Assembly (NCBI RefSeq): GCF_036010505.1
Contig: NZ_CP108569.1
Span: forward strand, 1,302,001-1,366,000
Length of the DNA: 64,000 nt
DNA from: Streptomyces sp. NBC_01197
GTDB lineage: Bacteria > Actinomycetota > Actinomycetes > Streptomycetales > Streptomycetaceae
Reading direction: 5' to 3'
Numbering within the stretch: the first letter of the stretch is position 1; each line of letters starts with the position of its first letter. The position numbers were made by a program, and so were the translations under genes. Below are positions 1 through 64,000 of this stretch, in pieces. The notes under the pieces were generated by a model that worked only from the letters and a program-made list of their open reading frames with translations, was not told the origin of the DNA and ran no database searches.

Positions 1-149
1 TCCACATCGGCGGCGGTGGCAAAGTCCCCCGCACCCTTGTCGATGCGGCTGAGCCGCTGGCCGTACATGTTGCGGACCACGTCCGCGCCGGCCCGCGCCC
101 CGGCTATCGCGACTGCAGCATCGTCGGAGCTCGCGTATGAGTCGATCAT
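1..149 (-). CDS. Inositol monophosphatase family protein (N-terminal part only)
   Basis: The reverse strand opens with ATG at 149 and stays open to the left edge. The 49 visible residues include RIDKGAGDFATAADV, which matches the N-terminal region of the inositol monophosphatase family (metal-dependent phosphatases of inositol phosphate, fructose-1,6-bisphosphate or nucleotide 3'-phosphate). The catalytic motifs (EE, DPIDGT) lie outside the window, so substrate cannot be judged. It reads away from the transposon debris to its right, which ends within about 15 bases of its start codon, so its native promoter may have been displaced. The identification rests on one short conserved stretch. Confidence 0.65.
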   Translation of the reverse strand, partial: MIDSYASSDDAAVAIAGARAGADVVRNMYGQRLSRIDKGAGDFATAADV

Positions 150-162
150 GCCGTGCAGACTA

Positions 163-397
163 TCGAGGCGAAGCTACCGCCCCGGCGAACCTTCCCGGTC
201 ACGGAAGGTCGCAGAGAAGCGGCTGCACGCCACGGTCGCGGGCGCCGCCCGCCGCGCGGACCCGGCGCTGCCGGGGGACCTGGTGGCGACGCTGAAGACG
301 CCGGAGGGCTCGCGGTTCTCGGAGCTGGAGCGGCTGCGCCGGCCGCCGACGCGGACCACCGGCATGGCGTTTGGCGGCGCGCTGGAGCGGGTGGACA
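163..397 (+). pseudogene. Fragment of a Tn3-family transposase
   Basis: In the frame starting at base 163 the translation reads like an internal part of a Tn3-family TnpA of the DUF4158 lineage, with the stretch SELERLRRPPTRTTG followed by ALERVD. There is no start codon belonging to it, no catalytic region, and homology stops sharply at about 397 where an IS701-type fragment begins on the other strand. It is therefore a decayed internal scrap of about 75 codons. It appears to belong to a different TnpA lineage from the element at 37.9-44.4 kb. Family recognition is from memory of the motif, so moderate confidence. Confidence 0.5.
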
Positions 398-926
398 GGC
401 CCGCAGCCCGGCAGCGGTCCGGGTCGCATGTCCACGAGCGCGGGATGTATAGCTCACGGTCCACCGCCGCGTGTCCACGGCTGCCTGCGTAGACGAGGTA
501 GACGGCGACCTGGGCGTTTTCGATCCTCCCGGCGGTGCCGGTGTACTGACGCTGGGCACCCACGGTGTGCGTGCCCTTCTTCACGTCCCCGGTCTCATCG
601 ACCACCAGCACCGCGTCCTCGTCGTGCAGATGCTCCAGCACGTACTCACGCACATCGTCGCGCCCTCTGTCGGCATCCCACTTGGCCCGGCCGAGCAGGT
701 GCCGCATGCCGTCCGGACTGGTCTCCCCGGCCCACTCGGCGATGCTCCAGCAGTTCTTGCGCGGCAGGTCCGACAGCAGCCCCAGCACCAAGTCCCGTAC
801 CCGGCGCCGGGGTTCGACCCGCGCGAACCGGCCCGCTATCCGGAACATCAGTACCTCGAACGTCTCCTGCCAGAGGGCAGGGTCTACGCTGTGACCCGTG
901 GCCACCGCATGATCGTTTGCCTTCAC
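398..926 (-). pseudogene. IS701-family transposase, 5' part only
   Basis: Reading leftward from a GTG at 926, about 176 residues match the N-terminal half of IS701-type DDE transposases: VVDETGDVKKG (first catalytic Asp), then VGAQRQYTGTAGRIENAQ and ELYIPRSWTCDPDRCRAAGL. At base 397-398 the match breaks off and the frame enters antisense of the Tn3 fragment, so the C-terminal half with the remaining catalytic residues is missing. Family members are usually about 400 residues. The element was truncated by recombination or by insertion against the Tn3 remnant. It should be inactive. Confidence 0.75.
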
Positions 927-1025
927 ACACCGATGATCAGCGGTGGCCGTACCCGTCTCCCAGCCGCCCCACCTGTGACCAGGCCGGTTGGCTGCCGGCC
1001 TGCGTGTGCTCGTCGGCGCACTCGA

Positions 1026-1604
1026 TCAAGCCGCTGCGGGAGCGCTCCAGCCGGTGTCGGCGGCCCACCGTTCGGCCGCAGCCATCAATACCTCCGTAGC
1101 GGGGGCCTTGATCTGCCCATAGTCCGACAGGTCCGGCACGCTCAGTGCCAGCCGCTGCTTGAATGCGCCCCACGCCCGACGGGCGTCCTCGTCCGCACGC
1201 AGGTAGGCGCGAAACAGCAGGGCAAAGCGGGCATTAGGTCCGGCGTCCTCCCGCAAGTGGACGTTGCACGACCTTGCGCCGGCCGGTGGCGCGAAGACGA
1301 GTTTGTGACACCGCTGGCCGCCGGAGACTTCGACGCGGTTCCACGGCTCCGGGCGGCACCGGAAGCCGATCACCGCAAGCAGCGGTACATCCCTGGCCTC
1401 GTCGATCGACGTCATCCGCACCTGCACATCAATGCAGTCCTTGGCCGGCAAGCCCGGTACCGAAGTGGATCCCACGTGGTCGACCCCGAGCACGAGGTCA
1501 CCCAGCGCATCTCGCAGCATCCCTGCAAGCAGCTCGAACTCCATCGGCCACTGCGGGCGGTACTCCACCACGGCAACCTGACCGCGCTCATCGGGAAACG
1601 GCAT
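1026..1604 (-). CDS. GrpB family protein (UPF0157, nucleotidyltransferase fold)
   Basis: A 192-residue protein starting at ATG 1604. It carries the GrpB/UPF0157 signature: VEYRPQWP near residue 13, then LVLGVDHVGSTSVPGLPAKDCIDVQV (GSTSVPG and the D-x-D pair resemble the GS...DxD nucleotidyltransferase core), and a C-terminal half with VHLRE and the FRAYLRAD motif. Length is normal for the family. The biochemical role of the family is unsettled; a nucleotidyltransferase-like activity is inferred from fold only. It is divergent from the TetR gene at 1764 with about 160 bases between them, and stands alone otherwise. Confidence 0.85.
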   Translation of the reverse strand: MPFPDERGQVAVVEYRPQWPMEFELLAGMLRDALGDLVLGVDHVGSTSVPGLPAKDCIDVQVRMTSIDEARDVPLLAVIGFRCRPEPWNRVEVSGGQRCHKLVFAPPAGARSCNVHLREDAGPNARFALLFRAYLRADEDARRAWGAFKQRLALSVPDLSDYGQIKAPATEVLMAAAERWAADTGWSAPAAA

Positions 1605-1763
1605 GTCGCCAGACGCTACATGTCATTCGAGCGACTCCATAGACAGCGGGGCCACCTCCTGCAACCCGCCAACGGGTGTGCCCCAGCACTCGACACAAAC
1701 AAGATCACGATCTACGGCTGGAGTATTAGCCGCGTTGATCATTCGCGAAGTGAAAGGGCTGCA

Positions 1764-2348
1764 GTGAGCACTCCCATAGCCGAAACCGGGCGGCCCGTCA
1801 TGGCCGACCGTGCGCGGCAGATCATGGCCGCTGCCCGGGAGTTGCTCGACGCTGAAGGGCCGGAGGCGTTGTCGATGCGACGCATTGCCGAGCGCGTCGG
1901 CATCCGGGCGCCTTCCTTGTACAAGCACTTTCCCGACAAGGCCGCTGTCGAGGCCGGGCTTCAAGCACAGGGGATGGTTCGCCTGGCGCAGGACATGGAG
2001 GCTGCTGAGGCCGAGATCGGCGACGATCCGCCCCTGCTGGTGCTCGCGAGCGCCTATCGGCAGCATGCGCTCGCCGGTCCGCATCTCTACCGCCTTACCC
2101 ACACTCGGCCGCTCGCCCGCGCTGCGCTACCCGAAGGGCTCGAAGACCGCGCGGCGATGCCCCTGGCCCGCGCGGTGCATGGCGACATCGATATCGCGCG
2201 GTCGTTCTGGGGGTTCGCCCACGGCATGGTGACACTCGAACTCGACGGCCGATTCCCGCCCGGCGCGGACCCGGATGCCGCATGGCGCACCGGCTGCGAG
2301 GCGTTCGCCGACCTACTCCAGAACAAGAATGGCGGGGATGCCCTGTGA
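1764..2348 (+). CDS. TetR/AcrR family transcriptional regulator
   Basis: A regulator of about 194 residues. The N-terminal helix-turn-helix is clear: [17 protein letters not shown], then [24 protein letters not shown], the canonical TetR DNA-binding signature at roughly residues 17-62. The C-terminal part ([21 protein letters not shown]) resembles the WHG-type ligand domain. GTG at 1764 is chosen as start, with ATG 1800 as an alternative that would still keep the HTH intact. The broken lgt copy follows on the same strand after 233 bases, and GrpB is divergent. Its target is not evident; the adjacent divergent GrpB promoter is a reasonable guess. Confidence 0.88.
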
Positions 2349-2581
2349 CGGCCATCGCCAAGCGTTCCGCTCCTGGCCTCCCCTGCTCCTGCTATGGATC
2401 GCCGCACTCGGCACCACGCTCAGGCGCTGGCCCTGAATGCTCGCTCGACCGGGCGATGCGCGGACAACTGCCGCTCGGGATGCCCAGCGGTCACGGCTCC
2501 TGGACAAGGAGCTCCGGCAGGAGGCCGTCCGGTGCACGCCTGATGACCAATCCCCTTCACCAAGCCTGCTACGGGGTGACC

Positions 2582-3466
2582 ATGGATCTCGCCTACCTTC
2601 CCAGCCCATCAACCGGGGTACTGCACCTCGGCCCGGTGCCGTTGAGGGCGTACGCCTTCTGCATCATCCTCGGCGTGTTCGTGGCCGTCTGGCTCGGCAA
2701 CCGGCGCTAAGTCACACGGGGCGGGGACCGGGGCGTCATCGCCGACATCACCATCTGGGCCGTGCCGTTCGGCCTCGTGGGCGGACGGCTGTACCACGTG
2801 CTCACCAGCCCCGACGCGTACTTCGGCAACCACGGCGAGCCAATCCGGGCTCTGTACGTGTGGGAAGGCGGGCTCGGCATCTGGGGCGCCATCGCCCTGG
2901 GCGGCCTTGGCGCGTGGATCGGCTGCCGTCGCCGCTGCATCCCCCTTCCCGCCTTCGCGGACGCCATCGCCCCGGGCATCGCCGTGGCCCAGGCGATCGG
3001 CCGCTGGGGCAACTGGTTCAACCAGGAGCTCTACGGCCGCCCCACCACGCTCCCTTGGGGCCTGGAGATCGACCGCGCACACCGCCCATTCGGAATGCTC
3101 GACATCGCCACGTATCACCCCACCTTCCTCTACGAGTCGCTCTGGGACATCGGCGTCGCCGCACTGGTCCTCTGGGCGGCCCGGCGGTTCGCACTCGGCC
3201 ACGGCCGGGCCTTCGCCCTGTATGCCGCTGCCTACACGGCTGGCCGATTCTGGACGGAGTACCTGCGCATCGACGAGGCCCACACGTTCCTCGGCCTGCG
3301 CCTGAACGACTGGACCTCCGTCGTGGTCTTCCTCGGCGCGATCGCCTACCTCGTCGTATCGGCCCGCCGCCTCCCCGGCATCGAGGACGTGTCGCGGCCC
3401 CGGGGCGAGGGCGGAACGGAGAAGGGTGACAAGCCTCGTAACACCATGCCGACATCAAACCCTTAG
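2582..3466 (+). pseudogene. lgt: Prolipoprotein diacylglyceryl transferase broken by an in-frame stop
   Basis: Lgt transfers diacylglycerol from phosphatidylglycerol to the lipobox cysteine of prolipoproteins in the membrane. The reading frame from ATG 2582 begins with the typical Streptomyces Lgt N-terminus ([36 protein letters not shown]) and, in the same frame, continues after a TAA at 2708-2710 with TRGGDRGVIADITIWAVPFGLVGGRLYH, GRWGNWFNQELYG (the invariant phosphatidylglycerol-binding signature), HPTFLYESLWD and GRFWTEYLRID. So one codon, usually aromatic here, has become TAA with no shift in frame. The remainder of about 250 codons is undamaged. No good internal start restores the first transmembrane segment. 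Streptomyces often have two lgt copies, so loss of one is tolerable. A base-calling error is the main alternative. Confidence 0.85.
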
Positions 3467-3515
3467 CGCTCCGCCTCAAGTGGATCTCGCCCCCGTCGCC
3501 TCGCAAGGAGAACGC

Positions 3516-3935
3516 ATGACATCCCCAACGCGCCCCAAGGCCAACCGGAGTTCGGCATCGGGCCTGGTCCGCGGCGCCTGGGCCCTGCTCTCTGTGTTTC
3601 TGCTGGCCTGGGCTGTGCTCGAGATGGTCAACCACGGCGGCGGGACGATTCCACTGGGCATATTGGGCTTCATCGCTCCCGACCTGACGCTGTTCGTCGG
3701 GCCGTCGGGGCCTCGCGAACCCGGGCAGCTCCCACGCGGCAAGGTGCCCGCCTACAACCTCGTCCACCGGCCGATCGTCCCAATTCCGGGGCTCATCGTC
3801 GTCCCCTTCCTGCCGGGCGACGGACCAGGTGCCAACGTCGGGCTGTTCACTTTCGCGCTCGGCTGGCTGCTGCACATCGCCTCGGATCGGGCGCTCGGCT
3901 ACGGACTGCGCACTGCCGACGGCTGGCAGCGCTAA
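3516..3935 (+). CDS. DUF4260 family membrane protein
   Basis: A 139-residue small membrane protein with start ATG 3516, preceded by AAGGAG at 3505-3510. The sequence has a hydrophobic segment around residues 18-40 (GAWALLSVFLLAWAVLEMV), then IPLGILGFIAPDLTLFVG, PAYNLVHRP and, near the end, WLLHIASDRALGYGLRTADGWQ. The PAYNLxHRP and HIAxDRALGYGL pieces are the hallmarks of the DUF4260 family. Function is unknown. It lies 50 bases downstream of the lgt pseudogene on the same strand and may have been cotranscribed with it. The carboxy end is intact. Confidence 0.75.
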   Translation: MTSPTRPKANRSSASGLVRGAWALLSVFLLAWAVLEMVNHGGGTIPLGILGFIAPDLTLFVGPSGPREPGQLPRGKVPAYNLVHRPIVPIPGLIVVPFLPGDGPGANVGLFTFALGWLLHIASDRALGYGLRTADGWQR

Positions 3936-4075
3936 GCGCCGACCGGGCAGCTTCGCGGACCCGGACCTGGCACCGGCGAGATCATCACCCCCATCCACCG
4001 CGGGCACTGGAACTCGAAATGCAAGGCCCCTTACGCTTTGAGCATCCCCGGCGGTGATGCTTCCCAGGTATCGGT

Positions 4076-4192
4076 AAACGATCGTTTGACGACAGGCAGG
4101 CGGCGCGTCCAATGAACCCATGCAATCCGGGGCTCGCGGCGCCGCGAATCCAATCAGATCCGATGGTGATTGCTGACAGGGTTTGACGACAG
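4076..4192. repeat. Res-like repeats upstream of a recombinase remnant
   Basis: The 293-base gap before the recombinase remnant holds an exact 12-bp direct repeat, GTTTGACGACAG, at 4084-4095 and again at 4181-4192, and the first copy overlaps a perfect palindrome AAACGATCGTTT at 4076-4087. Repeats of this kind immediately upstream of a Tn3-type resolvase are what resolvase binding subsites (res) look like. The rest of the gap (3936-4075) shows no gene I can support. Binding by the neighbouring recombinase is inference. Confidence 0.45.
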
Positions 4193-4228
4193 ATAGGGTT
4201 CGATCCCCCGTACGGAAGGGGCCCTTCG

Positions 4229-5142
4229 GTGGCGAACCTGGTCTACAAGCGGGTCTCGACAGACCAGCAGTCCACCGCCCGGCAGAACCTCGTCCTGGAT
4301 GAGGCCGGGATCGAGGACCCGGTCGTCTTCGAGACCCGGGCACCTCCAGCCGCCTCCACCCGCTCCAGCGCCCGAAGTTCCGCGAACTGCTCACCTACGC
4401 GCGGCCGGGCGACACCGTGCACATCTCCGAGATGTTCCGCCTCGTACGCGGTACCGCGCACATCCTCGACGTGCTCGACGTCCTCCACCGCGACCGCCTC
4501 GCCCTGCGCATCCACGACGGCGCGTTCTCCGCCATGGACCTCACCGCCCGCCACCCCCGCACCGGCGAGCTGCTGTCCACCGTGAAGTTCATGGTGCAGA
4601 CCCTCGCCGCCGCCGGCGAACTCCAACGCGACCTCCAGCGCGAGCTGACCTACGACGGACTGCGCGCCGCCGAGGCCAAGGGCAGCAAGGGTGGGCGCCG
4701 CCCCGCCGTGGCGCCCACGAAGACCGCCGACGTACGCACCGCGTACCTGGAAGGCCGCTCCATCGCCGCCCTCGCCCGCGACCACGGCGTCAGCCGCGGT
4801 GCCATCCGCACGGTCGTCGCCGACCTCCTGCCCGACCACACCGCCATCGAGGAGGACGTCCCGGCCCCGGAGCTGCCGATCACCCTCGACATGCCCGGCA
4901 AGGTCGCCGACTATCTCCGCGCCACCGAGCTGGAACCCGCCGAACGTGCCGCCCTCGACCAGGGGACGACCGTACGGCGCGGCCAGGGCTACACCCTGCG
5001 CGTCACCGCTGTCCTCGCGGTGCACCGTCGGCTCCTCGCCCTCTGCCAGCCGCTCGACGGCGGCCAGGGCACCCCCGCGATCCCGGCCCAGCGCACGGCC
5101 CGCCGCGAGTACGAGAACCGGGTCACCACCCTCACGCCCTGA
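4229..5142 (+). pseudogene. Tn3-type serine recombinase (resolvase), frameshifted
   Basis: GTG at 4229 starts ANLVYKRVSTDQQSTARQN, the catalytic-serine N-terminus of a serine recombinase (Ser in RVSTDQQ). The frame is lost near base 4340: the expected continuation (SSRLHPLQRPKFRELLTYARPGD) is found one frame over and runs to 5142, giving EMFRLVRGTAHILDVLDVLHRD, KFMVQTLAAAGELQRDLQRELT and a C-terminal part with ARDHGVSRGAIRTVVADLLP, a DNA-binding helix-turn-helix. A one-base loss near 4340 explains it. It is probably the resolvase of a Tn3 element whose transposase and ends are gone. It differs in sequence from the resolvase at 38.0-38.9 kb. Confidence 0.8.
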
Positions 5143-5329
5143 CCATGATCGTTCTCAGCGCCAACCGCTGTACCGATGCTCCCCGAGGCCGCACTCGGCA
5201 CGCGGCCCCTCCGGGAACGCCGGTCCAAAGAGTTTCGCCCCGGGCCAATACACCTGTCCGGTGACGCTCGTTGGCCCTGATGGCCCATAGAGCCCGTAGA
5301 CCAAGCACCTGCGTCAGGAGACGGCACGC

Positions 5330-8300
5330 ATGAACAGGAAGTCCGGCAGCCGGAACGGTCGCTTGCCGCTGACCGCCGCACAGACGGGGATGTGGTTCTC
5401 CCAGGAGCTGGACGCGGAGAACCCCAACTACCGCGCGGCCGAGTTCGTCGAGATCCGGGGCCCGCTCGACCTGGAGCTGCTGGAGGAGTCCCTGCGCGAG
5501 GCCGTCGGCGAGACGCAGGCGCTGCGGGCCGGGTTCGAGACCGACGGCGAGGGCCGCACCTGGCAGCGCGTGGGGCCCGCGCCGCAGTGGTCGCTGCCGC
5601 TGGTCGACCTGCGCGGCACTGACGACCCGTGGGCCGCCGCGCACACCTGGATGTGGGACGACATGCGGTGCCCGCTGGACCTGGGACGCCCGCCGCTCTT
5701 CACCTTCGCGGTGCTCAGGACGGCCGATGACTGCTTCCTGCTCTACATCAGCGTGCACCACATCGCGCTCGACGGTTATGGCTTCTCGCTCTTCATCCAG
5801 CGGGTGGCCGAGCTCTACTCCGCGCTGGAGTCCGGCCGGTTCCGGCCCGATCCGTCCTGGGGGACGCTGGAGGACCTGCTGTCCGACGAGGCCGCGTACC
5901 ACGCGTCGGAGCGGTTCACCGAGGACCGGGAGTACTGGGCGGCGCAGCTCGCCGGCCACCCGGCCGCGCCCGACGCGGCGGGCCGGCTGAAGTCGGTCCC
6001 GCACCGCTTCGTACGGGAGAGCGGCCCCGTCGGCGCCCCGGCGGCCGCGGGGCTGCGGGCGCTGGCCCGGCAGGCCAGGACGAGCCTGCCGTCGGTCGCG
6101 ATGGCGGCGCTCGCGCTGTACGTGCACCGGCTGAGCGGACGTGACGAGGTGTCACTCGATCTGACGGTGACCGGCCGCACCGGAGCGGTGGCCCGTACGG
6201 TCCCGGTGATGCTGGCCAACGTGCTTCCGCTGTCGGTACGTCCGGAGCCCGGCGGCACGGTGTCCGAGCTGGTACGCCACACCGCGCGGCAGGCCCGCGG
6301 GCTGCTGCGCCACCAGCGCTACCCGGCGCCGTACCTCGTCAAGGACCTCGGCGGTATCCCCGCCGGCGGATATCTGGGCGACTGGGGCATCAACATCATG
6401 GGATACGACCCGCAGCTGTCGTTCGGCCGGCACCCCGCCGTCCTGCACAACCTCTCCAACGGCCCGGTGACCGGTCTCGGTGTGAACGTGTACGACCGCC
6501 CGGCGGACGGTTCGCTGCGGATCGACTTCAACGCGGACCCCGCCCTGTACAGCGCGGAGGTCACGGCCGGGCACCACCGGCGGTTCCTGGCCCTGCTCGA
6601 CACGCTGGCCACGGCGGGTCCCGACCGGCCCGTCGCGGAGATCGGGCTGCTGACATCCGACGAGCGGCACCGGGTGGTGAGCGGCTGGAACGACACCGGG
6701 CGCCCGGTGCCCACCGCCACGCTGACCGGGCTGTTCGAGCGCCAGGCCCGCCGTGCGCCGGATGCGACCGCGCTGGTGTGCGGCGCGAACGTCCTCACGT
6801 ACGGCGAACTCAACGCGCGCGCCAACCGGCTGGCCCGGCTGCTGATCTCGCGCGGCGCCGGTCCCGAGACCTTCGTCGCGCTGGCGCTGCCGCGCACCGC
6901 CGACTACCCGGTCGCCCTGCTCGCGGTGCTCAAAGCGGGCGCGGCGTGCGTACCGGTGGATCCGGAGCACCCTGCCGAGCGCATCCGGTACCTGCTCACC
7001 GACGCCGCCCCGCTCTGTGTTGTCACCACCGCCGCTGCCGCCCCAGGGCTGCCCGCCGCCGTGCCCGCGCTGCTGGTCGACGCGCCCGGCACCGTCCGCG
7101 AACTGGCCGCCGGGCCGGACACCGACCTGCGCGACAGCGACCGCCGTGCCCCGCTGCTGCCGCACCACCCCGCGTACGTCAGCTACACATCGGGGTCCAC
7201 CGGAGCGCCGAAGGGCGTGGTCGTCGAGCACCGCTCGCTCAGCAATCTCTGCGCCGACCACCACAGTGAACTGATCGCCCCTGCGGTCGCGGCGGCGGGC
7301 CGGCCGCTGCGGTCCGCGCTGACCGCGACGTTCACCTTCGACACCGCGTGGGAGGGTCCGCTCTTTCTGGCGGCGGGCCAGGAGCTCCATGTGATCGACG
7401 ACGCCGTACGGCTCGATCCGGCGGAGCTGGCCGGCTATGTCGACCGGCACGGGATCGACTTCCTGGATGTCACGCCCTCTTACCTGCACCAGCTGATCGC
7501 CGCCGGTCTGCTCACCGGCGCCCGGCACCGCCCCCGGCTGCTGATGATCGGCGGGGAGCCGCTGGACGAGGCGCTGTGGCGGACGCTGCGGGAGTGCCCG
7601 GACACGACCGCGTACAACTACTACGGCCCGACCGAGTGCACGGTCGACGCCGTGTACTGCCGACTGGACGCGGAAGGTGACCTGCCGGTCATCGGGCGGC
7701 CCGGTCACAACGTCCGCGCCTATGTCCTGGACGCCGCCCTGAACCCGGTGCCACCGGGGGTGCCCGGCGAACTGCACCTGGCCGGTGCGCAGGTGGCGCG
7801 CGGCTACCTCAACCGGCCCCGGCTCACGGCCGAACGTTTCCTCGCTGATCCGTTCGGTGCGCCGGGCAGCCGCATGTACCGCACCGGCGATCTCGTGCGG
7901 TGGACCGTCCGGGGCGCGCTGGAGTACCTCGGGCGCACCGACGACCAGCTCACGCTCCGCGGCCTGCGGATCGAGCCCGGCGAGATCGAGGCGGTGCTCG
8001 CCCGCCACCCCGGGGTGGCCCGCGCGGCGGTCGCGGTACGTGAGTCTCCGCAGGGCGAACCGGTCCTGGCCGCGTACGTGGTGCCGACCGGCCGGCCGTC
8101 GTCGGCGACCCCGGCACCGAGGGCGGCGGCCGACGGCGCCCCGTCCGCCGCCGAGCTGCGGGCCTGGGCGACGGAGCGGCTGCCGGGCTATCTGGTCCCC
8201 GGCGCGTATCTGCTGCTCGGCACGTTGCCGCTGACGCCGCACGGCAAGCTCGACCGGGCCGCCCTCCCGGCGCCGGAGGCGACGGCCGAACGGGCCGGGA

Positions 8301-9373
8301 GGCCCGCCCGCAGCGCACAGGAGAGGATGCTCTGCGCGCTCTTCGCCGAGGTGCTGGGTGTCGGCGACGTCAGCATCGACGACGACTTCTTCGCCCTGGG
8401 CGGGTACTCGTTGCTGGCCGCCCGGCTCATCGGCCGTATCCGCTCCTCACTGGGCGCGGCCCTCTCCATCGGCGCGGTTTTCGAGGCGCCGACGGTGGCC
8501 GGACTGGCCCGGCTGCTCGACAGCGGCGCCGCCCAGGACCCCTTCGCGATGCTGCTGCCGCTGCGTACCGACGGTTCCCGGCCGCCGCTGTTCTGCGTCC
8601 ACCCGGCGGGTGGTCTGAGCTGGTGCTATGCGGGAATGCCGCGCCATCTCGCAGCCGACCTCCCGGTGTACGGGCTGCAGGCGCGTGGGCTCTCCGGGCC
8701 GGGCGGGCTGCCCGCGACCTTCGAGGAAATGGTCGCCGACTATGTGGCGCACATCCGCTCCGTACAGCCGTCCGGCCCCTACCATCTGCTGGGCTGGTCC
8801 CTGGGCGGCGCGCTGTCGCACGCCATCGCGGTAAGGCTCCAGGACCGGGGCGAACAGGTCGCCCTGCTGGCCATGCTGGACTCCCGCCCCATCGACCCGC
8901 GCAGTCGGCTCCGGTCGCTGCCCGACGACCACGCGGCACTGGCGCTGCTGCTCGAAGCCGCCGGGCACGCCCCGCCGGGCCCCGGTCTCTCGGCGCTGAC
9001 CGCCACGGATGTCGCCGCGATCCTCAGCAGCGACGGCGGGAACGGGCGCCCCGCCCCGCTCACCGACCACCATGGGCTGGCCGAGCACCATGTGGCGGCG
9101 ATGACCTCGGTCCTCACCAACTCGGTGCGGCTCCAGCCGACCTTCGTCGAGGGCGTGTTCGAGGGGGATCTGCTGTACTTCCACGCCACCCAGGGAAAGT
9201 CGGCGCAGTCCCTCACCGGGGAGGCGTGGCGCCCCTGGGTGACCGGGCGGATCGAATCGCACGACATCGCCTGCACACACCACGCCATGACCCAGGCGGC
9301 GCCGCTCGCGTACATCGGGCGGTCCCTCAACCGTCATCTCGACGCCGCCACCGCCACCGCTTCCTCCGTCTGA
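5330..9373 (+). CDS. Single-module nonribosomal peptide synthetase, C-A-T-TE (EntF-like)
   Basis: A 1347-residue NRPS with start ATG 5330 behind CAGGAG. Domains in order: condensation about residues 12-440 with HHIALDG near 143; adenylation about 465-960 with YTSGSTGAPKG near 619 and YYGPTE near 763; carrier protein with LGGYSLL, phosphopantetheine Ser about 1026; thioesterase 1085-1330 with GWSLGG, Ser about 1157, and CTHHAMT near the end. The layout equals that of EntF, and the C domain also carries EntF-like stretches (LLRHQRYPAPYLVKD, NGPVTGLGVNVYD). By hand alignment to GrsA-Phe the specificity residues read D-T-W-D-L-I-Y-V-D-K; the acids at positions 278 and 331 are typical of pockets for basic side chains such as Arg or Orn. 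Substrate remains a guess. No MbtH, aryl-activating or export gene is in the window. Confidence 0.92.
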   Translation: MNRKSGSRNGRLPLTAAQTGMWFSQELDAENPNYRAAEFVEIRGPLDLELLEESLREAVGETQALRAGFETDGEGRTWQRVGPAPQWSLPLVDLRGTDDPWAAAHTWMWDDMRCPLDLGRPPLFTFAVLRTADDCFLLYISVHHIALDGYGFSLFIQRVAELYSALESGRFRPDPSWGTLEDLLSDEAAYHASERFTEDREYWAAQLAGHPAAPDAAGRLKSVPHRFVRESGPVGAPAAAGLRALARQARTSLPSVAMAALALYVHRLSGRDEVSLDLTVTGRTGAVARTVPVMLANVLPLSVRPEPGGTVSELVRHTARQARGLLRHQRYPAPYLVKDLGGIPAGGYLGDWGINIMGYDPQLSFGRHPAVLHNLSNGPVTGLGVNVYDRPADGSLRIDFNADPALYSAEVTAGHHRRFLALLDTLATAGPDRPVAEIGLLTSDERHRVVSGWNDTGRPVPTATLTGLFERQARRAPDATALVCGANVLTYGELNARANRLARLLISRGAGPETFVALALPRTADYPVALLAVLKAGAACVPVDPEHPAERIRYLLTDAAPLCVVTTAAAAPGLPAAVPALLVDAPGTVRELAAGPDTDLRDSDRRAPLLPHHPAYVSYTSGSTGAPKGVVVEHRSLSNLCADHHSELIAPAVAAAGRPLRSALTATFTFDTAWEGPLFLAAGQELHVIDDAVRLDPAELAGYVDRHGIDFLDVTPSYLHQLIAAGLLTGARHRPRLLMIGGEPLDEALWRTLRECPDTTAYNYYGPTECTVDAVYCRLDAEGDLPVIGRPGHNVRAYVLDAALNPVPPGVPGELHLAGAQVARGYLNRPRLTAERFLADPFGAPGSRMYRTGDLVRWTVRGALEYLGRTDDQLTLRGLRIEPGEIEAVLARHPGVARAAVAVRESPQGEPVLAAYVVPTGRPSSATPAPRAAADGAPSAAELRAWATERLPGYLVPGAYLLLGTLPLTPHGKLDRAALPAPEATAERAGRPARSAQERMLCALFAEVLGVGDVSIDDDFFALGGYSLLAARLIGRIRSSLGAALSIGAVFEAPTVAGLARLLDSGAAQDPFAMLLPLRTDGSRPPLFCVHPAGGLSWCYAGMPRHLAADLPVYGLQARGLSGPGGLPATFEEMVADYVAHIRSVQPSGPYHLLGWSLGGALSHAIAVRLQDRGEQVALLAMLDSRPIDPRSRLRSLPDDHAALALLLEAAGHAPPGPGLSALTATDVAAILSSDGGNGRPAPLTDHHGLAEHHVAAMTSVLTNSVRLQPTFVEGVFEGDLLYFHATQGKSAQSLTGEAWRPWVTGRIESHDIACTHHAMTQAAPLAYIGRSLNRHLDAATATASSV

Positions 9374-9462
9374 CGGACGCAGGACGCGGTGGGGCGCCGG
9401 AAACCGTCCCGCGGGACCTCCGCGGAGACATCACCACGAAGGAATCGGACACACTCAGAGGT

Positions 9463-9813
9463 ATGAGCACCCCGGAGAGAGAAGCATTCGACGACGAACG
9501 CGTGGGTACGAGGTACCGCGCCGAAGTGGAAGCGGCGTACCGGAAGGTGGAAGCGGCCGCCGCTCCCGAGGCACAGACGGAGCTCGCGCGCGGTGTACTG
9601 ACCGGGTATCTGTGGGCCCTGGGCCGGGCGGACGCGGCGCCGGCCACCGGCATCACCGGCGGCGCCCCGGACCTCGGGCGGCTGACCGCCGAGGTGGACG
9701 CGGTGACCGTACAGCTGGAGGACGCGGTGCAGCGCGGTGTCCCGGACGACCACGCACGCGGGCTGTACGACGCGCTGTCCTGGATCTGCGGCCAGAACGA
9801 CCGGCACCCCTGA
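9463..9813 (+). CDS. Small hypothetical protein
   Basis: A 116-residue, acidic, Ala/Glu-rich protein beginning MSTPEREAFDDERVG, start ATG 9463. I do not recognise a family. It is predicted to be soluble and helical, with no signal peptide or membrane segment; its sequence looks like a small helical protein (YRAEVEAAYRKVEAAAAPEA, then a GYLWALGRAD segment). It follows the NRPS by 89 bases on the same strand and is convergent with the large LuxR regulator. Whether it belongs to the NRPS transcription unit is unknown. Confidence 0.65.
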   Translation: MSTPEREAFDDERVGTRYRAEVEAAYRKVEAAAAPEAQTELARGVLTGYLWALGRADAAPATGITGGAPDLGRLTAEVDAVTVQLEDAVQRGVPDDHARGLYDALSWICGQNDRHP

Positions 9814-9933
9814 CGCTGCCGCGAGCGGGCGGGCCCCGGGTCGGGGCGACGCGCCGTTCGGACCTGCCGTCCGTACGGGCGGGGGTGAGGGCTGCCGCGG
9901 CCCGGCCGGGCCTCTCCGTACGGATCCGGGCGG

Positions 9934-12252
9934 CTACCGCGGTGGCGCCGCTTCCGTGTCCGTGACCTGGGGCCGCCCGGCCAGCGCCGCGATCTGCGCG
10001 CGGGACGAGAAGCCGAGCTTGGCCAGGATGTGTTCGACGTGGGCGTCGGCCGTGCGCTTGGAGATCACCAGCTGTTCGGAGATCTCCCGGTTGGTGAGCC
10101 CTTCGGAGACCAGCGCGGCGACCTGCCGCTCCCGGCGTGTCAGCATGTCGCCCGGGGCCGAGCCCGGCTGCCGGGGCAGCGGAACGGCCGGGGTGTCGGC
10201 GTCCATGAGCGCCAGCTCGACGGCCCGGTCCAGCGGGAGTTCGGCGCCCTGCGCGAACAGCCGGGCGAACTCCGCGTCGCCCAGCGCAGCGCGGACGGCT
10301 CTCTCCACCCGTGTGTGGTCGTCGAGGTACACCGCGGCCCCCATCATCGGGGAGCCGACCTTGCGCCAGAGCGCCCCGGCGGCGCCCAGCAGCCAGGCAG
10401 CCCTGCTGGGGTTCGCCAGGTCGGCGGCGCCCCAGGCCAGCAACTCCAGGCTGTTCGCCGCGCCGAACATCTCCCGGACCTCGCGGCTGCGGTGCAGACC
10501 GGAGCGGGCCAGCGCCACACACTCCGCGGCCTCCCCCCGCCCCCAGGCCGCCATCGCCTCGATGACCAGGATCTGGCCCTTGATGATGCATTCGCCGCTC
10601 TCGTCGCCGAGCAGCAGCAGCGCCTTCTCGCACTCCTCGACCGCCGCGTCCGAGTCGCGCAGCACCGCGTGCATATAGCCCTTCTGGTAGTGGAAGACGA
10701 CCAGTCCCAGCCGGTCGTTGATCCGGTGCTGGCGGGCCAGCGCCTCGTCCAGCAGCCGCTGTCCCGTCTCGGGGTCGCCGAGGAGCCAGCGGACGCCGCC
10801 TGTGTAGCCGGTGGCAAGGGCGAGATCGAGTTCCGAGCCCGCCTGTCCTGCCAGCTCCCTGGTCGCCTCGAAGCCGGCGAGTGCCGGTTCGAGATCGCCC
10901 TGCACCAGGGCGAGAAGACTGCGCCAGAGCATCGCGAGCGCACGTTCGCGGCTTGGCTCGGGGTCGGCGTCGATGCCCTTGCCCAGCCAGTGGCGGCCCT
11001 CCTCGGAGAGCCCGGCAGTCAGCCAGAACGGCCAGAGCCTCGCGGCCATCTCCAGTCCGGGCCTGATGCCATCGGGCCGGGAGAACGAGTAGTCGAGTGC
11101 GCTCCGCAGATCAGGGAGGTCGCGGTACAACTCCCAGTAGAGCGGGACCTGTTCGGACGTGAGTACGGTCTCGTAGAAGTGCTGGACCCGGGCCAGACAG
11201 TGGGTGCGGTGGCGGGCGCGGCAGCGTTCCTGCTCATCGCCCAGAGCGGCGCAGCGGTCCGCTCCGTACTCCCTGATGGTGTCGAGCAGCCGGTAGCGGG
11301 AGCCGTCGCCGCCGTCCCGCATCACCACCGACTTGTCGACCAGGCCGAAGAGGTGCTCAAGGATCTCGTCCTGCGGCAGCCCGGCGCCCGAGCAGACCTC
11401 TTCGACGGCCGCCAGGTCGAAGGGCCCGGCGAACACCGACAGCCGCGCCCAGAGCAGCCGCTCCTCGGCAGAGCACAGCTCGTGGCTCCAGTCGATCGCG
11501 GTGCGCAGCGTCTGGTGACGGGGAAGCACGGCGCTGCGCCGGCCTCCGGTGAGCACCCGGAAGCGGTGTTCGAGCCGGGCTGTCAGCTGGTCCAGCGGGA
11601 TGGCTCTGAGCCGTACGGTGGCCAGCTCGATGGCGAGCGGAATGCCGTCCAGGCGGCGGCAGAGCGCCAGCACGTCCTGATGGTTGCCCGCGTGGACCCG
11701 GAAGCCGGGCACCACCGCGGCCGCCCGCTGCTCAAAGAGCGTCGTCGCGTCGTCGCAGGCCAGCGGTGGTACATACAGGGTGTGTTCGCCAGGGACGTCC
11801 AGCGGCTGCCGACTGGTGGCCAGCACCGTCACTCCGGGCGCCTCGCGCAGCAGCAGGTCGGCGAGGAACGCGCAGGCGTCGAGGTGGTGTTCGCAGGTGT
11901 CCAGGACGAGCAGCAGCCGGCGTTCCTGGAGGTGCTCCATGACGACGTCCAGCAGGAGCCGCCCGGACTGCTCGGCCAGCCCCAGCGCGCTCGCCACGGC
12001 CTGGGGCAGCAGCTCGGGGTCGTGCAGCGAGGAGAGCTCGGCCAGGACGACACCGTCCGCGTAGTTCCCTCCGAGGATCAGCGCGGCGCGCAGCGCCAGC
12101 CGGCTCTTGCCGACTCCACCGGGGCCGACGAGGGTCACCAGTCTCGCCCGCGCCAGCAGCTCACGTGTCCGGTCGAGCTCCGCGGAGCGGCCGACGAATC
12201 CGGTGACTTCCACGGGCAGTTCGCCGGTGCGCCGGCTGTAACCGAGTGCCAT
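9934..12252 (-). CDS. NB-ARC/TPR regulator with C-terminal LuxR helix-turn-helix
   Basis: A large ATP-binding regulator of 772 residues from ATG 12252. It has an N-terminal NTPase with Walker A LVGPGGVGKSR (about residues 42-51) and Walker B LLLVLDTCEH, an ATSRQPL sensor region, a middle of TPR-like helical repeats, and a C-terminal LuxR/GerE domain (MLTRRERQVAALVSEGLTNREI, then SKRTADAHVEHILAKLGFSSR). This is the large-ATP-binding LuxR (LAL-like) class that often governs specialised metabolism in Streptomyces. A GTG at 12336 would add 28 residues through a tandem repeat and is less likely. It is convergent with the NRPS and its follower, so it is a candidate pathway regulator by position only. 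Confidence 0.88.
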   Translation of the reverse strand: MALGYSRRTGELPVEVTGFVGRSAELDRTRELLARARLVTLVGPGGVGKSRLALRAALILGGNYADGVVLAELSSLHDPELLPQAVASALGLAEQSGRLLLDVVMEHLQERRLLLVLDTCEHHLDACAFLADLLLREAPGVTVLATSRQPLDVPGEHTLYVPPLACDDATTLFEQRAAAVVPGFRVHAGNHQDVLALCRRLDGIPLAIELATVRLRAIPLDQLTARLEHRFRVLTGGRRSAVLPRHQTLRTAIDWSHELCSAEERLLWARLSVFAGPFDLAAVEEVCSGAGLPQDEILEHLFGLVDKSVVMRDGGDGSRYRLLDTIREYGADRCAALGDEQERCRARHRTHCLARVQHFYETVLTSEQVPLYWELYRDLPDLRSALDYSFSRPDGIRPGLEMAARLWPFWLTAGLSEEGRHWLGKGIDADPEPSRERALAMLWRSLLALVQGDLEPALAGFEATRELAGQAGSELDLALATGYTGGVRWLLGDPETGQRLLDEALARQHRINDRLGLVVFHYQKGYMHAVLRDSDAAVEECEKALLLLGDESGECIIKGQILVIEAMAAWGRGEAAECVALARSGLHRSREVREMFGAANSLELLAWGAADLANPSRAAWLLGAAGALWRKVGSPMMGAAVYLDDHTRVERAVRAALGDAEFARLFAQGAELPLDRAVELALMDADTPAVPLPRQPGSAPGDMLTRRERQVAALVSEGLTNREISEQLVISKRTADAHVEHILAKLGFSSRAQIAALAGRPQVTDTEAAPPR

Positions 12253-12310
12253 ACCGCCCCCGCCGCGCTTCCTGAATGTTCCTTCGTGCGACGTCTGTTC
12301 GCAGAACGGC

Positions 12311-12338
12311 TCTGCGTACACCGTCTCTGCGTACACCG
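12311..12338. repeat. Tandem 15-bp repeat at the LuxR gene 5' end
   Basis: TCTGCGTACACCG occurs at 12311-12323 and again at 12326-12338, a period of 15 bp, just upstream of the preferred start of the LuxR-type gene. It could be a tandem operator or simple slippage. If the upstream GTG at 12336 were used it would encode a repeated VYAE pentapeptide-like unit, which argues against that start. Confidence 0.5.
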
Positions 12339-12652
12339 CGCACCCCTGTCGCGCACCTCAGCGTACGGGGTCAACCACGGTCAGTGACACAGGGCGGCCG
12401 GCAGGGCCACCGGAGGAGCGACCCGGGCGGGCCGGTCGGGAACGTTTTCCGTAAGGGCGTTCCCAAGCCTTTCCCAAAGCCGTAACCCGCGGTACCCCGG
12501 GGACGGTTGCCCGGGGGTACGACGCCGCGCGGTCCGGGGCGGGGATGGCGCCCTCGCCCCGGGACGGCGTACGGCGGGTTCGTCTCCTGCCGCGCCGCCC
12601 ACCGGGGCCGGGGCGAACCCGCTCCCCCAGGTGACGTACGTACCGCCGACCG
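12339..12652. other. Intergenic stretch with one inverted repeat
   Basis: Between the LuxR-type gene and the BrkB-type gene, both on the minus strand, there is about 310 bases without a gene. The only structure I see is an inverted repeat, GGGAACG at 12438-12444 and CGTTCCC at 12458-12464, spaced by 13 bases. It probably contains the promoter of the LuxR-type gene. No coding frame here is convincing. Confidence 0.4.
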
Positions 12653-13813
12653 TCACTCCTGGTCCGGTGTGGACCGTCTGTCCTCGGGCTTCTTCGTACG
12701 CAGGCGGGCCGTGACGTCCTCGGGGGGCAGGAACTTCGACCACCGCTCGGGGAATTCGGACGGCATGTCCGACCCTTCGTCGTCGGCCTCCGGGGCCACG
12801 GCACCCGGATGGTCCGGGGTGTGCGCTCCGCCCTCGGGGCGGGCGGTCTGCTGGAGCCGGAGACGCTCGTTCGCCGCGCGTGCCGCCGCCGTGGCCACCG
12901 AGGGCCAGATCCGGTCGATAGCGGCGTTGACCGCGGCGCCCACCAGGACGGCGAAGGCCGAGACCCCGATCCACAGCAGCACCGCGACCGGCGCGGCCAG
13001 TGAGCCGTAGATCGTCGGCCCCTCGACCGTGCTCGTGAGGTAGATGCGCAGCAGCAGGCTCCCCAGGACCCACATGCACAGCGCCACCAGCGCCCCCGGC
13101 ATGTCCTCGATCCAGGGTGAGCGCACCGGAACGGACACGTGGTAGAGCGTGGTGAGGAAGGCGATCGACAGCAGGATGACGACCGGCCAGTACAGGACCG
13201 AGATGACCTGTTCGGCGCCGGGCACGAACTGCACGACCCGGTCCGGGCCCGCCACCGCGAGGGGCAGCACCACCGCCCCGATCACCAGGGCGACGACGTA
13301 CAGCACGATGGAGAGCAGCCGGGTCATGACGATGCCGCGACGGCCGTCGAGCCCGTACATCACGGTGATCGTGTCGATGAAGACGTTCACCGCCCGCGAG
13401 CCGGACCACAGGGCGAAGGCGAAACCGATGGAGACGACATCGGGGCGCTTGCCGTGTGTGACGTTCTCCAGGAGCGGCTCGGCGAAGTCGTGGACGCCCC
13501 GGTCGGAGAGGACCGTGCTCGCCGCGTGCAGGATGTTCTTCTCCAGGCTGGCGACGGTGTGGGTGTCGGTCCAGCCGTCGACGTAGCCGAGCAGCGCGAT
13601 CAGACTGAGCAGCAGCGGCGGCAGGGAGAGCAGCGTGAAGAACGCCGCCTCGGCCGCGAGCCCCAGGATCCGGTACTCCATGCACGAGTTGACGGTGTCC
13701 TTGAGGAGCAACCACGCCATTCTGCGTTTGGAGACATTGCGATAGAGGGCTCTGGCCCGATGGAGCAGACCCGGATGCCGCTCCCCTGTTTCATTTGCTG
13801 CCTGCACCTCCAT
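12653..13813 (-). CDS. YihY/BrkB family inner-membrane protein
   Basis: A polytopic membrane protein of about 386 residues. Near residue 50 it has the family start of the membrane domain, YRILGLAAEAAFFTLLSLPPLLLSLIALLGY, followed by ALWSGSRAVNVFIDTI, several hydrophobic segments (RLLSIVLYVVALVIGAVVLP, VLYWPVVILLSIAFLTTLYH, LLWIGVSAFAVLVGAAVN) and a charged cytoplasmic tail of about 75 residues ending in DRRSTPDQE. BrkB/YihY proteins are six-helix envelope proteins of uncertain function. Start ATG 13813 is assumed; GTG 13831 or a GTG start further in (VSKRRMAWLLL) are possible. Its start lies 11 bases from that of the divergent acyl-CoA dehydrogenase. Confidence 0.85.
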   Translation of the reverse strand: MEVQAANETGERHPGLLHRARALYRNVSKRRMAWLLLKDTVNSCMEYRILGLAAEAAFFTLLSLPPLLLSLIALLGYVDGWTDTHTVASLEKNILHAASTVLSDRGVHDFAEPLLENVTHGKRPDVVSIGFAFALWSGSRAVNVFIDTITVMYGLDGRRGIVMTRLLSIVLYVVALVIGAVVLPLAVAGPDRVVQFVPGAEQVISVLYWPVVILLSIAFLTTLYHVSVPVRSPWIEDMPGALVALCMWVLGSLLLRIYLTSTVEGPTIYGSLAAPVAVLLWIGVSAFAVLVGAAVNAAIDRIWPSVATAAARAANERLRLQQTARPEGGAHTPDHPGAVAPEADDEGSDMPSEFPERWSKFLPPEDVTARLRTKKPEDRRSTPDQE

Positions 13814-13824
13814 ACCGTAGCCCC

Positions 13825-15462
13825 ATGGCACCGAGCACTCACACAGTGACCAACCAGCCTCCGCCGCTGGTGGGACATGACGTCTTCACGACCGACCGGG
13901 TCCTGGCCGAGGCCGTGGACCGGCACACCGCGCCGGGACTCGCCGACGGCGTACGGGAGGAGCTGGCCGTTCTGGGCCGCAGCGCCGGATCCACGCAGGC
14001 GCGCGAGTGGGGATTCCAGGCGAACGAGAACCCGCCGCGGCTGCGGACCCACGACCGCTACGGGCACCGGATCGACGAGGTCGAGTTCCATCCGGCCTGG
14101 CACCGGCTGCTCGGCAAAGCCGTGTCGGCGGGGCTGACGGACGCCTGGGGCCGGCCGGCCGGGCATGTGCGGCGTGCGGCCGGTTTCCTGGTGTGGTCGC
14201 AGGTCGAGGCGGGACACGGCTGCCCGGTGTCGATGACCCATGCGGCGGTGCCCGCGCTGCGGGCCGATCCCGCCCTCGCCGTCGAGTGGGAGCCGCGGCT
14301 CACCTCGCACGTGTACGAACGGGACCTGGCGGCCCCGGGCCGCAAGCCGGGGGCGCTGTTCGGGATGGCGATGACGGAGAAGCAGGGCGGCAGCGACGTC
14401 CGCGCCAACACGACCGCCGCGGTGCCGGTCGCGGGGGACGGCGGCGCGTATCTGCTCACCGGGCACAAGTGGTTCTGCTCGGCCCCGATGTCCGACGGCT
14501 TCCTGGTGCTGGCGCAGGCACCGGACGGTCCGACCTGCTTCCTGGTGCCCCGGGTGCTGGCGGACGGAAAGCGCAACGTGTTCGCGATCCAGCGGCTCAA
14601 GGACAAGCTCGGCAACCGGTCCAACGCGTCGGCGGAGGTCGAGTTCGACGGGACCTGGGCGCGCCGGGTGGGTGATGAGGGCCGGGGGGTGCGCACCATC
14701 ATCGAGATGGTGGCGGCCACCCGGCTGGACTGCGCGCTCGGCTCCGCCGCGCTGATGCGGCAGGCGGTGGCGCAGGCGGTGCACCACGCCACGTACCGCA
14801 GGGCGTTCGGCGGGGAGCTGATCGACAAGCCGCTGATGCGCAACGTCCTGGCCGATCTGGCGCTGGAGTCGGAGGCGGCGACGACGCTGGCGATGCGGCT
14901 GGCCGCCGCGTACGACAGTGACACGGAGGAGGAGCGTGCGCTCCTCCGGCTCGCGGTGCCGGCCGCCAAGTACTGGGTGACCAAGCGCTGTACGCCGGTG
15001 GTGGCCGAGGCTCTCGAATGCCTGGGCGGCAACGGCTACGTGGAGGAGTCGGGGCTGCCCCGGCTGCTGCGCGAGTCGCCGCTCAACTCCATCTGGGAGG
15101 GCTCGGGGAGCGTACAGGCGCTTGACGTGCTGCGGGCGCTCCAGCGCGAGCCGCAGGCGCTCAACGCGTTCCTCCAGGAGGTGGGCAGGGCGCGCGGCGC
15201 CGACCACCGGCTGGACCGGGCGATCAGGGATCTGCTCACCGAACTCGCCGACCTGGACGGTATCGAGGCCCGTGCGCGCCGGGTCGCCGAGCGCATCGCG
15301 CTGGTGCTCCAGGGTTCGCTGCTGGTGCGCTGGGCGCCGCCGGAGGTCGCCGACGCGTTCTGCGCCTCGCGGCTGGGCGGTGACTGGGGTACGGCGTTCG
15401 GCACGCTGCCGCACTCACTGGATCTGGCGTCGGTCGTCGACCGGGCACGGACCGGCGTGTAG
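13825..15462 (+). CDS. aidB: AidB-like acyl-CoA dehydrogenase
   Basis: A flavoprotein of 545 residues from ATG 13825. The N-terminus THTVTNQPPPLVGHDVF and NENPPRLRTHDRYG, the core FGMAMTEKQGGSDVRANTT, LTGHKWFCSAPMSD, IQRLKDKLGNRSNASAEVEF and the C-terminal GGNGYVEESGLPRLLRESPLNSIWEGSG are all diagnostic of AidB, the adaptive-response isovaleryl-CoA dehydrogenase homologue that binds FAD and DNA and protects against alkylating damage in E. coli. Length fits the family. No ada or alkylation-repair gene is adjacent. The start is supported by alignment with AidB even though no clear ribosome site is visible. The physiological substrate is not known. Confidence 0.9.
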   Translation: MAPSTHTVTNQPPPLVGHDVFTTDRVLAEAVDRHTAPGLADGVREELAVLGRSAGSTQAREWGFQANENPPRLRTHDRYGHRIDEVEFHPAWHRLLGKAVSAGLTDAWGRPAGHVRRAAGFLVWSQVEAGHGCPVSMTHAAVPALRADPALAVEWEPRLTSHVYERDLAAPGRKPGALFGMAMTEKQGGSDVRANTTAAVPVAGDGGAYLLTGHKWFCSAPMSDGFLVLAQAPDGPTCFLVPRVLADGKRNVFAIQRLKDKLGNRSNASAEVEFDGTWARRVGDEGRGVRTIIEMVAATRLDCALGSAALMRQAVAQAVHHATYRRAFGGELIDKPLMRNVLADLALESEAATTLAMRLAAAYDSDTEEERALLRLAVPAAKYWVTKRCTPVVAEALECLGGNGYVEESGLPRLLRESPLNSIWEGSGSVQALDVLRALQREPQALNAFLQEVGRARGADHRLDRAIRDLLTELADLDGIEARARRVAERIALVLQGSLLVRWAPPEVADAFCASRLGGDWGTAFGTLPHSLDLASVVDRARTGV

Positions 15463-15603
15463 GCGAAACCGGCGAACAGCGGCCGGGAGCAAGGGGCACC
15501 AGCGGACAGCACGGGGGCCAGCCGGGGTCGATGCTGCGCCGACACGGCACCACCCCGGCTGGGCATCCTCCACCTTCGTACAACCGGCCGCGCTTACGCC
15601 AGG

Positions 15604-15621
15604 GTTGCAGACAGTTGCAGA
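15604..15621. repeat. Direct repeat in the regulator's leader region
   Basis: GTTGCAGAC and GTTGCAGAG lie side by side at 15604-15621 in the 285-base gap between the AidB-like gene and the GAF regulator, about 125 bases upstream of the regulator start. A head-to-tail octamer GTTGCAGA of this type could be an operator or activator site for autoregulation. The rest of the gap shows nothing I can name. Confidence 0.35.
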
Positions 15622-15747
15622 GGTTCTGCGGAGTCCGGTGCGCCGGGCCCCCGGGGGATGCACGATGGGGCACCGCATCAACTGGGCCGGCCGGCCCATC
15701 GGTTCGACGTCGAGTCCGGCGTCGTGGATCACATTTCGGGAGTACGC

Positions 15748-17061
15748 ATGAGGACCGGAGCCTCCAACGCGGCCGGCCCGCCGGCCCGGCACACCCGCGA
15801 GAGCGCCCGAACGCTGCACGGCGTACGTGAGGCGACGCTCTCCGGGGACCGTCCGCAGGTCGCGCCGCGCCCCGTCATCGGCGCGTCGTGGCAGCGGATG
15901 CTCCGGATCGGTCTCGACCCGGAGCGGGACACCAGCAGTGTGCTGCTGGGTAAGGAGGAGCTGGAGCACCGGCGCAGATCCACCGTGCTCGGTGAGCTGC
16001 TGCCGACGCTCAGCCGCGGACTCGCCTCGGTCGCCGACGCGTCGATGCAGGTCATGGTGGTCACCGACGCTGATGGCCGGGTGCTGTGGCGGGAGGGCAA
16101 CCGAGCCGTCCTGCGCCGGGCCAACGGCATCTGGCTGCAGGAGGGCGCCGCCTGGAGCGAGGGCTCCACCGGCACCAACGCGGTCGGCACCGTCCTGGCG
16201 ACCGGCCAGACCCTCCAGGTGCACTCCGCCGAGCACTTCGTCCGTACGCTGCGGGACTGGACCTGCGCCGCCGCGCCCGTCCAGGATCCGCGCGACGGAC
16301 GGCTGCTCGGGGTCATCGACGTCAGCGGCCCCGACTCCACCTTCCATCCGGCGATGCTCGCGCTGGTGGACTCGGTGGCCCGGCTGGCGGCGGCGGAGCT
16401 GCGGGACCGGCATCTCGACTCCGTCGAACGGCTGCGGTCGGTGGCCGCGCCGATCCTGAGCAGGGTGGGCGGCCGGGCTCTGGTGGTGGACGCGCACGGC
16501 TGGCCAGCCGCGGTGACCGGGATGCCGCCGGCCGGCCGGCTGCCGCTGGCCAAGTCCTTCGGTCCGGGCCGGGTCTGGCTGCCCTCGCTCGGGATGTGCA
16601 CGGTGGAGCCACTGCCCGGGGGCTGGCTGATCCGGCCGGACCAGGAGGGGCCCGGGGTGCGGCAGCCGGCCGACGGGGCGGCGGTGAGCCGTGTCGTTCT
16701 CGACCTGAGCGGGCCCAGGCGCTGGTCGGTGACCGTATCGGGGGCGTCCGGCAGCTGGACCCAGGATCTGACGCCCCGCCACGCGGAGCTGCTGTACGTA
16801 CTGAGCCTGCACCGCGAGGGCCGCACGGCGGCCGAGTTGGCGGACGACCTGTTCGGTGACGCGACCCGGACGGTGACGGTGCGCGCGGAGATGTCGCGGG
16901 TGCGCCGGGGTCTCGCCGAGGTGCTGGCGCACCGTCCGTACCGGTTCGCCGAAGGGGTCGAGGTGGAGGTGACGGGCCCGGACGACCCGGCGGAGCTGCT
17001 CCCGCACTCGACGGCGCCCGCCGTGCGCCGGTCGGTCGCGCAACCCGGGATTGTCTCCTGA
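15748..17061 (+). CDS. GAF-domain transcriptional regulator (AcoR-like N-terminal half, C-terminal winged helix)
   Basis: A 437-residue protein with start ATG 15748 preceded by CGGGAG. Residues about 25-230 look like the N-terminal sensing half of AcoR-type regulators: PRPVIGASWQRMLRIGLDPE, then a GAF domain with VMVVTDADGRVLWREGN, WSEGSTGTNAVGTVLATGQ and LGVIDVSGPDSTFHPAMLALV. There is no sigma-54 AAA+ domain. The C-terminus (TPRHAELLYVLSLHREGRTAAELADDLFG, then TVRAEMSRVRRGLAEVL) resembles a winged-helix DNA-binding domain. Homologues in Streptomyces often sit beside aldehyde dehydrogenase genes; none is present here, so the target is open. Confidence 0.85.
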   Translation: MRTGASNAAGPPARHTRESARTLHGVREATLSGDRPQVAPRPVIGASWQRMLRIGLDPERDTSSVLLGKEELEHRRRSTVLGELLPTLSRGLASVADASMQVMVVTDADGRVLWREGNRAVLRRANGIWLQEGAAWSEGSTGTNAVGTVLATGQTLQVHSAEHFVRTLRDWTCAAAPVQDPRDGRLLGVIDVSGPDSTFHPAMLALVDSVARLAAAELRDRHLDSVERLRSVAAPILSRVGGRALVVDAHGWPAAVTGMPPAGRLPLAKSFGPGRVWLPSLGMCTVEPLPGGWLIRPDQEGPGVRQPADGAAVSRVVLDLSGPRRWSVTVSGASGSWTQDLTPRHAELLYVLSLHREGRTAAELADDLFGDATRTVTVRAEMSRVRRGLAEVLAHRPYRFAEGVEVEVTGPDDPAELLPHSTAPAVRRSVAQPGIVS

Positions 17062-17077
17062 CCAGGCATGCATTAGC

Positions 17078-17096
17078 TTAGGTGAGCCTAACCTAA
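17078..17096. promoter_or_regulatory. DmdR/IdeR-type iron box
   Basis: TTAGGTGAGCCTAACCTAA at 17078-17096 is the exact 19-bp core of the actinobacterial DtxR-family iron box, the reverse complement of TTAGGTTAGGCTCACCTAA. Such boxes are bound by Fe-DmdR1 and repress siderophore and iron-uptake genes in Streptomyces. The gene that should follow on the plus strand appears degraded (see 17113-17305), so the box may be an orphan or may now act on the GNAT gene at 17339. Confidence 0.85.
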
Positions 17097-17112
17097 TGGA
17101 AACGGGGCGAGG

Positions 17113-17305
17113 GTGAGCGCCGAGCCGCACCGCGACCGCTGGGGCATTCCGCATCTGCGGGCGGGCAGCGCGCGGGACCCGACCCTGGAGCTGGGTGATC
17201 GACCGGCTGGAGGGCTTCGGCTTCGAACCCGGCCCGGAGATGGACAAACCGGAGAAGCGGGCCCGGCTGGCCTTTCTGCGCCGTGGGTCCGCGGGGCTGC
17301 CGTGA
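17113..17305 (+). pseudogene. Gene debris after the iron box (penicillin-acylase-like start fused to an unknown tail)
   Basis: GTG at 17113 begins SAEPHRDRWGIPHLRAGSARD; RD-WGIPHLRA is the characteristic N-terminus of penicillin acylase family proteins, which are normally about 700-800 residues. After about 22 codons the match ends, and a different frame reads SWVIDRLEGFGFEPGPEMDK and EKRARLAFLRR to a TGA at 17303-17305, which looks like the C-terminus of another, unrecognised or of the same protein. A large internal deletion joining two gene ends is the simplest explanation. Only short stretches support this, so confidence is modest. Confidence 0.45.
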
Positions 17306-17338
17306 ACCACCGCACCGGCGCGTGATTCGCTGGCCCTC

Positions 17339-17917
17339 ATGAAGAGCGAGCGCACCGTCACCGTGACCACCTGGTACCTGGAGCAGACCTCCCCGGCCGA
17401 TCTGCGCCCGGCAGCCGAGCCCGGCGGCGACATCCGGATCGTCCGGGCGGAGGTTCCTTCCCCGGAGTTCAGCCGGTACCTCTACGCCTCCGTGGGCGGG
17501 GACATCCGCTGGACGGACCGGCTCTCGATGTCGTACGCCCAGTGGCAGGAGATGCTCGGCCGGCCGGGTACCGAGACCTGGGTGGCGTACGACCGGGGCA
17601 CCCCAGCCGGATTCGTGGAGCTGGGCGCGCACGGCGACGGGGCCGTGGAGATCATGTACTTCGGGCTGATCCCGGCCTTCCGGGGCAGGCGGATCGGCGG
17701 CCACCTCCTCACGTACGGCATCCGGCGGGCCTGGGACCTCGCCGACCGCACGCCCGGGCGGGCGGCGACCGAGCGGGTCTGGGTGCACACCTGCAGCAAG
17801 GACGGCGCCCATGCGATGGACAACTACCTGAGCCGCGGGTTCCGGCTCTTCAGGACCGAGACCGAGGAAGAGCCGGACGTCGAGACTCCCGGCCCGTGGC
17901 CGGGCGCATACGCCTGA
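17339..17917 (+). CDS. GNAT family N-acetyltransferase
   Basis: A 192-residue acetyltransferase starting at ATG 17339. The acetyl-CoA-binding core is visible as IMYFGLIPAFRGRRIGGHLLTYGIRRAW (motif A with R-G-x-x-I-G) and a later VWVHTCSKDGAHAMDNYLSRGFRLFRTE (motif B, N-x-x-x-x-x-G-F). The acceptor is unknown; the N-terminal part (TVTTWYLEQTSPADLRP) is seen in a Streptomyces-conserved branch of the family. It stands alone between the iron-box debris and the sulfur cluster. No ribosome site is obvious, and iron control through the box at 17078 is possible but unproven. Confidence 0.85.
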   Translation: MKSERTVTVTTWYLEQTSPADLRPAAEPGGDIRIVRAEVPSPEFSRYLYASVGGDIRWTDRLSMSYAQWQEMLGRPGTETWVAYDRGTPAGFVELGAHGDGAVEIMYFGLIPAFRGRRIGGHLLTYGIRRAWDLADRTPGRAATERVWVHTCSKDGAHAMDNYLSRGFRLFRTETEEEPDVETPGPWPGAYA

Positions 17918-18031
17918 TCCCCGCCGCACGAGCCCGTACCCCACCATGAGCCGCATGAGTCCCCGCACGTCCGCCGCGTATGGCGCCCGCATGAGTCCCA
18001 CCGCGTGACGGACACCACATCGTCCCACGAT

Positions 18032-18046
18032 ACGAGACCATCTCGT
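18032..18046. promoter_or_regulatory. Palindrome upstream of the sulfur cluster
   Basis: ACGAGACCATCTCGT at 18032-18046 is a perfect inverted repeat (arms ACGAGA/TCTCGT, 3-base spacer), 54 bases upstream of the leader peptide start of the sulfur assimilation cluster. Its position fits an operator for a sulfur-responsive repressor or activator. No regulator gene is in the cluster itself. The rest of the 17918-18100 gap holds no gene. Confidence 0.5.
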
Positions 18047-18100
18047 CCACATAATGGATAGTAGTGGACTGGCGCGAGATCGCCGTGACACGCTTCCGTC

Positions 18101-18184
18101 ATGTCTGGAACTGGAATTGCCTTGGTGAGTCGACGCCACGTCGATCTCGGCCGCATGTCCAGCGCCATCTGTCCGGCGCGCTGA
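18101..18184 (+). CDS. Putative leader peptide of the sulfur operon (27 aa)
   Basis: A short frame from ATG 18101 to TGA 18184 encodes MSGTGIALVSRRHVDLGRMS followed by SAICPAR. The RRHVDL core followed by SA and a near-terminal Cys is a recurring short leader peptide in front of sulfur assimilation and transport genes in Streptomyces and relatives. The Cys is encoded by TGT, the rarer codon in this GC-rich genome, fitting translation-based sensing of charged cysteinyl-tRNA. It lies 173 bases upstream of the sulfite reductase start, with a hairpin in between. The attenuation mechanism is inference; the peptide pattern is known from Streptomyces annotations. Confidence 0.8.
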   Translation: MSGTGIALVSRRHVDLGRMSSAICPAR

Positions 18185-18275
18185 TCTCCACCAGCCACGC
18201 CGTTTCCCGCCGTCCCCGTCGTAGCGGACGAGCGAAGTCCCCCGCTGGGGTCCTGCAATCCCACCGCCACCGCGC

Positions 18276-18294
18276 CCTGCCGTGAACCGGCAGG
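18276..18294 (+). promoter_or_regulatory. Hairpin between leader peptide and sulfite reductase gene
   Basis: CCTGCCG at 18276-18282 and CGGCAGG at 18288-18294 form a perfect 7-bp stem with a 5-base loop in the leader transcript, 63 bases upstream of the sulfite reductase start. There is no U-run after it, so it is not a simple intrinsic terminator. It may take part in attenuation coupled to the leader peptide. Confidence 0.4.
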
Positions 18295-18357
18295 TCACAG
18301 GGGTCCCTTCAGCTTGATCAATCGCCCCCTCGAGCCGCCACAGAAGGACGAAGCATC

Positions 18358-20055
18358 ATGGCCGCCAGCCCTGGAACGCCCCCGCCAGCCACGCCCCGAC
18401 GCAAGGTCAGCCGTCACCGTGGCGAAGGCCAGTGGGCCAAGGGTCACTTCACCCCGCTGAACGGCAATGAGCAGACCAAGAAGGACGACGACGGTCTCAA
18501 TGTACGGACACGTATTGAGACGATCTACTCCAAGCGCGGATTCGACTCCATCGACGGCGGCGATCTGCGCGGCCGGATGCGCTGGTGGGGTCTGTACACC
18601 CAACGCGAGCAGGGGATCGACGGCGGCAAGACCGCGGTCCTCGAACCGGAGGAGCTGGACGCCGAGTTCTTCATGATGCGGGTGCGCATCGACGGCGGCC
18701 GCCTCACCACGGAGCAGCTGCAGGTCATAGGCGAGGTCTCGCAGGAGTTCGCACGCGGCACGGCCGACCTCACCGACCGGCAGAACATCCAGTTCCACTG
18801 GATCCGGATCGAGGACGTCCCGGAGATCTGGCGGCGCCTGGAGGCGGTCGGCCTCTCGACCACCGAGGCGTGCGGTGACACCCCCCGTACGATCCTCGGC
18901 TCCCCGGTGGCGGGCGTCGCAGAGAACGAGATCATCGACGGCACCTGGGCCATCGACGAGATCCAGCGCCGCTTCATCGGGAATCCCGCGTTCTCCAACC
19001 TGCCGCGGAAGTTCAAGACCGCGATCTCCGGGTCCCCGCAGCTCGATGTGGCGCACGAGATCAACGACATCGCGTTCGTCGGTGTCGAGCACCCCGACAA
19101 CGGCCCGGGTTTCGACCTGTGGGTGGGCGGCGGGCTCTCCACCAACCCGAAGCTCGGTGTCCGGCTCGGCGCCTGGGTGCCGCTCGAAGAGGTGCCCGAC
19201 GTCTTCGAGGGCGTCATCTCGATCTTCCGGGACTACGGCTACCGCCGGCTGCGCAACCGCGCCCGGCTGAAGTTCCTGGTCGCCGACTGGGGCCCGGAGA
19301 AGTTCCGGCAGATCCTGGAGGACGAGTACCTCCAGCGGAAGCTGGCCGACGGCCCGGCGCCCGAGCAGCCCGCCGACGTCTGGCGCGACCACCTCGGAGT
19401 GCACAAGCAGCAGGACGGCCGCTTCTACGTGGGGTTCGCGCCCCGCGTCGGACGAGTGGACGGCACGACCCTGACGAAGATCGCCGAGGTGGCCGAGGCG
19501 CACGGCTCCGGACGGGTGCGGACCACCGCCGAGCAGAAGATGATCCTGCTGGACATCGAGGAGTCGCAGGTCGAATCGGTGGTCTCCGCGCTCGAAGGGC
19601 TCGACCTCAAGGTCAACGCCTCGCCGTTCCGGCGCTCCACCATGGCCTGCACCGGCATCGAGTACTGCAAGCTGGCGATCGTCGAGACCAAGGCGCGCGG
19701 CGTCTCGCTCATCGACGAACTGGAGCGCCGCATCCCGGAGTTCGACGAGCCGATCACCATCAACATCAACGGCTGCCCCAACGCCTGCGCCCGTATCCAG
19801 GTCGCCGACATCGGCCTCAAGGGCCAGTTGATGCTGGACGGCAACGGCAACCAGGTGGAGGGCTTCCAGGTGCACCTGGGCGGCGCGCTGGGCCTCGACG
19901 CGGGATTCGGCCGCAAGGTCCGCGGGCTGAAGGTCACCGCGGACGAGCTGCCCGACTACGTCGAGCGGGTGCTGAAGAACTTCCAGGCCGAGCGCGCGGA
20001 CGGCGAGCGGTTCGCGACCTGGGCCGCGCGCGCGGACGCGGAGTCCCTCTCATGA
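18358..20055 (+). CDS. sirA: Ferredoxin-dependent sulfite reductase (siroheme/4Fe-4S)
   Basis: A 565-residue enzyme that reduces sulfite to sulfide with six electrons for cysteine synthesis. The sequence shows the two-fold ferredoxin-like/NirSir layout: NVRTRIETIYSKRGFDSID and RWWGLYTQREQGIDGGKT early, DLTDRQNIQFHWIRIEDVPEIW, and the siroheme-4Fe-4S ligands as ACTGIEYCKLA (C-x5-C) and NINGCPNACARIQ (C-x3-C) near residues 428-480. It agrees with the actinobacterial SirA type rather than NADPH-dependent CysI. Start ATG 18358 follows GAAGGACG. Stop overlaps the next gene by ATGA. As I recall, the same order of genes is found in S. coelicolor SCO6102-SCO6093. Ferredoxin partner is not in the window. 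Confidence 0.95.
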   Translation: MAASPGTPPPATPRRKVSRHRGEGQWAKGHFTPLNGNEQTKKDDDGLNVRTRIETIYSKRGFDSIDGGDLRGRMRWWGLYTQREQGIDGGKTAVLEPEELDAEFFMMRVRIDGGRLTTEQLQVIGEVSQEFARGTADLTDRQNIQFHWIRIEDVPEIWRRLEAVGLSTTEACGDTPRTILGSPVAGVAENEIIDGTWAIDEIQRRFIGNPAFSNLPRKFKTAISGSPQLDVAHEINDIAFVGVEHPDNGPGFDLWVGGGLSTNPKLGVRLGAWVPLEEVPDVFEGVISIFRDYGYRRLRNRARLKFLVADWGPEKFRQILEDEYLQRKLADGPAPEQPADVWRDHLGVHKQQDGRFYVGFAPRVGRVDGTTLTKIAEVAEAHGSGRVRTTAEQKMILLDIEESQVESVVSALEGLDLKVNASPFRRSTMACTGIEYCKLAIVETKARGVSLIDELERRIPEFDEPITININGCPNACARIQVADIGLKGQLMLDGNGNQVEGFQVHLGGALGLDAGFGRKVRGLKVTADELPDYVERVLKNFQAERADGERFATWAARADAESLS

Positions 20056-20240
20056 GCGAGCGGGCGGCACCCTTCTTCTGCCCGTACTGCGGCGACGAGG
20101 ACCTGCGCCCCAGCGAAGCAGGGCACGGCGCCTGGGAATGCGCGGCGTGCAACCGCGCATTCCAGCTGAAGTTCCTCGGGCTGCTGGCCCGCGGGCTCCA
20201 GCACCACTCGGCCAACAGCGTTGAAGGGGACGGGATATGA
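20052..20240 (+). CDS. Small CxxC (zinc-ribbon-like) protein between sirA and cysH
   Basis: A 62-residue protein from ATG 20052, overlapping the stop of sirA (ATGA) and the start of cysH (ATGA), so it is embedded in a translationally coupled trio. It carries two CxxC pairs, FCPYCGDED near residues 9-15 and ECAACNRAFQ near residues 29-38, spaced as in a zinc ribbon or rubredoxin-like knuckle, followed by LKFLGLL. Its role is unknown; as I recall, a homologous small gene sits at the same place in other Streptomyces. A metal-binding or redox partner for sulfite or APS reductase is a reasonable hypothesis. Confidence 0.8.
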   Translation: MSERAAPFFCPYCGDEDLRPSEAGHGAWECAACNRAFQLKFLGLLARGLQHHSANSVEGDGI

Positions 20241-20938
20241 CCGGCACTACGGCGACCGAAGACCCGAAGACCCTCGCCGAGCGCGCGGGCCGCGAACTGG
20301 AGGACGCGTCGCCCCTGGAGATCCTCACCTGGGCGGCGGACACCTTCGGCAAGCGCTTCTGTGTGACCTCGTCCATGGAGGACGCGGTGGTCGCCCACCT
20401 GGCCTCCCGCGCCTTCCCGGGGGTGGATGTGGTCTTCCTCGACACCGGCTACCACTTCCCCGAGACCATCGGCACCCGCGACGCGGTGGAGGCCGTGATG
20501 GACGTCAACGTCATCACGCTGCTGCCCTGGCAGACCGTCGCCGAGCAGGACGCCGAGTACGGCCCGAAGCTGCACGACCGGGACCCCGACCTGTGCTGCG
20601 CACTGCGCAAGGTCAAGCCCCTGGAGGACGGGCTCAGGAACTACTCGGCCTGGGCGACGGGCCTGCGCCGCGACGAGTCCCCCACCCGGGCGAACACCCC
20701 GGTGGTCGGCTGGGACGAGAAGCGGCGGAAGGTCAAGATCTCGCCGATCGCCCGCTGGACACAGGACGACGTGGAGGCGTACGTCGCCGAGCACGGCGTC
20801 CTCACCAACCCGCTGCTGATGGACGGGTACCCCTCCATCGGCTGCGCGCCCTGCACCCGGCGGGTCGCGGAGGGCGAGGACGCCCGGGCCGGCCGCTGGG
20901 CCGGCCGGAACAAGACAGAGTGCGGGCTGCACGGCTGA
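20237..20938 (+). CDS. cysH: Adenylylsulfate (APS) reductase
   Basis: A 233-residue CysH-family reductase that converts APS (rather than PAPS in the actinobacterial type) to sulfite. The 4Fe-4S cluster residues that define the APS-reducing type are present: LCCALRKVKPL with C120-C121, and CAPCTRR with C203 and C206. The PAPS reductase core VFLDTGYHFPETIGTRDAV and the C-terminal catalytic segment ECGLHG are intact. ATG 20237 overlaps the preceding small gene. A CysC gene follows directly, so both APS and PAPS could be made, but the cluster cysteines indicate APS as substrate. Confidence 0.93.
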   Translation: MTGTTATEDPKTLAERAGRELEDASPLEILTWAADTFGKRFCVTSSMEDAVVAHLASRAFPGVDVVFLDTGYHFPETIGTRDAVEAVMDVNVITLLPWQTVAEQDAEYGPKLHDRDPDLCCALRKVKPLEDGLRNYSAWATGLRRDESPTRANTPVVGWDEKRRKVKISPIARWTQDDVEAYVAEHGVLTNPLLMDGYPSIGCAPCTRRVAEGEDARAGRWAGRNKTECGLHG

Positions 20939-20961
20939 TGACGAAGGATCAGGAGAACGAG

Positions 20962-21507
20962 ATGACGACGGACCAGGGAGCCACTGTCTGGCTCACCGGT
21001 CTGCCGAGCGCGGGCAAGACCACCATCGCCCGTGAACTCGCGGACAGCCTCCGCGGCGAGGGCCACCGGGTGGAGGTGCTCGACGGCGACGAGACCCGCG
21101 AGTTCCTCTCGGCGGGCCTCGGCTTCAGCCGTGAGGACCGGCACACCAACGTCCAGCGGATCGGCTTCGTCGCCGAACTGCTGGCGTCCAACGGCGTGAA
21201 GGCGCTGGTGCCGGTCATCGCGCCGTACGCGGACAGCCGCGACGCGGTGCGCAAGCGGCACGAGAGCACCGGCACCGCATATCTGGAAGTGCACGTCGCG
21301 ACCCCGGTCGAGGTGTGCTCCGTACGCGATGTGAAGGGCCTGTACGCCAAGCAGGCGGCGGGCGAGATCTCCGGTCTCACCGGGGTGGACGACCCCTACG
21401 AGGCGCCGGAGACCCCGGACCTGCGCATCGAGTCGCACACCCAGACCGTGCAGGAGTCCGCAGCCGCGCTGCACGCGCTGCTCACCGAGAGGGGCCTGGC
21501 CCGATGA
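20962..21507 (+). CDS. cysC: Adenylylsulfate kinase
   Basis: A 181-residue APS kinase (ATP + APS to PAPS). Walker A is GLPSAGKTTIA near residues 12-22, followed by EVLDGDETREFLSAGLGFSREDRHTNVQRIG (substrate-binding DGD and the FSREDR motif) and PYADSRDAVRKRHE. ATG 20962 is preferred because AGGAG at 20951-20955 lies 6 bases upstream; an earlier ATG at 20938 overlaps the cysH stop and would add 8 residues. Stop overlaps cysD by ATGA. In a pathway using APS reductase, PAPS from this enzyme would feed sulfotransferases. Confidence 0.92.
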   Translation: MTTDQGATVWLTGLPSAGKTTIARELADSLRGEGHRVEVLDGDETREFLSAGLGFSREDRHTNVQRIGFVAELLASNGVKALVPVIAPYADSRDAVRKRHESTGTAYLEVHVATPVEVCSVRDVKGLYAKQAAGEISGLTGVDDPYEAPETPDLRIESHTQTVQESAAALHALLTERGLAR

Positions 21508-22439
21508 CGACCGCCGCCACTGTCACCGAAGGTACCGACAGCCCGTTCGCCCTGAGCCACCTGGACGCCCTGGAGTCCGAGGCGGTCCACATCTTCCGCG
21601 AGGTCGCGGGCGAGTTCGAGCGGCCGGTGATCCTCTTCTCCGGCGGCAAGGACTCCATCCTCATGCTGCATCTGGCGCTGAAGGCCTTCGCCCCGGCCAC
21701 CGTGCCGTTCTCGCTGCTGCACGTCGACACCGGGCACAACTTCCCCGAGGTGCTGGCCTACCGCGACCGTGTGGTGGCCGAGCACGGGCTGCGGCTCCAT
21801 GTGGCCTCCGTCCAGGAGTACATCGACGCCGGGAAGCTGCGCGAGCGGCCCGACGGGCTGCGCAACCCGCTCCAGACCGTGCCGCTGACCGAGGGCATCC
21901 AGCAGCACCGCTTCGACGCGGTGTTCGGCGGCGGGCGCCGCGACGAGGAGAAGGCGCGCGCCAAGGAGCGGGTCTTCTCGCTGCGCGACGAGTTCTCCCA
22001 GTGGGACCCGCGCCGCCAGCGCCCCGAACTGTGGCAGCTCTACAACGGCCGCCACGCACCCGGCGAGCACGTCCGGGTCTTCCCGCTCTCCAACTGGACC
22101 GAGCTGGACGTCTGGCAGTACATCGAGCGGGAGCAGATCGCCCTCCCGGAGATCTACTTCGCGCACGAGCGCGAGGTGTTCAAGCGGTCCGGCATGTGGC
22201 TGACCCCCGGTGAGTGGGGCGGCCCCAAAGAGACCGAGACCGTCGAGACCCGGCTGGTGCGCTACCGCACCGTCGGCGACATGTCCTGCACCGGCGCCGT
22301 CGACTCCGACGCCACCACGCTCGACGCAGTGATCACCGAGATCGCCGCCTCCCGGCTGACCGAGCGGGGCGCGACCCGCGCCGACGACAAGATGTCCGAG
22401 GCCGCGATGGAAGACCGTAAGCGCGAGGGGTACTTCTAA
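21504..22439 (+). CDS. cysD: Sulfate adenylyltransferase subunit 2
   Basis: A 311-residue small catalytic subunit of ATP sulfurylase (sulfate + ATP to APS). The PP-motif of the N-type ATP pyrophosphatase family is visible as VILFSGGKDSILMLHLALKAF near residue 37, followed by LHVDTGHNFPEVLAYRD, FGGGRRDEEKARAKER and WTELDVWQYI. The C-terminal RKREGYF is typical of CysD. ATG 21504 overlaps cysC by four bases, and cysN begins directly after the stop, so the two subunits are made together. Confidence 0.95.
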   Translation: MTTAATVTEGTDSPFALSHLDALESEAVHIFREVAGEFERPVILFSGGKDSILMLHLALKAFAPATVPFSLLHVDTGHNFPEVLAYRDRVVAEHGLRLHVASVQEYIDAGKLRERPDGLRNPLQTVPLTEGIQQHRFDAVFGGGRRDEEKARAKERVFSLRDEFSQWDPRRQRPELWQLYNGRHAPGEHVRVFPLSNWTELDVWQYIEREQIALPEIYFAHEREVFKRSGMWLTPGEWGGPKETETVETRLVRYRTVGDMSCTGAVDSDATTLDAVITEIAASRLTERGATRADDKMSEAAMEDRKREGYF

Positions 22440-23798
22440 ATGACCACGTCAACCGACCGGTCGGCCGAGCAGCTGTCGGCCACCACGCTGCTGCGTTTCG
22501 CCACCGCGGGCTCCGTCGACGACGGCAAGTCCACCCTGGTGGGACGGCTGCTGCACGACTCCAAGTCGATCTTCACGGATCAGCTGGAGGCCGTCGAGCA
22601 GGCGTCGATAGGCCGCGGCCAGGAGACGCCCGACCTGGCGCTGCTCACCGACGGGCTGCGAGCCGAGCGCGAGCAGGGCATCACCATCGATGTCGCGTAC
22701 CGCTACTTCGCCACGCCCCGGCGCCGGTTCATCCTCGCGGACACCCCGGGCCATGTGCAGTACACCCGGAACATGGTGACCGGCGCCTCCACCGCCGAGC
22801 TCGCCGTGGTGCTGGTCGACGCCCGCAACGGCGTGGTCGAGCAGACCCGCCGCCATGCCGCCGTCGCCGCGCTGCTGCGGGTCCCTCATGTGGTGCTCGC
22901 CGTGAACAAGATGGACCTGGTCGACTACGCCGAGCCGGTGTTCGCCGCCATCGCCGAGGAGTTCACCGCGTACGCGGCCTCGCTCGGCGTCCCGGAGATC
23001 ACCGCGATCCCGATCTCCGCGCTGGCCGGTGACAATGTGGTGGAGCCCTCCGCCCACATGGACTGGTACGGCGGTCCGACCGTACTCGAACACCTGGAGA
23101 CGGTCCCCGCCAGCCACGACCTCACCGGCTGCAAGGCGCGCTTCCCCGTCCAGTACGTCATCCGCCCGCAGACCGCAGAACACCCCGACTACCGCGGATA
23201 CGCGGGCCAGATCGCCTCGGGCGCGCTGCGGGTCGGCGAGGCGGTCACGGTACTGCCGTCGGGCCGTACCTCGACGATCGCCGCCATCGACGTACTGGGG
23301 CAGAGCGCGGACATCGCCTGGGCCCCGCAGTCGGTGACCGTGCGGCTCACCGACGACCTGGACATCTCGCGCGGCGATCTGATCGCACCGACCGAGCACG
23401 CCCCGGCGCCGACCCAGGACGTCCTGGCGACGGTCTGCCATGTGGCCGACTCGGCGCTGTCGGTGGGCCAGCGGGTGCTGCTCAAGCACACCACCCGCAC
23501 GGTCAAGGCAATCGTCAAGGACATCCCATCCCGGGTGACCCTGGACGACCTGTCCCAGCACCCGGCGCCGGGTCAGCTGGTCGCCAACGACATCGGCCGG
23601 GTCGTCATCCGCACCGCCGAGCCGCTGGCGCTCGACGCGTACGCGGACTCCCGGCGCACCGGCTCCTTCCTGCTGATCGACCCGGCCGACGGCACCACGC
23701 TGGCCGCCGGGATGGCGGGCGACGCCTTCGCCGTCGTGGCGCAGACCGCGGCGGAGTCGGCCGAGAACGCACCGGACGAGTCCGGGTGGGACTTCTAG
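22440..23798 (+). CDS. cysN: Sulfate adenylyltransferase subunit 1 (GTPase)
   Basis: A 452-residue EF-Tu-like GTPase subunit that drives APS formation by CysD. It contains G1 GSVDDGKSTLVGRLLHD, the RAEREQGITIDVAYRYF switch I with the conserved Thr, G3 DTPGHVQYTRNM and G4 NKMD, then elongation factor-like domain II and III. Starts at ATG 22440 immediately after cysD. It lacks a CysC-type fusion, consistent with separate cysC. A 249-base gap (23799-24047) follows in which I see no gene. Confidence 0.95.
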   Translation: MTTSTDRSAEQLSATTLLRFATAGSVDDGKSTLVGRLLHDSKSIFTDQLEAVEQASIGRGQETPDLALLTDGLRAEREQGITIDVAYRYFATPRRRFILADTPGHVQYTRNMVTGASTAELAVVLVDARNGVVEQTRRHAAVAALLRVPHVVLAVNKMDLVDYAEPVFAAIAEEFTAYAASLGVPEITAIPISALAGDNVVEPSAHMDWYGGPTVLEHLETVPASHDLTGCKARFPVQYVIRPQTAEHPDYRGYAGQIASGALRVGEAVTVLPSGRTSTIAAIDVLGQSADIAWAPQSVTVRLTDDLDISRGDLIAPTEHAPAPTQDVLATVCHVADSALSVGQRVLLKHTTRTVKAIVKDIPSRVTLDDLSQHPAPGQLVANDIGRVVIRTAEPLALDAYADSRRTGSFLLIDPADGTTLAAGMAGDAFAVVAQTAAESAENAPDESGWDF

Positions 23799-24047
23799 TG
23801 CCGCGGCAGGCAGCGGCCGTGGACATCTACGCCACCTTCGCCAAGGAGGGCGGCCGGATCGGGAGCGGGGCTACCGGCAGTGGCCAGGGCGGGGTCGGGC
23901 GATGTGCGTGAAGGCGTACGCGCACTGCCTGCGCGCCCGGACGCACCCCTCGCCGCACCTGCCCCGGCGAAGACCTGAAAGACCAGCCCACCGCCCGGCG
24001 GTGTCCTGAGGGACGCCCGCACCGGGCCATCGAGAGGAAACCCTCCC

Positions 24048-25160
24048 GTGCCTGCCACTCCCCCCCTGCGCCGCGGCCTCGCCGTCGTCGCCGCCCTCCC
24101 GCTGCTGGCCCTGGCGCTCAGCGCCTGCGGCTACGGATCGGCCAAGGCCAAGGACGACCCGGGCACGTCCCACGTCGCGGCTGGGGCCAAGAAGCTCTCC
24201 GCCGACTCGGTGCGGATCGGCTACTTCCCGAACCTCACCCATGCCACCGCGCTGGTCGGCGACCAGCAGGGGATATTCCAGAAGGAGCTGGGCGGGACCC
24301 GGCTCAAGGCGTCCACCTTCAACGCGGGGCCCTCCGAGATCGAGGCGCTCAACTCCGGCTCGATCGACATCGGCTGGATCGGCCCGTCCCCGGCGATCAA
24401 CGCGTACACGAAGTCCCAGGGCAAGAGCCTGCGCATCATCGGCGGTTCCGCGTCCGGGGGCGTCAAGCTGGTGGTCAACCCAGAGAAGATCAAGACCCTG
24501 GACGACGTCAAGGGCAAGAAGATCGCCACCCCGCAGCTCGGCAACACCCAGGACGTCGCGTTCCTCAACTGGATCGCGGGCAAGGGGTGGAAGACCAACG
24601 CCACCAGTGGCAAGGGCGATGTGTCCGTGGTCCGTACGGACAACAGCGTGACACCGGACGCGTACGCCTCCGGCTCCATCGACGGTGCGTGGGTCCCGGA
24701 GCCGACCGCGTCCAAGCTGGTGGCGAAGGGTGCCAAGGTGCTGCTCGACGAGAGCGACCTGTGGCCGCAGAAGAAGTTCGTGATCACGAACATCGTGGTG
24801 TCGCAGAAGTTCCTCAAGGAGCACCCGGACGTCGTCGAGGCCGTACTGCGCGGTTCGGTGAAGACCAACGCCTGGATCAAGGCCCACCCGGACGCGGCGA
24901 AGGCGTCGGCCAACGCCGCGCTGAAGAAGCTGTCCGGCAAGGCGCTGCCCGCCGATGTGCTCGACCCCGCGTGGAAGTCGATCCAGACCACGGACGACCC
25001 GCTGGCGGCGACGCTCAGCACGGAGGCGGGCCACGCGGTCAAGTCCGGTCTGCTCCAGCAGCCCGACCTCAAGGGCATCTATGACCTGCGGCCGCTCAAC
25101 AAGGTCCTGAAGGCCGCAGGCAGGCCGGCCGTCCCCGACGCCGGTCTCGGCGTCAAGTAG
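24048..25160 (+). CDS. ssuA: Aliphatic sulfonate-type ABC transporter substrate-binding lipoprotein
   Basis: A 370-residue solute-binding lipoprotein. GTG 24048 follows GAGAGGAAA; the N-terminus has a signal peptide ending in the lipobox LALSAC (Cys about residue 26). The mature part has the SsuA/TauA/NrtA-type features IGYFPNLTHATALVGDQQGIF, FNAGPSEIEALNSGSIDIGWIGPSPAINAY and GAWVPEPTASKLVAKG. Position after cysN and upstream of an ATPase and permease supports a sulfur source such as sulfonate or taurine, or sulfate itself. The ligand cannot be decided from sequence alone. Gene symbol is by family similarity. Confidence 0.85.
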   Translation: MPATPPLRRGLAVVAALPLLALALSACGYGSAKAKDDPGTSHVAAGAKKLSADSVRIGYFPNLTHATALVGDQQGIFQKELGGTRLKASTFNAGPSEIEALNSGSIDIGWIGPSPAINAYTKSQGKSLRIIGGSASGGVKLVVNPEKIKTLDDVKGKKIATPQLGNTQDVAFLNWIAGKGWKTNATSGKGDVSVVRTDNSVTPDAYASGSIDGAWVPEPTASKLVAKGAKVLLDESDLWPQKKFVITNIVVSQKFLKEHPDVVEAVLRGSVKTNAWIKAHPDAAKASANAALKKLSGKALPADVLDPAWKSIQTTDDPLAATLSTEAGHAVKSGLLQQPDLKGIYDLRPLNKVLKAAGRPAVPDAGLGVK

Positions 25161-25196
25161 TCCCGGATCCACACCCGTTCCCAGGAGGTGACGACC

Positions 25197-25968
<772 letters not shown>

Positions 25969-25982
<14 letters not shown>

Positions 25983-26847
25983 CGTCAGGACGGACGAGCT
26001 GGCCGGCCTGGAAGCGGGCCTGGACGCGCTCGACACCGTACGGGTGGACCGGGTCCCGGTCCGCCGGGTGCTGGTGGGGAAAGTGCTGCCGCCCGCGGTG
26101 GCCGTGGTGCTGGTGCTGGTCGTCTGGCAGATCCTGATCTGGGCGAAGGTCACCGACAGCTACAAGCTGCCGTCGCCCTCCCAGGTGTGGGGCGAGGTGA
26201 CCGACGCCTGGGCGCAGGGCACCCTGCTCGGCTACATCTGGACGAGCGTCTCGCGCGGCCTGCTGGGTTTCCTGCTGGCGCTCGTGATCGGCACTCCGCT
26301 GGGGCTGCTGGTGGCGCGGGTGAAGTTCGTCCGCGCCGCGATCGGCCCGGTCCTCTCGGGCCTCCAGTCCCTGCCGTCCGTCGCCTGGGTGCCGCCCGCG
26401 GTGATCTGGCTGGGGCTCAACGACACGATGATGTACACGGTGATCCTGCTGGGCGCGGTCCCCTCGATCGCCAACGGCCTCGTCTCCGGCGTCGACCAGG
26501 TCCCGCCGCTCTATCTGCGGGCCGGCCGTACGCTCGGCGCCTCGGGTCTGCGCGGCACCTGGCACGTGGTGCTGCCCGCCTCGCTGCCCGGGTACCTGGC
26601 GGGCCTGAAGCAGGGCTGGGCGTTCTCCTGGCGCTCGCTGATGGCCGCGGAGATCATCGCGTCCTCGCCCGATCTGGGTGTGGGGCTCGGCCAGTTGCTG
26701 GAGCAGGGCCGGGAGACCAGCAGCATGTCGATGGTCTTCCTGGCCATCGTCCTGATCCTCGTCGTCGGTATCGCCATCGACCTGCTCATCTTCAGCCCGC
26801 TGGAGCGGCGCGTGCTGCGCGGCCGCGGTCTGCTGGTCAGGAGCTGA
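25969..26847 (+). CDS. ssuC: ABC transporter permease (SsuC/TauC type)
   Basis: A 292-residue inner-membrane permease with about six hydrophobic segments, among them VLPPAVAVVLVLVVWQILIW, LLGFLLALVIGTPLGLLVA and VFLAIVLILVVGIAIDLLIF. The coupling loop that docks to the ATPase is seen as AGRTLGASGLRGTWHVVLPAS (EAA-like). It follows ssuB with a 14-base overlap and completes a three-part importer. The unusually long N-terminal tail of about 40 residues before the first segment is typical in actinobacterial members. Confidence 0.9.
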
Positions 26848-26853
26848 ACCGCG

Positions 26854-27603
26854 ATGTACGACGACCGTCCGGTGCTCCTTGTCGTCGCGCACGGCAGCCG
26901 TGACCCCCGCCATGCCGCGACCGTCCGCGCGCTGACCCGTCGGGTGCGGTCGCTGCGCCCCGGCGTGCGGGTGGAGACCGGGTTCCTGGACTTCGCCGTA
27001 CCGTCGGTGCCGCGGGTGCTCGAACGGCTGGCCTCCGAAGGTGTACGGGATGTGGTGGCCCTGCCGCTCCTGCTGACCCGGGCCTTCCACGCCAAGTGGG
27101 ACATCCCGGGGGTGCTGCGCGAGGCACCGGCCGGGATGCGGGTGCGCCAGGCGGAGGTGCTGGGTCCGTCCCCGCTGCTGCTGACCGCGCTGGAACAGCG
27201 GCTGTACGAGGCGGGGCTCGCCCCGTCCCAGAAGCGCTCGACGGGGCTGGTCCTGGCCTCGGCGGGCTCCACTGACCCGGAGGCGATCGCAGTGATCGCT
27301 GAAATTGCGCGGGAGCTGCGGCACACCGGTTGGTGCGCCGTGCGGCCTGCGTTCGCCTCCGCTGCTCTGCCCCGTACCGAGGACGCGGTACGGGAGTTGC
27401 GGGCCTCCGGCGCCGACCGCGTCGCGGTGGCGCCGTATGTCATCGCTCCGGGCCGGCTGCCGGACCGTATCGAGGCGGGGGCCCGCGCGGCCGGCGCCGA
27501 TGTGCTGGCCGGTGTGCTGGGCCCCTGCGGGGAACTGGCCCGGCTGCTGCTGGCCAGGTACGACGAGGCACGCGTGCGGACGCCGGTGCCGCTGAGCGCC
27601 TGA
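26854..27603 (+). CDS. Sirohydrochlorin chelatase (CbiX/SirB family)
   Basis: A 249-residue chelatase with two related halves. The first begins VLLVVAHGSRDPRHAATVRALTRRVR (metal-binding His of the CbiX family) and PLLLTRAFHAKWDIP (second His); the second half begins LVLASAGSTDPEA, where the His-type motif is weaker, and ends in VAPYVIAPGRLPDRIE. It likely inserts Fe2+ into sirohydrochlorin to make siroheme for the sulfite reductase at the head of the cluster. ATG 26854 follows AGGAG. It is the last gene of the unidirectional sulfur cluster. Confidence 0.88.
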   Translation: MYDDRPVLLVVAHGSRDPRHAATVRALTRRVRSLRPGVRVETGFLDFAVPSVPRVLERLASEGVRDVVALPLLLTRAFHAKWDIPGVLREAPAGMRVRQAEVLGPSPLLLTALEQRLYEAGLAPSQKRSTGLVLASAGSTDPEAIAVIAEIARELRHTGWCAVRPAFASAALPRTEDAVRELRASGADRVAVAPYVIAPGRLPDRIEAGARAAGADVLAGVLGPCGELARLLLARYDEARVRTPVPLSA

Positions 27604-27700
27604 CGCCGTGCGTGGTCCGCACCGTCACCGTCACACCGGCGGGCACCACGCTGGTACGCGGTGCCCGCCGACGGGTGGCGGTTCTGCTGTCCGGTTCCCC

Positions 27701-30337
27701 CTATCCGGCGCTGGTGGTCGCCGTGGCCGTGGCCGCCGGGCCGACGCCCGCAGCGGTGACGGAGGCGACTGTCACGGTGTAGCCGGTACCGGGCCTGAGG
27801 CCGCCGATCACCCGGAACATCCCCTTCCCTGAGGGCTGTCCGACCATCGCGTCCCGGCCGGTGACCTCGATGGTGCGGCCGTCGGACACCGTCAGGCGGT
27901 AGCCGGTGACCTTGGCGTCCCCCATGTTCTTGGGCGGTGTCCAGGCGAGGGTCGCGGCCGTCGCCTCGGTACGGAGCTTCGGGCCGGTCGGCGCGTCGGG
28001 CGGCACGGTGACCGCCGTCGGGGCGAGCGGGGCGGATGCGAGGGAGGGCGCGCTGCTCCCGTGCGCGTTGGCCGCGGTGACAGTGACCGTGAAGGGGCCG
28101 TCGCCTGCGGGGAGTCCGCCGATACGGATGTACGCGAGCCGCTTGTAGTCGGCGGCCGACACGGTCTGCCGCGCGGCCTCGGTGCCGTCCGGCCGCAGGG
28201 CGCGCGCGGTGTAGCTGCTGACCGGTGAACCCCCGTCGGCGAAGACCGGGTTGAAGATGGCGTACAGGGCGTCAGCCCCTGCCGTGCTGGTTCCGACCCT
28301 GGACGGCGCCTCGGGTACGGAGACGGCCCCCGGGGTGCGGCTGAGGACGCCCCGGTAAGCGGGCTCGATTCCCGCGGCGGCGACGATCGCGGCGGGGGCG
28401 TCCGAGGGGGAGGCCATGATGTGGTTGCCGGTCGTCACCAGACCCTTGTTGTCGCCGTCGGCGGTGCCTTCCTCCCACCAGTTGTCCTTGACGAGCGTCG
28501 GGTCGTTGTTGCCGAGCTGGTCGCGGTAGTCGGTGTGGCGGCTGGCGACGTTGGCGTACGAGGCGCCGTAGAGCACATTGCCCTCGACGGTCTCGTAGGT
28601 GCAGCCGTTGTCGGTGTAGACGCTCTTGCCCAGGCCCCACTGGTCGTGGATGACATTGCCCGTGACCTTCTCGCCGTCGGCCTGTGAGGTGCCGGTCAGG
28701 CCCTGGGTGTAGATCCCGCCGCCGTCGTCGAACATCTGCATGTAGTCGAAGATGAGGTTGTCGCTCACCGCGTTGTCATGGCTGGGGTTGGGGGTCGCGG
28801 GTGAGCCGATCTTGTCGGGCCAGCCGCCCCAGCCCATGGAGATCGCGCTGTAGCCGAGGTGGTCGAGCTGGTTGTGCGCGATGGTGTTGTGCTGGGTGTA
28901 CCCGTTGAGGATGCCGACCGAGCCGTGGAACTCGCGTGGCAGGGCGTACAGGTGGTTGTCCGTCACTTCGACGTGGTCGGCGGGGGTGCTGCCGTCGACT
29001 CCGCCGATCTCCAGGCCGTTGCCCGAGATGTCGGTGAAGGTGTTGCCCCGGACCCTGGAGTCGCTGGTTCCGGTACCCAGTTGCAGGCCGGCGGCGCCGA
29101 GGTGGGTGAAGTCGTCGTCGCTGAATTCGATGCGCGTGCCGTACGTGAAGGAGACGTTCCCCGGCATCGGGGTCCAGGAGGCGAACGGGCAGGTACCGCC
29201 CTTGACGAATCCGCAGAGCCCCTGGGTGGCCCAGCCGTTGGCGCCGGTGATGGTGTAGCCGGCCTGGATCTCGGAGAAGCCTTCGGGTGTGGACGGGGTC
29301 AGCCAGGTCGCGTAGCTGAACCGCACCCCGCGGAAGGCGACGTCGTGGACGGGGGCGGCCGCGGTGCCCCGCCCGTCGACGAGCTTCTGCGCCGCGGCGG
29401 CCTCGACGTCCGCGTGCCGGATGTCCTCCCCCTTGCGCGGGAGGTAGTAGACCGTGTGGGCCGTGCGGTCCAGGTACCACTCGCCGGGCTGGTCGAGGAG
29501 TTCGTAGGCGTTCTCGATGTAGGACGCCTTGCCGTCGTTGGTGAGATGTCCTGGACCGACCATGGAGACAGTGCGGCCGGGGATGTCCGGGAACTCGACC
29601 CGCTTGTTGGAGTTGTCCCAGCAGGGCTGGGCCATGGTGAGCGTGGTGCCCGTGGCCGCGGCGATCCGGCAGCGGGGTTCGGTCCACTGGCCCAGGCCGT
29701 TGCGCTCGACGTTCCAGAGCTCCTCGCCGCTGGAGTACACGAATTCGGCGTCGGAGGGGTGGCGCCAGTGGGCGATGGTGTCCGCCGTCGTGGTGTACCC
29801 GGTGGGTGTGGCGGTCAGCCCGACGGGAACCTCGCCCCGTGCGCGCTGGGCCCGGACTCCGTCGACGTACAACTGGCGGGTGTCGGTGAGCCCTTGGGGC
29901 GCGGGCGCCGAGTAGAGGCCCGGGTGCCCGTGGACCGGCTTCCAGCCCTGGACCTTCTTGCCGCCGCTGATGACGGTGGAGCCGGTGCCCTGCCAGATGA
30001 TCTGGTGGCCGTCGTGCCCGGAGTCCCTGGCATCGAGGACGAGCGGCTCCGTCGTCCGGTATGTACCCGATGCGAGGTGGACGGTGAGATCCCCGTCGTG
30101 GCCGGCCGATCTGGCCCGGGCCAGATCCCGGGCGCGCTGAAGGGTTCTGACGGGGCTGCGGGCGGTGCCCTGGGCGTGGTCGTCGCCGGACGGGGTGACG
30201 TACACGTCCGCTGAGTGCGAACCGGCGGAGCCGCCGGCACCGGAGTCGGCTCCGGCCGCGGTCACGCTGCCAGGGACGCCGAGCGCCAGGACGGCGGAGA
30301 GAGCCGCGACGAGCGTGGCTCTTCGGGGTGCGAGCAT
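27701..30337 (-). CDS. Secreted right-handed parallel beta-helix protein with C-terminal FN3 domains
   Basis: An 878-residue exported protein. ATG 30337 with GGGAGGG directly upstream gives a clean signal peptide (MLAPRRATLVAALSAVLALG, cleavage near VTAAGAD). The N-terminal part starts DVYVTPSGDDHAQGTARSPV with TLQRARDLARA, the usual beginning of pectate-lyase-like/polysaccharide-acting beta-helix proteins, followed by repeated parallel beta-helix turns (RVRGNTFTDISGNGLEIGG, TVTDNHLY-like turns, MQMFDDGGGIYTQG). The last ~190 residues contain two fibronectin type III modules (SSYTARALRPDG; VTGYRLTVSDG, GLRPGTGYTVTVASVT). Probably an extracellular glycoside hydrolase or lyase; the exact enzyme class is not decided. 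It is monocistronic and convergent with the sulfur cluster. Confidence 0.85.
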   Translation of the reverse strand: MLAPRRATLVAALSAVLALGVPGSVTAAGADSGAGGSAGSHSADVYVTPSGDDHAQGTARSPVRTLQRARDLARARSAGHDGDLTVHLASGTYRTTEPLVLDARDSGHDGHQIIWQGTGSTVISGGKKVQGWKPVHGHPGLYSAPAPQGLTDTRQLYVDGVRAQRARGEVPVGLTATPTGYTTTADTIAHWRHPSDAEFVYSSGEELWNVERNGLGQWTEPRCRIAAATGTTLTMAQPCWDNSNKRVEFPDIPGRTVSMVGPGHLTNDGKASYIENAYELLDQPGEWYLDRTAHTVYYLPRKGEDIRHADVEAAAAQKLVDGRGTAAAPVHDVAFRGVRFSYATWLTPSTPEGFSEIQAGYTITGANGWATQGLCGFVKGGTCPFASWTPMPGNVSFTYGTRIEFSDDDFTHLGAAGLQLGTGTSDSRVRGNTFTDISGNGLEIGGVDGSTPADHVEVTDNHLYALPREFHGSVGILNGYTQHNTIAHNQLDHLGYSAISMGWGGWPDKIGSPATPNPSHDNAVSDNLIFDYMQMFDDGGGIYTQGLTGTSQADGEKVTGNVIHDQWGLGKSVYTDNGCTYETVEGNVLYGASYANVASRHTDYRDQLGNNDPTLVKDNWWEEGTADGDNKGLVTTGNHIMASPSDAPAAIVAAAGIEPAYRGVLSRTPGAVSVPEAPSRVGTSTAGADALYAIFNPVFADGGSPVSSYTARALRPDGTEAARQTVSAADYKRLAYIRIGGLPAGDGPFTVTVTAANAHGSSAPSLASAPLAPTAVTVPPDAPTGPKLRTEATAATLAWTPPKNMGDAKVTGYRLTVSDGRTIEVTGRDAMVGQPSGKGMFRVIGGLRPGTGYTVTVASVTAAGVGPAATATATTSAG

Positions 30338-30489
30338 TTTCCCTCCCATGGAATCAAGTTCACAAGGCAGGAGAAAGGTAGGATGGATGAGATGCAACGG
30401 TCAACGGATCCGACAAGGTTACTGTCCCGATCCGACTGATTCCTTTCAGGTCATCGGATGACTCGGGGCCTCTCGTGGGTGCGCCCCGG

Positions 30490-31092
30490 TCAGCTGAAGT
30501 CGAGGCTGCCGGTGCGGGTGCGCTTCAGCTCGAAGAAGTCCGGGCACCCGGCGAGCACCCGCACACTGTCGAAGATCCGGGCGGCCTCCTCGCCGCGCGG
30601 GATCGAGCCGAGGACCGGCCCGAAGTAGACGGCGCCGTCCAGATGGAGGGTCGGGGTCCCGACATAGGCGCCCTCCGCCGGGTCCTTGCCGCCGTCGTGA
30701 CTGCGGCGGACCGCTTCGTCGTACGCCGTGGAGTGCGCCGCGTCCGCGAGGCCGGCGGGCAGTCCGGTCTCGGCGAGGGACTCCGCGATCACCTGGCCGA
30801 AGTTTTCGTTCTTCCCGGCGTGGATCCTGGTGCCGAGCGCGGTGTAGAGGTCGCGGAGCACCTGGTCCCCGTGCTCCTGGGCCGCGGCGACGGCCACCCG
30901 TACCGGGCCGATCGATTTGTCGACCAACTCGCGGTACCAGCCGGGCAGTTCGTTGCCCTCGTTGTGGAGGTAGAGGCTCATCACCCGGAAGCGGACGTCG
31001 ATGTCCCGGTGCTGCTCGACCTCAAGGATCCAGCGCGAGGTGATCCAGGCGAAGGGACAGGCGGGGTCGAAGTAGAAGTCGAGAGTCGTCAT
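30490..31092 (-). CDS. DsbA-fold protein of the mycothiol-dependent nitroreductase (Rv2466c) family
   Basis: A 200-residue thioredoxin-superfamily protein from ATG 31092. The N-terminal [25 protein letters not shown] is the family signature; the redox site is Cys-Pro-Phe-Ala, i.e. one cysteine with the second replaced, unlike the CPWC of M. tuberculosis Rv2466c. The C-terminal half shows [14 protein letters not shown], the cis-Pro loop (TPT). Such single-Cys forms are common in Streptomyces. Presumably cytosolic, using mycothiol; the substrate is unknown. It lies between two other minus-strand genes without overlap. Confidence 0.85.
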
Positions 31093-31175
31093 ACGGATGA
31101 GGCTATGCGGCAATGGCACAGCCCGGTGGGCCACTTGAGGAGGGATTCAGCGGGCCACTCCGGCCGGCCCGCCGT

Positions 31176-32201
31176 TCAGTACTCTCCCGCGTCGGCCACC
31201 AGCGCGGCCAGTTCGGCGGCCGGCATGGAGCCCGCGGGCCGGTGCTCGCGCGCGAAGGTGTCGGCCACCCGCTGCAGTACGTCGTTCACCGGGGTCGGCA
31301 CCCCGTGCAGCCGGCCGAGGAGGACGATCTCACCGTTGAGGAAGTCGGCCTCGATCGTGCCCGTGCCCCGGCTGAGGCTCTGCCACGAGGAACCGCCGCC
31401 CGACGGCTGCCCCTCGACCGGCAGCTGAGTGATCTTGTCGCCGCGCGCCCGCTGCTGCTCCTCGGCGCTCGTGGCCTCGATCCCGGCTGCCGCGTAGACG
31501 GCGCACCCCTCGGCCTCCGCCCGCTGGAGTAGCTCCTCCATGATGGCGTTCGCGGTGGGGTCCGCGCCGTGGAGCCCGCAGGCCGCCTGGAGTGAATTGA
31601 CCAGGTTCGAGAGGAGTTTGCCGTACTTCCAGCGCATCACGTCCGGAACGACGGGCGCCTCGAACGGGGCCTTCTCCAGATCCGCCGAGATCTGCCGGGC
31701 GGTACGGTCCGTGCCCGCCGGATAGCGGCCGATGTGCAGTATCCCGGAGAGCGGGGAACCGCCCGCGGCGACGGAGCCCGGCTCCAGGAAGGTCGCGGGC
31801 AGCCAGACGCACATGCCGTACACCCGGCGGAAAGTGCGCAGCGCGAGGCGTTCGCTCTCCACGCCGTTCTGCGCGCAGACCAGCGGGAGCACCTCGGCGG
31901 CCGTCGCGCCGGTCCCGGCGACCGGGCGCGGGCCCCAGGCATTGAGGGCCGCGAGGCTGTCCTGCGTCTTCACCGTCAGGACCAGGACGTCATCGGGGCG
32001 CAGCCCGACCGCTCCGGGGTCGTCGACGACCGGCAGTGCGAGAGTACGGGCACCCTCCGGGGTCGCGATCCGCAGCCCACCGTCCCGGAGCGCCTCGTAG
32101 TGCGCCCCGCGGGCCACCACGACCACTTCGCTGCCGCTCTCGGACAGCCGCCCGCCGATGATGCCGCCGACGGCGCCGGCTCCGATGATGATGTAGCGCA
32201 C
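31176..32201 (-). CDS. 2-dehydropantoate 2-reductase family protein
   Basis: A 341-residue NADPH-dependent reductase of the ApbA/PanE family. The Rossmann motif is YIIIGAGAVGGIIGGRLSESG at the N-terminus and the second motif is LVLTVKTQDSLAALNAW; the C-terminal catalytic domain has KYGKLLSNLVNSLQAACG, with the conserved Lys, and SSWQSLSRGTGTIEADFLNGEIVLLGR (Ser/Glu of the active site). GTG 32201 behind GGAG is the preferred start. It could be true ketopantoate reductase for pantothenate, or a paralogue, as several exist in Streptomyces. Confidence 0.88.
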   Translation of the reverse strand: MRYIIIGAGAVGGIIGGRLSESGSEVVVVARGAHYEALRDGGLRIATPEGARTLALPVVDDPGAVGLRPDDVLVLTVKTQDSLAALNAWGPRPVAGTGATAAEVLPLVCAQNGVESERLALRTFRRVYGMCVWLPATFLEPGSVAAGGSPLSGILHIGRYPAGTDRTARQISADLEKAPFEAPVVPDVMRWKYGKLLSNLVNSLQAACGLHGADPTANAIMEELLQRAEAEGCAVYAAAGIEATSAEEQQRARGDKITQLPVEGQPSGGGSSWQSLSRGTGTIEADFLNGEIVLLGRLHGVPTPVNDVLQRVADTFAREHRPAGSMPAAELAALVADAGEY

Positions 32202-32384
32202 CGTAGCTCCGTTGATATGTCCGCAGGCCGGGGGCACTCGGACTGAAAGCCCCCGTCGCAGCATAGCCACCACGCCGCCTCACCCGAGCGAGGGGAGGAG
32301 TGCGACAGAGGCCCGCCCGTGCGCCAAATGGGGCTTATTCACCGCTTACCCATGTGGCCTCCTTCTTTTTCCCAGCCAAGTGTG

Positions 32385-32411
32385 ACAAGTACTCAGATGT
32401 CAGTGACTTGT
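32385..32411. promoter_or_regulatory. Inverted repeat in the promoter of the sortase-substrate gene
   Basis: ACAAGT at 32385-32390 and ACTTGT at 32406-32411 form an inverted repeat 33 bases upstream of the GTG of the secreted protein at 32444, flanked by TGTGACA and TATGACA. The region is visibly AT-richer than its surroundings. It probably marks the promoter and possibly an operator; no regulator is assigned. Confidence 0.35.
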
Positions 32412-32443
32412 ATGACAATCATCTCGGCTTGAAGGAGCTTCGC

Positions 32444-33076
32444 GTGACCACCACCAGCCCCTCCTCCCACCTCTCCCCCGCCGCCCGTACGGGCATGGCC
32501 ACGATGGCCGCTCTGGCTCTCGCGGGTGCCTCACTGGCCGGAGCCTCGTCCGCCGCTGCCGCCCCTGGCGACAGCGGAGCGGTACGCATCCACAATCCGG
32601 GAATGAGCGCGAGCGACACCCGGGACGAGACCACGGTCTGCAGGTTCAACCTGGCTGCCGCCAACTTCGGGCCGGACCTCGCGACCGTCCCGTGGTCGAT
32701 CAAGCCGGCACCGCCGAACCCGAACCTGCCCTCCCTGATCAGCAGCCTCCCGGTACTGAACGGCACCGGAACCACCACCAACCTCACGCTCCCCAACGGC
32801 CAGTACCAGCTCACCTGGACCGCCCCTGGTGCCGTCTCGAAGAGCTTCCGAGTCGACTGCCCCCGCGGCCACTCGGGCAGTCCCGCGAAGCCAGCTGTCA
32901 GCCACGGGATGCCGTCCGGCGCTGTGCACGCGGGAGGCGGCGGTGTTCCCGACCTTCAGAGCACCGCTGCCGACACCGGCTCACCCATCGGACCGCTGCT
33001 CGTCACGGGTGCCCTGGGAGCAGCCGGGCTGATCGTCGTCCGCCGTGCTCGCCGTCGCGTCCATGGTGCGGCGTAA
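32444..33076 (+). CDS. Secreted, probably sortase-anchored small protein
   Basis: A 210-residue exported protein. GTG 32444 follows GAAGGAG. The signal peptide (MATMAALALAGASLAGASSA, cleavage near AAAAPGD) is followed by a region with two cysteines (TTVCRFNLAAANFG, VDCPRGHSG) and a Pro-rich middle. The C-terminus has a sorting-signal layout: A-D-T-G at 176-179, a hydrophobic stretch IGPLLVTGALGAAGLIVV and a basic tail RRARRRVHGAA. The usual LPxTG is replaced by AADTG. The gene overlaps the class F sortase gene by 14 bases, so they are almost surely enzyme and substrate. Function of the protein is unknown. Confidence 0.75.
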   Translation: MTTTSPSSHLSPAARTGMATMAALALAGASLAGASSAAAAPGDSGAVRIHNPGMSASDTRDETTVCRFNLAAANFGPDLATVPWSIKPAPPNPNLPSLISSLPVLNGTGTTTNLTLPNGQYQLTWTAPGAVSKSFRVDCPRGHSGSPAKPAVSHGMPSGAVHAGGGGVPDLQSTAADTGSPIGPLLVTGALGAAGLIVVRRARRRVHGAA

Positions 33077-33725
33077 CCCGCCCTACCGCCGCCGACGGGG
33101 ACCAAGTCGCGCCTGCCGTCTCTCCATCACGGCAAGTGTGACGTTCTCGCTGGTGACCGGCGTCGTCTGGGCGTGCAGCGATTCACCCGACAAACCGCCG
33201 GCCACCAGCGCAGCAAGCGCACCGCGCCCCGGGCCGCCCGGGGTCCCGGCGCACGCGCCCCTGCCACCCGCGACGCCGACGAAACTGGCCATTCCCGCCC
33301 TGGTGATCGAAGCTCCGGTCATCGGTCTGGAACTCGACCGGCACGGCCGGCTGAACACGCCACCGATGAGCAGACCCCACGAGGTCGGCTGGTACCGGGG
33401 CGGCCCTACCCCCGGAGCGGCGGGCACAGCAGTGATCGTCGGGCACCGGGACACCCGCACCGGAGCCGCCATCTTCCTGAACCTGAACGCCTTGCACTCC
33501 GGTGATCTCGTCAACGTCACGCGAGCTGACCACCGCACGGCGGTCTTCAGGGTCGACTCGGTGAAGACGTACAAGAAGAAGGACTTCCCCGACTCCAAGG
33601 TCTACGGCAACACCGGCCGTCCCGAACTGCGGCTGCTGACCTGTGGCGGCACGTTCGACAAGAAGAGCGGATACGGCGCCAACGTGGTCGTGTTCGCCCA
33701 TCTCAAGGGCGTCCGGAAGACGTGA
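33063..33725 (+). CDS. Class F sortase
   Basis: A 220-residue membrane-anchored transpeptidase. ATG 33063 lies inside the end of the preceding gene (a start at GTG 33045 is possible). The N-terminus holds a basic patch and one transmembrane segment (LSITASVTFSLVTGVVWAC), then a Pro-rich linker and the sortase beta-barrel: KLAIPALVIEAPVIGLELD, GTAVIVGHRDTRTG (catalytic His), and ELRLLTCGGTFDKKSG (catalytic Cys in LLTCGG) followed by NVVVFAH, the layout of class F enzymes in actinobacteria. It would cleave and attach the adjacent secreted protein. A strong terminator follows. Confidence 0.9.
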   Translation: MVRRNPPYRRRRGPSRACRLSITASVTFSLVTGVVWACSDSPDKPPATSAASAPRPGPPGVPAHAPLPPATPTKLAIPALVIEAPVIGLELDRHGRLNTPPMSRPHEVGWYRGGPTPGAAGTAVIVGHRDTRTGAAIFLNLNALHSGDLVNVTRADHRTAVFRVDSVKTYKKKDFPDSKVYGNTGRPELRLLTCGGTFDKKSGYGANVVVFAHLKGVRKT

Positions 33726-33776
33726 ACGGGGTTGTGGGGATGTGAAGACGTGGTGGCCGCCCTCGCGACGGCCGGG

Positions 33777-33811
33777 CCCCTCAGCCGCTCGTGTCCGGCT
33801 GAGGGGCTTTT
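33777..33811 (+). terminator. Rho-independent terminator after the sortase gene
   Basis: CCCCTCAGCC at 33777-33786 and GGCTGAGGGG at 33797-33806 form a perfect 10-bp stem with a 10-base loop, followed by CTTTTC. It ends the sortase/substrate transcript about 50 bases after the sortase stop. It is the clearest intrinsic terminator in the window. Confidence 0.88.
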
Positions 33812-34172
33812 CCACGTGCCCGCGCGATGGGCCGTCGATGACCTGACAGTCGGGCACCGCCGACGCGCCGCGGCAGGAGGGTAGAATCCGGTACATCGGC
33901 CTGGACACGATGACCGCCGACCAGCTCGACAGGCGCTGTCCCCGACCGGGACCGCCTCGGCGCAGAGCCGCCTCCCCTCCTCGACCGCACGCCGGTGGAC
34001 GTACGAGCGGTCTACGGGGTGCGCGGCCTCCGCTTTTCCGGCCTGGATCCCGCTGCGGACAGCGCACCGACCGATGGCGCCCTACCAGTACTCACCCCGG
34101 GTCGCCGACAGCCATGGGTCCGACCGGCAGGAGCCGGCCGACCGCAAAACAGATGAAGGAGCTGAACGACCT
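33812..34172. other. Intergenic stretch without a supported gene
   Basis: About 360 bases between the terminator and the ABC ATPase start. A plus-strand frame reads DRDRLGAEPPPLLDRTPVDV and RAVYGVRGLRFSGLDP, which could be a gene remnant, but no family is recognisable and it lacks a start with a ribosome site. The promoter of the ATPase must lie here. I see no repeat or RNA element. Confidence 0.4.
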
Positions 34173-34976
34173 GTGAGCACCGTCGTGATCCGTGCGGACG
34201 ATGTCGGTTTCGTACGGGACGGGAACCTGCTGCTGGACTCGGTCTCACTGACCGTGCACAGCGGGGAGCACTGGGCGCTGCTCGGTGCCAACGGTGCGGG
34301 CAAGTCGACCCTGCTCGGACTGCTGGGCGCGGTGGCGCACCCCACCCGGGGGAGGGTGGAGATCCTCGGGCGGACACTCGGCCGGGTGGACCTGCGGGAG
34401 CTCCGCTCCCATCTGGGGCACATCAACCCCCGCCATCCGCTGCACTCACCGCTGCGGGTCCGCGATGTCGTACTGACCGGACTCACCAACTCCATCGAGC
34501 CCGTGCCCCGCTGGTCGCCGACCGATGAGCAGATCAAGCGGGCCGACCGGCTGCTGACCATGCTGGGCATGGGCGGCGAGAAGGCCGAGTCGCGCTGGCC
34601 GACGCTCTCGCAGGGCGAGCGCGGGCGGACCCTCATCGCCCGCGCGCTGATGCCGAGGCCCCGTCTCGTCCTGCTCGACGAACCGGCCACCGGACTGGAC
34701 CTCGCGGCCCGCGAACAGTTGCTGACCAGCCTGGACGAACTGCGCGCCGAGCACCCGGAACTGGCGACGATCCTCGTCACCCACCATCTGGAGGAGCTGC
34801 CCGCGTCCACGACGCACGCGATGCTGCTGCGCGGTGGCGCGTGCCTGGGCTCGGGACCGGCCGACGAGGTCCTCACCACCGACCAGGTCAGCAAGTGCTT
34901 CGACCACCCGGTGCTGATCACCCGCACGGACGGCCGCTGGGCGGCCCGTTCGGGGCGGCCGACCGCCCAGCGCTGA
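34173..34976 (+). CDS. Stand-alone ABC transporter ATP-binding protein
   Basis: A 267-residue ATPase with start GTG 34173, GGAG lying 11 bases upstream. Walker A is LLGANGAGKSTLLGLLG, Q-loop region LGHINPRHPLHSPLRVRDVV, signature LSQGERGRTLIARAL (LSQGE rather than LSGGQ), Walker B LVLLDEPATGLDLAAR and the H-loop LVTHHLEELPAST. It resembles single-gene iron/molybdate-type (ModF-like) ATPases, which lack a linked permease. No permease or binding protein is adjacent. Substrate unknown. Confidence 0.88.
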   Translation: MSTVVIRADDVGFVRDGNLLLDSVSLTVHSGEHWALLGANGAGKSTLLGLLGAVAHPTRGRVEILGRTLGRVDLRELRSHLGHINPRHPLHSPLRVRDVVLTGLTNSIEPVPRWSPTDEQIKRADRLLTMLGMGGEKAESRWPTLSQGERGRTLIARALMPRPRLVLLDEPATGLDLAAREQLLTSLDELRAEHPELATILVTHHLEELPASTTHAMLLRGGACLGSGPADEVLTTDQVSKCFDHPVLITRTDGRWAARSGRPTAQR

Positions 34977-34997
34977 CGGCGGGCCAGGGAGCGCCGG

Positions 34998-35546
34998 TCA
35001 GCCGCCGGTCATCTCGGCCAGCTTGAGCACGGTGTTCCAGTTGCGGGAGGTGCCGATGACTCCCCTGTTCACGGCGGGGCTGTTCAGCGCCTGAGCGAGC
35101 TTGGAGCGGCCGAGCCCGTCCGGGGCGTACAGATAGAGCGCCCGGTCGCCGAGCCTGAACTCCTCGGGCAGATAGGCCTGCTGGTCGATCGCGGCGTACC
35201 GCTCGGGCCCGACGGGGCCGGAGAAGTAGGTGACATGCAGCTGCTTGCCCTGGAGCCCGGCAGCCGGGAAGGGGCAGCCGTCGGCCACGGCCCGCAGATA
35301 GCCGGCGCTGCGGACGAGGCAGTCCACCGTGAAGCCGAAGCGGTCCGCGATCGCCGCCTCCACCGCGGCCGCCAGTCTGTCCTCGCCGGCCGTTTCGCTG
35401 CTGAAGACGGCATTCCCGCTGTTGAGGTACGTACGGACGTCGCCGTAGCCGAGTCCGGTGAGCAGCTCCCTGAGGTCCGCCATGGGGACCTTCCTGTTGC
35501 CGCCTACGTTGATCCCGCGCAGCAGTACGGCGTATCTGGTCGTCAT
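34998..35546 (-). CDS. DUF1697 family protein
   Basis: A 182-residue protein from ATG 35546. It carries the complete DUF1697 pattern: TRYAVLLRGINVGGNRKVPM at the N-terminus, LRELLTGLGYGDVRTYLNSGNAVF, and near the end GRSKLAQALNSPAVNRGV with GTSRNWNTVLKLAEM. The family is widespread and of unknown function; the LRGINVGG and the GT-R/T-RNWNT motifs suggest a nucleic acid or nucleotide binding role but this is inference. It is convergent with the ABC ATPase gene at a distance of 21 bases. Confidence 0.9.
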   Translation of the reverse strand: MTTRYAVLLRGINVGGNRKVPMADLRELLTGLGYGDVRTYLNSGNAVFSSETAGEDRLAAAVEAAIADRFGFTVDCLVRSAGYLRAVADGCPFPAAGLQGKQLHVTYFSGPVGPERYAAIDQQAYLPEEFRLGDRALYLYAPDGLGRSKLAQALNSPAVNRGVIGTSRNWNTVLKLAEMTGG

Positions 35547-35646
35547 GGGACGAACATAGACGGCGCGCTGCCTTCCGGCAGTTGCTTTCCCTGGCTGCTG
35601 CTGCGGGCGGCCCACACCACGGACGCGGGGCGCCCGCCGGCAGGGC

Positions 35647-36858
35647 CTACTGCGCGGGCAGTTCCTCCTCGATGAGGTCGGCCGCGCGCCGGGTGCCGCC
35701 CTCCTTCGCCATCCCGGCACCGATACGCGCGAGCCGCCGGGCGACCTCCGGGTCGCCGGCCAGGGCGAGCACCGCTTCGCGCAGTGTCGCCGCGGTGGCA
35801 TCGGCCATCGGTACGTGCCGGGCCACGCCCAGCGACTGGAGCATGTCCGCGTTGGAGAACTGGTCCACGGCCTGCGGAACGGCGACCATCGGCGTCGCCG
35901 TGGCCAGCCCCTCCTGACTGCCGCCCGCGCCCGCGTGGGTGATGAAGGCATCGGCCTCCCGGAGCACGGCCAGCTGGGGGACCCAGCGCACCACCTCGAA
36001 ATTGGCCGGGACCGGGCCCAGTTCGGACTCCTCGACGTACTTGCCGATCTGGAGCACCACATGCCAGCCGGGCAGGTCGCCGAAGGCCGCGATGCACTCG
36101 CGGTAGAAGCCCGGCTGCTTGGTGAAGGTCGAGCCGAGCGAGACGAGCAGCACCTTCTCGGCGCCCTCCGGACGCTGCCAGTCCCCCTGGGCCTTGCGGT
36201 CACCCTGGCAGGCGCCGACGAAGGTGTACGTGGTGTCGTCCACCCGGTCCGCGTTGGGCTGCATCGCACGCGGGATGAGGACGATGCTGCGGCGGGGGTG
36301 GCCGACAAACCGGTCGGGGTGCTCGTCGATGCCGTTCTCCTCCAGCCAGGCGTGGAAGCGCGCGTAGTAGGCACGGCCCCGCTCGGTCGCCATGAGCTGG
36401 GCGAGCATCGGCTCGCCGACCTCCTCCTCGGCCCCCTGCCAGGCGACCAGGTTCGGGGAGAGCGAGATACCGGGGACGTCCCAGCGGCGGGACAACACCT
36501 TCGCAGGGTAGGAGGTGATGTCGTGCACGATCAGGTCGGGTACGCCCACGCCGTCCGGTCCCTCGTGCGCCTCGACCAGCTGCGGCAGCGCGGCGATGGC
36601 GTCGTGGAGGAACAACTCGAGGTGCTCGATCACCTCCGTACCCCAGGCTTCGGGGTGGTCGTCGGTCGGCAGGGTGGATGTGTAGACGACAGGCTCGGCG
36701 CCGGTCTCCGCGATCTTCTCGGCGAAGGAGGCCGGGATCGCGTAGGTGACGCGGTGGCCGCGGGCGACGAGTTCCCGGATCACTTCCATGCTCGGGTTCA
36801 CATGCCCGGCAGCCGCGATCGAGAACATGGCGATATGGGCACGCTTCGGTGAAGTCAT
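35647..36858 (-). CDS. Macrolide-type glycosyltransferase (MGT family, GT1)
   Basis: A 403-residue GT-B enzyme. The N-terminal acceptor domain starts [23 protein letters not shown] and carries the family catalytic His (AGHVNP). The C-terminal UDP-sugar domain includes [67 protein letters not shown], the MGT/OleD donor-binding signature. Enzymes of this group inactivate macrolides by glucosylation or act on varied small molecules. ATG 36858 is preceded at about 18 bases by a perfect palindrome. It is divergent from a kinase-like resistance-family gene. A resistance role is plausible, not proved. Confidence 0.9.
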
Positions 36859-36876
36859 GCCACAACGGTAGGCGAG

Positions 36877-36890
36877 ACGAGACGTCTCGT
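36877..36890. promoter_or_regulatory. Perfect palindrome between glycosyltransferase and kinase genes
   Basis: ACGAGACGTCTCGT at 36877-36890 is a perfect 14-bp palindrome 18 bases upstream of the glycosyltransferase start and about 100 bases upstream of the divergent kinase-like gene. It has the size and symmetry of a repressor operator. No regulator gene is adjacent. It shares the half-site ACGAGA with the palindrome at 18032-18046. Confidence 0.55.
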
Positions 36891-36990
36891 GCAACTTATT
36901 TCGACGAGGCTCAGGACCACCCTCGGGTGTGGGAACCCGCCTGCACGGATGCGAAACTTGGCCCGTTCCGACGAGAGCGGGAGACACCAC

Positions 36991-37842
36991 ATGGACGAGT
37001 CAACGGCGCGGGACATACTGCGCACGGCCGGCCTGGCGCAAGACGCGGAGCTGCTGGCCCTGGGCGAGAACGCGGTCTTCGCGGACGGCGGGCTCGTCAT
37101 CAAGGTGGGCAGGGCCCCGGAGCTGCTGGAGCGCGCGGAGCGCGAACTGTCCGTGGCGGGTTGGCTGGCGGAGGCGGGCATCCCCGCGGTGCGCGCGGCC
37201 GAGCCCTCGCCCCGGCTGGTCGACGGGCACCCGGTCACGCTCTGGCACCGGCTCCCCGACGCGGTCCGCCCGGCCGGGCCCGCGGACCTCGCGGCGCTGC
37301 TGCGCTCCGTCCACACGCTGCCCGCACCGGACTTCACCCTCCCCCGGCGCGAACTCCTGGGCGGGGTCGAACGCTGGCTGCGGCTCGCGGGGGACGCCAT
37401 CGACCCGGCGGACGCGGACTACCTCCGCAAGCGCCGCGACGGCTTCGCCTCGGCGGCGGCCGCACTGACACCCCGTCTGACGCCGGGCCCGATCCACGGC
37501 GACGCGCTCCCGCGCAACGTCCACGTCACCCCGCAAGGACCGGTCCTGGTCGACCTGGAGACGTTCTCGTCGGACCTGCGGGAGCATGACCTGGTCGTCA
37601 TGGCCCTCTCCCGGGACCGCTACGGGGCGCCCCCGGAGGCGTACGACTCCTTCGTCCGTGCCTACGGCTGGGACGTCCGCGAATGGGAGGGCTGCACGGT
37701 CCTGCGCGGCGCCCGCGAGACGGCAAGCTGCGCCTGGGTCGCCCAGCACGCCCCGGCCAACCCCCGGGCGCTCGACGAGTTCCGCCGCAGGGTGGCATCG
37801 CTGCGCGAGAACGATCCCGGGGTCCGGTGGTATCCGTTCTAG
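36991..37842 (+). CDS. Aminoglycoside phosphotransferase family kinase
   Basis: A 283-residue APH-type kinase. ATG 36991 follows GCGGGAG. It has an N-lobe with [17 protein letters not shown] (Lys of the ATP site), a long helical C-lobe, the catalytic Brenner loop as [12 protein letters not shown] (with D and N) and the metal-binding [19 protein letters not shown]. The family covers antibiotic and small-molecule kinases. The substrate is not apparent. It is the last gene before the Tn3 insertion, ending about 92 bases from the target duplication, and is intact. Confidence 0.85.
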
Positions 37843-37933
37843 AGGCCGCATCCGGCGTTTCCGGAGGCCGCACCCGGGGTTCAACGGCGCCGCCCGGCCC
37901 TGACCTGGGTCCTGCCGTCCGGGCCCTGCACAC

Positions 37934-37938
37934 CACAA
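37934..37938. repeat. Target-site duplication, left copy
   Basis: CACAA immediately outside the left inverted repeat. The identical CACAA lies immediately outside the right inverted repeat at 44412-44416. A 5-bp duplication is the normal footprint of Tn3-family transposition. Confidence 0.85.
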
Positions 37939-37975
37939 GGGGCCCCAGTAGTTCTCGCCGAAAAAACAACGCTAA
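37939..37975 (+). repeat. Left terminal inverted repeat of the Tn3 element
   Basis: Starts GGGGCCCCAGTAGTTCTCGC and ends with a six-A tract and CAACGCTAA. Compared with the right end it has T to C at position 5 and one additional C after TTCTCGC. Tn3-family ends normally begin GGGG and span 35-48 bp, which agrees. Confidence 0.9.
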
Positions 37976-38003
37976 GCGGCTGCGGTCCAGCTCAGAGCGC
38001 GGA

Positions 38004-38879
38004 TCAGAATGTTGTGGCCTCGTCGTGCTCGCGCAGCATGCGCATGACGGTCGCGGGAGCTGGGTGCTGACCACGCTTCTTGCCGGTGCGGATCACCAGC
38101 CGGGAAGCGATCTCGCGCAGTGACAGGCGTTCCTGGTCGCGCAGCCGGAGGGCGGTGGCGAGCATGTCTTCGTCGGAAACCTTGACGCCGCCGATCATCT
38201 TGCCTTTCGTACGGGCGGTCTCCTGGCCTTCGAGGGTCTTGTCGCGGATGTAGTCGCGCTCGGACTCCGCCATGGCGGCGAAGAAGGCGAACAGGGCGGC
38301 GCCGTGCCCGGCCGGGTCGTGCTTCCCGGCCAGAGGGCCGGTGAGGAACTCCAGCTCGATCTCCGCGTCCCGCAGTTCCTCGGCGACCTTCAGCAGTTCC
38401 AGGGCGCCCCGGCCCAGGCGCTTCATCTCGTGCACCACGAGCGTGACCTTCGCGCCCAGCGAGCGGTACTCATGGGCCGCCGCCAGGGCCGCCTTCATCT
38501 CGGGGCGCTCGCGGACCCGGGTGCTGATCTGTTCCTTGAACAGCCGGTGCACGCCGGAGGCTTCGAGGGCGTCGACCTGGGACTGGATCTCCTGCGTCCG
38601 GGTCGAGACGCGGGCGTACGCGAGCCGGACCTCCATCGGCACGGCAGGCGCCGCGAGCTTCTGCACCGGCAGGGACTGCCAGGCTGAGCCGGGATGGCGT
38701 ACGGCCGGGGTGGCGACGTGCAGCTCGGAGCGGAGTGCGGGGACGAGCTGGAAGCGCGCGGTGTGGTACTTGAGCGCGACCTTGCCGCAGGTGGTGCGGC
38801 AGGGCGAGCCCGCCGGGGCCTGGCAGGTGGACATCGGGCAGGCGTGCGACTCGACGAGCCGGTATGGATCGTTGATCAC
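38004..38879 (-). CDS. tnpR: Serine resolvase with an N-terminal zinc-finger-like extension
   Basis: A 291-residue protein from GTG 38879. Residues about 80-290 are a Tn3-type serine recombinase: RLAYARVSTRTQEIQSQVDAL (catalytic Ser), KVTLVVHEMKRLGRGALELL, FFAAMAESERDYIRDKT and a C-terminal helix-turn-helix RLSLREIASRLVIRTGKKRG. The first 80 residues are extra: C14, C19, C27, C31 and H39 with APAGSPCRTTCG, close to the phage/mobile-element zinc-finger pattern (CPxC-x-PGxPC...H-x-R). It would resolve cointegrates and may repress the element. The domain fusion is unusual compared with the ~185-residue classic TnpR. Confidence 0.88.
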   Translation of the reverse strand: MINDPYRLVESHACPMSTCQAPAGSPCRTTCGKVALKYHTARFQLVPALRSELHVATPAVRHPGSAWQSLPVQKLAAPAVPMEVRLAYARVSTRTQEIQSQVDALEASGVHRLFKEQISTRVRERPEMKAALAAAHEYRSLGAKVTLVVHEMKRLGRGALELLKVAEELRDAEIELEFLTGPLAGKHDPAGHGAALFAFFAAMAESERDYIRDKTLEGQETARTKGKMIGGVKVSDEDMLATALRLRDQERLSLREIASRLVIRTGKKRGQHPAPATVMRMLREHDEATTF

Positions 38880-38888
38880 GATCGGATC

Positions 38889-38999
38889 GTTTCAGAAGTG
38901 CGTTTCACCGGTCAAGAGGAAGGAAACGGCCTGTGAAACACATCGACCTGCGGCGATGCTGCTGGCGCCCGGTGTTGAAACGGGGACCGCCTATGAAAC
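38889..38999. repeat. Probable res site of the Tn3 element
   Basis: The gap between the resolvase start and the response regulator contains GTTTCA at 38889-38894 and 38902-38907 and the inverse TGAAAC at 38934-38939, 38976-38981 and 38994-38999. Five copies of one hexamer, arranged as inverted pairs over 110 bp directly upstream of the resolvase gene, match the arrangement of res subsites. The promoters of the resolvase probably overlap it. Binding is inferred. Confidence 0.7.
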
Positions 39000-39026
39000 A
39001 CCGACTTGCGGTGGGGCCGAGGCGCG

Positions 39027-39674
39027 TCAGGGGTTGTTCAGGAAGGTGAGAACGGCGAGGACGCGGCGGTTGTTGTTGTCGTCATCGGTGATGCCGAGTT
39101 TGCCGAACAGCGAAGTGGTGTACTTGCTGATGGCGCTTTCGCTGAGGAAGAGCCGTTGGCCGATGGCCTGGTTGGACAGTCCTTCGGCCATGAGGCCGAG
39201 CACGGAGTGTTCGCGTTCGGTGAGCCGTTCGAGCCGTCGATTCGAGGATCCGCTGGACAGTAGTTTGGCGATGACGGCCGGGTCCATGGCGGTCCCGCCG
39301 GCGGCGACGCGTTCCAGGGCGTCGATGAACTGATCGGCGTCGAAGACGCTCTCTTTGAGGAAGTAGCCGATGCCACCGGCGCCGTCGGCCAGGAGTTCGC
39401 GGGCGTACAACTGCTCGACGTACTGGGAAAGGATGAGGACCGGCAGTCCGGGCCGTTCGCTGCGGGCGGCAAGAGCCGCCCGCAGGCCCTCGTCCGACTG
39501 GGTCGGTGGCATGCGGACGTCGACGACGGCAACGTCCGGCTGCCACGTCAACAGCGCGTGCAGCGTCTCGGGTCCGGTGGCTGCGGTCGCCACCACCTGG
39601 TGTCCATATGCCGCGATGAGGCGAACCATCCCGTCACGCAGGAGGTAGAGGTCTTCGGCTACAACGATTCGCAC
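39027..39674 (-). CDS. NarL/LuxR family response regulator (Tn3 cargo)
   Basis: A 215-residue response regulator. The receiver domain has the acidic pocket (VVAEDLYLLRDGMV), phospho-acceptor Asp in VAVVDVRMPPTQSDEGL, and the Lys in YFLKESVFDADQF. The C-terminal LuxR HTH is LTEREHSVLGLMAEGLSNQAIGQRLFLSESAISKYTTSLFGKL. The start overlaps the end of the kinase gene by 16 bases, so both are one operon with kinase first. Its targets could include the neighbouring membrane-protein gene on the other strand. Confidence 0.92.
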   Translation of the reverse strand: MRIVVAEDLYLLRDGMVRLIAAYGHQVVATAATGPETLHALLTWQPDVAVVDVRMPPTQSDEGLRAALAARSERPGLPVLILSQYVEQLYARELLADGAGGIGYFLKESVFDADQFIDALERVAAGGTAMDPAVIAKLLSSGSSNRRLERLTEREHSVLGLMAEGLSNQAIGQRLFLSESAISKYTTSLFGKLGITDDDNNNRRVLAVLTFLNNP

Positions 39675-40918
39675 GGCACCATCATCCTCACCCGGGTCGG
39701 GCCGCCTTCCGGGCTGGTGATCTCCAGGGCGCCGTCGAAGACCGCGAGGCGGCGGCGCAGCCCCGCGAGTCCGCCGTCGGCTCGCAGGCCGGCTCCGCCG
39801 CGGCCGTTGTCTTCGACATCGATGACGATGCCGGTGTCGTCCTGGGTGAAGGAGATCCGGGCCTGGGTCGCACGGGCGTGCTTGACCGCGTTGGTCAGCA
39901 GTTCGGCGATGGCGAAGTACAGGGCGGACTCGATCGGCGGGTCCACGCTGAGTTGAAGGTGGGCGCTGACAGCCGCTTCGAGCGGGCTGTCCAGGGCAAG
40001 AGCGCGAACGGCATCGATGAGCCCGCGGTCGTTCAGCACGGGCGGATTGATTCCCTGGACCAGTTCGCGGAGCTCGGTCAGTGACGCGGTGGCACCAGCC
40101 CGCGCTTCCCGCATCAGCGTCCTGGCCTGTTCAGGGTCGGTTTCCATCAGCTTCTCCGCAGTCGCCAAAGAGAGCCCGAGCCCGACCAGGCGGGCCTGCG
40201 CCCCGTCGTGCAGGTCCCGCTCGATCCGGCGGATCTCGGCGGCCTGGGCAACCGTCGCATCCGCGCGCTGGGCGGTCAGCTCGTCCACCCGGTCCGCCAG
40301 CGCCATCGCGGGTGACGGGCGCAGGAAGCGGACGGCCACTGGCTCGACACACCGCCAGGCATACGGGGCGCTAGCGACGGCCACGACCAGGCCGAGCGCC
40401 CCGACGACGCGCGCGGCGGGCCCCGGCTGGCCGAGCCCGAGGACCGCCACGGCCACCCCGGCCGGCGGGAGGGACGCGACCAGGCCCGCGGTGAGCGGCG
40501 CGATCGCCGTGAACCGCAGGTCGCGCCAGTTGGCGGGGTCGCTCCACCGGACCCGCCACTTCTGATCCAATAGAGCATCGCGGCGGGTGCGCTCGTAGCT
40601 GAAGCCGTTCCACCAGTACCCGGTGGACATCGGCGTCACCGGCCCGGCCTCCCGGTATCCGGCGGGGATGGCGGTGGCCGTCCACCTCGCGACGAGGAAG
40701 CGGACCATCCGGCAGACCGAGCGGGACAGGGCGAGCGTGCACCCGCACGCCAGCACGACCGGCACAACCCAAGACCACGGGTTTCCCGCTCCCCACCAGA
40801 TCCCCAGCGCCACGGCGGCGGCCCACACGGCCGGGACCAGCATGCTGATGACCGCCACGACGCACGCCCGTACGAACCCCACGCCGGCGCGCGCCAGCCA
40901 CGAACCCCGCTGTCTCAT
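39659..40918 (-). CDS. Sensor histidine kinase (HisKA_3 type, Tn3 cargo)
   Basis: A 419-residue membrane kinase. There are several N-terminal hydrophobic segments (RACVVAVISMLVPAVWAAAVALGIWW, VVPVVLACGCTLALSRSV; later LTAGLVASLPPAGVAVAVLG, ARVVGALGLVVAVASA), then the HisKA_3 H-box ERDLHDGAQARLVGLGLSL and a GHKL ATPase with LTNAVKHARATQA (N-box) and DNGRGGAGLRADGGLAGLRRRL (G-boxes). No extracellular sensor domain is evident. Signal unknown. It forms a pair with the response regulator and is divergent from the small membrane protein. Confidence 0.92.
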   Translation of the reverse strand: MRQRGSWLARAGVGFVRACVVAVISMLVPAVWAAAVALGIWWGAGNPWSWVVPVVLACGCTLALSRSVCRMVRFLVARWTATAIPAGYREAGPVTPMSTGYWWNGFSYERTRRDALLDQKWRVRWSDPANWRDLRFTAIAPLTAGLVASLPPAGVAVAVLGLGQPGPAARVVGALGLVVAVASAPYAWRCVEPVAVRFLRPSPAMALADRVDELTAQRADATVAQAAEIRRIERDLHDGAQARLVGLGLSLATAEKLMETDPEQARTLMREARAGATASLTELRELVQGINPPVLNDRGLIDAVRALALDSPLEAAVSAHLQLSVDPPIESALYFAIAELLTNAVKHARATQARISFTQDDTGIVIDVEDNGRGGAGLRADGGLAGLRRRLAVFDGALEITSPEGGPTRVRMMVPCESL

Positions 40919-41069
40919 GATTCTTCCTTCGCATTCCGTTCGGTGCTCCCACTGTGCACCGCGCGGAGCCCGCTACTGTCCTTGTCAGCCGGGGAGTGGG
41001 GCTAGCCGCACCCACCCGTGGGTCTAGACGGATACCGCGTCGGCCTGGCGCTTCTTAGCGTCGGTGAGC

Positions 41070-41507
41070 ATGGAAACCAACAAGCACACGGCTGAGGCGG
41101 CAGTCCTCAACAGCCCCCGCACCCAAGAAGCCTTTGACACGGCGAAGAACAGCGTCAAGGTCTATGGCGCACTCAGCGCCGTCGTCCTCCTGGCGGTCAT
41201 CGTGGTGTCGAGCAGCGGTCATATGGTGAACACGTTCATGTGGGTCCGGGCAGTCCTGCTGCCTGTAGTCGCCGTGCTGATCTACCGGATGATCGTCTCC
41301 GCTTCCCGGGGATCTCGACGGGCCTTCGAGCGCGTGAGCGCCCTCGCCGTCATCATGCCGATCGCGATCATCGGCGTCGACCTGATCCCGGGTGTCTGCC
41401 CGCCGTGGTACGCCGTGATGCAGGCCGTCTGCATGCTGCCCATCATCCGAGTCGCGTTCATCACCCGCGGCTCCGCACTGCGCGCCGCCTTCCCCAAGTC
41501 ACGCTGA
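41070..41507 (+). CDS. Small four-helix membrane protein (Tn3 cargo)
   Basis: A 145-residue protein from ATG 41070 (GTG 41064 possible). It has four hydrophobic segments: YGALSAVVLLAVIVVSSS, VRAVLLPVVAVLIYRMIV, VSALAVIMPIAIIGVDLI and WYAVMQAVCMLPIIRVAFI, with basic loops (SASRGSRRAFER). I do not recognise a named family. Small membrane proteins like this are often found divergent from a two-component system in actinobacteria and are likely controlled by it. No ribosome site is obvious, so it might be translated from a short or leaderless transcript. Confidence 0.75.
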   Translation: METNKHTAEAAVLNSPRTQEAFDTAKNSVKVYGALSAVVLLAVIVVSSSGHMVNTFMWVRAVLLPVVAVLIYRMIVSASRGSRRAFERVSALAVIMPIAIIGVDLIPGVCPPWYAVMQAVCMLPIIRVAFITRGSALRAAFPKSR

Positions 41508-41598
41508 CTCGTCAGCTCCTGCGTGCTTCCTGACTGCACCAACGGCATCGTCTGATGCATCCGGGGCGCGCAGCGGACAACAGGCCCGTGTCCGGCTG

Positions 41599-44297
41599 CT
41601 ACAGCCCGGCTCGGGGCTCGTCCATGCCGGCGGTCCGCAGCGGCCGGTGTCCCTGGTCGTCCGAGCTGGGCGAGTTCGCGTTCGTAGTCGACGGTGATCG
41701 AGCCGTAGTAGTTGACCACCGAACTGCGCGCCGGGGAGATGTGCGCCAACACCTCGGCGTCCACCCCGCGCCCGGCGGTACGCAGTTCGCCGACGGCCAG
41801 GCCCATGTACTCCGTGTGCCAGCAGACCACTGCGTTCGTCACGACGGTCAGGCACCATGCCTGTTCGTTTTGCTGCTCGGGCTGGCGGCGGGTGACCTTG
41901 CCTTCGCGGGCGTAGTGGAGCTGACGGCGCAGGGCGTGGAGGGACTCGCCCTCGTTCAGCTGCCGGGCGATCTTGCGCCGGTAGCCCTCGTCCGACAGGT
42001 ACTTCGCCGCGTAGATCGTGCGCCGGATCGCGCCGTACTCCTTCAGCGCGGCGGCCAGTGCGTTCTGCCGGGAGGACGCGGAGAGCTTTCCGACGATCAG
42101 GGAGGCGGTGGCATGCCCGTACTTCAGTGACCCGGCCAGACGGAGCAGGTCGTCCCAGTGGCCGGCGACCAGGTCCAGGTTGGCCTTCTTCGTCAGCAGC
42201 GGTCCCGCAGTCGGGAACCGCTCCTCGTAGTCGCTCTTGGCGCCCATCCGATACAGGGTGATCTTGCCCAGGTCCCGGATGCGGGGCGAGAGCTGCTTGC
42301 CCACCAGGTCGAACAGGCCGAAGTTGACCAGGGTGACACCATGCGTGTCCGTGGCGTGCTCGGTGATCGGCAGATCGGTGGCGTTGCCCAGGATCTCGTC
42401 CAGCACATAGTGGGCCTCGCGATGGGTGGCCACGATGACCTTCGTGCCGAACGTCGAGTGCTGGTCGGAGACGTGGGTGTAGGTGGAGATGCCCTCGGAC
42501 ACGAAGTACTTGTTCAGGTGCCGGGCGGTGATCGACTTGCCCCTCGTCGGGAACCGCTGCCCGTCGGATGACGACAGGGTGCCGGAGCCGAACATGGCCG
42601 TCACCGGCAGCTGGTGGTGGTAGTTGACCAGGCAGATGTTCGCCTCGCGCAGCGTCTCCTCGCGGATGTACCACTCCGCCGTCCACGCGAGCACGTCGTA
42701 GGGGATGCCGCAGGCCGCGGCCATGCCGTGCAATCCGAGGTTCGTGGAGAGCCCGATCAGGCAGGCGATCAGGTTCCTTTTGAGCTGCGGGGAGCGGGCC
42801 TGCTTGCCGCCGGCGTGGACGAAGCAGTCCAGGAAACCGGTGTGCCGGTCCATCTCCACTAGCAAGGAGGCGATCGGCACGTTCGGCAGCATCCGCTCCA
42901 GCTCGGCGTGCAGATCCTCGGCCTCGGACGGGATGTCCTCCGCGATGAGCGGCGAGATGACCAGCTCCCCGGCGTCGTTCAGCCGGACCGGCCCGTCGCC
43001 GCGCTTGAGGACCTCCTCCAGGTCGGTGAGGGCCTCGTCCAGTTCGTCCATCACCAGCGGCAGAGCCTCGGAGGCATCGGGGCTCTTGGCGACCAGACGG
43101 CAGAACTCCGTGCGGTGCGTCTCCCACTGGGTGGGCTTGAACAGGTAGGCGGCCGGGTTGTCGTAGCGGCGCGCGCCTGGCACGAACACGTCCCCCGACC
43201 GCAGGCCGTCGCGCAGTGCGAGCAGGGTGCACAGTTCCCAGTAGTGCCGGTACGCGGTCGCATCGCCCTTGGCCGCGGCCTCGTCGAGGTAGCCCTGCCA
43301 CCGGGTCGGCACGAACAGCGTCGACGCCTTGTCGGGGACGTTGCGGGCGCCGGTCGCGTTCAGCTCCCGCAGGATCTCCAGGCCTCGATCAGCGGCTTCG
43401 CCTCGGTGCCGCCTTTGAACCGCACCGCCTCCAGCACCTTCGGTGCGAACTGGCGGATGTAGGTGTGGGAGCCTTCCAGGAGCGCCAGGTGCCCGTGGTC
43501 CTTGGGCAGCCGCACGGTGGCCCCGGCGTGCGCGGCCCGCAGCCGGGACATGCCGATCTTCCCGCGCAGCAGCGTCCCCACCGCCTCGTCCGGGATACCG
43601 GCATCGGCCAGTACCGGCAATATCTCGTCCAGCAGGGCGAGCCGGTCCTCGGAGAGCTTGGCCCTCTCGGCAAGCACCTCGCGCAGCTTGATCCGGGCGC
43701 GGGACTCCGACCCGGACAGAGTCTGGTCGAAGAGTTGCACCACGGCGTCGAGGACGTCGACGGAGGACTGCGCGAGCAGTGTCAGCAGGATCGGATGGCG
43801 CCGGTTGGGCTCGCGCCGCACCAGGGCGTGCGCGGTCAGCCGGCGCCCAATCTGGGCCAGGTAGCGGCGCCGCTCGGCGGGCAGCGACGACATGTCCAGG
43901 GTGTCCGCGCCAAGGCCGCGCAGGAACCTCAGCTTCTCGACCTCGCCGCCCACGCTCGTCGGCGACGCCTGCACCGGCCCGGTCACCAGCCAGTGCAGCC
44001 GCGAGGACTTGAGCTCCGGATCGACGACCAGCAGCCCGCGGCGAGCCCGAGCTGGCGGGCCAGGCGGCCGACCGCCGCGGGCGGAGCGGCGGGCACATCG
44101 TCGGGGACGAAGCCCAGCCAGGGCAGGGCGGACAGCTGCACGGCGGCACCGAGCACGTTCTGGGCCCGGCGGAACTTCCGCAGGAACGCCTCGTCGGCCG
44201 GAGTGAGGGTGAAGTACCGGATCAGCTCGTCCTTGCCGATCGCCGGAAAGGACCGTAAGCCCTCCAACTCCTCATCCGAGAACACCCTGGTGGCCAT
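41599..44297 (-). pseudogene. tnpA: Tn3-family transposase, degenerate
   Basis: The TnpA frame starts at ATG 44297 (MATRVFSDEELEGLRSFPAI) and ends at the TAG at 41599-41601. Four lesions are visible. Near 44040 the DUF4158 N-terminus (LARQLGL) is joined to DPELKSSRLHWLVTGPVQAS with a shift of frame and without the roughly 150 residues normally between. Near 43386 one base is missing (AKPLIEA then frame change to EILRELNATGA). Near 41640 one base is added, so the natural end (DDQGHRPLRTAGMDEPR) is off frame. The central DDE part (MAAACGIPYDVLAWTAEW, FPTRGKSITARHLNKYF, THGVTLVNFGLFDLVGK, AWCLTVVTNAVVCWHTEYMG) is intact. Inactive as read. Confidence 0.85.
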
Positions 44298-44375
44298 CGG
44301 CCCCTCCCACCCCACTCGATCGACGCAGACGACCACCACCGCTACCCGGCCAGACGATGGGCGCTGCAGCACGGA

Positions 44376-44411
44376 TTAGCGTTGTTTTTTCGCGAGAACT
44401 ACTGGGACCCC
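44376..44411 (-). repeat. Right terminal inverted repeat of the Tn3 element
   Basis: Read on the minus strand it starts GGGGTCCCAGTAGTTCTCGC and ends with a six-A tract and CAACGCTAA, a 36-bp near-perfect partner of the left end. It begins the canonical GGGGTC of Tn3-family ends and so is the better preserved end. Confidence 0.9.
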
Positions 44412-44416
44412 CACAA
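44412..44416. repeat. Target-site duplication, right copy
   Basis: CACAA immediately outside the right inverted repeat, identical to 37934-37938. Confidence 0.85.
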
Positions 44417-44443
44417 CGAGCTTCTGCGTACCCCCGCTCCGTC

Positions 44444-45157
44444 TCACCTGCTCCGGGGGATGACCGGCCAGGCCGCCTCGACGACCGCCGCCGGGTCGGC
44501 GGTGCGTCGCAGATACGCCTCCAGCGAGGCCGACTGCTCGGCTGCCGCACGTACCTGGAGGCCGTGCAGGTCCGCCAGCGGCATCGCCCCGACGGGCTGG
44601 TGCAGCTCCCCCATGCGGCGGACCACCCGGACGGCGGCCACCGCGTCCGCGCTCGCGTCGTGCGCTTCGTCGAGCGCCACCCCGTAATAGGCGCACAGCG
44701 CCTGGAGGGCGCGCTTGCCCCTGCGATACTTGTCGACGTGTTTGTCGATCACCAGTGGGTCGATGACCGGCGACGGCACAGTGCCGAGCCGCTCGCTGAC
44801 CGGAGCCGCCCCGTGCCGCCGGCACTCACGGTCCAGGAGCGACAGGTCGTACCGCGCGTTCATCACCACCAGCGGCACCCCCGAGCGCAGCACCCCGGCA
44901 ACCGTGTGAGCGATCTCCTCGACGGCGGAACCCGCCCGCGCCCCGTGCTCGCGGGCGTGGTCCGTCGAGATGCCGTGGATCGCCGCCGCCTGCTCGGGTA
45001 TCGCCACCCCGGGGTCGATCAGCCAGGTGCGCTGCCCCTCGATGACGCCGTCCGCGTCCAGCCGCACGACCGCCGCCGTGACGATGCGGTCGGTCTCGAC
45101 GTCGGTGCCCGTCGTCTCCAGGTCGAAGCCGACCAGTGGTCCCCGGTGCCAGCCCAT
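44444..45157 (-). CDS. DEDDh 3'-5' exonuclease (DNA polymerase III epsilon-like)
   Basis: A 237-residue exonuclease from ATG 45157 with GAGGAG 10 bases upstream. Exo I is LVGFDLETTGTDVETDRIV (D and E), Exo II LVVMNARYDLSLLDRECRRH (D), and Exo III ALDEAHDASADAVAAVRVVRRM (H-x4-D of the DEDDh type). In Streptomyces this stand-alone exonuclease is separate from the replicative polymerase genes. It may proofread or take part in repair. It begins well clear of the Tn3 right end and was not harmed. Confidence 0.92.
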   Translation of the reverse strand: MGWHRGPLVGFDLETTGTDVETDRIVTAAVVRLDADGVIEGQRTWLIDPGVAIPEQAAAIHGISTDHAREHGARAGSAVEEIAHTVAGVLRSGVPLVVMNARYDLSLLDRECRRHGAAPVSERLGTVPSPVIDPLVIDKHVDKYRRGKRALQALCAYYGVALDEAHDASADAVAAVRVVRRMGELHQPVGAMPLADLHGLQVRAAAEQSASLEAYLRRTADPAAVVEAAWPVIPRSR

Positions 45158-45394
45158 GGCGGCTCTCCTCTGTGGTGTGTCGTGGTACGTCCCCCAAGTG
45201 CTGACCACCCTCGCACGCGCCACTGACAACGGGTCCGGCCGCCCGGTCACCGGGTGGGCGGGCGGCGTTCCCCGGAGCGGGCTGGCGCGGCGTCTCCCAC
45301 GGCCGCCGGACACTCCCGTACCCCCGGAGACACCACGCACCTCCGGTGAGGCTCTGTCAGGGAAGGTGCCGGGAAAACGTGCCAGGAAATTCTG

Positions 45395-46627
45395 TCAGGA
45401 AACCGGCCTCGAATCGCCCCACACGGACTCGAACTCGTCCCGGTAGGTCTCGAAGAGGCCGTGCTCCGAGTCCTGCCCGTGCCGGACCACCGCACGCCCG
45501 CCGCCCCGGAGCACCAGGACCGGCGCCTCCATCCCGCGCGCCCTGCGCAGATACGACTGGACGACCGCGAGACCGTCCGCACCGTCGCCGTCGACCAGGC
45601 AGGCCATGAAGCGCGGCGTCTCGTCGAACACATGGATCTCGAAGGCGCCGGGGTCCCGGAGCCGGGAGCGCACCCGGCGCATGTGCAGGATGTTCGTCTC
45701 CACCGCGCGGCTCAGTTCGCCCTTCTTGAGCCCGAGTTCCCGCTCGCGCCGCTTGACCGCGCTGCTGGCGGGGTTGAGGAAGAGCAGCCGGACCCGGCAC
45801 CCCGACTCGGCCAGCCTGACCAGCCTGCGGCCGGAGAAGTTCTGGACGAGGAGGTTCAGGCCTATCCCTATCGCGTCGAGTCTGCGTGCCCCGCCGAACA
45901 GGTCCTCGGCGGGGATCTGCCGCTGGAGCCGGACGCGGTCCGGGTGGACGCCGATGACGTCCGCGTACCGGTCCCCCACCAGGTCCTCGACCGCGTCCAC
46001 CGGGAGCCGGTCGGCGGACGGCGAGCCCGACCCCGCGCCCAGGATGTTCAGCAGGCGGGACGAGGCCCGTTCCGCCTGGGCCAGCACCGCCTCGGAGAGC
46101 GCGCGGTTGCGGGAGACCACGTTGCGGGTGACCTCCAGCTCGTCCAGGGCCAGTTCCACATCACGCCGGTCGTCGTAGTACGGCTCGAAGCACGGCCAGT
46201 GCTGGACCATCAGCTCGCGCAGCTGCGGGAGGGTGAGGAAGCTCAGAACGTTGTCGTCGGCCGGGTCGAGCAGATAGCCCTTGCGGCGCGAGACCTCCCG
46301 TACGGCGACGGCGCGCTGCACCCACTCCTGGCCGGCCGGGCCCGCGGCCGCGACCACCCAGTCGTCGGCGTGCACCGGTTCGTAGATGGGGCGCAGCACG
46401 GCGGCCACCACCGCTCGGAGGCGCTGCTCGACCAGGTTCAGCCAGATGTAGGCGCGCCCGGCGCGCTGCGCACGGGTCCGCACCTCGTTCCAGGCGCCGG
46501 CGTCCCAGTCGAGTTCCGCCCCGATCTCCACTGGCCGCACCAGGGAGACCGCCCCGGGTGGGACACCTGCGGATCCCCCGTCGTGACCCGGGTCACCTGG
46601 GGGCAGCTCCAGCCCTCCCGAGCCCAC
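45395..46627 (-). CDS. SAV2148-type HEPN domain protein
   Basis: A 410-residue protein, start GTG 46627 (VGSGGLELPPGDPGHDGG), with AAAGGCGG upstream. The whole sequence follows a strongly conserved Streptomyces family: PGAVSLVRPVEIGAELDWDAGAW, YIWLNLVEQRLRAVVAAVLRPIYEPV, RAVAVREVSRRKGYLLDPADDNVLSFLTLPQLRELMVQHWPCFEPYYDDRRDV, with R-x4-H-type HEPN features (VTRNVVSRNRALSEAVL). HEPN domains are often RNases or RNA-binding parts of toxin systems. No partner nucleotidyltransferase is next to it. Divergent from glgX. Confidence 0.85.
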   Translation of the reverse strand: MGSGGLELPPGDPGHDGGSAGVPPGAVSLVRPVEIGAELDWDAGAWNEVRTRAQRAGRAYIWLNLVEQRLRAVVAAVLRPIYEPVHADDWVVAAAGPAGQEWVQRAVAVREVSRRKGYLLDPADDNVLSFLTLPQLRELMVQHWPCFEPYYDDRRDVELALDELEVTRNVVSRNRALSEAVLAQAERASSRLLNILGAGSGSPSADRLPVDAVEDLVGDRYADVIGVHPDRVRLQRQIPAEDLFGGARRLDAIGIGLNLLVQNFSGRRLVRLAESGCRVRLLFLNPASSAVKRRERELGLKKGELSRAVETNILHMRRVRSRLRDPGAFEIHVFDETPRFMACLVDGDGADGLAVVQSYLRRARGMEAPVLVLRGGGRAVVRHGQDSEHGLFETYRDEFESVWGDSRPVS

Positions 46628-46667
46628 CCGCGTACCGCCTTTCACTGCCCCTGCAACGATCAAGGAA

Positions 46668-46714
46668 GGGTACTCCGCGCGCGGGAGCCGGTGCAGCCGG
46701 ATGCACAGGGTACT
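46668..46714. repeat. Direct repeats and palindrome in the glgX upstream region
   Basis: GGGTACT occurs at 46668-46674 and 46708-46714, 40 bp apart, and between them lies the inverted repeat GTGCAGCCGGATGCAC at 46691-46706. They sit in the 218-base divergent region between the HEPN gene and glgX and are the only structure there. An operator role for glgX is possible. Confidence 0.4.
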
Positions 46715-46845
46715 TTCCCAACTCCCGTATTCGTGGTGACCGTTCTCCTCGGCCGTACGGGGCCGAGTGAGGGGATTCATAGTGGTTCGTGGCGAGGACG
46801 CGCTGACACGCGTGACTCGGTGCCTGATGTGGAAGAGTCGTGCCC

Positions 46846-49035
46846 ATGCAGGTCTGGCCGGGACAGACATACCCACTCGGCGCCACGTACGACGGCGCCG
46901 GGACCAATTTCGCGGTCTTTTCGGAGGCCGCCGACCGAATCGAGTTGTGCCTGCTGCACGACGACGGCTCAGAGACGGCGGTGGAGCTGAGGGAGACGGA
47001 CGCCTTCGTCCGCCATGCCTATCTGCCCGGCATCATGCCGGGCCAGCGGTACGGGTTCCGGGTGCACGGCCCGTACGCGCCGGAGAGCGGGCAGCGCTGC
47101 AACTCGGCGAAGCTGCTCCTCGATCCGTACGCCAAGGCGGTGAGCGGGGAGGTCAAATGGGACGAGTCGGTGTACGGCTACCACTTCGGCCGGCCGAACT
47201 CGCGCAACGACCTGGACTCCGCCCCGCACACCATGACATCGGTGGTGGTCAACCCCTACTTCGACTGGGGCGACGACCGGCTGCCGAGGACCCCGTACCA
47301 CGAGACCGTGCTCTACGAGGCCCATGTGAAGGGCCTGACCATGCTCCATCCGGCGCTCCCCGACGAGATGCGCGGGACGTACGCGGCGCTGGCGCATCCG
47401 GCGGTCATCGAGCATCTGACCGGGCTCGGGGTCACGGCGCTGGAGCTGATGCCCGTTCACCAGTTCGTCAACGACCACCGGCTGGCGGACAGCGGGCTCT
47501 CGAACTACTGGGGCTACAACACCATCGGGTTCTTCGCTCCGCACAACGCGTACGCCTCCTGGGGCGACCGCGGTGAACAGGTGCTCGAATTCAAGCAGGC
47601 GGTACGGGCGCTGCACGAGGCCGGGATCGAGGTCATCCTCGATGTGGTCTACAACCACACGGCCGAGGGCAACCATCTGGGCCCGACGCTCTCCTTCCGC
47701 GGCCTGGACAACGCCTCCTACTACCGGCTGACGGACGATCCGCGCTACTACATGGACACCACGGGCACCGGCAACAGCCTGCTGATGCGCTCCCCGCACG
47801 TCCTGCAGCTGATCATGGATTCGCTGCGCTACTGGGTGACCGAGATGCACATCGACGGTTTCCGCTTCGACCTGGCGGCGACCCTGGCCCGCCAGTTCCA
47901 CGAGGTGGACCGGCTGTCGTCCTTCTTCGACCTGGTGCAGCAGGACCCGGTGGTCTCCCAGGTGAAGCTGATCGCGGAGCCGTGGGACGTGGGCGAGGGC
48001 GGCTACCAGGTGGGGAACTTCCCGCCGATGTGGACCGAGTGGAACGGCAAGTACCGCGACACCGTACGGGACCTGTGGCGCGGCGAGCCCCGGACACTCG
48101 CGGAGTTCGCCGGGCGGCTGACCGGCTCGTCGGACCTGTACCAGGACGACGGGCGGCGCCCGCTCGCCTCGATCAACTTCACCACCTGCCACGACGGGTT
48201 CACGCTGCACGACCTGGTGGCGTACAACGACAAGCACAACGAGGCGAACGGCGAGAACAACCGGGACGGCGAGAGCCACAACCGGTCGTGGAACTGCGGC
48301 GCCGAGGGCGACACCGACGACCCCGGTGTGCTGGAGCTGAGGGGCCGCCAGATGCGGAACTTCATGGCCACGCTGCTGCTCTCGCAGGGGGTGCCGATGC
48401 TCAGCCACGGCGACGAGTTCGGCCGTACGCAGCACGGCAACAACAACGCGTACTGCCAGGACAGCGAGCTGGCCTGGGTGCACTGGCCCGGATCGGAAGG
48501 GGCCGGGCCGGAAGCGGCCGGTTCGGAGCGGAGCGACTCCGAGCAGGACGGCTCCGGCCGGAACGCTCCGGGCGGCAGCAGCACCCTGCTGGCCTTCACC
48601 CGTGCGATGGTGGCGCTGCGCCGCGAGCATCCGGTCTTCCGGCGGCGGCGTTTCTTCCACGGCCGTCCGGTGGAGGGCACCCACGACGACCTCTCCGACA
48701 TCGCCTGGTTCACCCCCGAGGGCGAGGAGATGGTCCAGCGCGACTGGCAGGCGGCGCACGCCAAGGCCCTGTCGGTGTTCCTGAACGGGAACGCCATCTC
48801 GGAGCCGGGGACGCGCGGCGAGCGCATCACCGACGACTCGTTCCTGCTGATGTTCAACGCGAGCGCGGAGGAGATCGAGTTCCTGGTACCGGTGAATCAC
48901 GGCAGGCAGTGGGAGGTCGTCGTGGACACGGCCCATGAGGACGGTGTGCCACCGGGGCCGGGCCCGAAGGTGGACGCCGGTGACCGGCTGGCGCTGATCG
49001 GACGGAGCCTGGCCGTGCTGAAACGGCCGGCCTGA
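46846..49035 (+). CDS. glgX: Glycogen debranching enzyme (isoamylase type, GH13_11)
   Basis: A 729-residue enzyme that cleaves alpha-1,6 branches of glycogen and supplies linear maltooligosaccharides to TreY. It has an N-terminal CBM48-like part (TYPLGATYDGAGTNFAVFSE) and the GH13 barrel: DVVYNHTAEGN, the nucleophile in DGFRFDLAATLARQF, the acid/base in LIAEPWDVGEGGYQ and FTTCHDGFTLHDLVAYNDKHNEANGE. After GNNNAYCQDSELAWVHW there is an unusual run of about 30 residues rich in Gly, Ser and Glu (GSEGAGPEAAGSERSDSEQD) before LLAFTRAMVALR. ATG 46846 follows GGAAGAG. Confidence 0.95.
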   Translation: MQVWPGQTYPLGATYDGAGTNFAVFSEAADRIELCLLHDDGSETAVELRETDAFVRHAYLPGIMPGQRYGFRVHGPYAPESGQRCNSAKLLLDPYAKAVSGEVKWDESVYGYHFGRPNSRNDLDSAPHTMTSVVVNPYFDWGDDRLPRTPYHETVLYEAHVKGLTMLHPALPDEMRGTYAALAHPAVIEHLTGLGVTALELMPVHQFVNDHRLADSGLSNYWGYNTIGFFAPHNAYASWGDRGEQVLEFKQAVRALHEAGIEVILDVVYNHTAEGNHLGPTLSFRGLDNASYYRLTDDPRYYMDTTGTGNSLLMRSPHVLQLIMDSLRYWVTEMHIDGFRFDLAATLARQFHEVDRLSSFFDLVQQDPVVSQVKLIAEPWDVGEGGYQVGNFPPMWTEWNGKYRDTVRDLWRGEPRTLAEFAGRLTGSSDLYQDDGRRPLASINFTTCHDGFTLHDLVAYNDKHNEANGENNRDGESHNRSWNCGAEGDTDDPGVLELRGRQMRNFMATLLLSQGVPMLSHGDEFGRTQHGNNNAYCQDSELAWVHWPGSEGAGPEAAGSERSDSEQDGSGRNAPGGSSTLLAFTRAMVALRREHPVFRRRRFFHGRPVEGTHDDLSDIAWFTPEGEEMVQRDWQAAHAKALSVFLNGNAISEPGTRGERITDDSFLLMFNASAEEIEFLVPVNHGRQWEVVVDTAHEDGVPPGPGPKVDAGDRLALIGRSLAVLKRPA

Positions 49036-49143
49036 CCGACTGCGGCGGGGTGACACCGGGCTGACGGGCTGACGGGTGGATGACGTCGGCCCGACGGGCC
49101 GCCGGGTGTCAGGGAGCCGGTGAAACGGGGTACGTAGGTTCCC

Positions 49144-51498
49144 ATGACGCCCACTGCGACGTACCGGCTCCAGATCCAGCCGGAGTTCCCGTTCCCGGCC
49201 GCCGAGGCGGCGGTGCCGTATCTGGCGGCCCTCGGGGTCTCGCACCTCCATCTGTCGCCGGTGCTGGACGCCGTCCCCGGCTCCACGCACGGCTACGACG
49301 TCGTGGACCACACCAGGGTCCGCGACGAGCTGGGCGGCGAGGCCGGGCTGCGGGCGCTGGCGCACACCGCGCGCACGCACGGGCTCGGGCTCGTCGTGGA
49401 CATCGTGCCGAACCACATGGCGGCGGCCCCCCGGTTCAACCGGCCGCTGTGGGAGGTGCTGCGCGAGGGGCCGGACTCGCCGTACGCGCGCTGGTTCGAC
49501 ATCGACTGGGAGGCGGGCGGTGGCAAGGTGCTGCTGCCCGTGCTCGGCCACCGGCTCGGCGACGAGCTGGAGCGGCTGCGGGTCGACGGGCAGGTGCTGC
49601 GCTATTACGACCAGGACTTTCCGCTCCGCGAGGGTACGGCGGAGCTGCCGCTGCCGGAACTGCTCGACGCCCAGTGGTACCGGCTCGCCTGGTGGCGGCT
49701 CGCCCGCACCGAGCTCAACTACCGCCGCTTCTTCACCATCTCCGACCTGATCGGGGTGCGCGTCGAGGACCCGGCGGTCTTCGACGCCACCCACGCCAAG
49801 ATTCTGGAGCTGATGGACGACGGCGTCATCGAGGGACTGCGGATCGACCACCCGGACGGGCTCGCGGACCCCGGCGCGTATCTGCGGCGGCTCGGCGAGG
49901 CGACGGGTGGCCGCTGGACGGTCGTGGAGAAGATCCTCACCGGCGACGAGCAGCTGCCCGCCGACTGGGCGGTCGCGGGGACCACGGGCTATGACGCACT
50001 GCACCGGATCGACGGCCTGTTCACCGACCCGGCGGGCGCCGACGAGCTGGTGCGCCGCTACCGGGACTACGCGGGGCCGCCAGGCGACCGGGGCGGGTAC
50101 TGGGAGTCGACGGTCCGCCGGGCCGCGTACAAGGTCATCACCCACGAGCTGGCGGCCGAGACCGCCTTCCTGGTCCGCACCGCTGCCCGGATCTGCGCGG
50201 CGGACCCGGCGCTGCGCGACCACGCGCCGTGGGCGCTGGGGGCCGCGCTGCGCGAGCTGCTGGTTCGGATGCCCGTCTACCGCCCGTATGTGACCGCGGG
50301 CGGGCCGACGCCCGATACCGCGGAGGCCACGCTGGATCCGGATGCGGTACGGCAGGCCGCCGCGTCCTTCACCGTGCCCGATGAGTCGGCCGCCGTCGGG
50401 GTGGTACGGGACCTGGCGCTCGGCAAGCTGGGCGGCGGGTCCGACCGCGCCGCCTTCTGCGCCCGGTTCGCGCAGACCGCGTCGGCGCTGCGCGCCAAGT
50501 CCGTGGAGGACACCGCCTTCTACCGGTACGCGCCGCTGGTGTCGGCGGGCGAGGTGGGCGGCGACCCGGGGGCTCCGGCGGTGAGCCCGGCGCGGTTCCA
50601 CGCGTTCTGCGCGCGGGCGGCCCGCGACTGGCCGGCCGGCGGGACCGTACTGACCACGCACGACACCAAGCGCAGCGCGGACGTCCGGGCGCGGATCGCG
50701 GTCCTCACCGAGTGCCCGGAGCAGTGGGCCGCGCTGCTTGAGCGGCTGACCACTCCGGCACCCGATCCGCAGCTGGCCTGGGTGGCCTGGCAGAGCGCGT
50801 TCGGGTTCGGGCTGCCCGACCTGGACCGGCTCGGCCCCGCGCTGCTGAAGTCCGTGCGCGAGGCAGGGCTGCACACCAGCTGGACCGAGCAGGACGAGGC
50901 GTACGAGCAAGCCGTCGCCGACTTCACGGCGGCGGGGCCCGCGGGTCCCGCGCAGTCGGCCGTCGCCGCGTTCGCCCGCGGGCTGGCCCCGTACGTACGG
51001 GCCAATGTGCTGGGCGCCGCGCTGGTCCACCTCACCATGCCCGGCGTGCCCGACGTCTACCAGGGCACGGAGGGCACGTACATCGCGCTGGTGGATCCGG
51101 ACAACCGCAGGCCGCCCGTGCCCGTCGACCCGTCGGACGAGAAGCTGGCGCTGACGACCACGGCGCTGCTGCTTCGCCGCGACTGCCCGGATGTCTTCGG
51201 TGAGTCGGGTACGTACACACCGCTGGCGCCGGAGGGCCCCGCGGCCTCCCACTGCCTGGCCTTCTGCCGTTCCGGCGAGGTCGTCACCGCGGTGACCCGG
51301 CTGTCGCTGCGGCTCGAACAGGAGGGCGGCTGGCATGACACGGAACTGCCGCTGCCCGCCGGCGTGTGGCTCGATCTGCTGGCGCCTGAGCGGGAGTTCA
51401 CCGAGCGGGTCGCCCTGAGCGAGCTGTTCGCCGTACGGCCGGTGGCACTGCTCAAGCGGGCCGTTCCGGCGGCAGGGCCGGACGGGGCACCGGGGTGA
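49144..51498 (+). CDS. treY: Malto-oligosyltrehalose synthase
   Basis: A 784-residue GH13_26 intramolecular transglucosylase that converts the reducing end of maltodextrin into a trehalose unit. Motifs: PTATYRLQIQPEFPFPAAEAA at the N-terminus, DIVPNHMAAAPRFNRPLW, GLRIDHPDGLADPGAYL (nucleophile Asp), WTVVEKIL (acid/base Glu), and LTTHDTKRSADVRARIAVL and MPGVPDVYQGTEGTYIALVDPDNRRPP near the end. Length is standard. It follows glgX by 108 bases and works with treZ at 55.8 kb in the TreY/TreZ route. Confidence 0.95.
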   Translation: MTPTATYRLQIQPEFPFPAAEAAVPYLAALGVSHLHLSPVLDAVPGSTHGYDVVDHTRVRDELGGEAGLRALAHTARTHGLGLVVDIVPNHMAAAPRFNRPLWEVLREGPDSPYARWFDIDWEAGGGKVLLPVLGHRLGDELERLRVDGQVLRYYDQDFPLREGTAELPLPELLDAQWYRLAWWRLARTELNYRRFFTISDLIGVRVEDPAVFDATHAKILELMDDGVIEGLRIDHPDGLADPGAYLRRLGEATGGRWTVVEKILTGDEQLPADWAVAGTTGYDALHRIDGLFTDPAGADELVRRYRDYAGPPGDRGGYWESTVRRAAYKVITHELAAETAFLVRTAARICAADPALRDHAPWALGAALRELLVRMPVYRPYVTAGGPTPDTAEATLDPDAVRQAAASFTVPDESAAVGVVRDLALGKLGGGSDRAAFCARFAQTASALRAKSVEDTAFYRYAPLVSAGEVGGDPGAPAVSPARFHAFCARAARDWPAGGTVLTTHDTKRSADVRARIAVLTECPEQWAALLERLTTPAPDPQLAWVAWQSAFGFGLPDLDRLGPALLKSVREAGLHTSWTEQDEAYEQAVADFTAAGPAGPAQSAVAAFARGLAPYVRANVLGAALVHLTMPGVPDVYQGTEGTYIALVDPDNRRPPVPVDPSDEKLALTTTALLLRRDCPDVFGESGTYTPLAPEGPAASHCLAFCRSGEVVTAVTRLSLRLEQEGGWHDTELPLPAGVWLDLLAPEREFTERVALSELFAVRPVALLKRAVPAAGPDGAPG

Positions 51499-51519
51499 GC
51501 GGCCCGCGCGTCCCCGGAG

Positions 51520-52092
51520 TCACCGCGAGGAGAGCCGGAAGTGCATCCGTCCGAAGCCGACCGAGTCACCGTCGCTGACCACGACCGCGCCGGTGACCCG
51601 GTCTCCGTTCACGGTCGTGCCGTTGGCCGAGCCGAGGTCGCGCAGCACCCATACCCCGGCCTCCACGCCGAGTTCGGCGTGCATCCGCGACACCGTCTCG
51701 TGGTTCAGCCGCAGGCCGTTGACCGGGTCGCGGCCGATGCGCAGCGGGTAAGGGCCGGGCGCGGGCAGCAGCAGCTTCGGCAGCCGCTCGGCGGCCCAGG
51801 CCCTGCGTATACGGCCGGGGAAGGCCGACGCCCGGCCCACCGCGCCCAGCAGCCGCTGCGACCAGCCGGTCCCGCTCTCCAGGTCCGCGGTGAGAGCGGC
51901 CAGCTCGTCGGACCTGCGGGCCGCCAGGGCCAGTTCCATCCGGCGTACGAAGGTGTCGTGCGAGAGCTTGCCCTGGACCGCGCCCTCCTTGAGCACGCCG
52001 ACCACCCGGTCGCGCTCGGCGTCGGACAGCCTGACAGGAGCAGCCGTGTGTGGCGGCTCATGGGCGGGCGCCGGGGACTCTGAAGAGGACAT
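51520..52092 (-). CDS. DUF1707-FHA domain protein
   Basis: A 190-residue protein from ATG 52092. Residues about 20-75 are a DUF1707/SHOCT-like N-terminal helical domain (VRLSDAERDRVVGVLKEGAVQGKLSHDTFVRRMELAL). Residues about 110-190 are a forkhead-associated domain with PLRIGRDPVNGLRLNHETVSRMHAEL and LRDLGSANGTTVNGDRV, the phosphothreonine-binding residues (R, S-R-x-H, N-G) all present. It should bind a phosphorylated partner of a Ser/Thr kinase, none of which is in the window. Convergent with treY. Confidence 0.9.
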   Translation of the reverse strand: MSSSESPAPAHEPPHTAAPVRLSDAERDRVVGVLKEGAVQGKLSHDTFVRRMELALAARRSDELAALTADLESGTGWSQRLLGAVGRASAFPGRIRRAWAAERLPKLLLPAPGPYPLRIGRDPVNGLRLNHETVSRMHAELGVEAGVWVLRDLGSANGTTVNGDRVTGAVVVSDGDSVGFGRMHFRLSSR

Positions 52093-52219
52093 CACAGGGT
52101 TGATTGTCAGTCGGACCCGATCGAGGTGTCCAGGGGCTCCCGGGTTTGCGATATCCATGTGACCAGGCCGGACGCCGATTGTTACGGTCTGCGGACATCC
52201 CCCTTTCCCAGGAGCCGAA

Positions 52220-53182
52220 TTGCCCGCGAAGCCGCACGGCAACGAGCTGGTGATCCGCCCGTTGACCGGGCCGGACGAGCTCGCCCTCTTCCGTGCCCTG
52301 CCCTACGTCCTCGACCATGAACTCGCCGACGACCTCGCGGGCGGTCTGCGCCGTCCCGAGTGGATGTGGGTGGCGCTGCGCGGCGACCGCGTACTGGCGC
52401 GGGCGGCCTGGTGGGCTCCGGCGCCCGGCGCCGCCCCGTACACCCTCGACTTCTTCGATCTGGACGACAGCCTGCCCGAGCCGGAGCGCGGCGAGACCGG
52501 CGTACGGCTGCTGGAGACGGCGATGGCGCGGCTCTTCCCCGCCGGGGCCGAGCGCCCCGAGTACGGCCGGTTCATCCCGCCGGACTGGCGCACGGACCCG
52601 GTCGCCCGCGACGTGGTCGATGCGCGGATGCGGGCGGTGGAGCGGACCGGTGCGCGGCTGCTGGTCGAGCGGCTGCGGCTGGAGTGGACCCCCGGAGCGT
52701 CGGCGCCCCCGGCGCCCGGCGGCCGGCTGGCGTTCCGTGCTGTGCGCGGCCGGGAGGATCTCGTCTCGCTGATGACGCTGGTCGCCGAGGGTTCACTCGA
52801 CGCGCACACCCGGGCCTCGATGGAGACCGGGCTGAGTGCGCGTGCGGTGTCCGATGCGCAGTACGACGAGGAGCTGGCGGGCTACCGGAGCCCGGACGGC
52901 TGGTGGCGGATCGCGGAGCTGCCGGACGGGGATCCGGTCGGCTTCGTGATCCCCGCGCGCAACAACTACAACGCGATCATCGCGTACATCGGGGTCGTGC
53001 CCGCCCACCGGGGGCACGGGTACGTCGATGAGATCCTCGCCGAGGGGACCCGGATTCTCGCCGGCCAGGACGTGCCCCGGATCCGTGCGTCGACGGACGT
53101 CGGCAACGTCCCGATGGCGCGGGCCTTCGAGCGGGCCGGCTATGTCAACTTCGGCCGGGCGGTCGACATGGTGTGGGAGTGA
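52220..53182 (+). CDS. GNAT family acetyltransferase (two GNAT-like halves)
   Basis: A 320-residue protein. TTG 52220 with CAGGAG 5 bases upstream is the only start that includes the N-terminal domain (KPHGNELVIRPLTGPDELALF). The C-terminal half is a typical GNAT with AYIGVVPAHRGHGYVDEILAEGTRIL (R-G-x-G) and STDVGNVPMARAFERAGYVNFGRAVDM. The N-terminal half (WMWVALRGDRVLARAAWWAPAPG) resembles a degenerate GNAT. Acceptor unknown. The TTG start would give weaker translation. Divergent from the FHA gene. Confidence 0.82.
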   Translation: MPAKPHGNELVIRPLTGPDELALFRALPYVLDHELADDLAGGLRRPEWMWVALRGDRVLARAAWWAPAPGAAPYTLDFFDLDDSLPEPERGETGVRLLETAMARLFPAGAERPEYGRFIPPDWRTDPVARDVVDARMRAVERTGARLLVERLRLEWTPGASAPPAPGGRLAFRAVRGREDLVSLMTLVAEGSLDAHTRASMETGLSARAVSDAQYDEELAGYRSPDGWWRIAELPDGDPVGFVIPARNNYNAIIAYIGVVPAHRGHGYVDEILAEGTRILAGQDVPRIRASTDVGNVPMARAFERAGYVNFGRAVDMVWE

Positions 53183-53202
53183 CCTGATCCGCCCGGGGCG
53201 TC

Positions 53203-54315
53203 CTACGGGTTGGAGCCGACGCCCGCGGCTTCGCCGAGCCAGTCCAGGCGGCGCTGCTGCTCGGGCGGGATGGTGGCGTCCTCGCCGCGCGGGCCGACGT
53301 TGAGCAGCAGATTGCCGCCGTCGGACCTGACGGTCGCGAGCAGCGCGGCCAGCGCGTCACGGCTGATGAAGGAGCCGTCGCCCGAGTTCCGGTTGTAGCC
53401 GAAGCTGTGGTCGATGCCGCGGGTGATCTCGAAGGGGTCGGGGCCGGTGTAGCGGGAGTACTCCGGTGTCCTGAAGTCGTAGTACGGCGGCTTCTTGGGT
53501 ACGAAGCCCTCGTCGCTGACGACCGTGCGGCGCTCCCAGCTGTTGTACGCGGCCCGCAGACCGGGCACCCGCAGCGCCCGCCACAGGGGTGTGTACGGGT
53601 AGAGCCGGTCGTTGACGACGCCGTGCGGGACGGTGAACCGGTAGTACTCCACCAGGCTGCGGATCCCGGCGCGCCCCGCGGGCCAGGCGATGTCGTTCCA
53701 GAGGATGTCCGGGTGGTAGCGCCTGATCAGCTCCCGCAGCTGGGCGTCCGCGTAGGCCGGGTAGGCGCCGCGCGGGACGGCGGCGACGGTGTCGGCGCCG
53801 GTCGCGATGGGGCGCGGCTGGAACGTCCAGTCGAGGCCGCCCGAGTAGTAGATACCGAAGCGCAGCCCCTCGGCTCTGACCGCTTCGGCGAACTCACCGA
53901 CGACGTCGCTCGGGGTGTGCCAGCCGGTGCGGTGCGGATTGCGCACCTCCGACGGCCAGAGGCAGTAGCCGTCGTGGTGCTTGGCGACGAGGACCGCGTA
54001 ACGGGCCCCGGCCGCGCGGAAGCGGCGCGCCCAGTCCGCCGGGTCCCAGCCGCTCAGTGCGTCCGCGAAGTCCCCGCCGAAGGCCGTGTACGGGCGGCTG
54101 CCGTAGGTCTCGCGGTGGTGTGCGGAGACCGGGCTGCCGGGGAAGCGCAGGGAGTTCTCGTACCACTCGCCGTACGAGGTCCAGCCGAGGTGTGCGCGCC
54201 CTGCGGGGTCGTACGGCGGAGCCCACCCCGGCACGGACGCGGGTGTCCAGTGCACGAAGATCCCCAGCTGAGCCTGTTGCCACCACGGAGCGACCATGGT
54301 TGAAGTATTGATCAT
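53203..54315 (-). CDS. Alpha-L-fucosidase (GH29)
   Basis: A 370-residue glycoside hydrolase from ATG 54315. GH29 features are WWQQAQLGIFVHWTPASVPGW, GARYAVLVAKHHDGYCLWPSEV, GIYYSGGLDWTF, the nucleophile region YHPDILWNDIAWP (Asp) and, near the end, LLATVRSDGGNLLLNVGPRGEDATIP. It lacks a signal peptide, so it acts on imported fucosides. It begins inside the stop of the upstream GH1 gene (ATGA), which makes translational coupling very likely. It has no C-terminal F5/8 or CBM domain that larger members have. Confidence 0.9.
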   Translation of the reverse strand: MINTSTMVAPWWQQAQLGIFVHWTPASVPGWAPPYDPAGRAHLGWTSYGEWYENSLRFPGSPVSAHHRETYGSRPYTAFGGDFADALSGWDPADWARRFRAAGARYAVLVAKHHDGYCLWPSEVRNPHRTGWHTPSDVVGEFAEAVRAEGLRFGIYYSGGLDWTFQPRPIATGADTVAAVPRGAYPAYADAQLRELIRRYHPDILWNDIAWPAGRAGIRSLVEYYRFTVPHGVVNDRLYPYTPLWRALRVPGLRAAYNSWERRTVVSDEGFVPKKPPYYDFRTPEYSRYTGPDPFEITRGIDHSFGYNRNSGDGSFISRDALAALLATVRSDGGNLLLNVGPRGEDATIPPEQQRRLDWLGEAAGVGSNP

Positions 54316-55691
54316 TCCTGGGGGTGTTCGTAAGGGCGCCCGGCCTGTGAACTGCGGATCACCTCGCGGTACCACCGGTAGGAGTCCTTCGGGGTGCGCC
54401 GCATCGTCTCGTAGTCCACGTGGACCAGTCCGAACCGCTGGGCGTTCCCCTCGATCCACTCGAAGTTGTCGGTGAGCGACCAGGTGAAGTAGCCCCGGAC
54501 GTCGACGCCCTCGGCCATGGCCGCGTGCAGGGCGCGCAGATGGCCGTCGAGGAAGTCGATCCTGCGGGAGTCCCGGAGGCCGTCGTAGCTGCAGCCGTTC
54601 TCGGTGATGTAGAGCGGCGGCAGCCGGTCGCCGTAGCGGCTCTCCAGCTGGATCAGCATGTCGCGCAGCCCGTCGGGCACCACCGGCCAGCCGAAGTCGG
54701 TGACGTCGTACCCGTCTATCTCCCTGAGCCCGAAGGGCAGTTCGGGCGGTATGCCGAACCCGGCGAAGGTGTCGAGGGCCTGCGGGGCCGGCGCGCCGAC
54801 GAGGGTGGGGTTGTAGTAGTTGACCCCGTACCAGTCGAGCGGGGCCGAGATGGTCTCCAGGTCTTCGGCGACCGGTCCCGGCATCAGGGCCGCGAAGTTC
54901 TCGTCGGGGTAGGCGCCGGTGAGGAGCGGGTCGGCGAACAGCCAGTTGGAGAGCGTGTCGTAGAGCCCGGCCCCGAACCGGTCCTCCTCGCTCTCACCCG
55001 CCGTCCATACCGGGGTGTGCGAGACGGCGATCCCGATGTTCGAGGCCCCGGCCGCGCGCAGCGCCCCGACGGCGAGTCCGTGCGCGAGCAGCTGGTGATG
55101 GGCGGCGGGCAGCGCGTCGAAGAGCAGTTTCTTGCCGGGGGCGTGCTCGCCCAGCGCGTAGCCGAGGAGCGTCACCTCGGCCGGTTCGTTGATGGTGATC
55201 CACATCGGGACCCGGTCGGCGAGACGTTCGGCGACGGCGCCCGCGTAGTCGGCGAAGCGGTACGCGGTGTCGCGGTTGAGCCAGCCGCCGCCCTGTTCGA
55301 GTGCGAGCGGGGTGTCCCAGTGGTAGAGCGTCGGCGCGGGGGTGATGCCCCGGCCGCACAGCTCGTCGACGAGCCGGTCGTAGAAGTCCAGACCCGCCGG
55401 GTTGAGGGCGCCCGAGCCGTCCGGGACGACGCGCGGCCAGCTCACCGAGAAGCGGAAGGCCCCGGCGCCGAGCCCGGCGAGCAGCGCCACGTCCTCGCGG
55501 TAGCGGTCGTAGAAACCGGTGCCGAGCGAGCCGTCGGCGCCGTCCTTGATACGGCCGGGCCGGGCGGCGAAGGCGTCCCAGCCGGACGGTCCCTTGCCGT
55601 CGGTACCCGCCGCGCCCTCGGTCTGGAAGGCGGAAGCGGAGGCACCCCACAGGAAACCGGGCGGGAAGGCGGGCAGTGGCGGAATCCTCAT
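54312..55691 (-). CDS. Beta-glucosidase (GH1)
   Basis: A 459-residue GH1 enzyme. The barrel begins FPPGFLWGASASAFQTEGA; the acid/base is in WITINEPAEVTLLGYALG and the nucleophile in PPLYITENGCSY, and DVRGYFTWSLTDNFEWIEGNAQRFGLVHVDY is the aglycone/GH1 signature near the C-terminus. No signal peptide, so cytosolic. It heads a two-gene unit with the GH29 fucosidase and is divergent from treZ with 115 bases between them. No importer or regulator (e.g. LacI) is next to it. Confidence 0.93.
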   Translation of the reverse strand: MRIPPLPAFPPGFLWGASASAFQTEGAAGTDGKGPSGWDAFAARPGRIKDGADGSLGTGFYDRYREDVALLAGLGAGAFRFSVSWPRVVPDGSGALNPAGLDFYDRLVDELCGRGITPAPTLYHWDTPLALEQGGGWLNRDTAYRFADYAGAVAERLADRVPMWITINEPAEVTLLGYALGEHAPGKKLLFDALPAAHHQLLAHGLAVGALRAAGASNIGIAVSHTPVWTAGESEEDRFGAGLYDTLSNWLFADPLLTGAYPDENFAALMPGPVAEDLETISAPLDWYGVNYYNPTLVGAPAPQALDTFAGFGIPPELPFGLREIDGYDVTDFGWPVVPDGLRDMLIQLESRYGDRLPPLYITENGCSYDGLRDSRRIDFLDGHLRALHAAMAEGVDVRGYFTWSLTDNFEWIEGNAQRFGLVHVDYETMRRTPKDSYRWYREVIRSSQAGRPYEHPQE

Positions 55692-55806
55692 GGATCGGGA
55701 CCCTAATGGCCCGAGTGCGCTCGCTCCAGCCCCTGATCTTGTCAAGATGAGACCCGGAGAGACGACCTGCGCGACCCAGTCCCGACGACACGACCGAGGG
55801 GAAGCT

Positions 55807-57552
55807 GTGCTGTTCGAGGTGTGGGCACCGGAGAAGAGCGAAGTCACGCTGGAGCTGGCCGGGCGGGAGCTGGCCATGGAACGTGATCCGCTGCGGGCGG
55901 GCTGGTGGGCCGTCACGGCGGATGCCGCGGACGGGGACCACTACGGCTTCCGGCTCGACGGCGGCCCTGTGCTGCCCGACCCGCGCTCGCGGCGTCAGCC
56001 CGCGGGGCCCGACGGCCTGAGCGCCGTCGTCGTGCACGACGCGTACCAGTGGCACCAGGAGTGGCCGGGTCTGGCCCTGCCGGACGCCGTGCTGTACGAG
56101 CTGCACGTCGGCACCTACACCCCCGAGGGCACCTTCGAAGCGGCGGCCGGGCGGCTGGGCCATCTGGCAGCGCTGGGCGTCACCCATGTGGAGCTGATGC
56201 CGGTCTGCCCCTTCCCCGGCCGGCACGGCTGGGGGTACGAGGGGGTCTCGCTGTGGGCGGTGCACGAACCGTACGGGGGCCCGGTCGGTCTCAAGCGCTT
56301 TGTCGACGCGGCTCACGAGCACGGGCTGGGGGTTGTGCTGGACGTGGTCCACAACCACCTCGGCCCGTCCGGCAACCATCTGCCGTCCTACGGCCCGTAC
56401 TTCACCGACACCCACCACACCCCGTGGGGCTCGGCGGTCAACCTGGACGCGCCCGGCTCCGACGAGGTCCGGGCGTTTCTGCTGGGGAGCGCGCTGGCCT
56501 GGCTGCGCGACTACCGGATCGACGGGCTGCGGCTTGACGCCGTCCACGCGCTCGCCGACGGGCGGGCGCTGACCTTCCTGGAGGAGCTGTCCGCCGCCAC
56601 CGACGCGCTCTCGGCCGGTCTCGGGCGGCCGCTCTTCCTGATCGCCGAGTCGGATCTCTGCGATCCCCGGACGACGACCCCGCGCGAGGCGGGCGGACTT
56701 GGCGTGCACGCCCAGTGGAACGACGACTTCCACCACGCCCTGCACACCGCGCTGACCGGTGAATCCCAGGGCTACTACGCGGATTTCGCCCGCGCGCCGC
56801 TGGCCGCCCTGGCCAAGACGCTCACCCGGGTCTTCTTCCACGACGGCACGTACTCGACGTTCCGCGGCCGGAGCCACGGCCGCCCGGTGCACCGCGCGTC
56901 GACGCCCGCGCACCGCTTCGTCGGCTTCTCGCAGACCCATGACCAGATCGGCAACCGGGCGCTCGGCGACCGGCTCTCGGCGGCCCTGTCCCCCGGTCTG
57001 CTGGCGTGCGCGGCGACCCTGGTGCTCACCGGGCCGTCCGTGCCGATGCTCTTCATGGGCGAGGAGTGGGGGGCCGCCACTCCGTGGCAGTTCTTCACCG
57101 ACCACACCGATCCGGACCTGGCGGAGGCCGTAAGGAACGGCCGGCGCCGGGAGTTCGCCGAGCACGGCTGGGCGGAGGAGGACATCCCCGATCCGCAGTC
57201 GCCCGCCACCAGGGAGCGGTCCTGTCTGAACTGGGGCGAGCTGGACGGCGGCCACCACTCGCGGCTGCTCGCCTGGTACCGCGAACTGGTCGCGCTGCGC
57301 CGCACCTGCCCCGACCTGGTCGACCCGGATCTGGCCGGGGTCAAGGTGGCGTACGACGAGGACGCCCGGTGGCTGGCGCTCCGCAGGGGCGATCTGCGGA
57401 TCGCGGTCAACCTCGGCGCCGAGGCGGCCAGGATCCCGCTGAACGGGCGCGGCGGCCGGATCCTGGCCTCCTGGGAGCCGGTCCGGCCGCCGGGCCCCGA
57501 CGGTCTGCTCCTGCTGCCGCCGGAATCATGTGTCGTACTGACGGATTCGTAG
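55807..57552 (+). CDS. treZ: Malto-oligosyltrehalose trehalohydrolase
   Basis: A 581-residue GH13_10 enzyme releasing trehalose from TreY products. GTG 55807 with GAGGGG just upstream. N-terminal beta-domain (FEVWAPEKSEVTLELAGREL), then VELMPVCPFPGRHGWGYEGV, DVVHNHLGPSGNHLPSYGPY, nucleophile in DGLRLDAVHAL, acid/base in FLIAESDLCDP, FSQTHDQIGNRALGDR. C-terminus GPDGLLLLPPESCVVL. Length normal. Divergent from the GH1-GH29 pair, which interrupts the usual treY-treZ adjacency. Confidence 0.95.
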   Translation: MLFEVWAPEKSEVTLELAGRELAMERDPLRAGWWAVTADAADGDHYGFRLDGGPVLPDPRSRRQPAGPDGLSAVVVHDAYQWHQEWPGLALPDAVLYELHVGTYTPEGTFEAAAGRLGHLAALGVTHVELMPVCPFPGRHGWGYEGVSLWAVHEPYGGPVGLKRFVDAAHEHGLGVVLDVVHNHLGPSGNHLPSYGPYFTDTHHTPWGSAVNLDAPGSDEVRAFLLGSALAWLRDYRIDGLRLDAVHALADGRALTFLEELSAATDALSAGLGRPLFLIAESDLCDPRTTTPREAGGLGVHAQWNDDFHHALHTALTGESQGYYADFARAPLAALAKTLTRVFFHDGTYSTFRGRSHGRPVHRASTPAHRFVGFSQTHDQIGNRALGDRLSAALSPGLLACAATLVLTGPSVPMLFMGEEWGAATPWQFFTDHTDPDLAEAVRNGRRREFAEHGWAEEDIPDPQSPATRERSCLNWGELDGGHHSRLLAWYRELVALRRTCPDLVDPDLAGVKVAYDEDARWLALRRGDLRIAVNLGAEAARIPLNGRGGRILASWEPVRPPGPDGLLLLPPESCVVLTDS

Positions 57553-57587
57553 GGGCCCGTCACCGGTGAGGTGGTGCGGGCCGGCGG

Positions 57588-58712
57588 CTACTCGACGATC
57601 GCCAGCTCGCGCCGGGTGGTGTTCAGCCGCCGCCCGCCGTCCCCGGTGACGGTGACGATGTCCTCGATCCGCACACCGAAGCGGCCGGGGAGGTAGATGC
57701 CGGGCTCGACGGAGAAGCACATACCGGGCACCAGCGGCTGCTCCTCGCCCTCGATCATGTACGGGGGCTCATGGGTGGTGACACCGATGCCGTGGCCGGT
57801 GCGGTGGATGAACTGCTCACCGTACCCGGCTTCGGTGATGATCGCGCGCGCCGCCCGGTCGATCTCCTGGCAGGCGACGCCGGGACGTACCGCCCGGCAG
57901 CCCGCGTCCTGCGCCTCCCGGACGATGTCGTGCACCCGCTGCTCCTCGGCGTCCGGGGCGCCGACGTGGACGGTGCGGGAGGTGTCGGAGCCGTACCCCT
58001 CCTTGAGCCCGCCGAAGTCCAGGACGACCATGTCGCCGGTTTCGATGACCCGTTCGCCCGCCTCGTGGTGCGGGTTGGCGCCGTTCGGGCCGGAGCCGAC
58101 CACCGTGAAGTCCACCTGTGAGTGCCCGAACTGCCGCAGCAGCGCGGCCAGATCGGCGGCGACATCGGTCTCCCTGCGCCCGGAGAAACGGACCTTGAGG
58201 ATCTCCTCGTACGTCGCGTCGGCCGCGGCGCCCGCCGCGCCGAGGCGCGCCAGCTCGGGCGCGTCCTTCACGGCGCGCAGCATCGGCAGGGCCTCCGTCA
58301 GTGACTGGTAGGAGCTGTCGGGCAGGGCGCGCTGGAGCCCGAGCAGATGCATCGCCCAGCCGTTGTCGCTGACCGCGAACCGGCCGTCGGGGCTGAGGAG
58401 CGCGGCGGTGATGCCGTACGGATCCTTCCCGTCCGTCCAGTCGAGGAGGGTGAGCGCGGGTGCGCCGACGGCGTGCTCCGCGTCCGCGGCCTCCAGCGTC
58501 GGTACGACGAGGACCGGGTCCTGCCCCGGGGTGATGACGAGCATGGTCATCCGCTCGGTGGCGGCGGTCGGCCGGTAGCCGGTGAGATGGACGAGGTCGG
58601 GGCCGGGGGCGACGAGCACTCCGGCGAGTCCGGCGTCCGCCGCGCTCTGTGCGGCACGGGCCATACGGGCGCGGTAGTCGTCGGCGGTGAACGGTACGGG
58701 TTCGGTGGACAT
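57588..58712 (-). CDS. M24 family metallopeptidase (Xaa-Pro aminopeptidase type)
   Basis: A 374-residue peptidase from ATG 58712. The N-terminal creatinase-like domain (GLAGVLVAPGPDLVHLTGYRPTAATERMTMLVI) precedes the pita-bread catalytic domain with the dimetal ligands MVVLDFGGLKEGYGSDTSRT (two Asp), HRTGHGIGVTTHEPPYM (His), MCFSVEPGIYLPGRFG (Glu) and RIEDIVTVT (Glu). It should be a cytosolic aminopeptidase P or prolidase homologue. Convergent with treZ, 35 bases apart. Confidence 0.92.
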   Translation of the reverse strand: MSTEPVPFTADDYRARMARAAQSAADAGLAGVLVAPGPDLVHLTGYRPTAATERMTMLVITPGQDPVLVVPTLEAADAEHAVGAPALTLLDWTDGKDPYGITAALLSPDGRFAVSDNGWAMHLLGLQRALPDSSYQSLTEALPMLRAVKDAPELARLGAAGAAADATYEEILKVRFSGRRETDVAADLAALLRQFGHSQVDFTVVGSGPNGANPHHEAGERVIETGDMVVLDFGGLKEGYGSDTSRTVHVGAPDAEEQRVHDIVREAQDAGCRAVRPGVACQEIDRAARAIITEAGYGEQFIHRTGHGIGVTTHEPPYMIEGEEQPLVPGMCFSVEPGIYLPGRFGVRIEDIVTVTGDGGRRLNTTRRELAIVE

Positions 58713-58930
58713 GGCCCCATCCTGCCGGGCCGCGTCCGGAGACGCGACGGGGTGTTCACCGCACCGACCGGGTTGAGCCGCGGTGCATAGGGTGGCGGGT
58801 AGTGGACAGTAATCCACCCTTCCCTGCGGGTGGTTCAGAGCTGCGGTGCCGCGGGGCCAGACGGCGTGCTCAAGAGACGCGGTCATGGGTTCCTCCCGGA
58901 TCGCGGGCGGTCAGGGTGTGCGAGCGGCCG

Positions 58931-60073
58931 TCACTCGGCTCCCGGGCCGCCTGAGAAGAACGCGACCATCTGCTCAAGACCGTGCTCGCCGAACATGGTC
59001 CGGAGATTTTCGGCAGACTCGGCGGCCGAGACTTCGCTGCGCGGGAAGAGCGCCTCCTCGTACGTGGCCAGGGCGGCCTCGATGTCGCCGGGGTGGGCGG
59101 CGATGGCCCGGCCGAGTTCGGCGCCGTCGAACATGGCCAGGTTGGCGCCCTCTCCGGCGAAGGGGGACATCACATGCGCGGCGTCGCCCAGGAGCGTCAC
59201 ACCGGGGACGTGGCCCCAGCGGTGCCCTATGGGCAGCGCGTGGATGCGCCGGGGAACCAACGGCCCGTCGGCGTCGGCGATCAGGCCGCGCAGGTCCTCG
59301 TCCCAGCCGTCGAAGTGCGACAGGACCGCGGACTTCGCGGCGGGGCTGTCGCTGAAGTCGATGGTGTCGAGCCAGTCCTCACCGGTCTTCAGCGCGGTGT
59401 AGACGTGGAGGCTGCCGTCGGCCTCCCGGTGGGCGAGGATGCCTCGCTGGTCGCCGAGGCAGATGAAGAAGCCTCCGCCGATGACGGCGGCGCTGCGCGG
59501 GTGGCGGGTCTCGGCGTCGTGCAGGTCGGCCTCGACGAACGAGATGCCGGTGTAGGCGGGCATCGCGTCCGACAGCAGCGGCCGCACACGCGACCAGGCG
59601 CCGTCGGCGCCGATCAGGAGGTCGGTAGTGATCGTGGACCCGTCGGTGAACGTCACCTCGTGGCGGCCGCCGTCGAGAACCTGGGCGCCCGTCACCTTCC
59701 TGCCCCAGCGGATCGTTCCGGCCGGCAGGGAGTTCAGGAGCAGATCGCGCAGGTCTCCCCGGTCGACCTCAGGGCGGCCCCTGTCCTTGTCGTCCTCTTC
59801 GGACACGTGGACGGTCCCGTCGGGTCCGAGCAGGCGCATGGCCTGACCGCCCTCGTGAATGATCTTGCGGAAGTCCTCGTACAGTCCGGCGGCATGTAAC
59901 GCCTTCTGACCGTTCTCGGTGTGGATGTCGAGCATGCCGCCCTGGGTGCGGGCCTCCGCGGAAGCCTCCAGCTCGAAGATGGCCGACTCGATGCCGTTGA
60001 CGTGCAGAACCCTGGCAGCGGTGAGGCCCCCGAGACCTCCGCCGATGATCGCGATGGGGTAATGGGTGCTCAT
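58931..60073 (-). CDS. FAD-dependent monooxygenase (Tet(X)-like group)
   Basis: A 380-residue class A flavoprotein monooxygenase. FAD motifs: IAIIGGGLGGLTAARVLHVNG (GxGxxG), LLIGADGAWSRVRPLL (DG motif) and LLGDAAHVMSPFAGEGANLAMFDGAELGRA (GD motif). The N-terminal GGMLDIHTENGQ matches the Tet(X)/related branch, but this is a large family with many substrates, so tetracycline inactivation is not implied. ATG 60073 with GGAGG upstream. A palindrome matched to that of the TetR gene lies about 125 bases upstream, so repression by that TetR is likely. Confidence 0.88.
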   Translation of the reverse strand: MSTHYPIAIIGGGLGGLTAARVLHVNGIESAIFELEASAEARTQGGMLDIHTENGQKALHAAGLYEDFRKIIHEGGQAMRLLGPDGTVHVSEEDDKDRGRPEVDRGDLRDLLLNSLPAGTIRWGRKVTGAQVLDGGRHEVTFTDGSTITTDLLIGADGAWSRVRPLLSDAMPAYTGISFVEADLHDAETRHPRSAAVIGGGFFICLGDQRGILAHREADGSLHVYTALKTGEDWLDTIDFSDSPAAKSAVLSHFDGWDEDLRGLIADADGPLVPRRIHALPIGHRWGHVPGVTLLGDAAHVMSPFAGEGANLAMFDGAELGRAIAAHPGDIEAALATYEEALFPRSEVSAAESAENLRTMFGEHGLEQMVAFFSGGPGAE

Positions 60074-60196
60074 CAGGTCCTCCATGGGGATGGTCGTGCG
60101 GGAGAGCGAACCGCGCGGCAAAAAGGGGCGACCGCGCGGTGCTGGGCGTGCGGCCGGCTCCGGTGAGAGCAGCCTGTGTGGACCCCTCCAACGTAG

Positions 60197-60223
60197 CGAA
60201 CATGTTCGTTGCGAACAAGTTCA
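60197..60223. promoter_or_regulatory. TetR-type operator upstream of the monooxygenase
   Basis: CGAACATGTTCG at 60197-60208 is a perfect 12-bp palindrome and CGAACAAGTTCA at 60212-60223 a second, imperfect copy. The same CGAAC-N2-GTTCG pattern occurs at 61082-61093 in front of the TetR gene. The remainder of the 298-base gap (60074-60371) shows nothing else. Confidence 0.75.
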
Positions 60224-60371
60224 GGCACGGGGGTGCAGGGCTCCTCGCGGCCGGCCGGCCGACGGCATCAGCGGGCATCCCGCCCCGAGCGCAGGGCCCA
60301 GGCCGGTATATGACCTGTTCGGCGGGGACGGGCGGTGGCTTGCTTCGGGTGTGGAGGGACGAGAGGGCGGT

Positions 60372-61067
60372 TCAGCCCTCGGCCCCGGGAACCGGGGTGT
60401 GGAGAATCCCATTGATCACCACGTTGAAGCCCCAGGACATGCGGCTCTCCTCCGACCCGCCGAGCAGGGCAGGAAGATGCGCCTTGATCGCGGGATGAGT
60501 GGCCTCGCCCACCTCGTTCACAGCTCGTGCCAAGGCGTTCCAGTCGTCCTGGCTCGTGGGGTCGTGCTGCTGCGTCCCATGCTCCGCGGCGCATGCCGTG
60601 GCGTGCTGGAGCAGCTTGTCGACGCCCCAGGCCACGCGCTCCGGGGCCGCACCACTGCGGGCGAGCAGCTCCAGGAGACGCTCCACGAGATTCAGGTAGT
60701 TGGCGCCACTGGGGCGCGCGACGAGAGCCGAGCGGGCCAGCTGCGGATGCTCGAACAACACGTAGGTGTAGGAGACCAGGACCGCGGTCAGCTGATCGCG
60801 CCAGCCGGCTCCGGCGTCGTCGCCGGTCAGGTCGACCTCACCGAGCAGGGCATCCAGGATGGCCGCGTGCAACTCGGCGGTATTGGCGACGTATACGTAC
60901 AGCGAGGCGGCGCCGGTGTCGAGTTCCTGCGCCAGTCGGCGCATTGTCACCTTCTCCAGCCCTTCAGCGCGCATGGTCCGCACGGCGGTATCAACGATTC
61001 CCCGCCGGGTCAGGGCAGGCTTGGACGGGCGCTCGCGGCGGCTGACCGGTTCTCTTCTGGCAGTCAT
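60372..61067 (-). CDS. TetR family regulator, probable repressor of the monooxygenase
   Basis: A 231-residue regulator from ATG 61067. HTH: LTRRGIVDTAVRTMRAEGLEKVTMRRLAQELDTGAASLYVYVANTAEL at residues about 19-66. The ligand domain contains LVERLLELLARSGAAPERVAWGVDKLLQ and resembles the TetR(C)-type C-terminal domain (of the TetR class that binds drug-like molecules). Palindromes of one sequence stand in front of it and in front of the monooxygenase, so it likely controls both. A second start at 61097 would extend it through the operator and is unlikely. Confidence 0.88.
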   Translation of the reverse strand: MTARREPVSRRERPSKPALTRRGIVDTAVRTMRAEGLEKVTMRRLAQELDTGAASLYVYVANTAELHAAILDALLGEVDLTGDDAGAGWRDQLTAVLVSYTYVLFEHPQLARSALVARPSGANYLNLVERLLELLARSGAAPERVAWGVDKLLQHATACAAEHGTQQHDPTSQDDWNALARAVNEVGEATHPAIKAHLPALLGGSEESRMSWGFNVVINGILHTPVPGAEG

Positions 61068-61080
61068 ATCTTCGATCGTA

Positions 61081-61094
61081 ACGAACGCGTTCGT
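61081..61094. promoter_or_regulatory. Operator palindrome upstream of the TetR gene
   Basis: ACGAACGCGTTCGT at 61081-61094 is a perfect 14-bp palindrome 14 bases before the TetR start, sharing CGAAC-N2-GTTCG with the site at 60197-60208. Autoregulation is the natural reading. Confidence 0.75.
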
Positions 61095-61118
61095 CACGCG
61101 CGGCGCTTCGGGGCCGAG

Positions 61119-61175
61119 GTGAAAGTGCGGCCCGTTCCTCGTCCGACAACATCAACTCGGCCTTCGGCCGCCCGG
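61119..61175 (-). pseudogene. Scrap of an IS630-family transposase N-terminus
   Basis: The minus strand reads GRPKAELMLSDEERAALSP, typical of the first 20-25 residues of IS630-family transposases. The reading ends there and no further transposase sequence is seen on either side. The rest of 61176-61368 has no gene I recognise. The fragment shows that an IS insertion was largely lost here. Confidence 0.4.
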
Positions 61176-61368
61176 AGTGTCCGTGCCGAGGCTGGACGCA
61201 GCGGAGCGGGCTTCCTGGCCGCTCAGGTCTGAATGAACGTCGAGGTCGGCAATACCCGCAGCTTCGCCTCGGTATTGAGGGCATCCGCCCCTTGCGCCGC
61301 GAGAGTTTTCGGTCGTGGGACCGGCAAGAATCCGCCGATGTCTCACTGTGGCGTGCCAGGAGCATTCT

Positions 61369-62820
61369 TCAGCGGGCTGGATGGTTCCCTGCCCATACCG
61401 TGGGGATTCGGCCTGACCACGGACTTGCCTGTTCGAGTTGTCCGGCGAGGCGGAAGAGCCGGCCTTCGAGGCCATATCCGGCGGCGAACTGCATACCGAC
61501 CGGGAGCCCCGTCCCTGCGTCGGCCGTCACGGGTACGGACATGGCGGGCGTGCCGGCCACGTTGAACGGCATGGTGAACGGCGACAGGTCATTGATGCGC
61601 TCGATCCAGCCGAGGCCGTCCAGTGTCTCCGCACCCTCCGTATGAGTACCCAGAGACACGGGAGGCTCCGGCAGGGCCGGCGTGAGGAGGATGTCGTACT
61701 CGTCGAAGTACCGCGCCAGGCTTCGGGCCACCCGGTTCCGCATCGCCAGAGCGGTGTGGAATTGCGCGCCGCCGACCCGCTGCCCGTAGTGGTAGCCGGC
61801 GAGGGTCGCGGGCTCAAGGGTCGAGGAGTCGACGGGACGGCCGAAGGCGGCGGCCAGCCCGTCGACCAGGGTGGCGAGGTTCACCGTCATGAGTCGGGCG
61901 TTGGCCAGGACGAATTCCTCCCAGTCGGCGCCGAGGTCGACCTCAACCTCCTTTACCTGGTGACCGAGGGATTCAAGCAACCGCACGGTGCGGGAGAGGG
62001 CGTCGGTCACCGGTGCGGTAGTACGGCGTCCGCCCCACGCCTGGGCGAGGACACCGATTCGCAGCGAGCCAGGATTACGGGTGACTTCCTCGGCGTACGG
62101 CCGTGACGGCTGCTGGGCGAAGTAGGGGTCGCCCGACTCCGGGCCGCGTATCTGGTCGAGCAGTACCGCACTGTCGCGTACGGTGCGGCTGACGCTGCCG
62201 TGCACGGCCAGGCCGCTGAAGACCTCGTCGACGTCGGGCCCCATGGACACCCGGCCACGGGTGGGCTTGATCCCGAAGAGGCCGTTGTAGGCGGCGGGGA
62301 TACGGAGCGATCCGGCGGCATCGGTGCCATGGGCGACCGGAACCACCCCGGCGGCGACAGCGGCGGCCGCGCCGCCACTGGATCCGCCCGCGCTGCGCTC
62401 CAAATCCCACGGGTTACGGGTCGCGCCGTACAGCGCTGATTCCGTCGAGATGCCATAGGCCATCTCCGGTGTCGCGGTGCGCCCGAACGTCACGAGGCCC
62501 GCGCGCCGGAAGCGCTGCATCAGCGAGGAGTCGGCGCCGACGACGTTACCGGCCGCCAGGCGGCTTCCCAGCTCCATCCGCCTCCCGGCCATGGCCACCG
62601 CGATGTCTTTGATCAGAAAAGGGACGCCGGCCAGTGGTGTGCTGCCGGGGACAGGTTCGTCGTCGGTCAGCCAGGTCTCCACGACGGCGTTGATCTGCGG
62701 ATCAACTGCCTGCACAGCCTCGCGCGCAGCTGTCTCCAGCTCGGCGGGGAGTACCGCGCCCTTGGCCACCAGCTCCGCCAGCCCGACTGCGTCGAAGCCC
62801 ACATACTCAGAAACTTTCAC
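61369..62820 (-). CDS. Amidase signature family protein
   Basis: A 483-residue amidase. GTG 62820 with GGGAGT 5 bases upstream. Catalytic triad of the amidase signature family: Lys in [17 protein letters not shown], cis-Ser in [18 protein letters not shown] and nucleophile Ser in [22 protein letters not shown]. The C-terminal part ([30 protein letters not shown]) is complete. Substrate not identifiable; many small amides are possible. It is divergent from a TetR gene with a dyad between them, so the TetR probably controls it. Confidence 0.92.
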
Positions 62821-62844
62821 TGCCACTCCCTGAGAAGAACGATA

Positions 62845-62881
62845 CCTTCGAGTACCGAACGATACTCTACGGTATCGAAGG
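62845..62881. promoter_or_regulatory. Dyad operator between amidase and TetR genes
   Basis: CCTTCGAGTACCG at 62845-62857 and CGGTATCGAAGG at 62870-62881 are inverted copies differing by one extra base, with a centre containing GATACTC. They lie in the 124-base divergent promoter region of the amidase and TetR genes, the classical place for TetR binding. Confidence 0.65.
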
Positions 62882-62944
62882 GGTCGGACTGGTACCGTAA
62901 GAGAGGTTGTGAACCGCACGATCGACCGGAGTGACGGAGTAGTC

Positions 62945-63568
62945 ATGGCATCGACCCTCAGAAGGCCAAGCAGAGTGGCGAAGCTGCCGCCTCGCGAGCG
63001 CATTCTCGACGCGGCCGAAGAGCTCTTCCAGAGGGAAGGGATCCGGCAGGTAGGGGTCCAGACAATCGCCGACAAGGCAGAGACAACCAAAATGGCGATC
63101 TACCGGCACTTCGAGACCAAAGATGCGCTGGTCGCGGAGTGGCTGCGGATCGTCGCCGCGGACTATCAGGCGGCCTTCGACCGCGTGGAGACCGAATACC
63201 CCGACCGGCCCGAGGAGCAGATTCTGGGCCTGGCCCGCTTCATCGCCGAGGGGCTGCCGGCGATCTCATACAGGGGCTGCCCATTCATCAACTCCCTCGC
63301 CGAGCTGCCCGACCGCCTTCATCCGGCACGGCAAGTGATCGAGGACCACAAGGCCCACCAGACCCGCCGACTGATCGCCATGTGCACCCAAGCCCAGATG
63401 CCCGACCCCGGACAGGCCGCGGCCGAGATCACCTTCGTACTCGAAGGGGCGCAGGTCAGCACACAGAACGGAAGCATCGATCAGACGGGAGACCGCCTGA
63501 TGAAGATCGTCGAGGGAATCGTGGACCGGCACCGCTCCCACCTCGGCGCACACAGGGCGGCTGACTGA
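62945..63568 (+). CDS. TetR/AcrR family regulator, divergent from the amidase
   Basis: A 207-residue regulator from ATG 62945 with CGGAG 6 bases upstream. HTH: PPRERILDAAEELFQREGIRQVGVQTIADKAETTKMAIYRHFETKDALVAEWLR, residues about 16-70. The ligand half has AISYRGCPFINSLAELPDRLHPARQVIEDHK, a pattern common to one TetR branch with a C-rich pocket. Likely represses the amidase and itself through the dyad at 62845-62881. Confidence 0.9.
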   Translation: MASTLRRPSRVAKLPPRERILDAAEELFQREGIRQVGVQTIADKAETTKMAIYRHFETKDALVAEWLRIVAADYQAAFDRVETEYPDRPEEQILGLARFIAEGLPAISYRGCPFINSLAELPDRLHPARQVIEDHKAHQTRRLIAMCTQAQMPDPGQAAAEITFVLEGAQVSTQNGSIDQTGDRLMKIVEGIVDRHRSHLGAHRAAD

Positions 63569-63625
63569 CCGCCCGCGCCCCCGCCCGATACGCTTCTTCA
63601 CCTGAGAAGTGCTTCTTTCCGCGCC

Positions 63626-64000
63626 GCACCCACATGGAAGCGGATCTACGGGCACCACCCGCTGATGGGATTCGTCGACCACGGGCCGGGCGGCACCGGG
63701 GAGCCGGTGGCGGCCCTGCTCAGGCCGGGAAACGCGGGCTCGAACACCGCGGCCGACCACATCACCGCCGCTCAACTGGCCTTGTCCCCGCTGCCGAAGG
63801 AGTACCGGCGCGGGCGCCGGACCCTGATCCGCACGGATTCCGCAGGCGGCACTCACGACTTCGTGGCCTGGCTCGCCCGGCGGGGACGGTGGCTGTCCTG
63901 TTCGGTGGGCATGGCGATCACCGAGGCGATCCACAGCCACGTGCTGAAAGTTCCCACCTCGGCCTGGTCACCAGCCGTCGAGGCGGACGGCGACCCGGGC
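63626..64000 (+). pseudogene. IS1380-family transposase fragment running off the right edge
   Basis: From about 63626 the plus strand reads TWKRIYGHHPLMGFVDHG, LLRPGNAGSNTAADHITAAQ, TLIRTDSAGGTHDFVAWLA (catalytic D region) and SCSVGMAITEAIHSHV, which is the middle of an IS1380-type DDE transposase. The beginning is missing: the frame starts within the family's conserved part and no start codon or inverted repeat is found before it. Whether the 3' part is intact lies outside the window. It follows the TetR stop by about 55 bases. Confidence 0.8.

Follow-up and report, generated by a model that had tools for sequence, protein, structure and literature searches.

The window analysed here, a stretch of 64,000 nucleotides from Streptomyces sp. 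NBC_01197, contains a Tn3-family element whose transposase gene is broken and which carries a probably captured sensing switch, the likely output of which is a small membrane protein (MP) with four predicted helices. We assign a probability of roughly 0.6 to this reading as a whole. It is proposed that a two-component module was captured from an actinobacterial genome by a transposon, that phosphate likely passes from the sensor kinase to its LuxR-type regulator, and that the regulator would bind a palindrome between the divergent genes. The bound regulator would switch on MP together with the kinase operon, and MP would then act as the effector, perhaps protecting the membrane. Cargo genes of transposons are commonly interpreted in terms of resistance or catabolism; those found here form a sensing circuit. 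The features are collected in Table 1.

Table 1. Features of the element, in window coordinates
Feature	Position	Strand	Basis or remark
Target-site duplication, left copy CACAA	37934..37938	.	Sequence reading
Left terminal inverted repeat, GGGGCCCCAGTAGTTCTCGCCGAAAAAACAACGCTAA	37939-37975	+	Sequence, pattern search, shuffle test
tnpR, serine resolvase with N-terminal zinc-finger-like domain (PF00239, PF24623), frame intact	38004..38879	-	Pfam
Probable res region, repeated GTTTCA/TGAAAC half-sites upstream of tnpR	38880..39000	.	Shared repeats; putative function
Left junction, transposon backbone/captured piece, shared CACC	38999..39002	.	Comparison with L058 and L072
Response regulator, Response_reg + GerE/LuxR	39027..39674	-	Pfam, NCBIfam
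Sensor histidine kinase, HisKA_3 + HATPase_c	39659..40918	-	Pfam, NCBIfam
Operator-like palindrome, GTGGGGCTAGCCGCAC	40996..41011	.	Divergent promoter region; putative binding site
TAGCGT, possible -10 box of MP gene	41056..41061	+	Conserved block; putative promoter role
MP, small membrane protein, 147 aa	41064..41507	+	Likely start ATG 41070; no Pfam family
Right junction zone	41561..41586	.	Comparison with L072 and transposon relatives
tnpA pseudogene, Tn3 transposase pieces	41651..44297	-	Profile searches, alignments
Right terminal inverted repeat, GGGGTCCCAGTAGTTCTCGCGAAAAAACAACGCTAA (reverse complement)	44411-44376	-	Sequence, shuffle test
Target-site duplication, right copy CACAA	44412..44416	.	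Sequence reading

Limits and transposition genes of the element

Direct reading of the sequence placed the element at 37939-44411 (6,473 bp), in agreement with the initial annotation, which had fixed the same limits from inverted repeats at both ends and a perfect CACAA duplication. The 5-bp duplication is of the length expected for the Tn3 family, and the matching ends of about 37 bp agree with that family's inverted repeats of about 38 bp starting with GGGG; the right copy differs from the left by one mismatch and one missing base. A 20-base core of the repeat, with up to 3 mismatches allowed, matched the window exactly twice, at the two element ends, compared to a mean of 0.01 matches in shuffled sequences. 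Of 295 genomes from the same genus, 13 contained the 37-base repeat pattern (up to 3 mismatches) and none its backwards control; the window's own right end is not matched by this pattern because it is one base short. The element is present in one copy in its own genome, and phage records yielded only weak transposase matches, in 3 records.

The possibility that the two-component genes are native to this site and merely bracketed by repeats is given practically no credence. It is opposed by the perfect 5-bp duplication and by the relatives' loci around the left-flank gene, all 29 of which are free of element DNA, while no point in its favor was found. Similarity to the right flank was present within the fetched stretch at 21 of those 29 loci, and at the locus of the closest relative (92% identity) the two flanks lie about 250 bp apart. 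Two-component genes at the same site without the terminal repeats, the finding that had been named as fatal to a transposon interpretation, were looked for and observed at 0 of the 29 loci. The empty site in relatives contradicts native genes bracketed by repeats.

The long piece of tnpA was assigned to a Tn3-type DDE transposase by its matches to PF01526 (E 7.8e-130) and NF033527 (573.9 bits; cut-off, 500). When aligned to the intact transposase of a related transposon (L058), residues 1-86 corresponded to 44297-44040, residues 187-413 to 44055-43381, and residues 413-990 to 43384-41651, giving three pieces in three frames with about 100 residues absent. The lesions were located as a loss of about 320 bp near 44040-44055 and a frame change near 43381-43384, and DNA alignment to L038 revealed a 322-bp gap in the window's tnpA. 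The broken frame had been overlooked in the initial annotation. This copy has likely lost the ability to transpose with a transposase of its own, and the former description as "mobile, self-contained" could not be upheld, given the broken tnpA, the single genomic copy, and the absence of these ends from most module loci examined. The resolvase encoded by tnpR matched PF00239, and the res region is considered probable from repeats common to the transposon copies, including copies without the module (L058 and L060).

The carried module and its divergent promoter region

The passengers are those claimed previously, namely, a histidine kinase, its response regulator, and a membrane protein whose four helices are predicted. 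The domains of kinase and regulator are those of a LuxR-type two-component system, and the two genes overlap. No resistance enzyme, toxin, or antitoxin was matched when 7 proteins were scanned against Pfam and NCBIfam, MP being without a family; in line with the initial annotation, the sensory module comes with no recognized resistance gene. An anti-phage defense system was also considered and rejected for want of a convincing PADLOC match, as a scan of 4 proteins gave two marginal matches only, over the regulator's HTH.

The distance from the palindrome to the start of the kinase gene is 78 bp, the ATG of MP follows it after about 58 bp, and the element contains no second copy. The form GTRGG-N6-CNCAC was present between the kinase and MP genes at 33 of 33 loci. 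The stricter GTGGGN6CNCAC was present at 28 of the 33, compared to 0.095 per shuffled set, a significance that the shuffles overstate since the 33 loci are related. The window is the sole locus of the 33 with a palindrome not ending in CCCAC (CGCAC instead). The circuit's probable operator and its one nearby target recur in several actinobacterial families, and the circuit is present in two transposon types.

Small membrane proteins adjoining kinases often modulate them. It is accordingly conceivable, if rather unlikely, that MP is a kinase accessory serving signal input or negative feedback and that the real outputs are host genes, and the finding that distant MP relatives adjoin other kinases (L137) and TetR regulators (L142 and L135) favors such a role. 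It is opposed by the palindrome preceding two of three MP genes that are unlinked to a kinase (the exception being L082) and by an attempt to define a regulon in the host genome, which returned one strict palindrome besides that of the element, below the level of the backwards control. In each of the three genomes with unlinked MP, a different contig encodes the cognate regulator (80-91% identity) and kinase (71-79%), and the palindrome precedes all three kinases if GTAGG is allowed. A distant cluster (L154) has one palindrome ahead of an MP-MMPL pair and two ahead of its kinase. Two loci count against the main reading: L048, having kinase, regulator, and palindrome with no MP found nearby, and L082, through its palindrome-free MP.

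The AlphaFold2 model of MP (pLDDT, 86) consists of four long helices and at most three short ones. A fold search with MP gave no solved structure below E 0.66, and Pfam gave nothing above cut-off for 26 MP homologues; structural support for the effector role is therefore lacking. The name "cytochrome bd-type quinol oxidase subunit 2," applied by one source to some MP homologues, was rejected since it is backed only by one match (E 0.015) of a single family member to YbgE. A membrane-protecting role may be surmised because, in relatives, MMPL-family transporter genes accompany MP or the kinase; a literature search for MMPL with two-component systems found no direct match.

A module without function, carried along by a decaying transposon, is improbable. 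The broken tnpA, the shortened right repeat, and the single copy in the genome are consistent with decay, as are the base changed in the window's palindrome and the fast change of MP (dN/dS 0.48-1.26, from small counts), which could reflect weak constraint. The frames of kinase, regulator, and resolvase are nevertheless intact with dN/dS of 0.12-0.53, and the module recurs in many genomes.

Origin and spread of the module

The element was found to be a mosaic, with transposon sequence to about 39000, the module piece to about 41570, and then transposon sequence again. At the left junction, the related transposon L058 matches to 39002 and the transposon-free locus L072 matches from 38999. At the right junction, L072 matches to 41570 and transposon relatives begin at 41561-41599 (L058 from 41586), this border being blurred in one comparison, where transposon-free L066 aligned to 41643 (78%, permissive scoring). 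Two changes are required in the tree to account for the transposon-borne copies, because their clade includes L072 and L078, neither of which has transposon genes (tblastn). Such a tree fits two captures as well as a single capture followed by two losses.

The initial annotation had advised seeking the gene set elsewhere in actinobacteria, and it was found on two S. atratus plasmids in the same arrangement as in the window, as a remnant in Streptomyces sp. NRRL WC-3742, and in cassettes of a second transposon. The module without these ends was present at many Streptomyces, Nonomuraea, Micromonospora, Actinomadura, and Amycolatopsis loci, whose neighborhoods were for the most part different, and most module loci examined had neither transposon genes nor such ends. 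MP (at least 45% identity over at least 120 residues) occurred in 19 of 295 genomes and the terminal repeat in 13, both together only in the window's genome. A shared genomic position was ruled out by comparing flanking ORFs at 35 loci: several were common only to L050/L054, L043/L077, L055/L056/L057, and the transposon pair L061/L062, and two further pairs had one in common. The transposon-free copies also contradict the idea that the module is a transposon-specific invention. Since it occurs in this form in many actinobacterial genomes and in a second kind of transposon as well, the module is regarded as a candidate mobile stress-response trait.

The second transposon, also of the Tn3 family, contains the tnpR-module cassette in Micromonospora rubida and Streptomyces sp. 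A 4/2, the two copies being 98.7% identical to each other. Its transposase is 27% identical to that of the window type, a separate resolvase (50% identical) belongs to its cassette-free backbone, and the cassette borders lie close to the tnpR and MP ends. Most likely, recombination within or next to tnpR/res moved the cassette from one transposon to another, which would be a case of transposons trading a signaling module rather than a resistance gene. A broader proposal, offered tentatively and with more doubt than confidence, is that resolvase, res, kinase, regulator, and MP form an exchangeable unit jumping at res between Tn3-family transposons with unrelated transposases and spreading across actinobacterial families. 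MP would then represent a new four-helix effector family, providing ready-wired, palindrome-controlled membrane protection without a classical resistance gene.

According to one report, toxin-antitoxin pairs abut res beside tnpR in Tn3 transposons, are common to transposons with unrelated transposases, and are proposed to move by recombination at res (PMC7157771). The window module likewise abuts the probable res and accompanies tnpR in two kinds of transposon, which would suit a module that serves the transposon in a toxin-antitoxin-like manner by controlling tnpR or tnpA or by stabilizing the element. We consider this very improbable, as the module is no toxin-antitoxin pair, is mostly found without transposon genes, and has the element's sole palindrome between kinase and MP. 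With that palindrome taken as the operator of a captured switch acting on MP, an uncharacterized membrane-protein family gains a testable regulator and DNA site.

Comparison with known systems

The kinase and regulator share their architecture with envelope-stress systems of the MadRS and LiaRS type (NF047785, presumably named after enterococcal MadRS, NF047786, and NF052531). The scores nevertheless fall far below the curated cut-offs, that of the regulator being too low for MadRS: the best NCBIfam match of the regulator was MadR at 100.4 bits (cut-off, 300) and that of the kinase was MctS at 88.2 (cut-off, 700), with LiaS at 36.6 (cut-off, 450). Tn1546 is likewise a Tn3-family transposon with a two-component system, VanR-VanS, which controls a glycopeptide-resistance operon. 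Unlike Tn1546, the window element has no recognized resistance gene, and hence no resistance operon under its two-component system, the sole divergent target being a small membrane protein.

Among the matches listed in open-access literature (titles and abstract beginnings), no Streptomyces Tn3 element with a two-component passenger was found. The Streptomyces Tn3-family transposon Tn4556 (6,625 bp) resembles the element in being of class II and similar size and in having 38-bp inverted repeats with a mismatch and genes for transposase and resolvase (PMC6403206). Instead of a two-component module, Tn4556 carries passenger genes for a methyltransferase and an isoprenyl diphosphate transferase, and its resolvase is reported with PF00589, whereas that of the window belongs to PF00239, the serine type.

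Limits of the element and its transposase

The element was delimited by terminal inverted repeats of ~37 bp, which match except for a single substitution and a base absent from the right copy, and by a CACAA direct repeat immediately outside both ends. The 20-base core of the repeat occurred in the 64-kb window only at the two element ends, shuffled windows contained a mean of 0.01 copies, and a single copy of the element was found in the host genome (7.7 Mb, two contigs). The delimited Tn3 element described in the initial annotation is borne out. On the 80-kb second contig (loci L003 and L008), one stretch resembles a resolvase (67%) and a 55-bp scrap resembles a transposase (80%).

Features of the element (window positions; MP, predicted membrane protein)
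Feature	Position (strand)	Length	Basis or content
Tn3-family element	37939-44411	6,473 bp	inverted repeats and flanking duplication
tnpR	38004-38879 (-)		serine resolvase (PF00239), frame intact
Probable res	38880-39000		
Response regulator	39027-39674 (-)		Response_reg and GerE domains
Sensor histidine kinase	39659-40918 (-)		HisKA_3 and HATPase_c domains
Palindrome	40996-41011		GTRGG-N6-CNCAC, operator-like
MP	41064-41507 (+)	147 aa	
tnpA pseudogene	41651-44297 (-)		

The left-flank gene was searched against 61 genomes (own included), of which 51 had a match somewhere, and the loci of the host and its 29 best relatives were compared. In all 29 relatives, element DNA was absent from the stretches fetched around this gene; these stretches extend only ~1.5 kb past the match, one stopping at a contig end. 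Two-component genes at the same site without the terminal repeats, named beforehand as the sign of a native system, were not encountered at these 29 loci. The right flank was recognised within the fetched stretch in 21 of the 29; in the nearest relative (G023, 92% identity) the two flanks lie ~250 bp apart, some relatives have intervening DNA of another kind, and the exact pre-insertion sequence was not found at the loci examined.

Compared with the intact 1006-aa transposase of L058, a transposon copy with other passengers, the window tnpA keeps residues 1-86, 187-413, and 413-990, spread over three frames. DNA alignment with the element copy of S. atratus (L038) showed 322 bp to be absent at the first break. 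Base-calling error could be the cause of the second break but hardly of the first. A different frame break is present in the S. atratus copy, whose ends have no matching 5-bp duplication. Since tnpA lies in three frames with 322 bp missing, the window copy is unlikely to supply its own transposase, and the description of the module as self-contained does not hold, ~100 residues being absent relative to L058.

Mosaic structure and probable exchange of the cassette

The element is real and well delimited, as had been claimed, while its initial interpretation was partly mistaken. As a Tn3-family element it is of a known kind; unusual is its regulatory cargo, which appears to have been traded between transposons. 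In copies of the transposon that carry other passengers (L058, L060, and L039), the match to the window runs to 38991-39002 and resumes at 41561-41586, and the transposon-free module of S. aureocirculatus (L072) matches 38999-41570. The left border falls directly at the end of the putative res repeats; the right border is less sharp because a weak alignment (78%) from another transposon-free locus (L066) reaches 41643. Neither tnpR nor tnpA was found in L072 by tblastn, and a 115-bp stretch 3 kb away is 66% similar to tnpR DNA. Between the two borders the other transposon copies carry passengers of their own: those of L058 include an FMN-oxidoreductase-type gene, L039 has a serine peptidase gene, and L060 has a DUF4097 protein along with a kinase-regulator pair unlike that of the window. 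The L060 pair consists of a PF13796 sensor kinase and a LuxR-type regulator; its transposon (3892-11594) has the same backbone, ATCGC on both flanks, and an internal gap in tnpA.

The cassette, comprising tnpR and the module (regulator, kinase, and MP), was also found in Micromonospora rubida (L061) and Streptomyces sp. A 4/2 (L062), where it is enclosed by other inverted repeats (GGGGACCAACRGAACAGYCAG...) and accompanied by a transposase differing from that of the window. The cassette is 92% identical to the window from tnpR residue 287 to the MP stop, and the two loci are 98.7% identical to each other over 6.1 kb. Both transposase genes are damaged, that of L062 being interrupted and that of L061 fragmentary. 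A plasmid copy of this second backbone (L159) lacks the cassette and encodes a resolvase of its own that shares 50% identity with that of the window; its transposase shares 92% identity with that of L062 and 27% with the window-type one of L039. A single cassette, with tnpR as part of it, thus occurs in two transposon backbones. Between the window and the S. atratus copy, dS was high in tnpR (0.237) and low (0.024-0.050) in the regulator, kinase, MP, and transposase C terminus, an unevenness that speaks for recombination around tnpR. One report (PMC7157771) has proposed exchange at res for the toxin-antitoxin modules that Tn3 transposons carry.

The L062 transposase gene is interrupted by a ~4.5-kb insert (12810-17327) with a phage-integrase-type recombinase gene, and the Micromonospora copy lacks this insert. 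GGCC adjoins the ends of the second transposon in L061, L062, and L159 alike, reflecting either a repeat longer than that shown or a GGCC-rich target.

A tree was built from 40 kinase and regulator rows with 200 bootstrap trees, six rows being labelled transposon-borne (the window, L038, L040, L061, L062, and L064). The transposon-borne state requires two changes, with L072 and L078 inside the clade, and no bootstrap tree (0/200) had one change only. A single capture followed by transposon loss from L072 and L078 fits this result, as do two captures. The junction just after res, common to both transposon types, favors a single capture.

Distribution of the module

When 295 same-genus genomes (own included) were searched at the DNA level, the module stretch was present in at least 17 others at 76-87% identity, a lower bound because one or two candidates were scored per genome; all three genes were spanned in 14 and only kinase and regulator in three. 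Together with 22 named loci, 39 were examined, four contigs being counted twice. A fixed-length pattern allowing up to 8 substitutions detected the window-type repeat in none of the 39. The anticipated recurrence of the gene set elsewhere held, the module being found at differing sites. tnpR adjoins the module in L061 and L062, transposon remnants are present in L064, short transposase-like scraps in L070, and a resolvase-like match 7 kb away in L069. Neighbourhoods vary from locus to locus, a few pairs excepted; chromosomal position is not claimed for every locus because several are draft contigs. Named hosts beyond Streptomyces were Nonomuraea, Micromonospora, Actinomadura, Amycolatopsis, Yinghuangia, and one record labelled Streptosporangium. 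Among the 22 named loci, MP lacks an adjoining kinase and regulator in three (L074, L080, and L082), and in L048 it is MP that is missing beside the kinase and regulator.

With a minimum of 45% identity across 120 or more residues, MP was present in 19 of the 295 genomes (26 at E 1e-10), and the terminal repeat was present in 13; by the identity criterion, the two occurred together only in the window's genome. A decayed module in L155 (4685-5494) retains no kinase; its regulator lacks the N-terminal part, and what is left of regulator and MP abuts.

The palindrome and the likely role of the module

The ~145 bp between the divergent kinase and MP frames are conserved. GTGGG-N6-CNCAC was present in 28 of 33 loci, whereas shuffled sets averaged 0.095 (at most 1 across the 200 sets), a significance inflated by the relatedness of the 33 sequences, and in all 33 when GTAGG was allowed. 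In all three genomes with unlinked MP, a kinase (71-79% identity) and regulator (80-91%) lie on another contig, and the palindrome (GTAGG allowed) precedes 3/3 kinases and 2/3 MP genes; these loci give independent support for the palindrome. In a distant cluster (L154), palindromes precede an MP-MMPL pair as well as the kinase, and another kinase-regulator locus (L148) also has one. None was present in the fetched stretches of L002, L004, L005, L060, L137, L139, L149, and L150, some of which may miss the kinase promoter. The circuit looks local, since the strict pattern occurred once in the host genome outside the element and a backwards control seven times. The window palindrome has one changed base, unique among the 33, which could weaken it.

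No family was assigned to MP by Pfam or NCBIfam. Homologues at E 0.001 or better numbered 384 of 787 candidates; among the best 120 of these 384 the names, where given, were hypothetical or integral membrane protein, one source naming some as cytochrome bd oxidase subunit. The AlphaFold2 model (26 sequences; pLDDT 86, pTM 0.76) has four long helices, and Foldseek found no solved structure below E 0.66.

Judged from its sequence, the kinase seems to contain several membrane segments with little in the way of an outside domain. The best curated relatives of the regulator are MadR, MctR, and NarL-type proteins, all far under cut-offs. MMPL transporter genes neighbour a kinase relative (L002) and an MP relative (L154). 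We infer that an envelope signal would, through predicted phosphotransfer, switch on MP. L002 (1276-3989), on the host chromosome, is a kinase-regulator paralogue with a distant relationship (67% DNA identity); it lacks the palindrome and is divergently oriented to an MMPL-family transporter gene. A distant MP relative (34%) lies downstream of a TetR-family regulator gene in the host genome (L142, 793-1923), and similar relatives elsewhere have a TetR gene (L135) or a kinase gene (L137) as neighbour.
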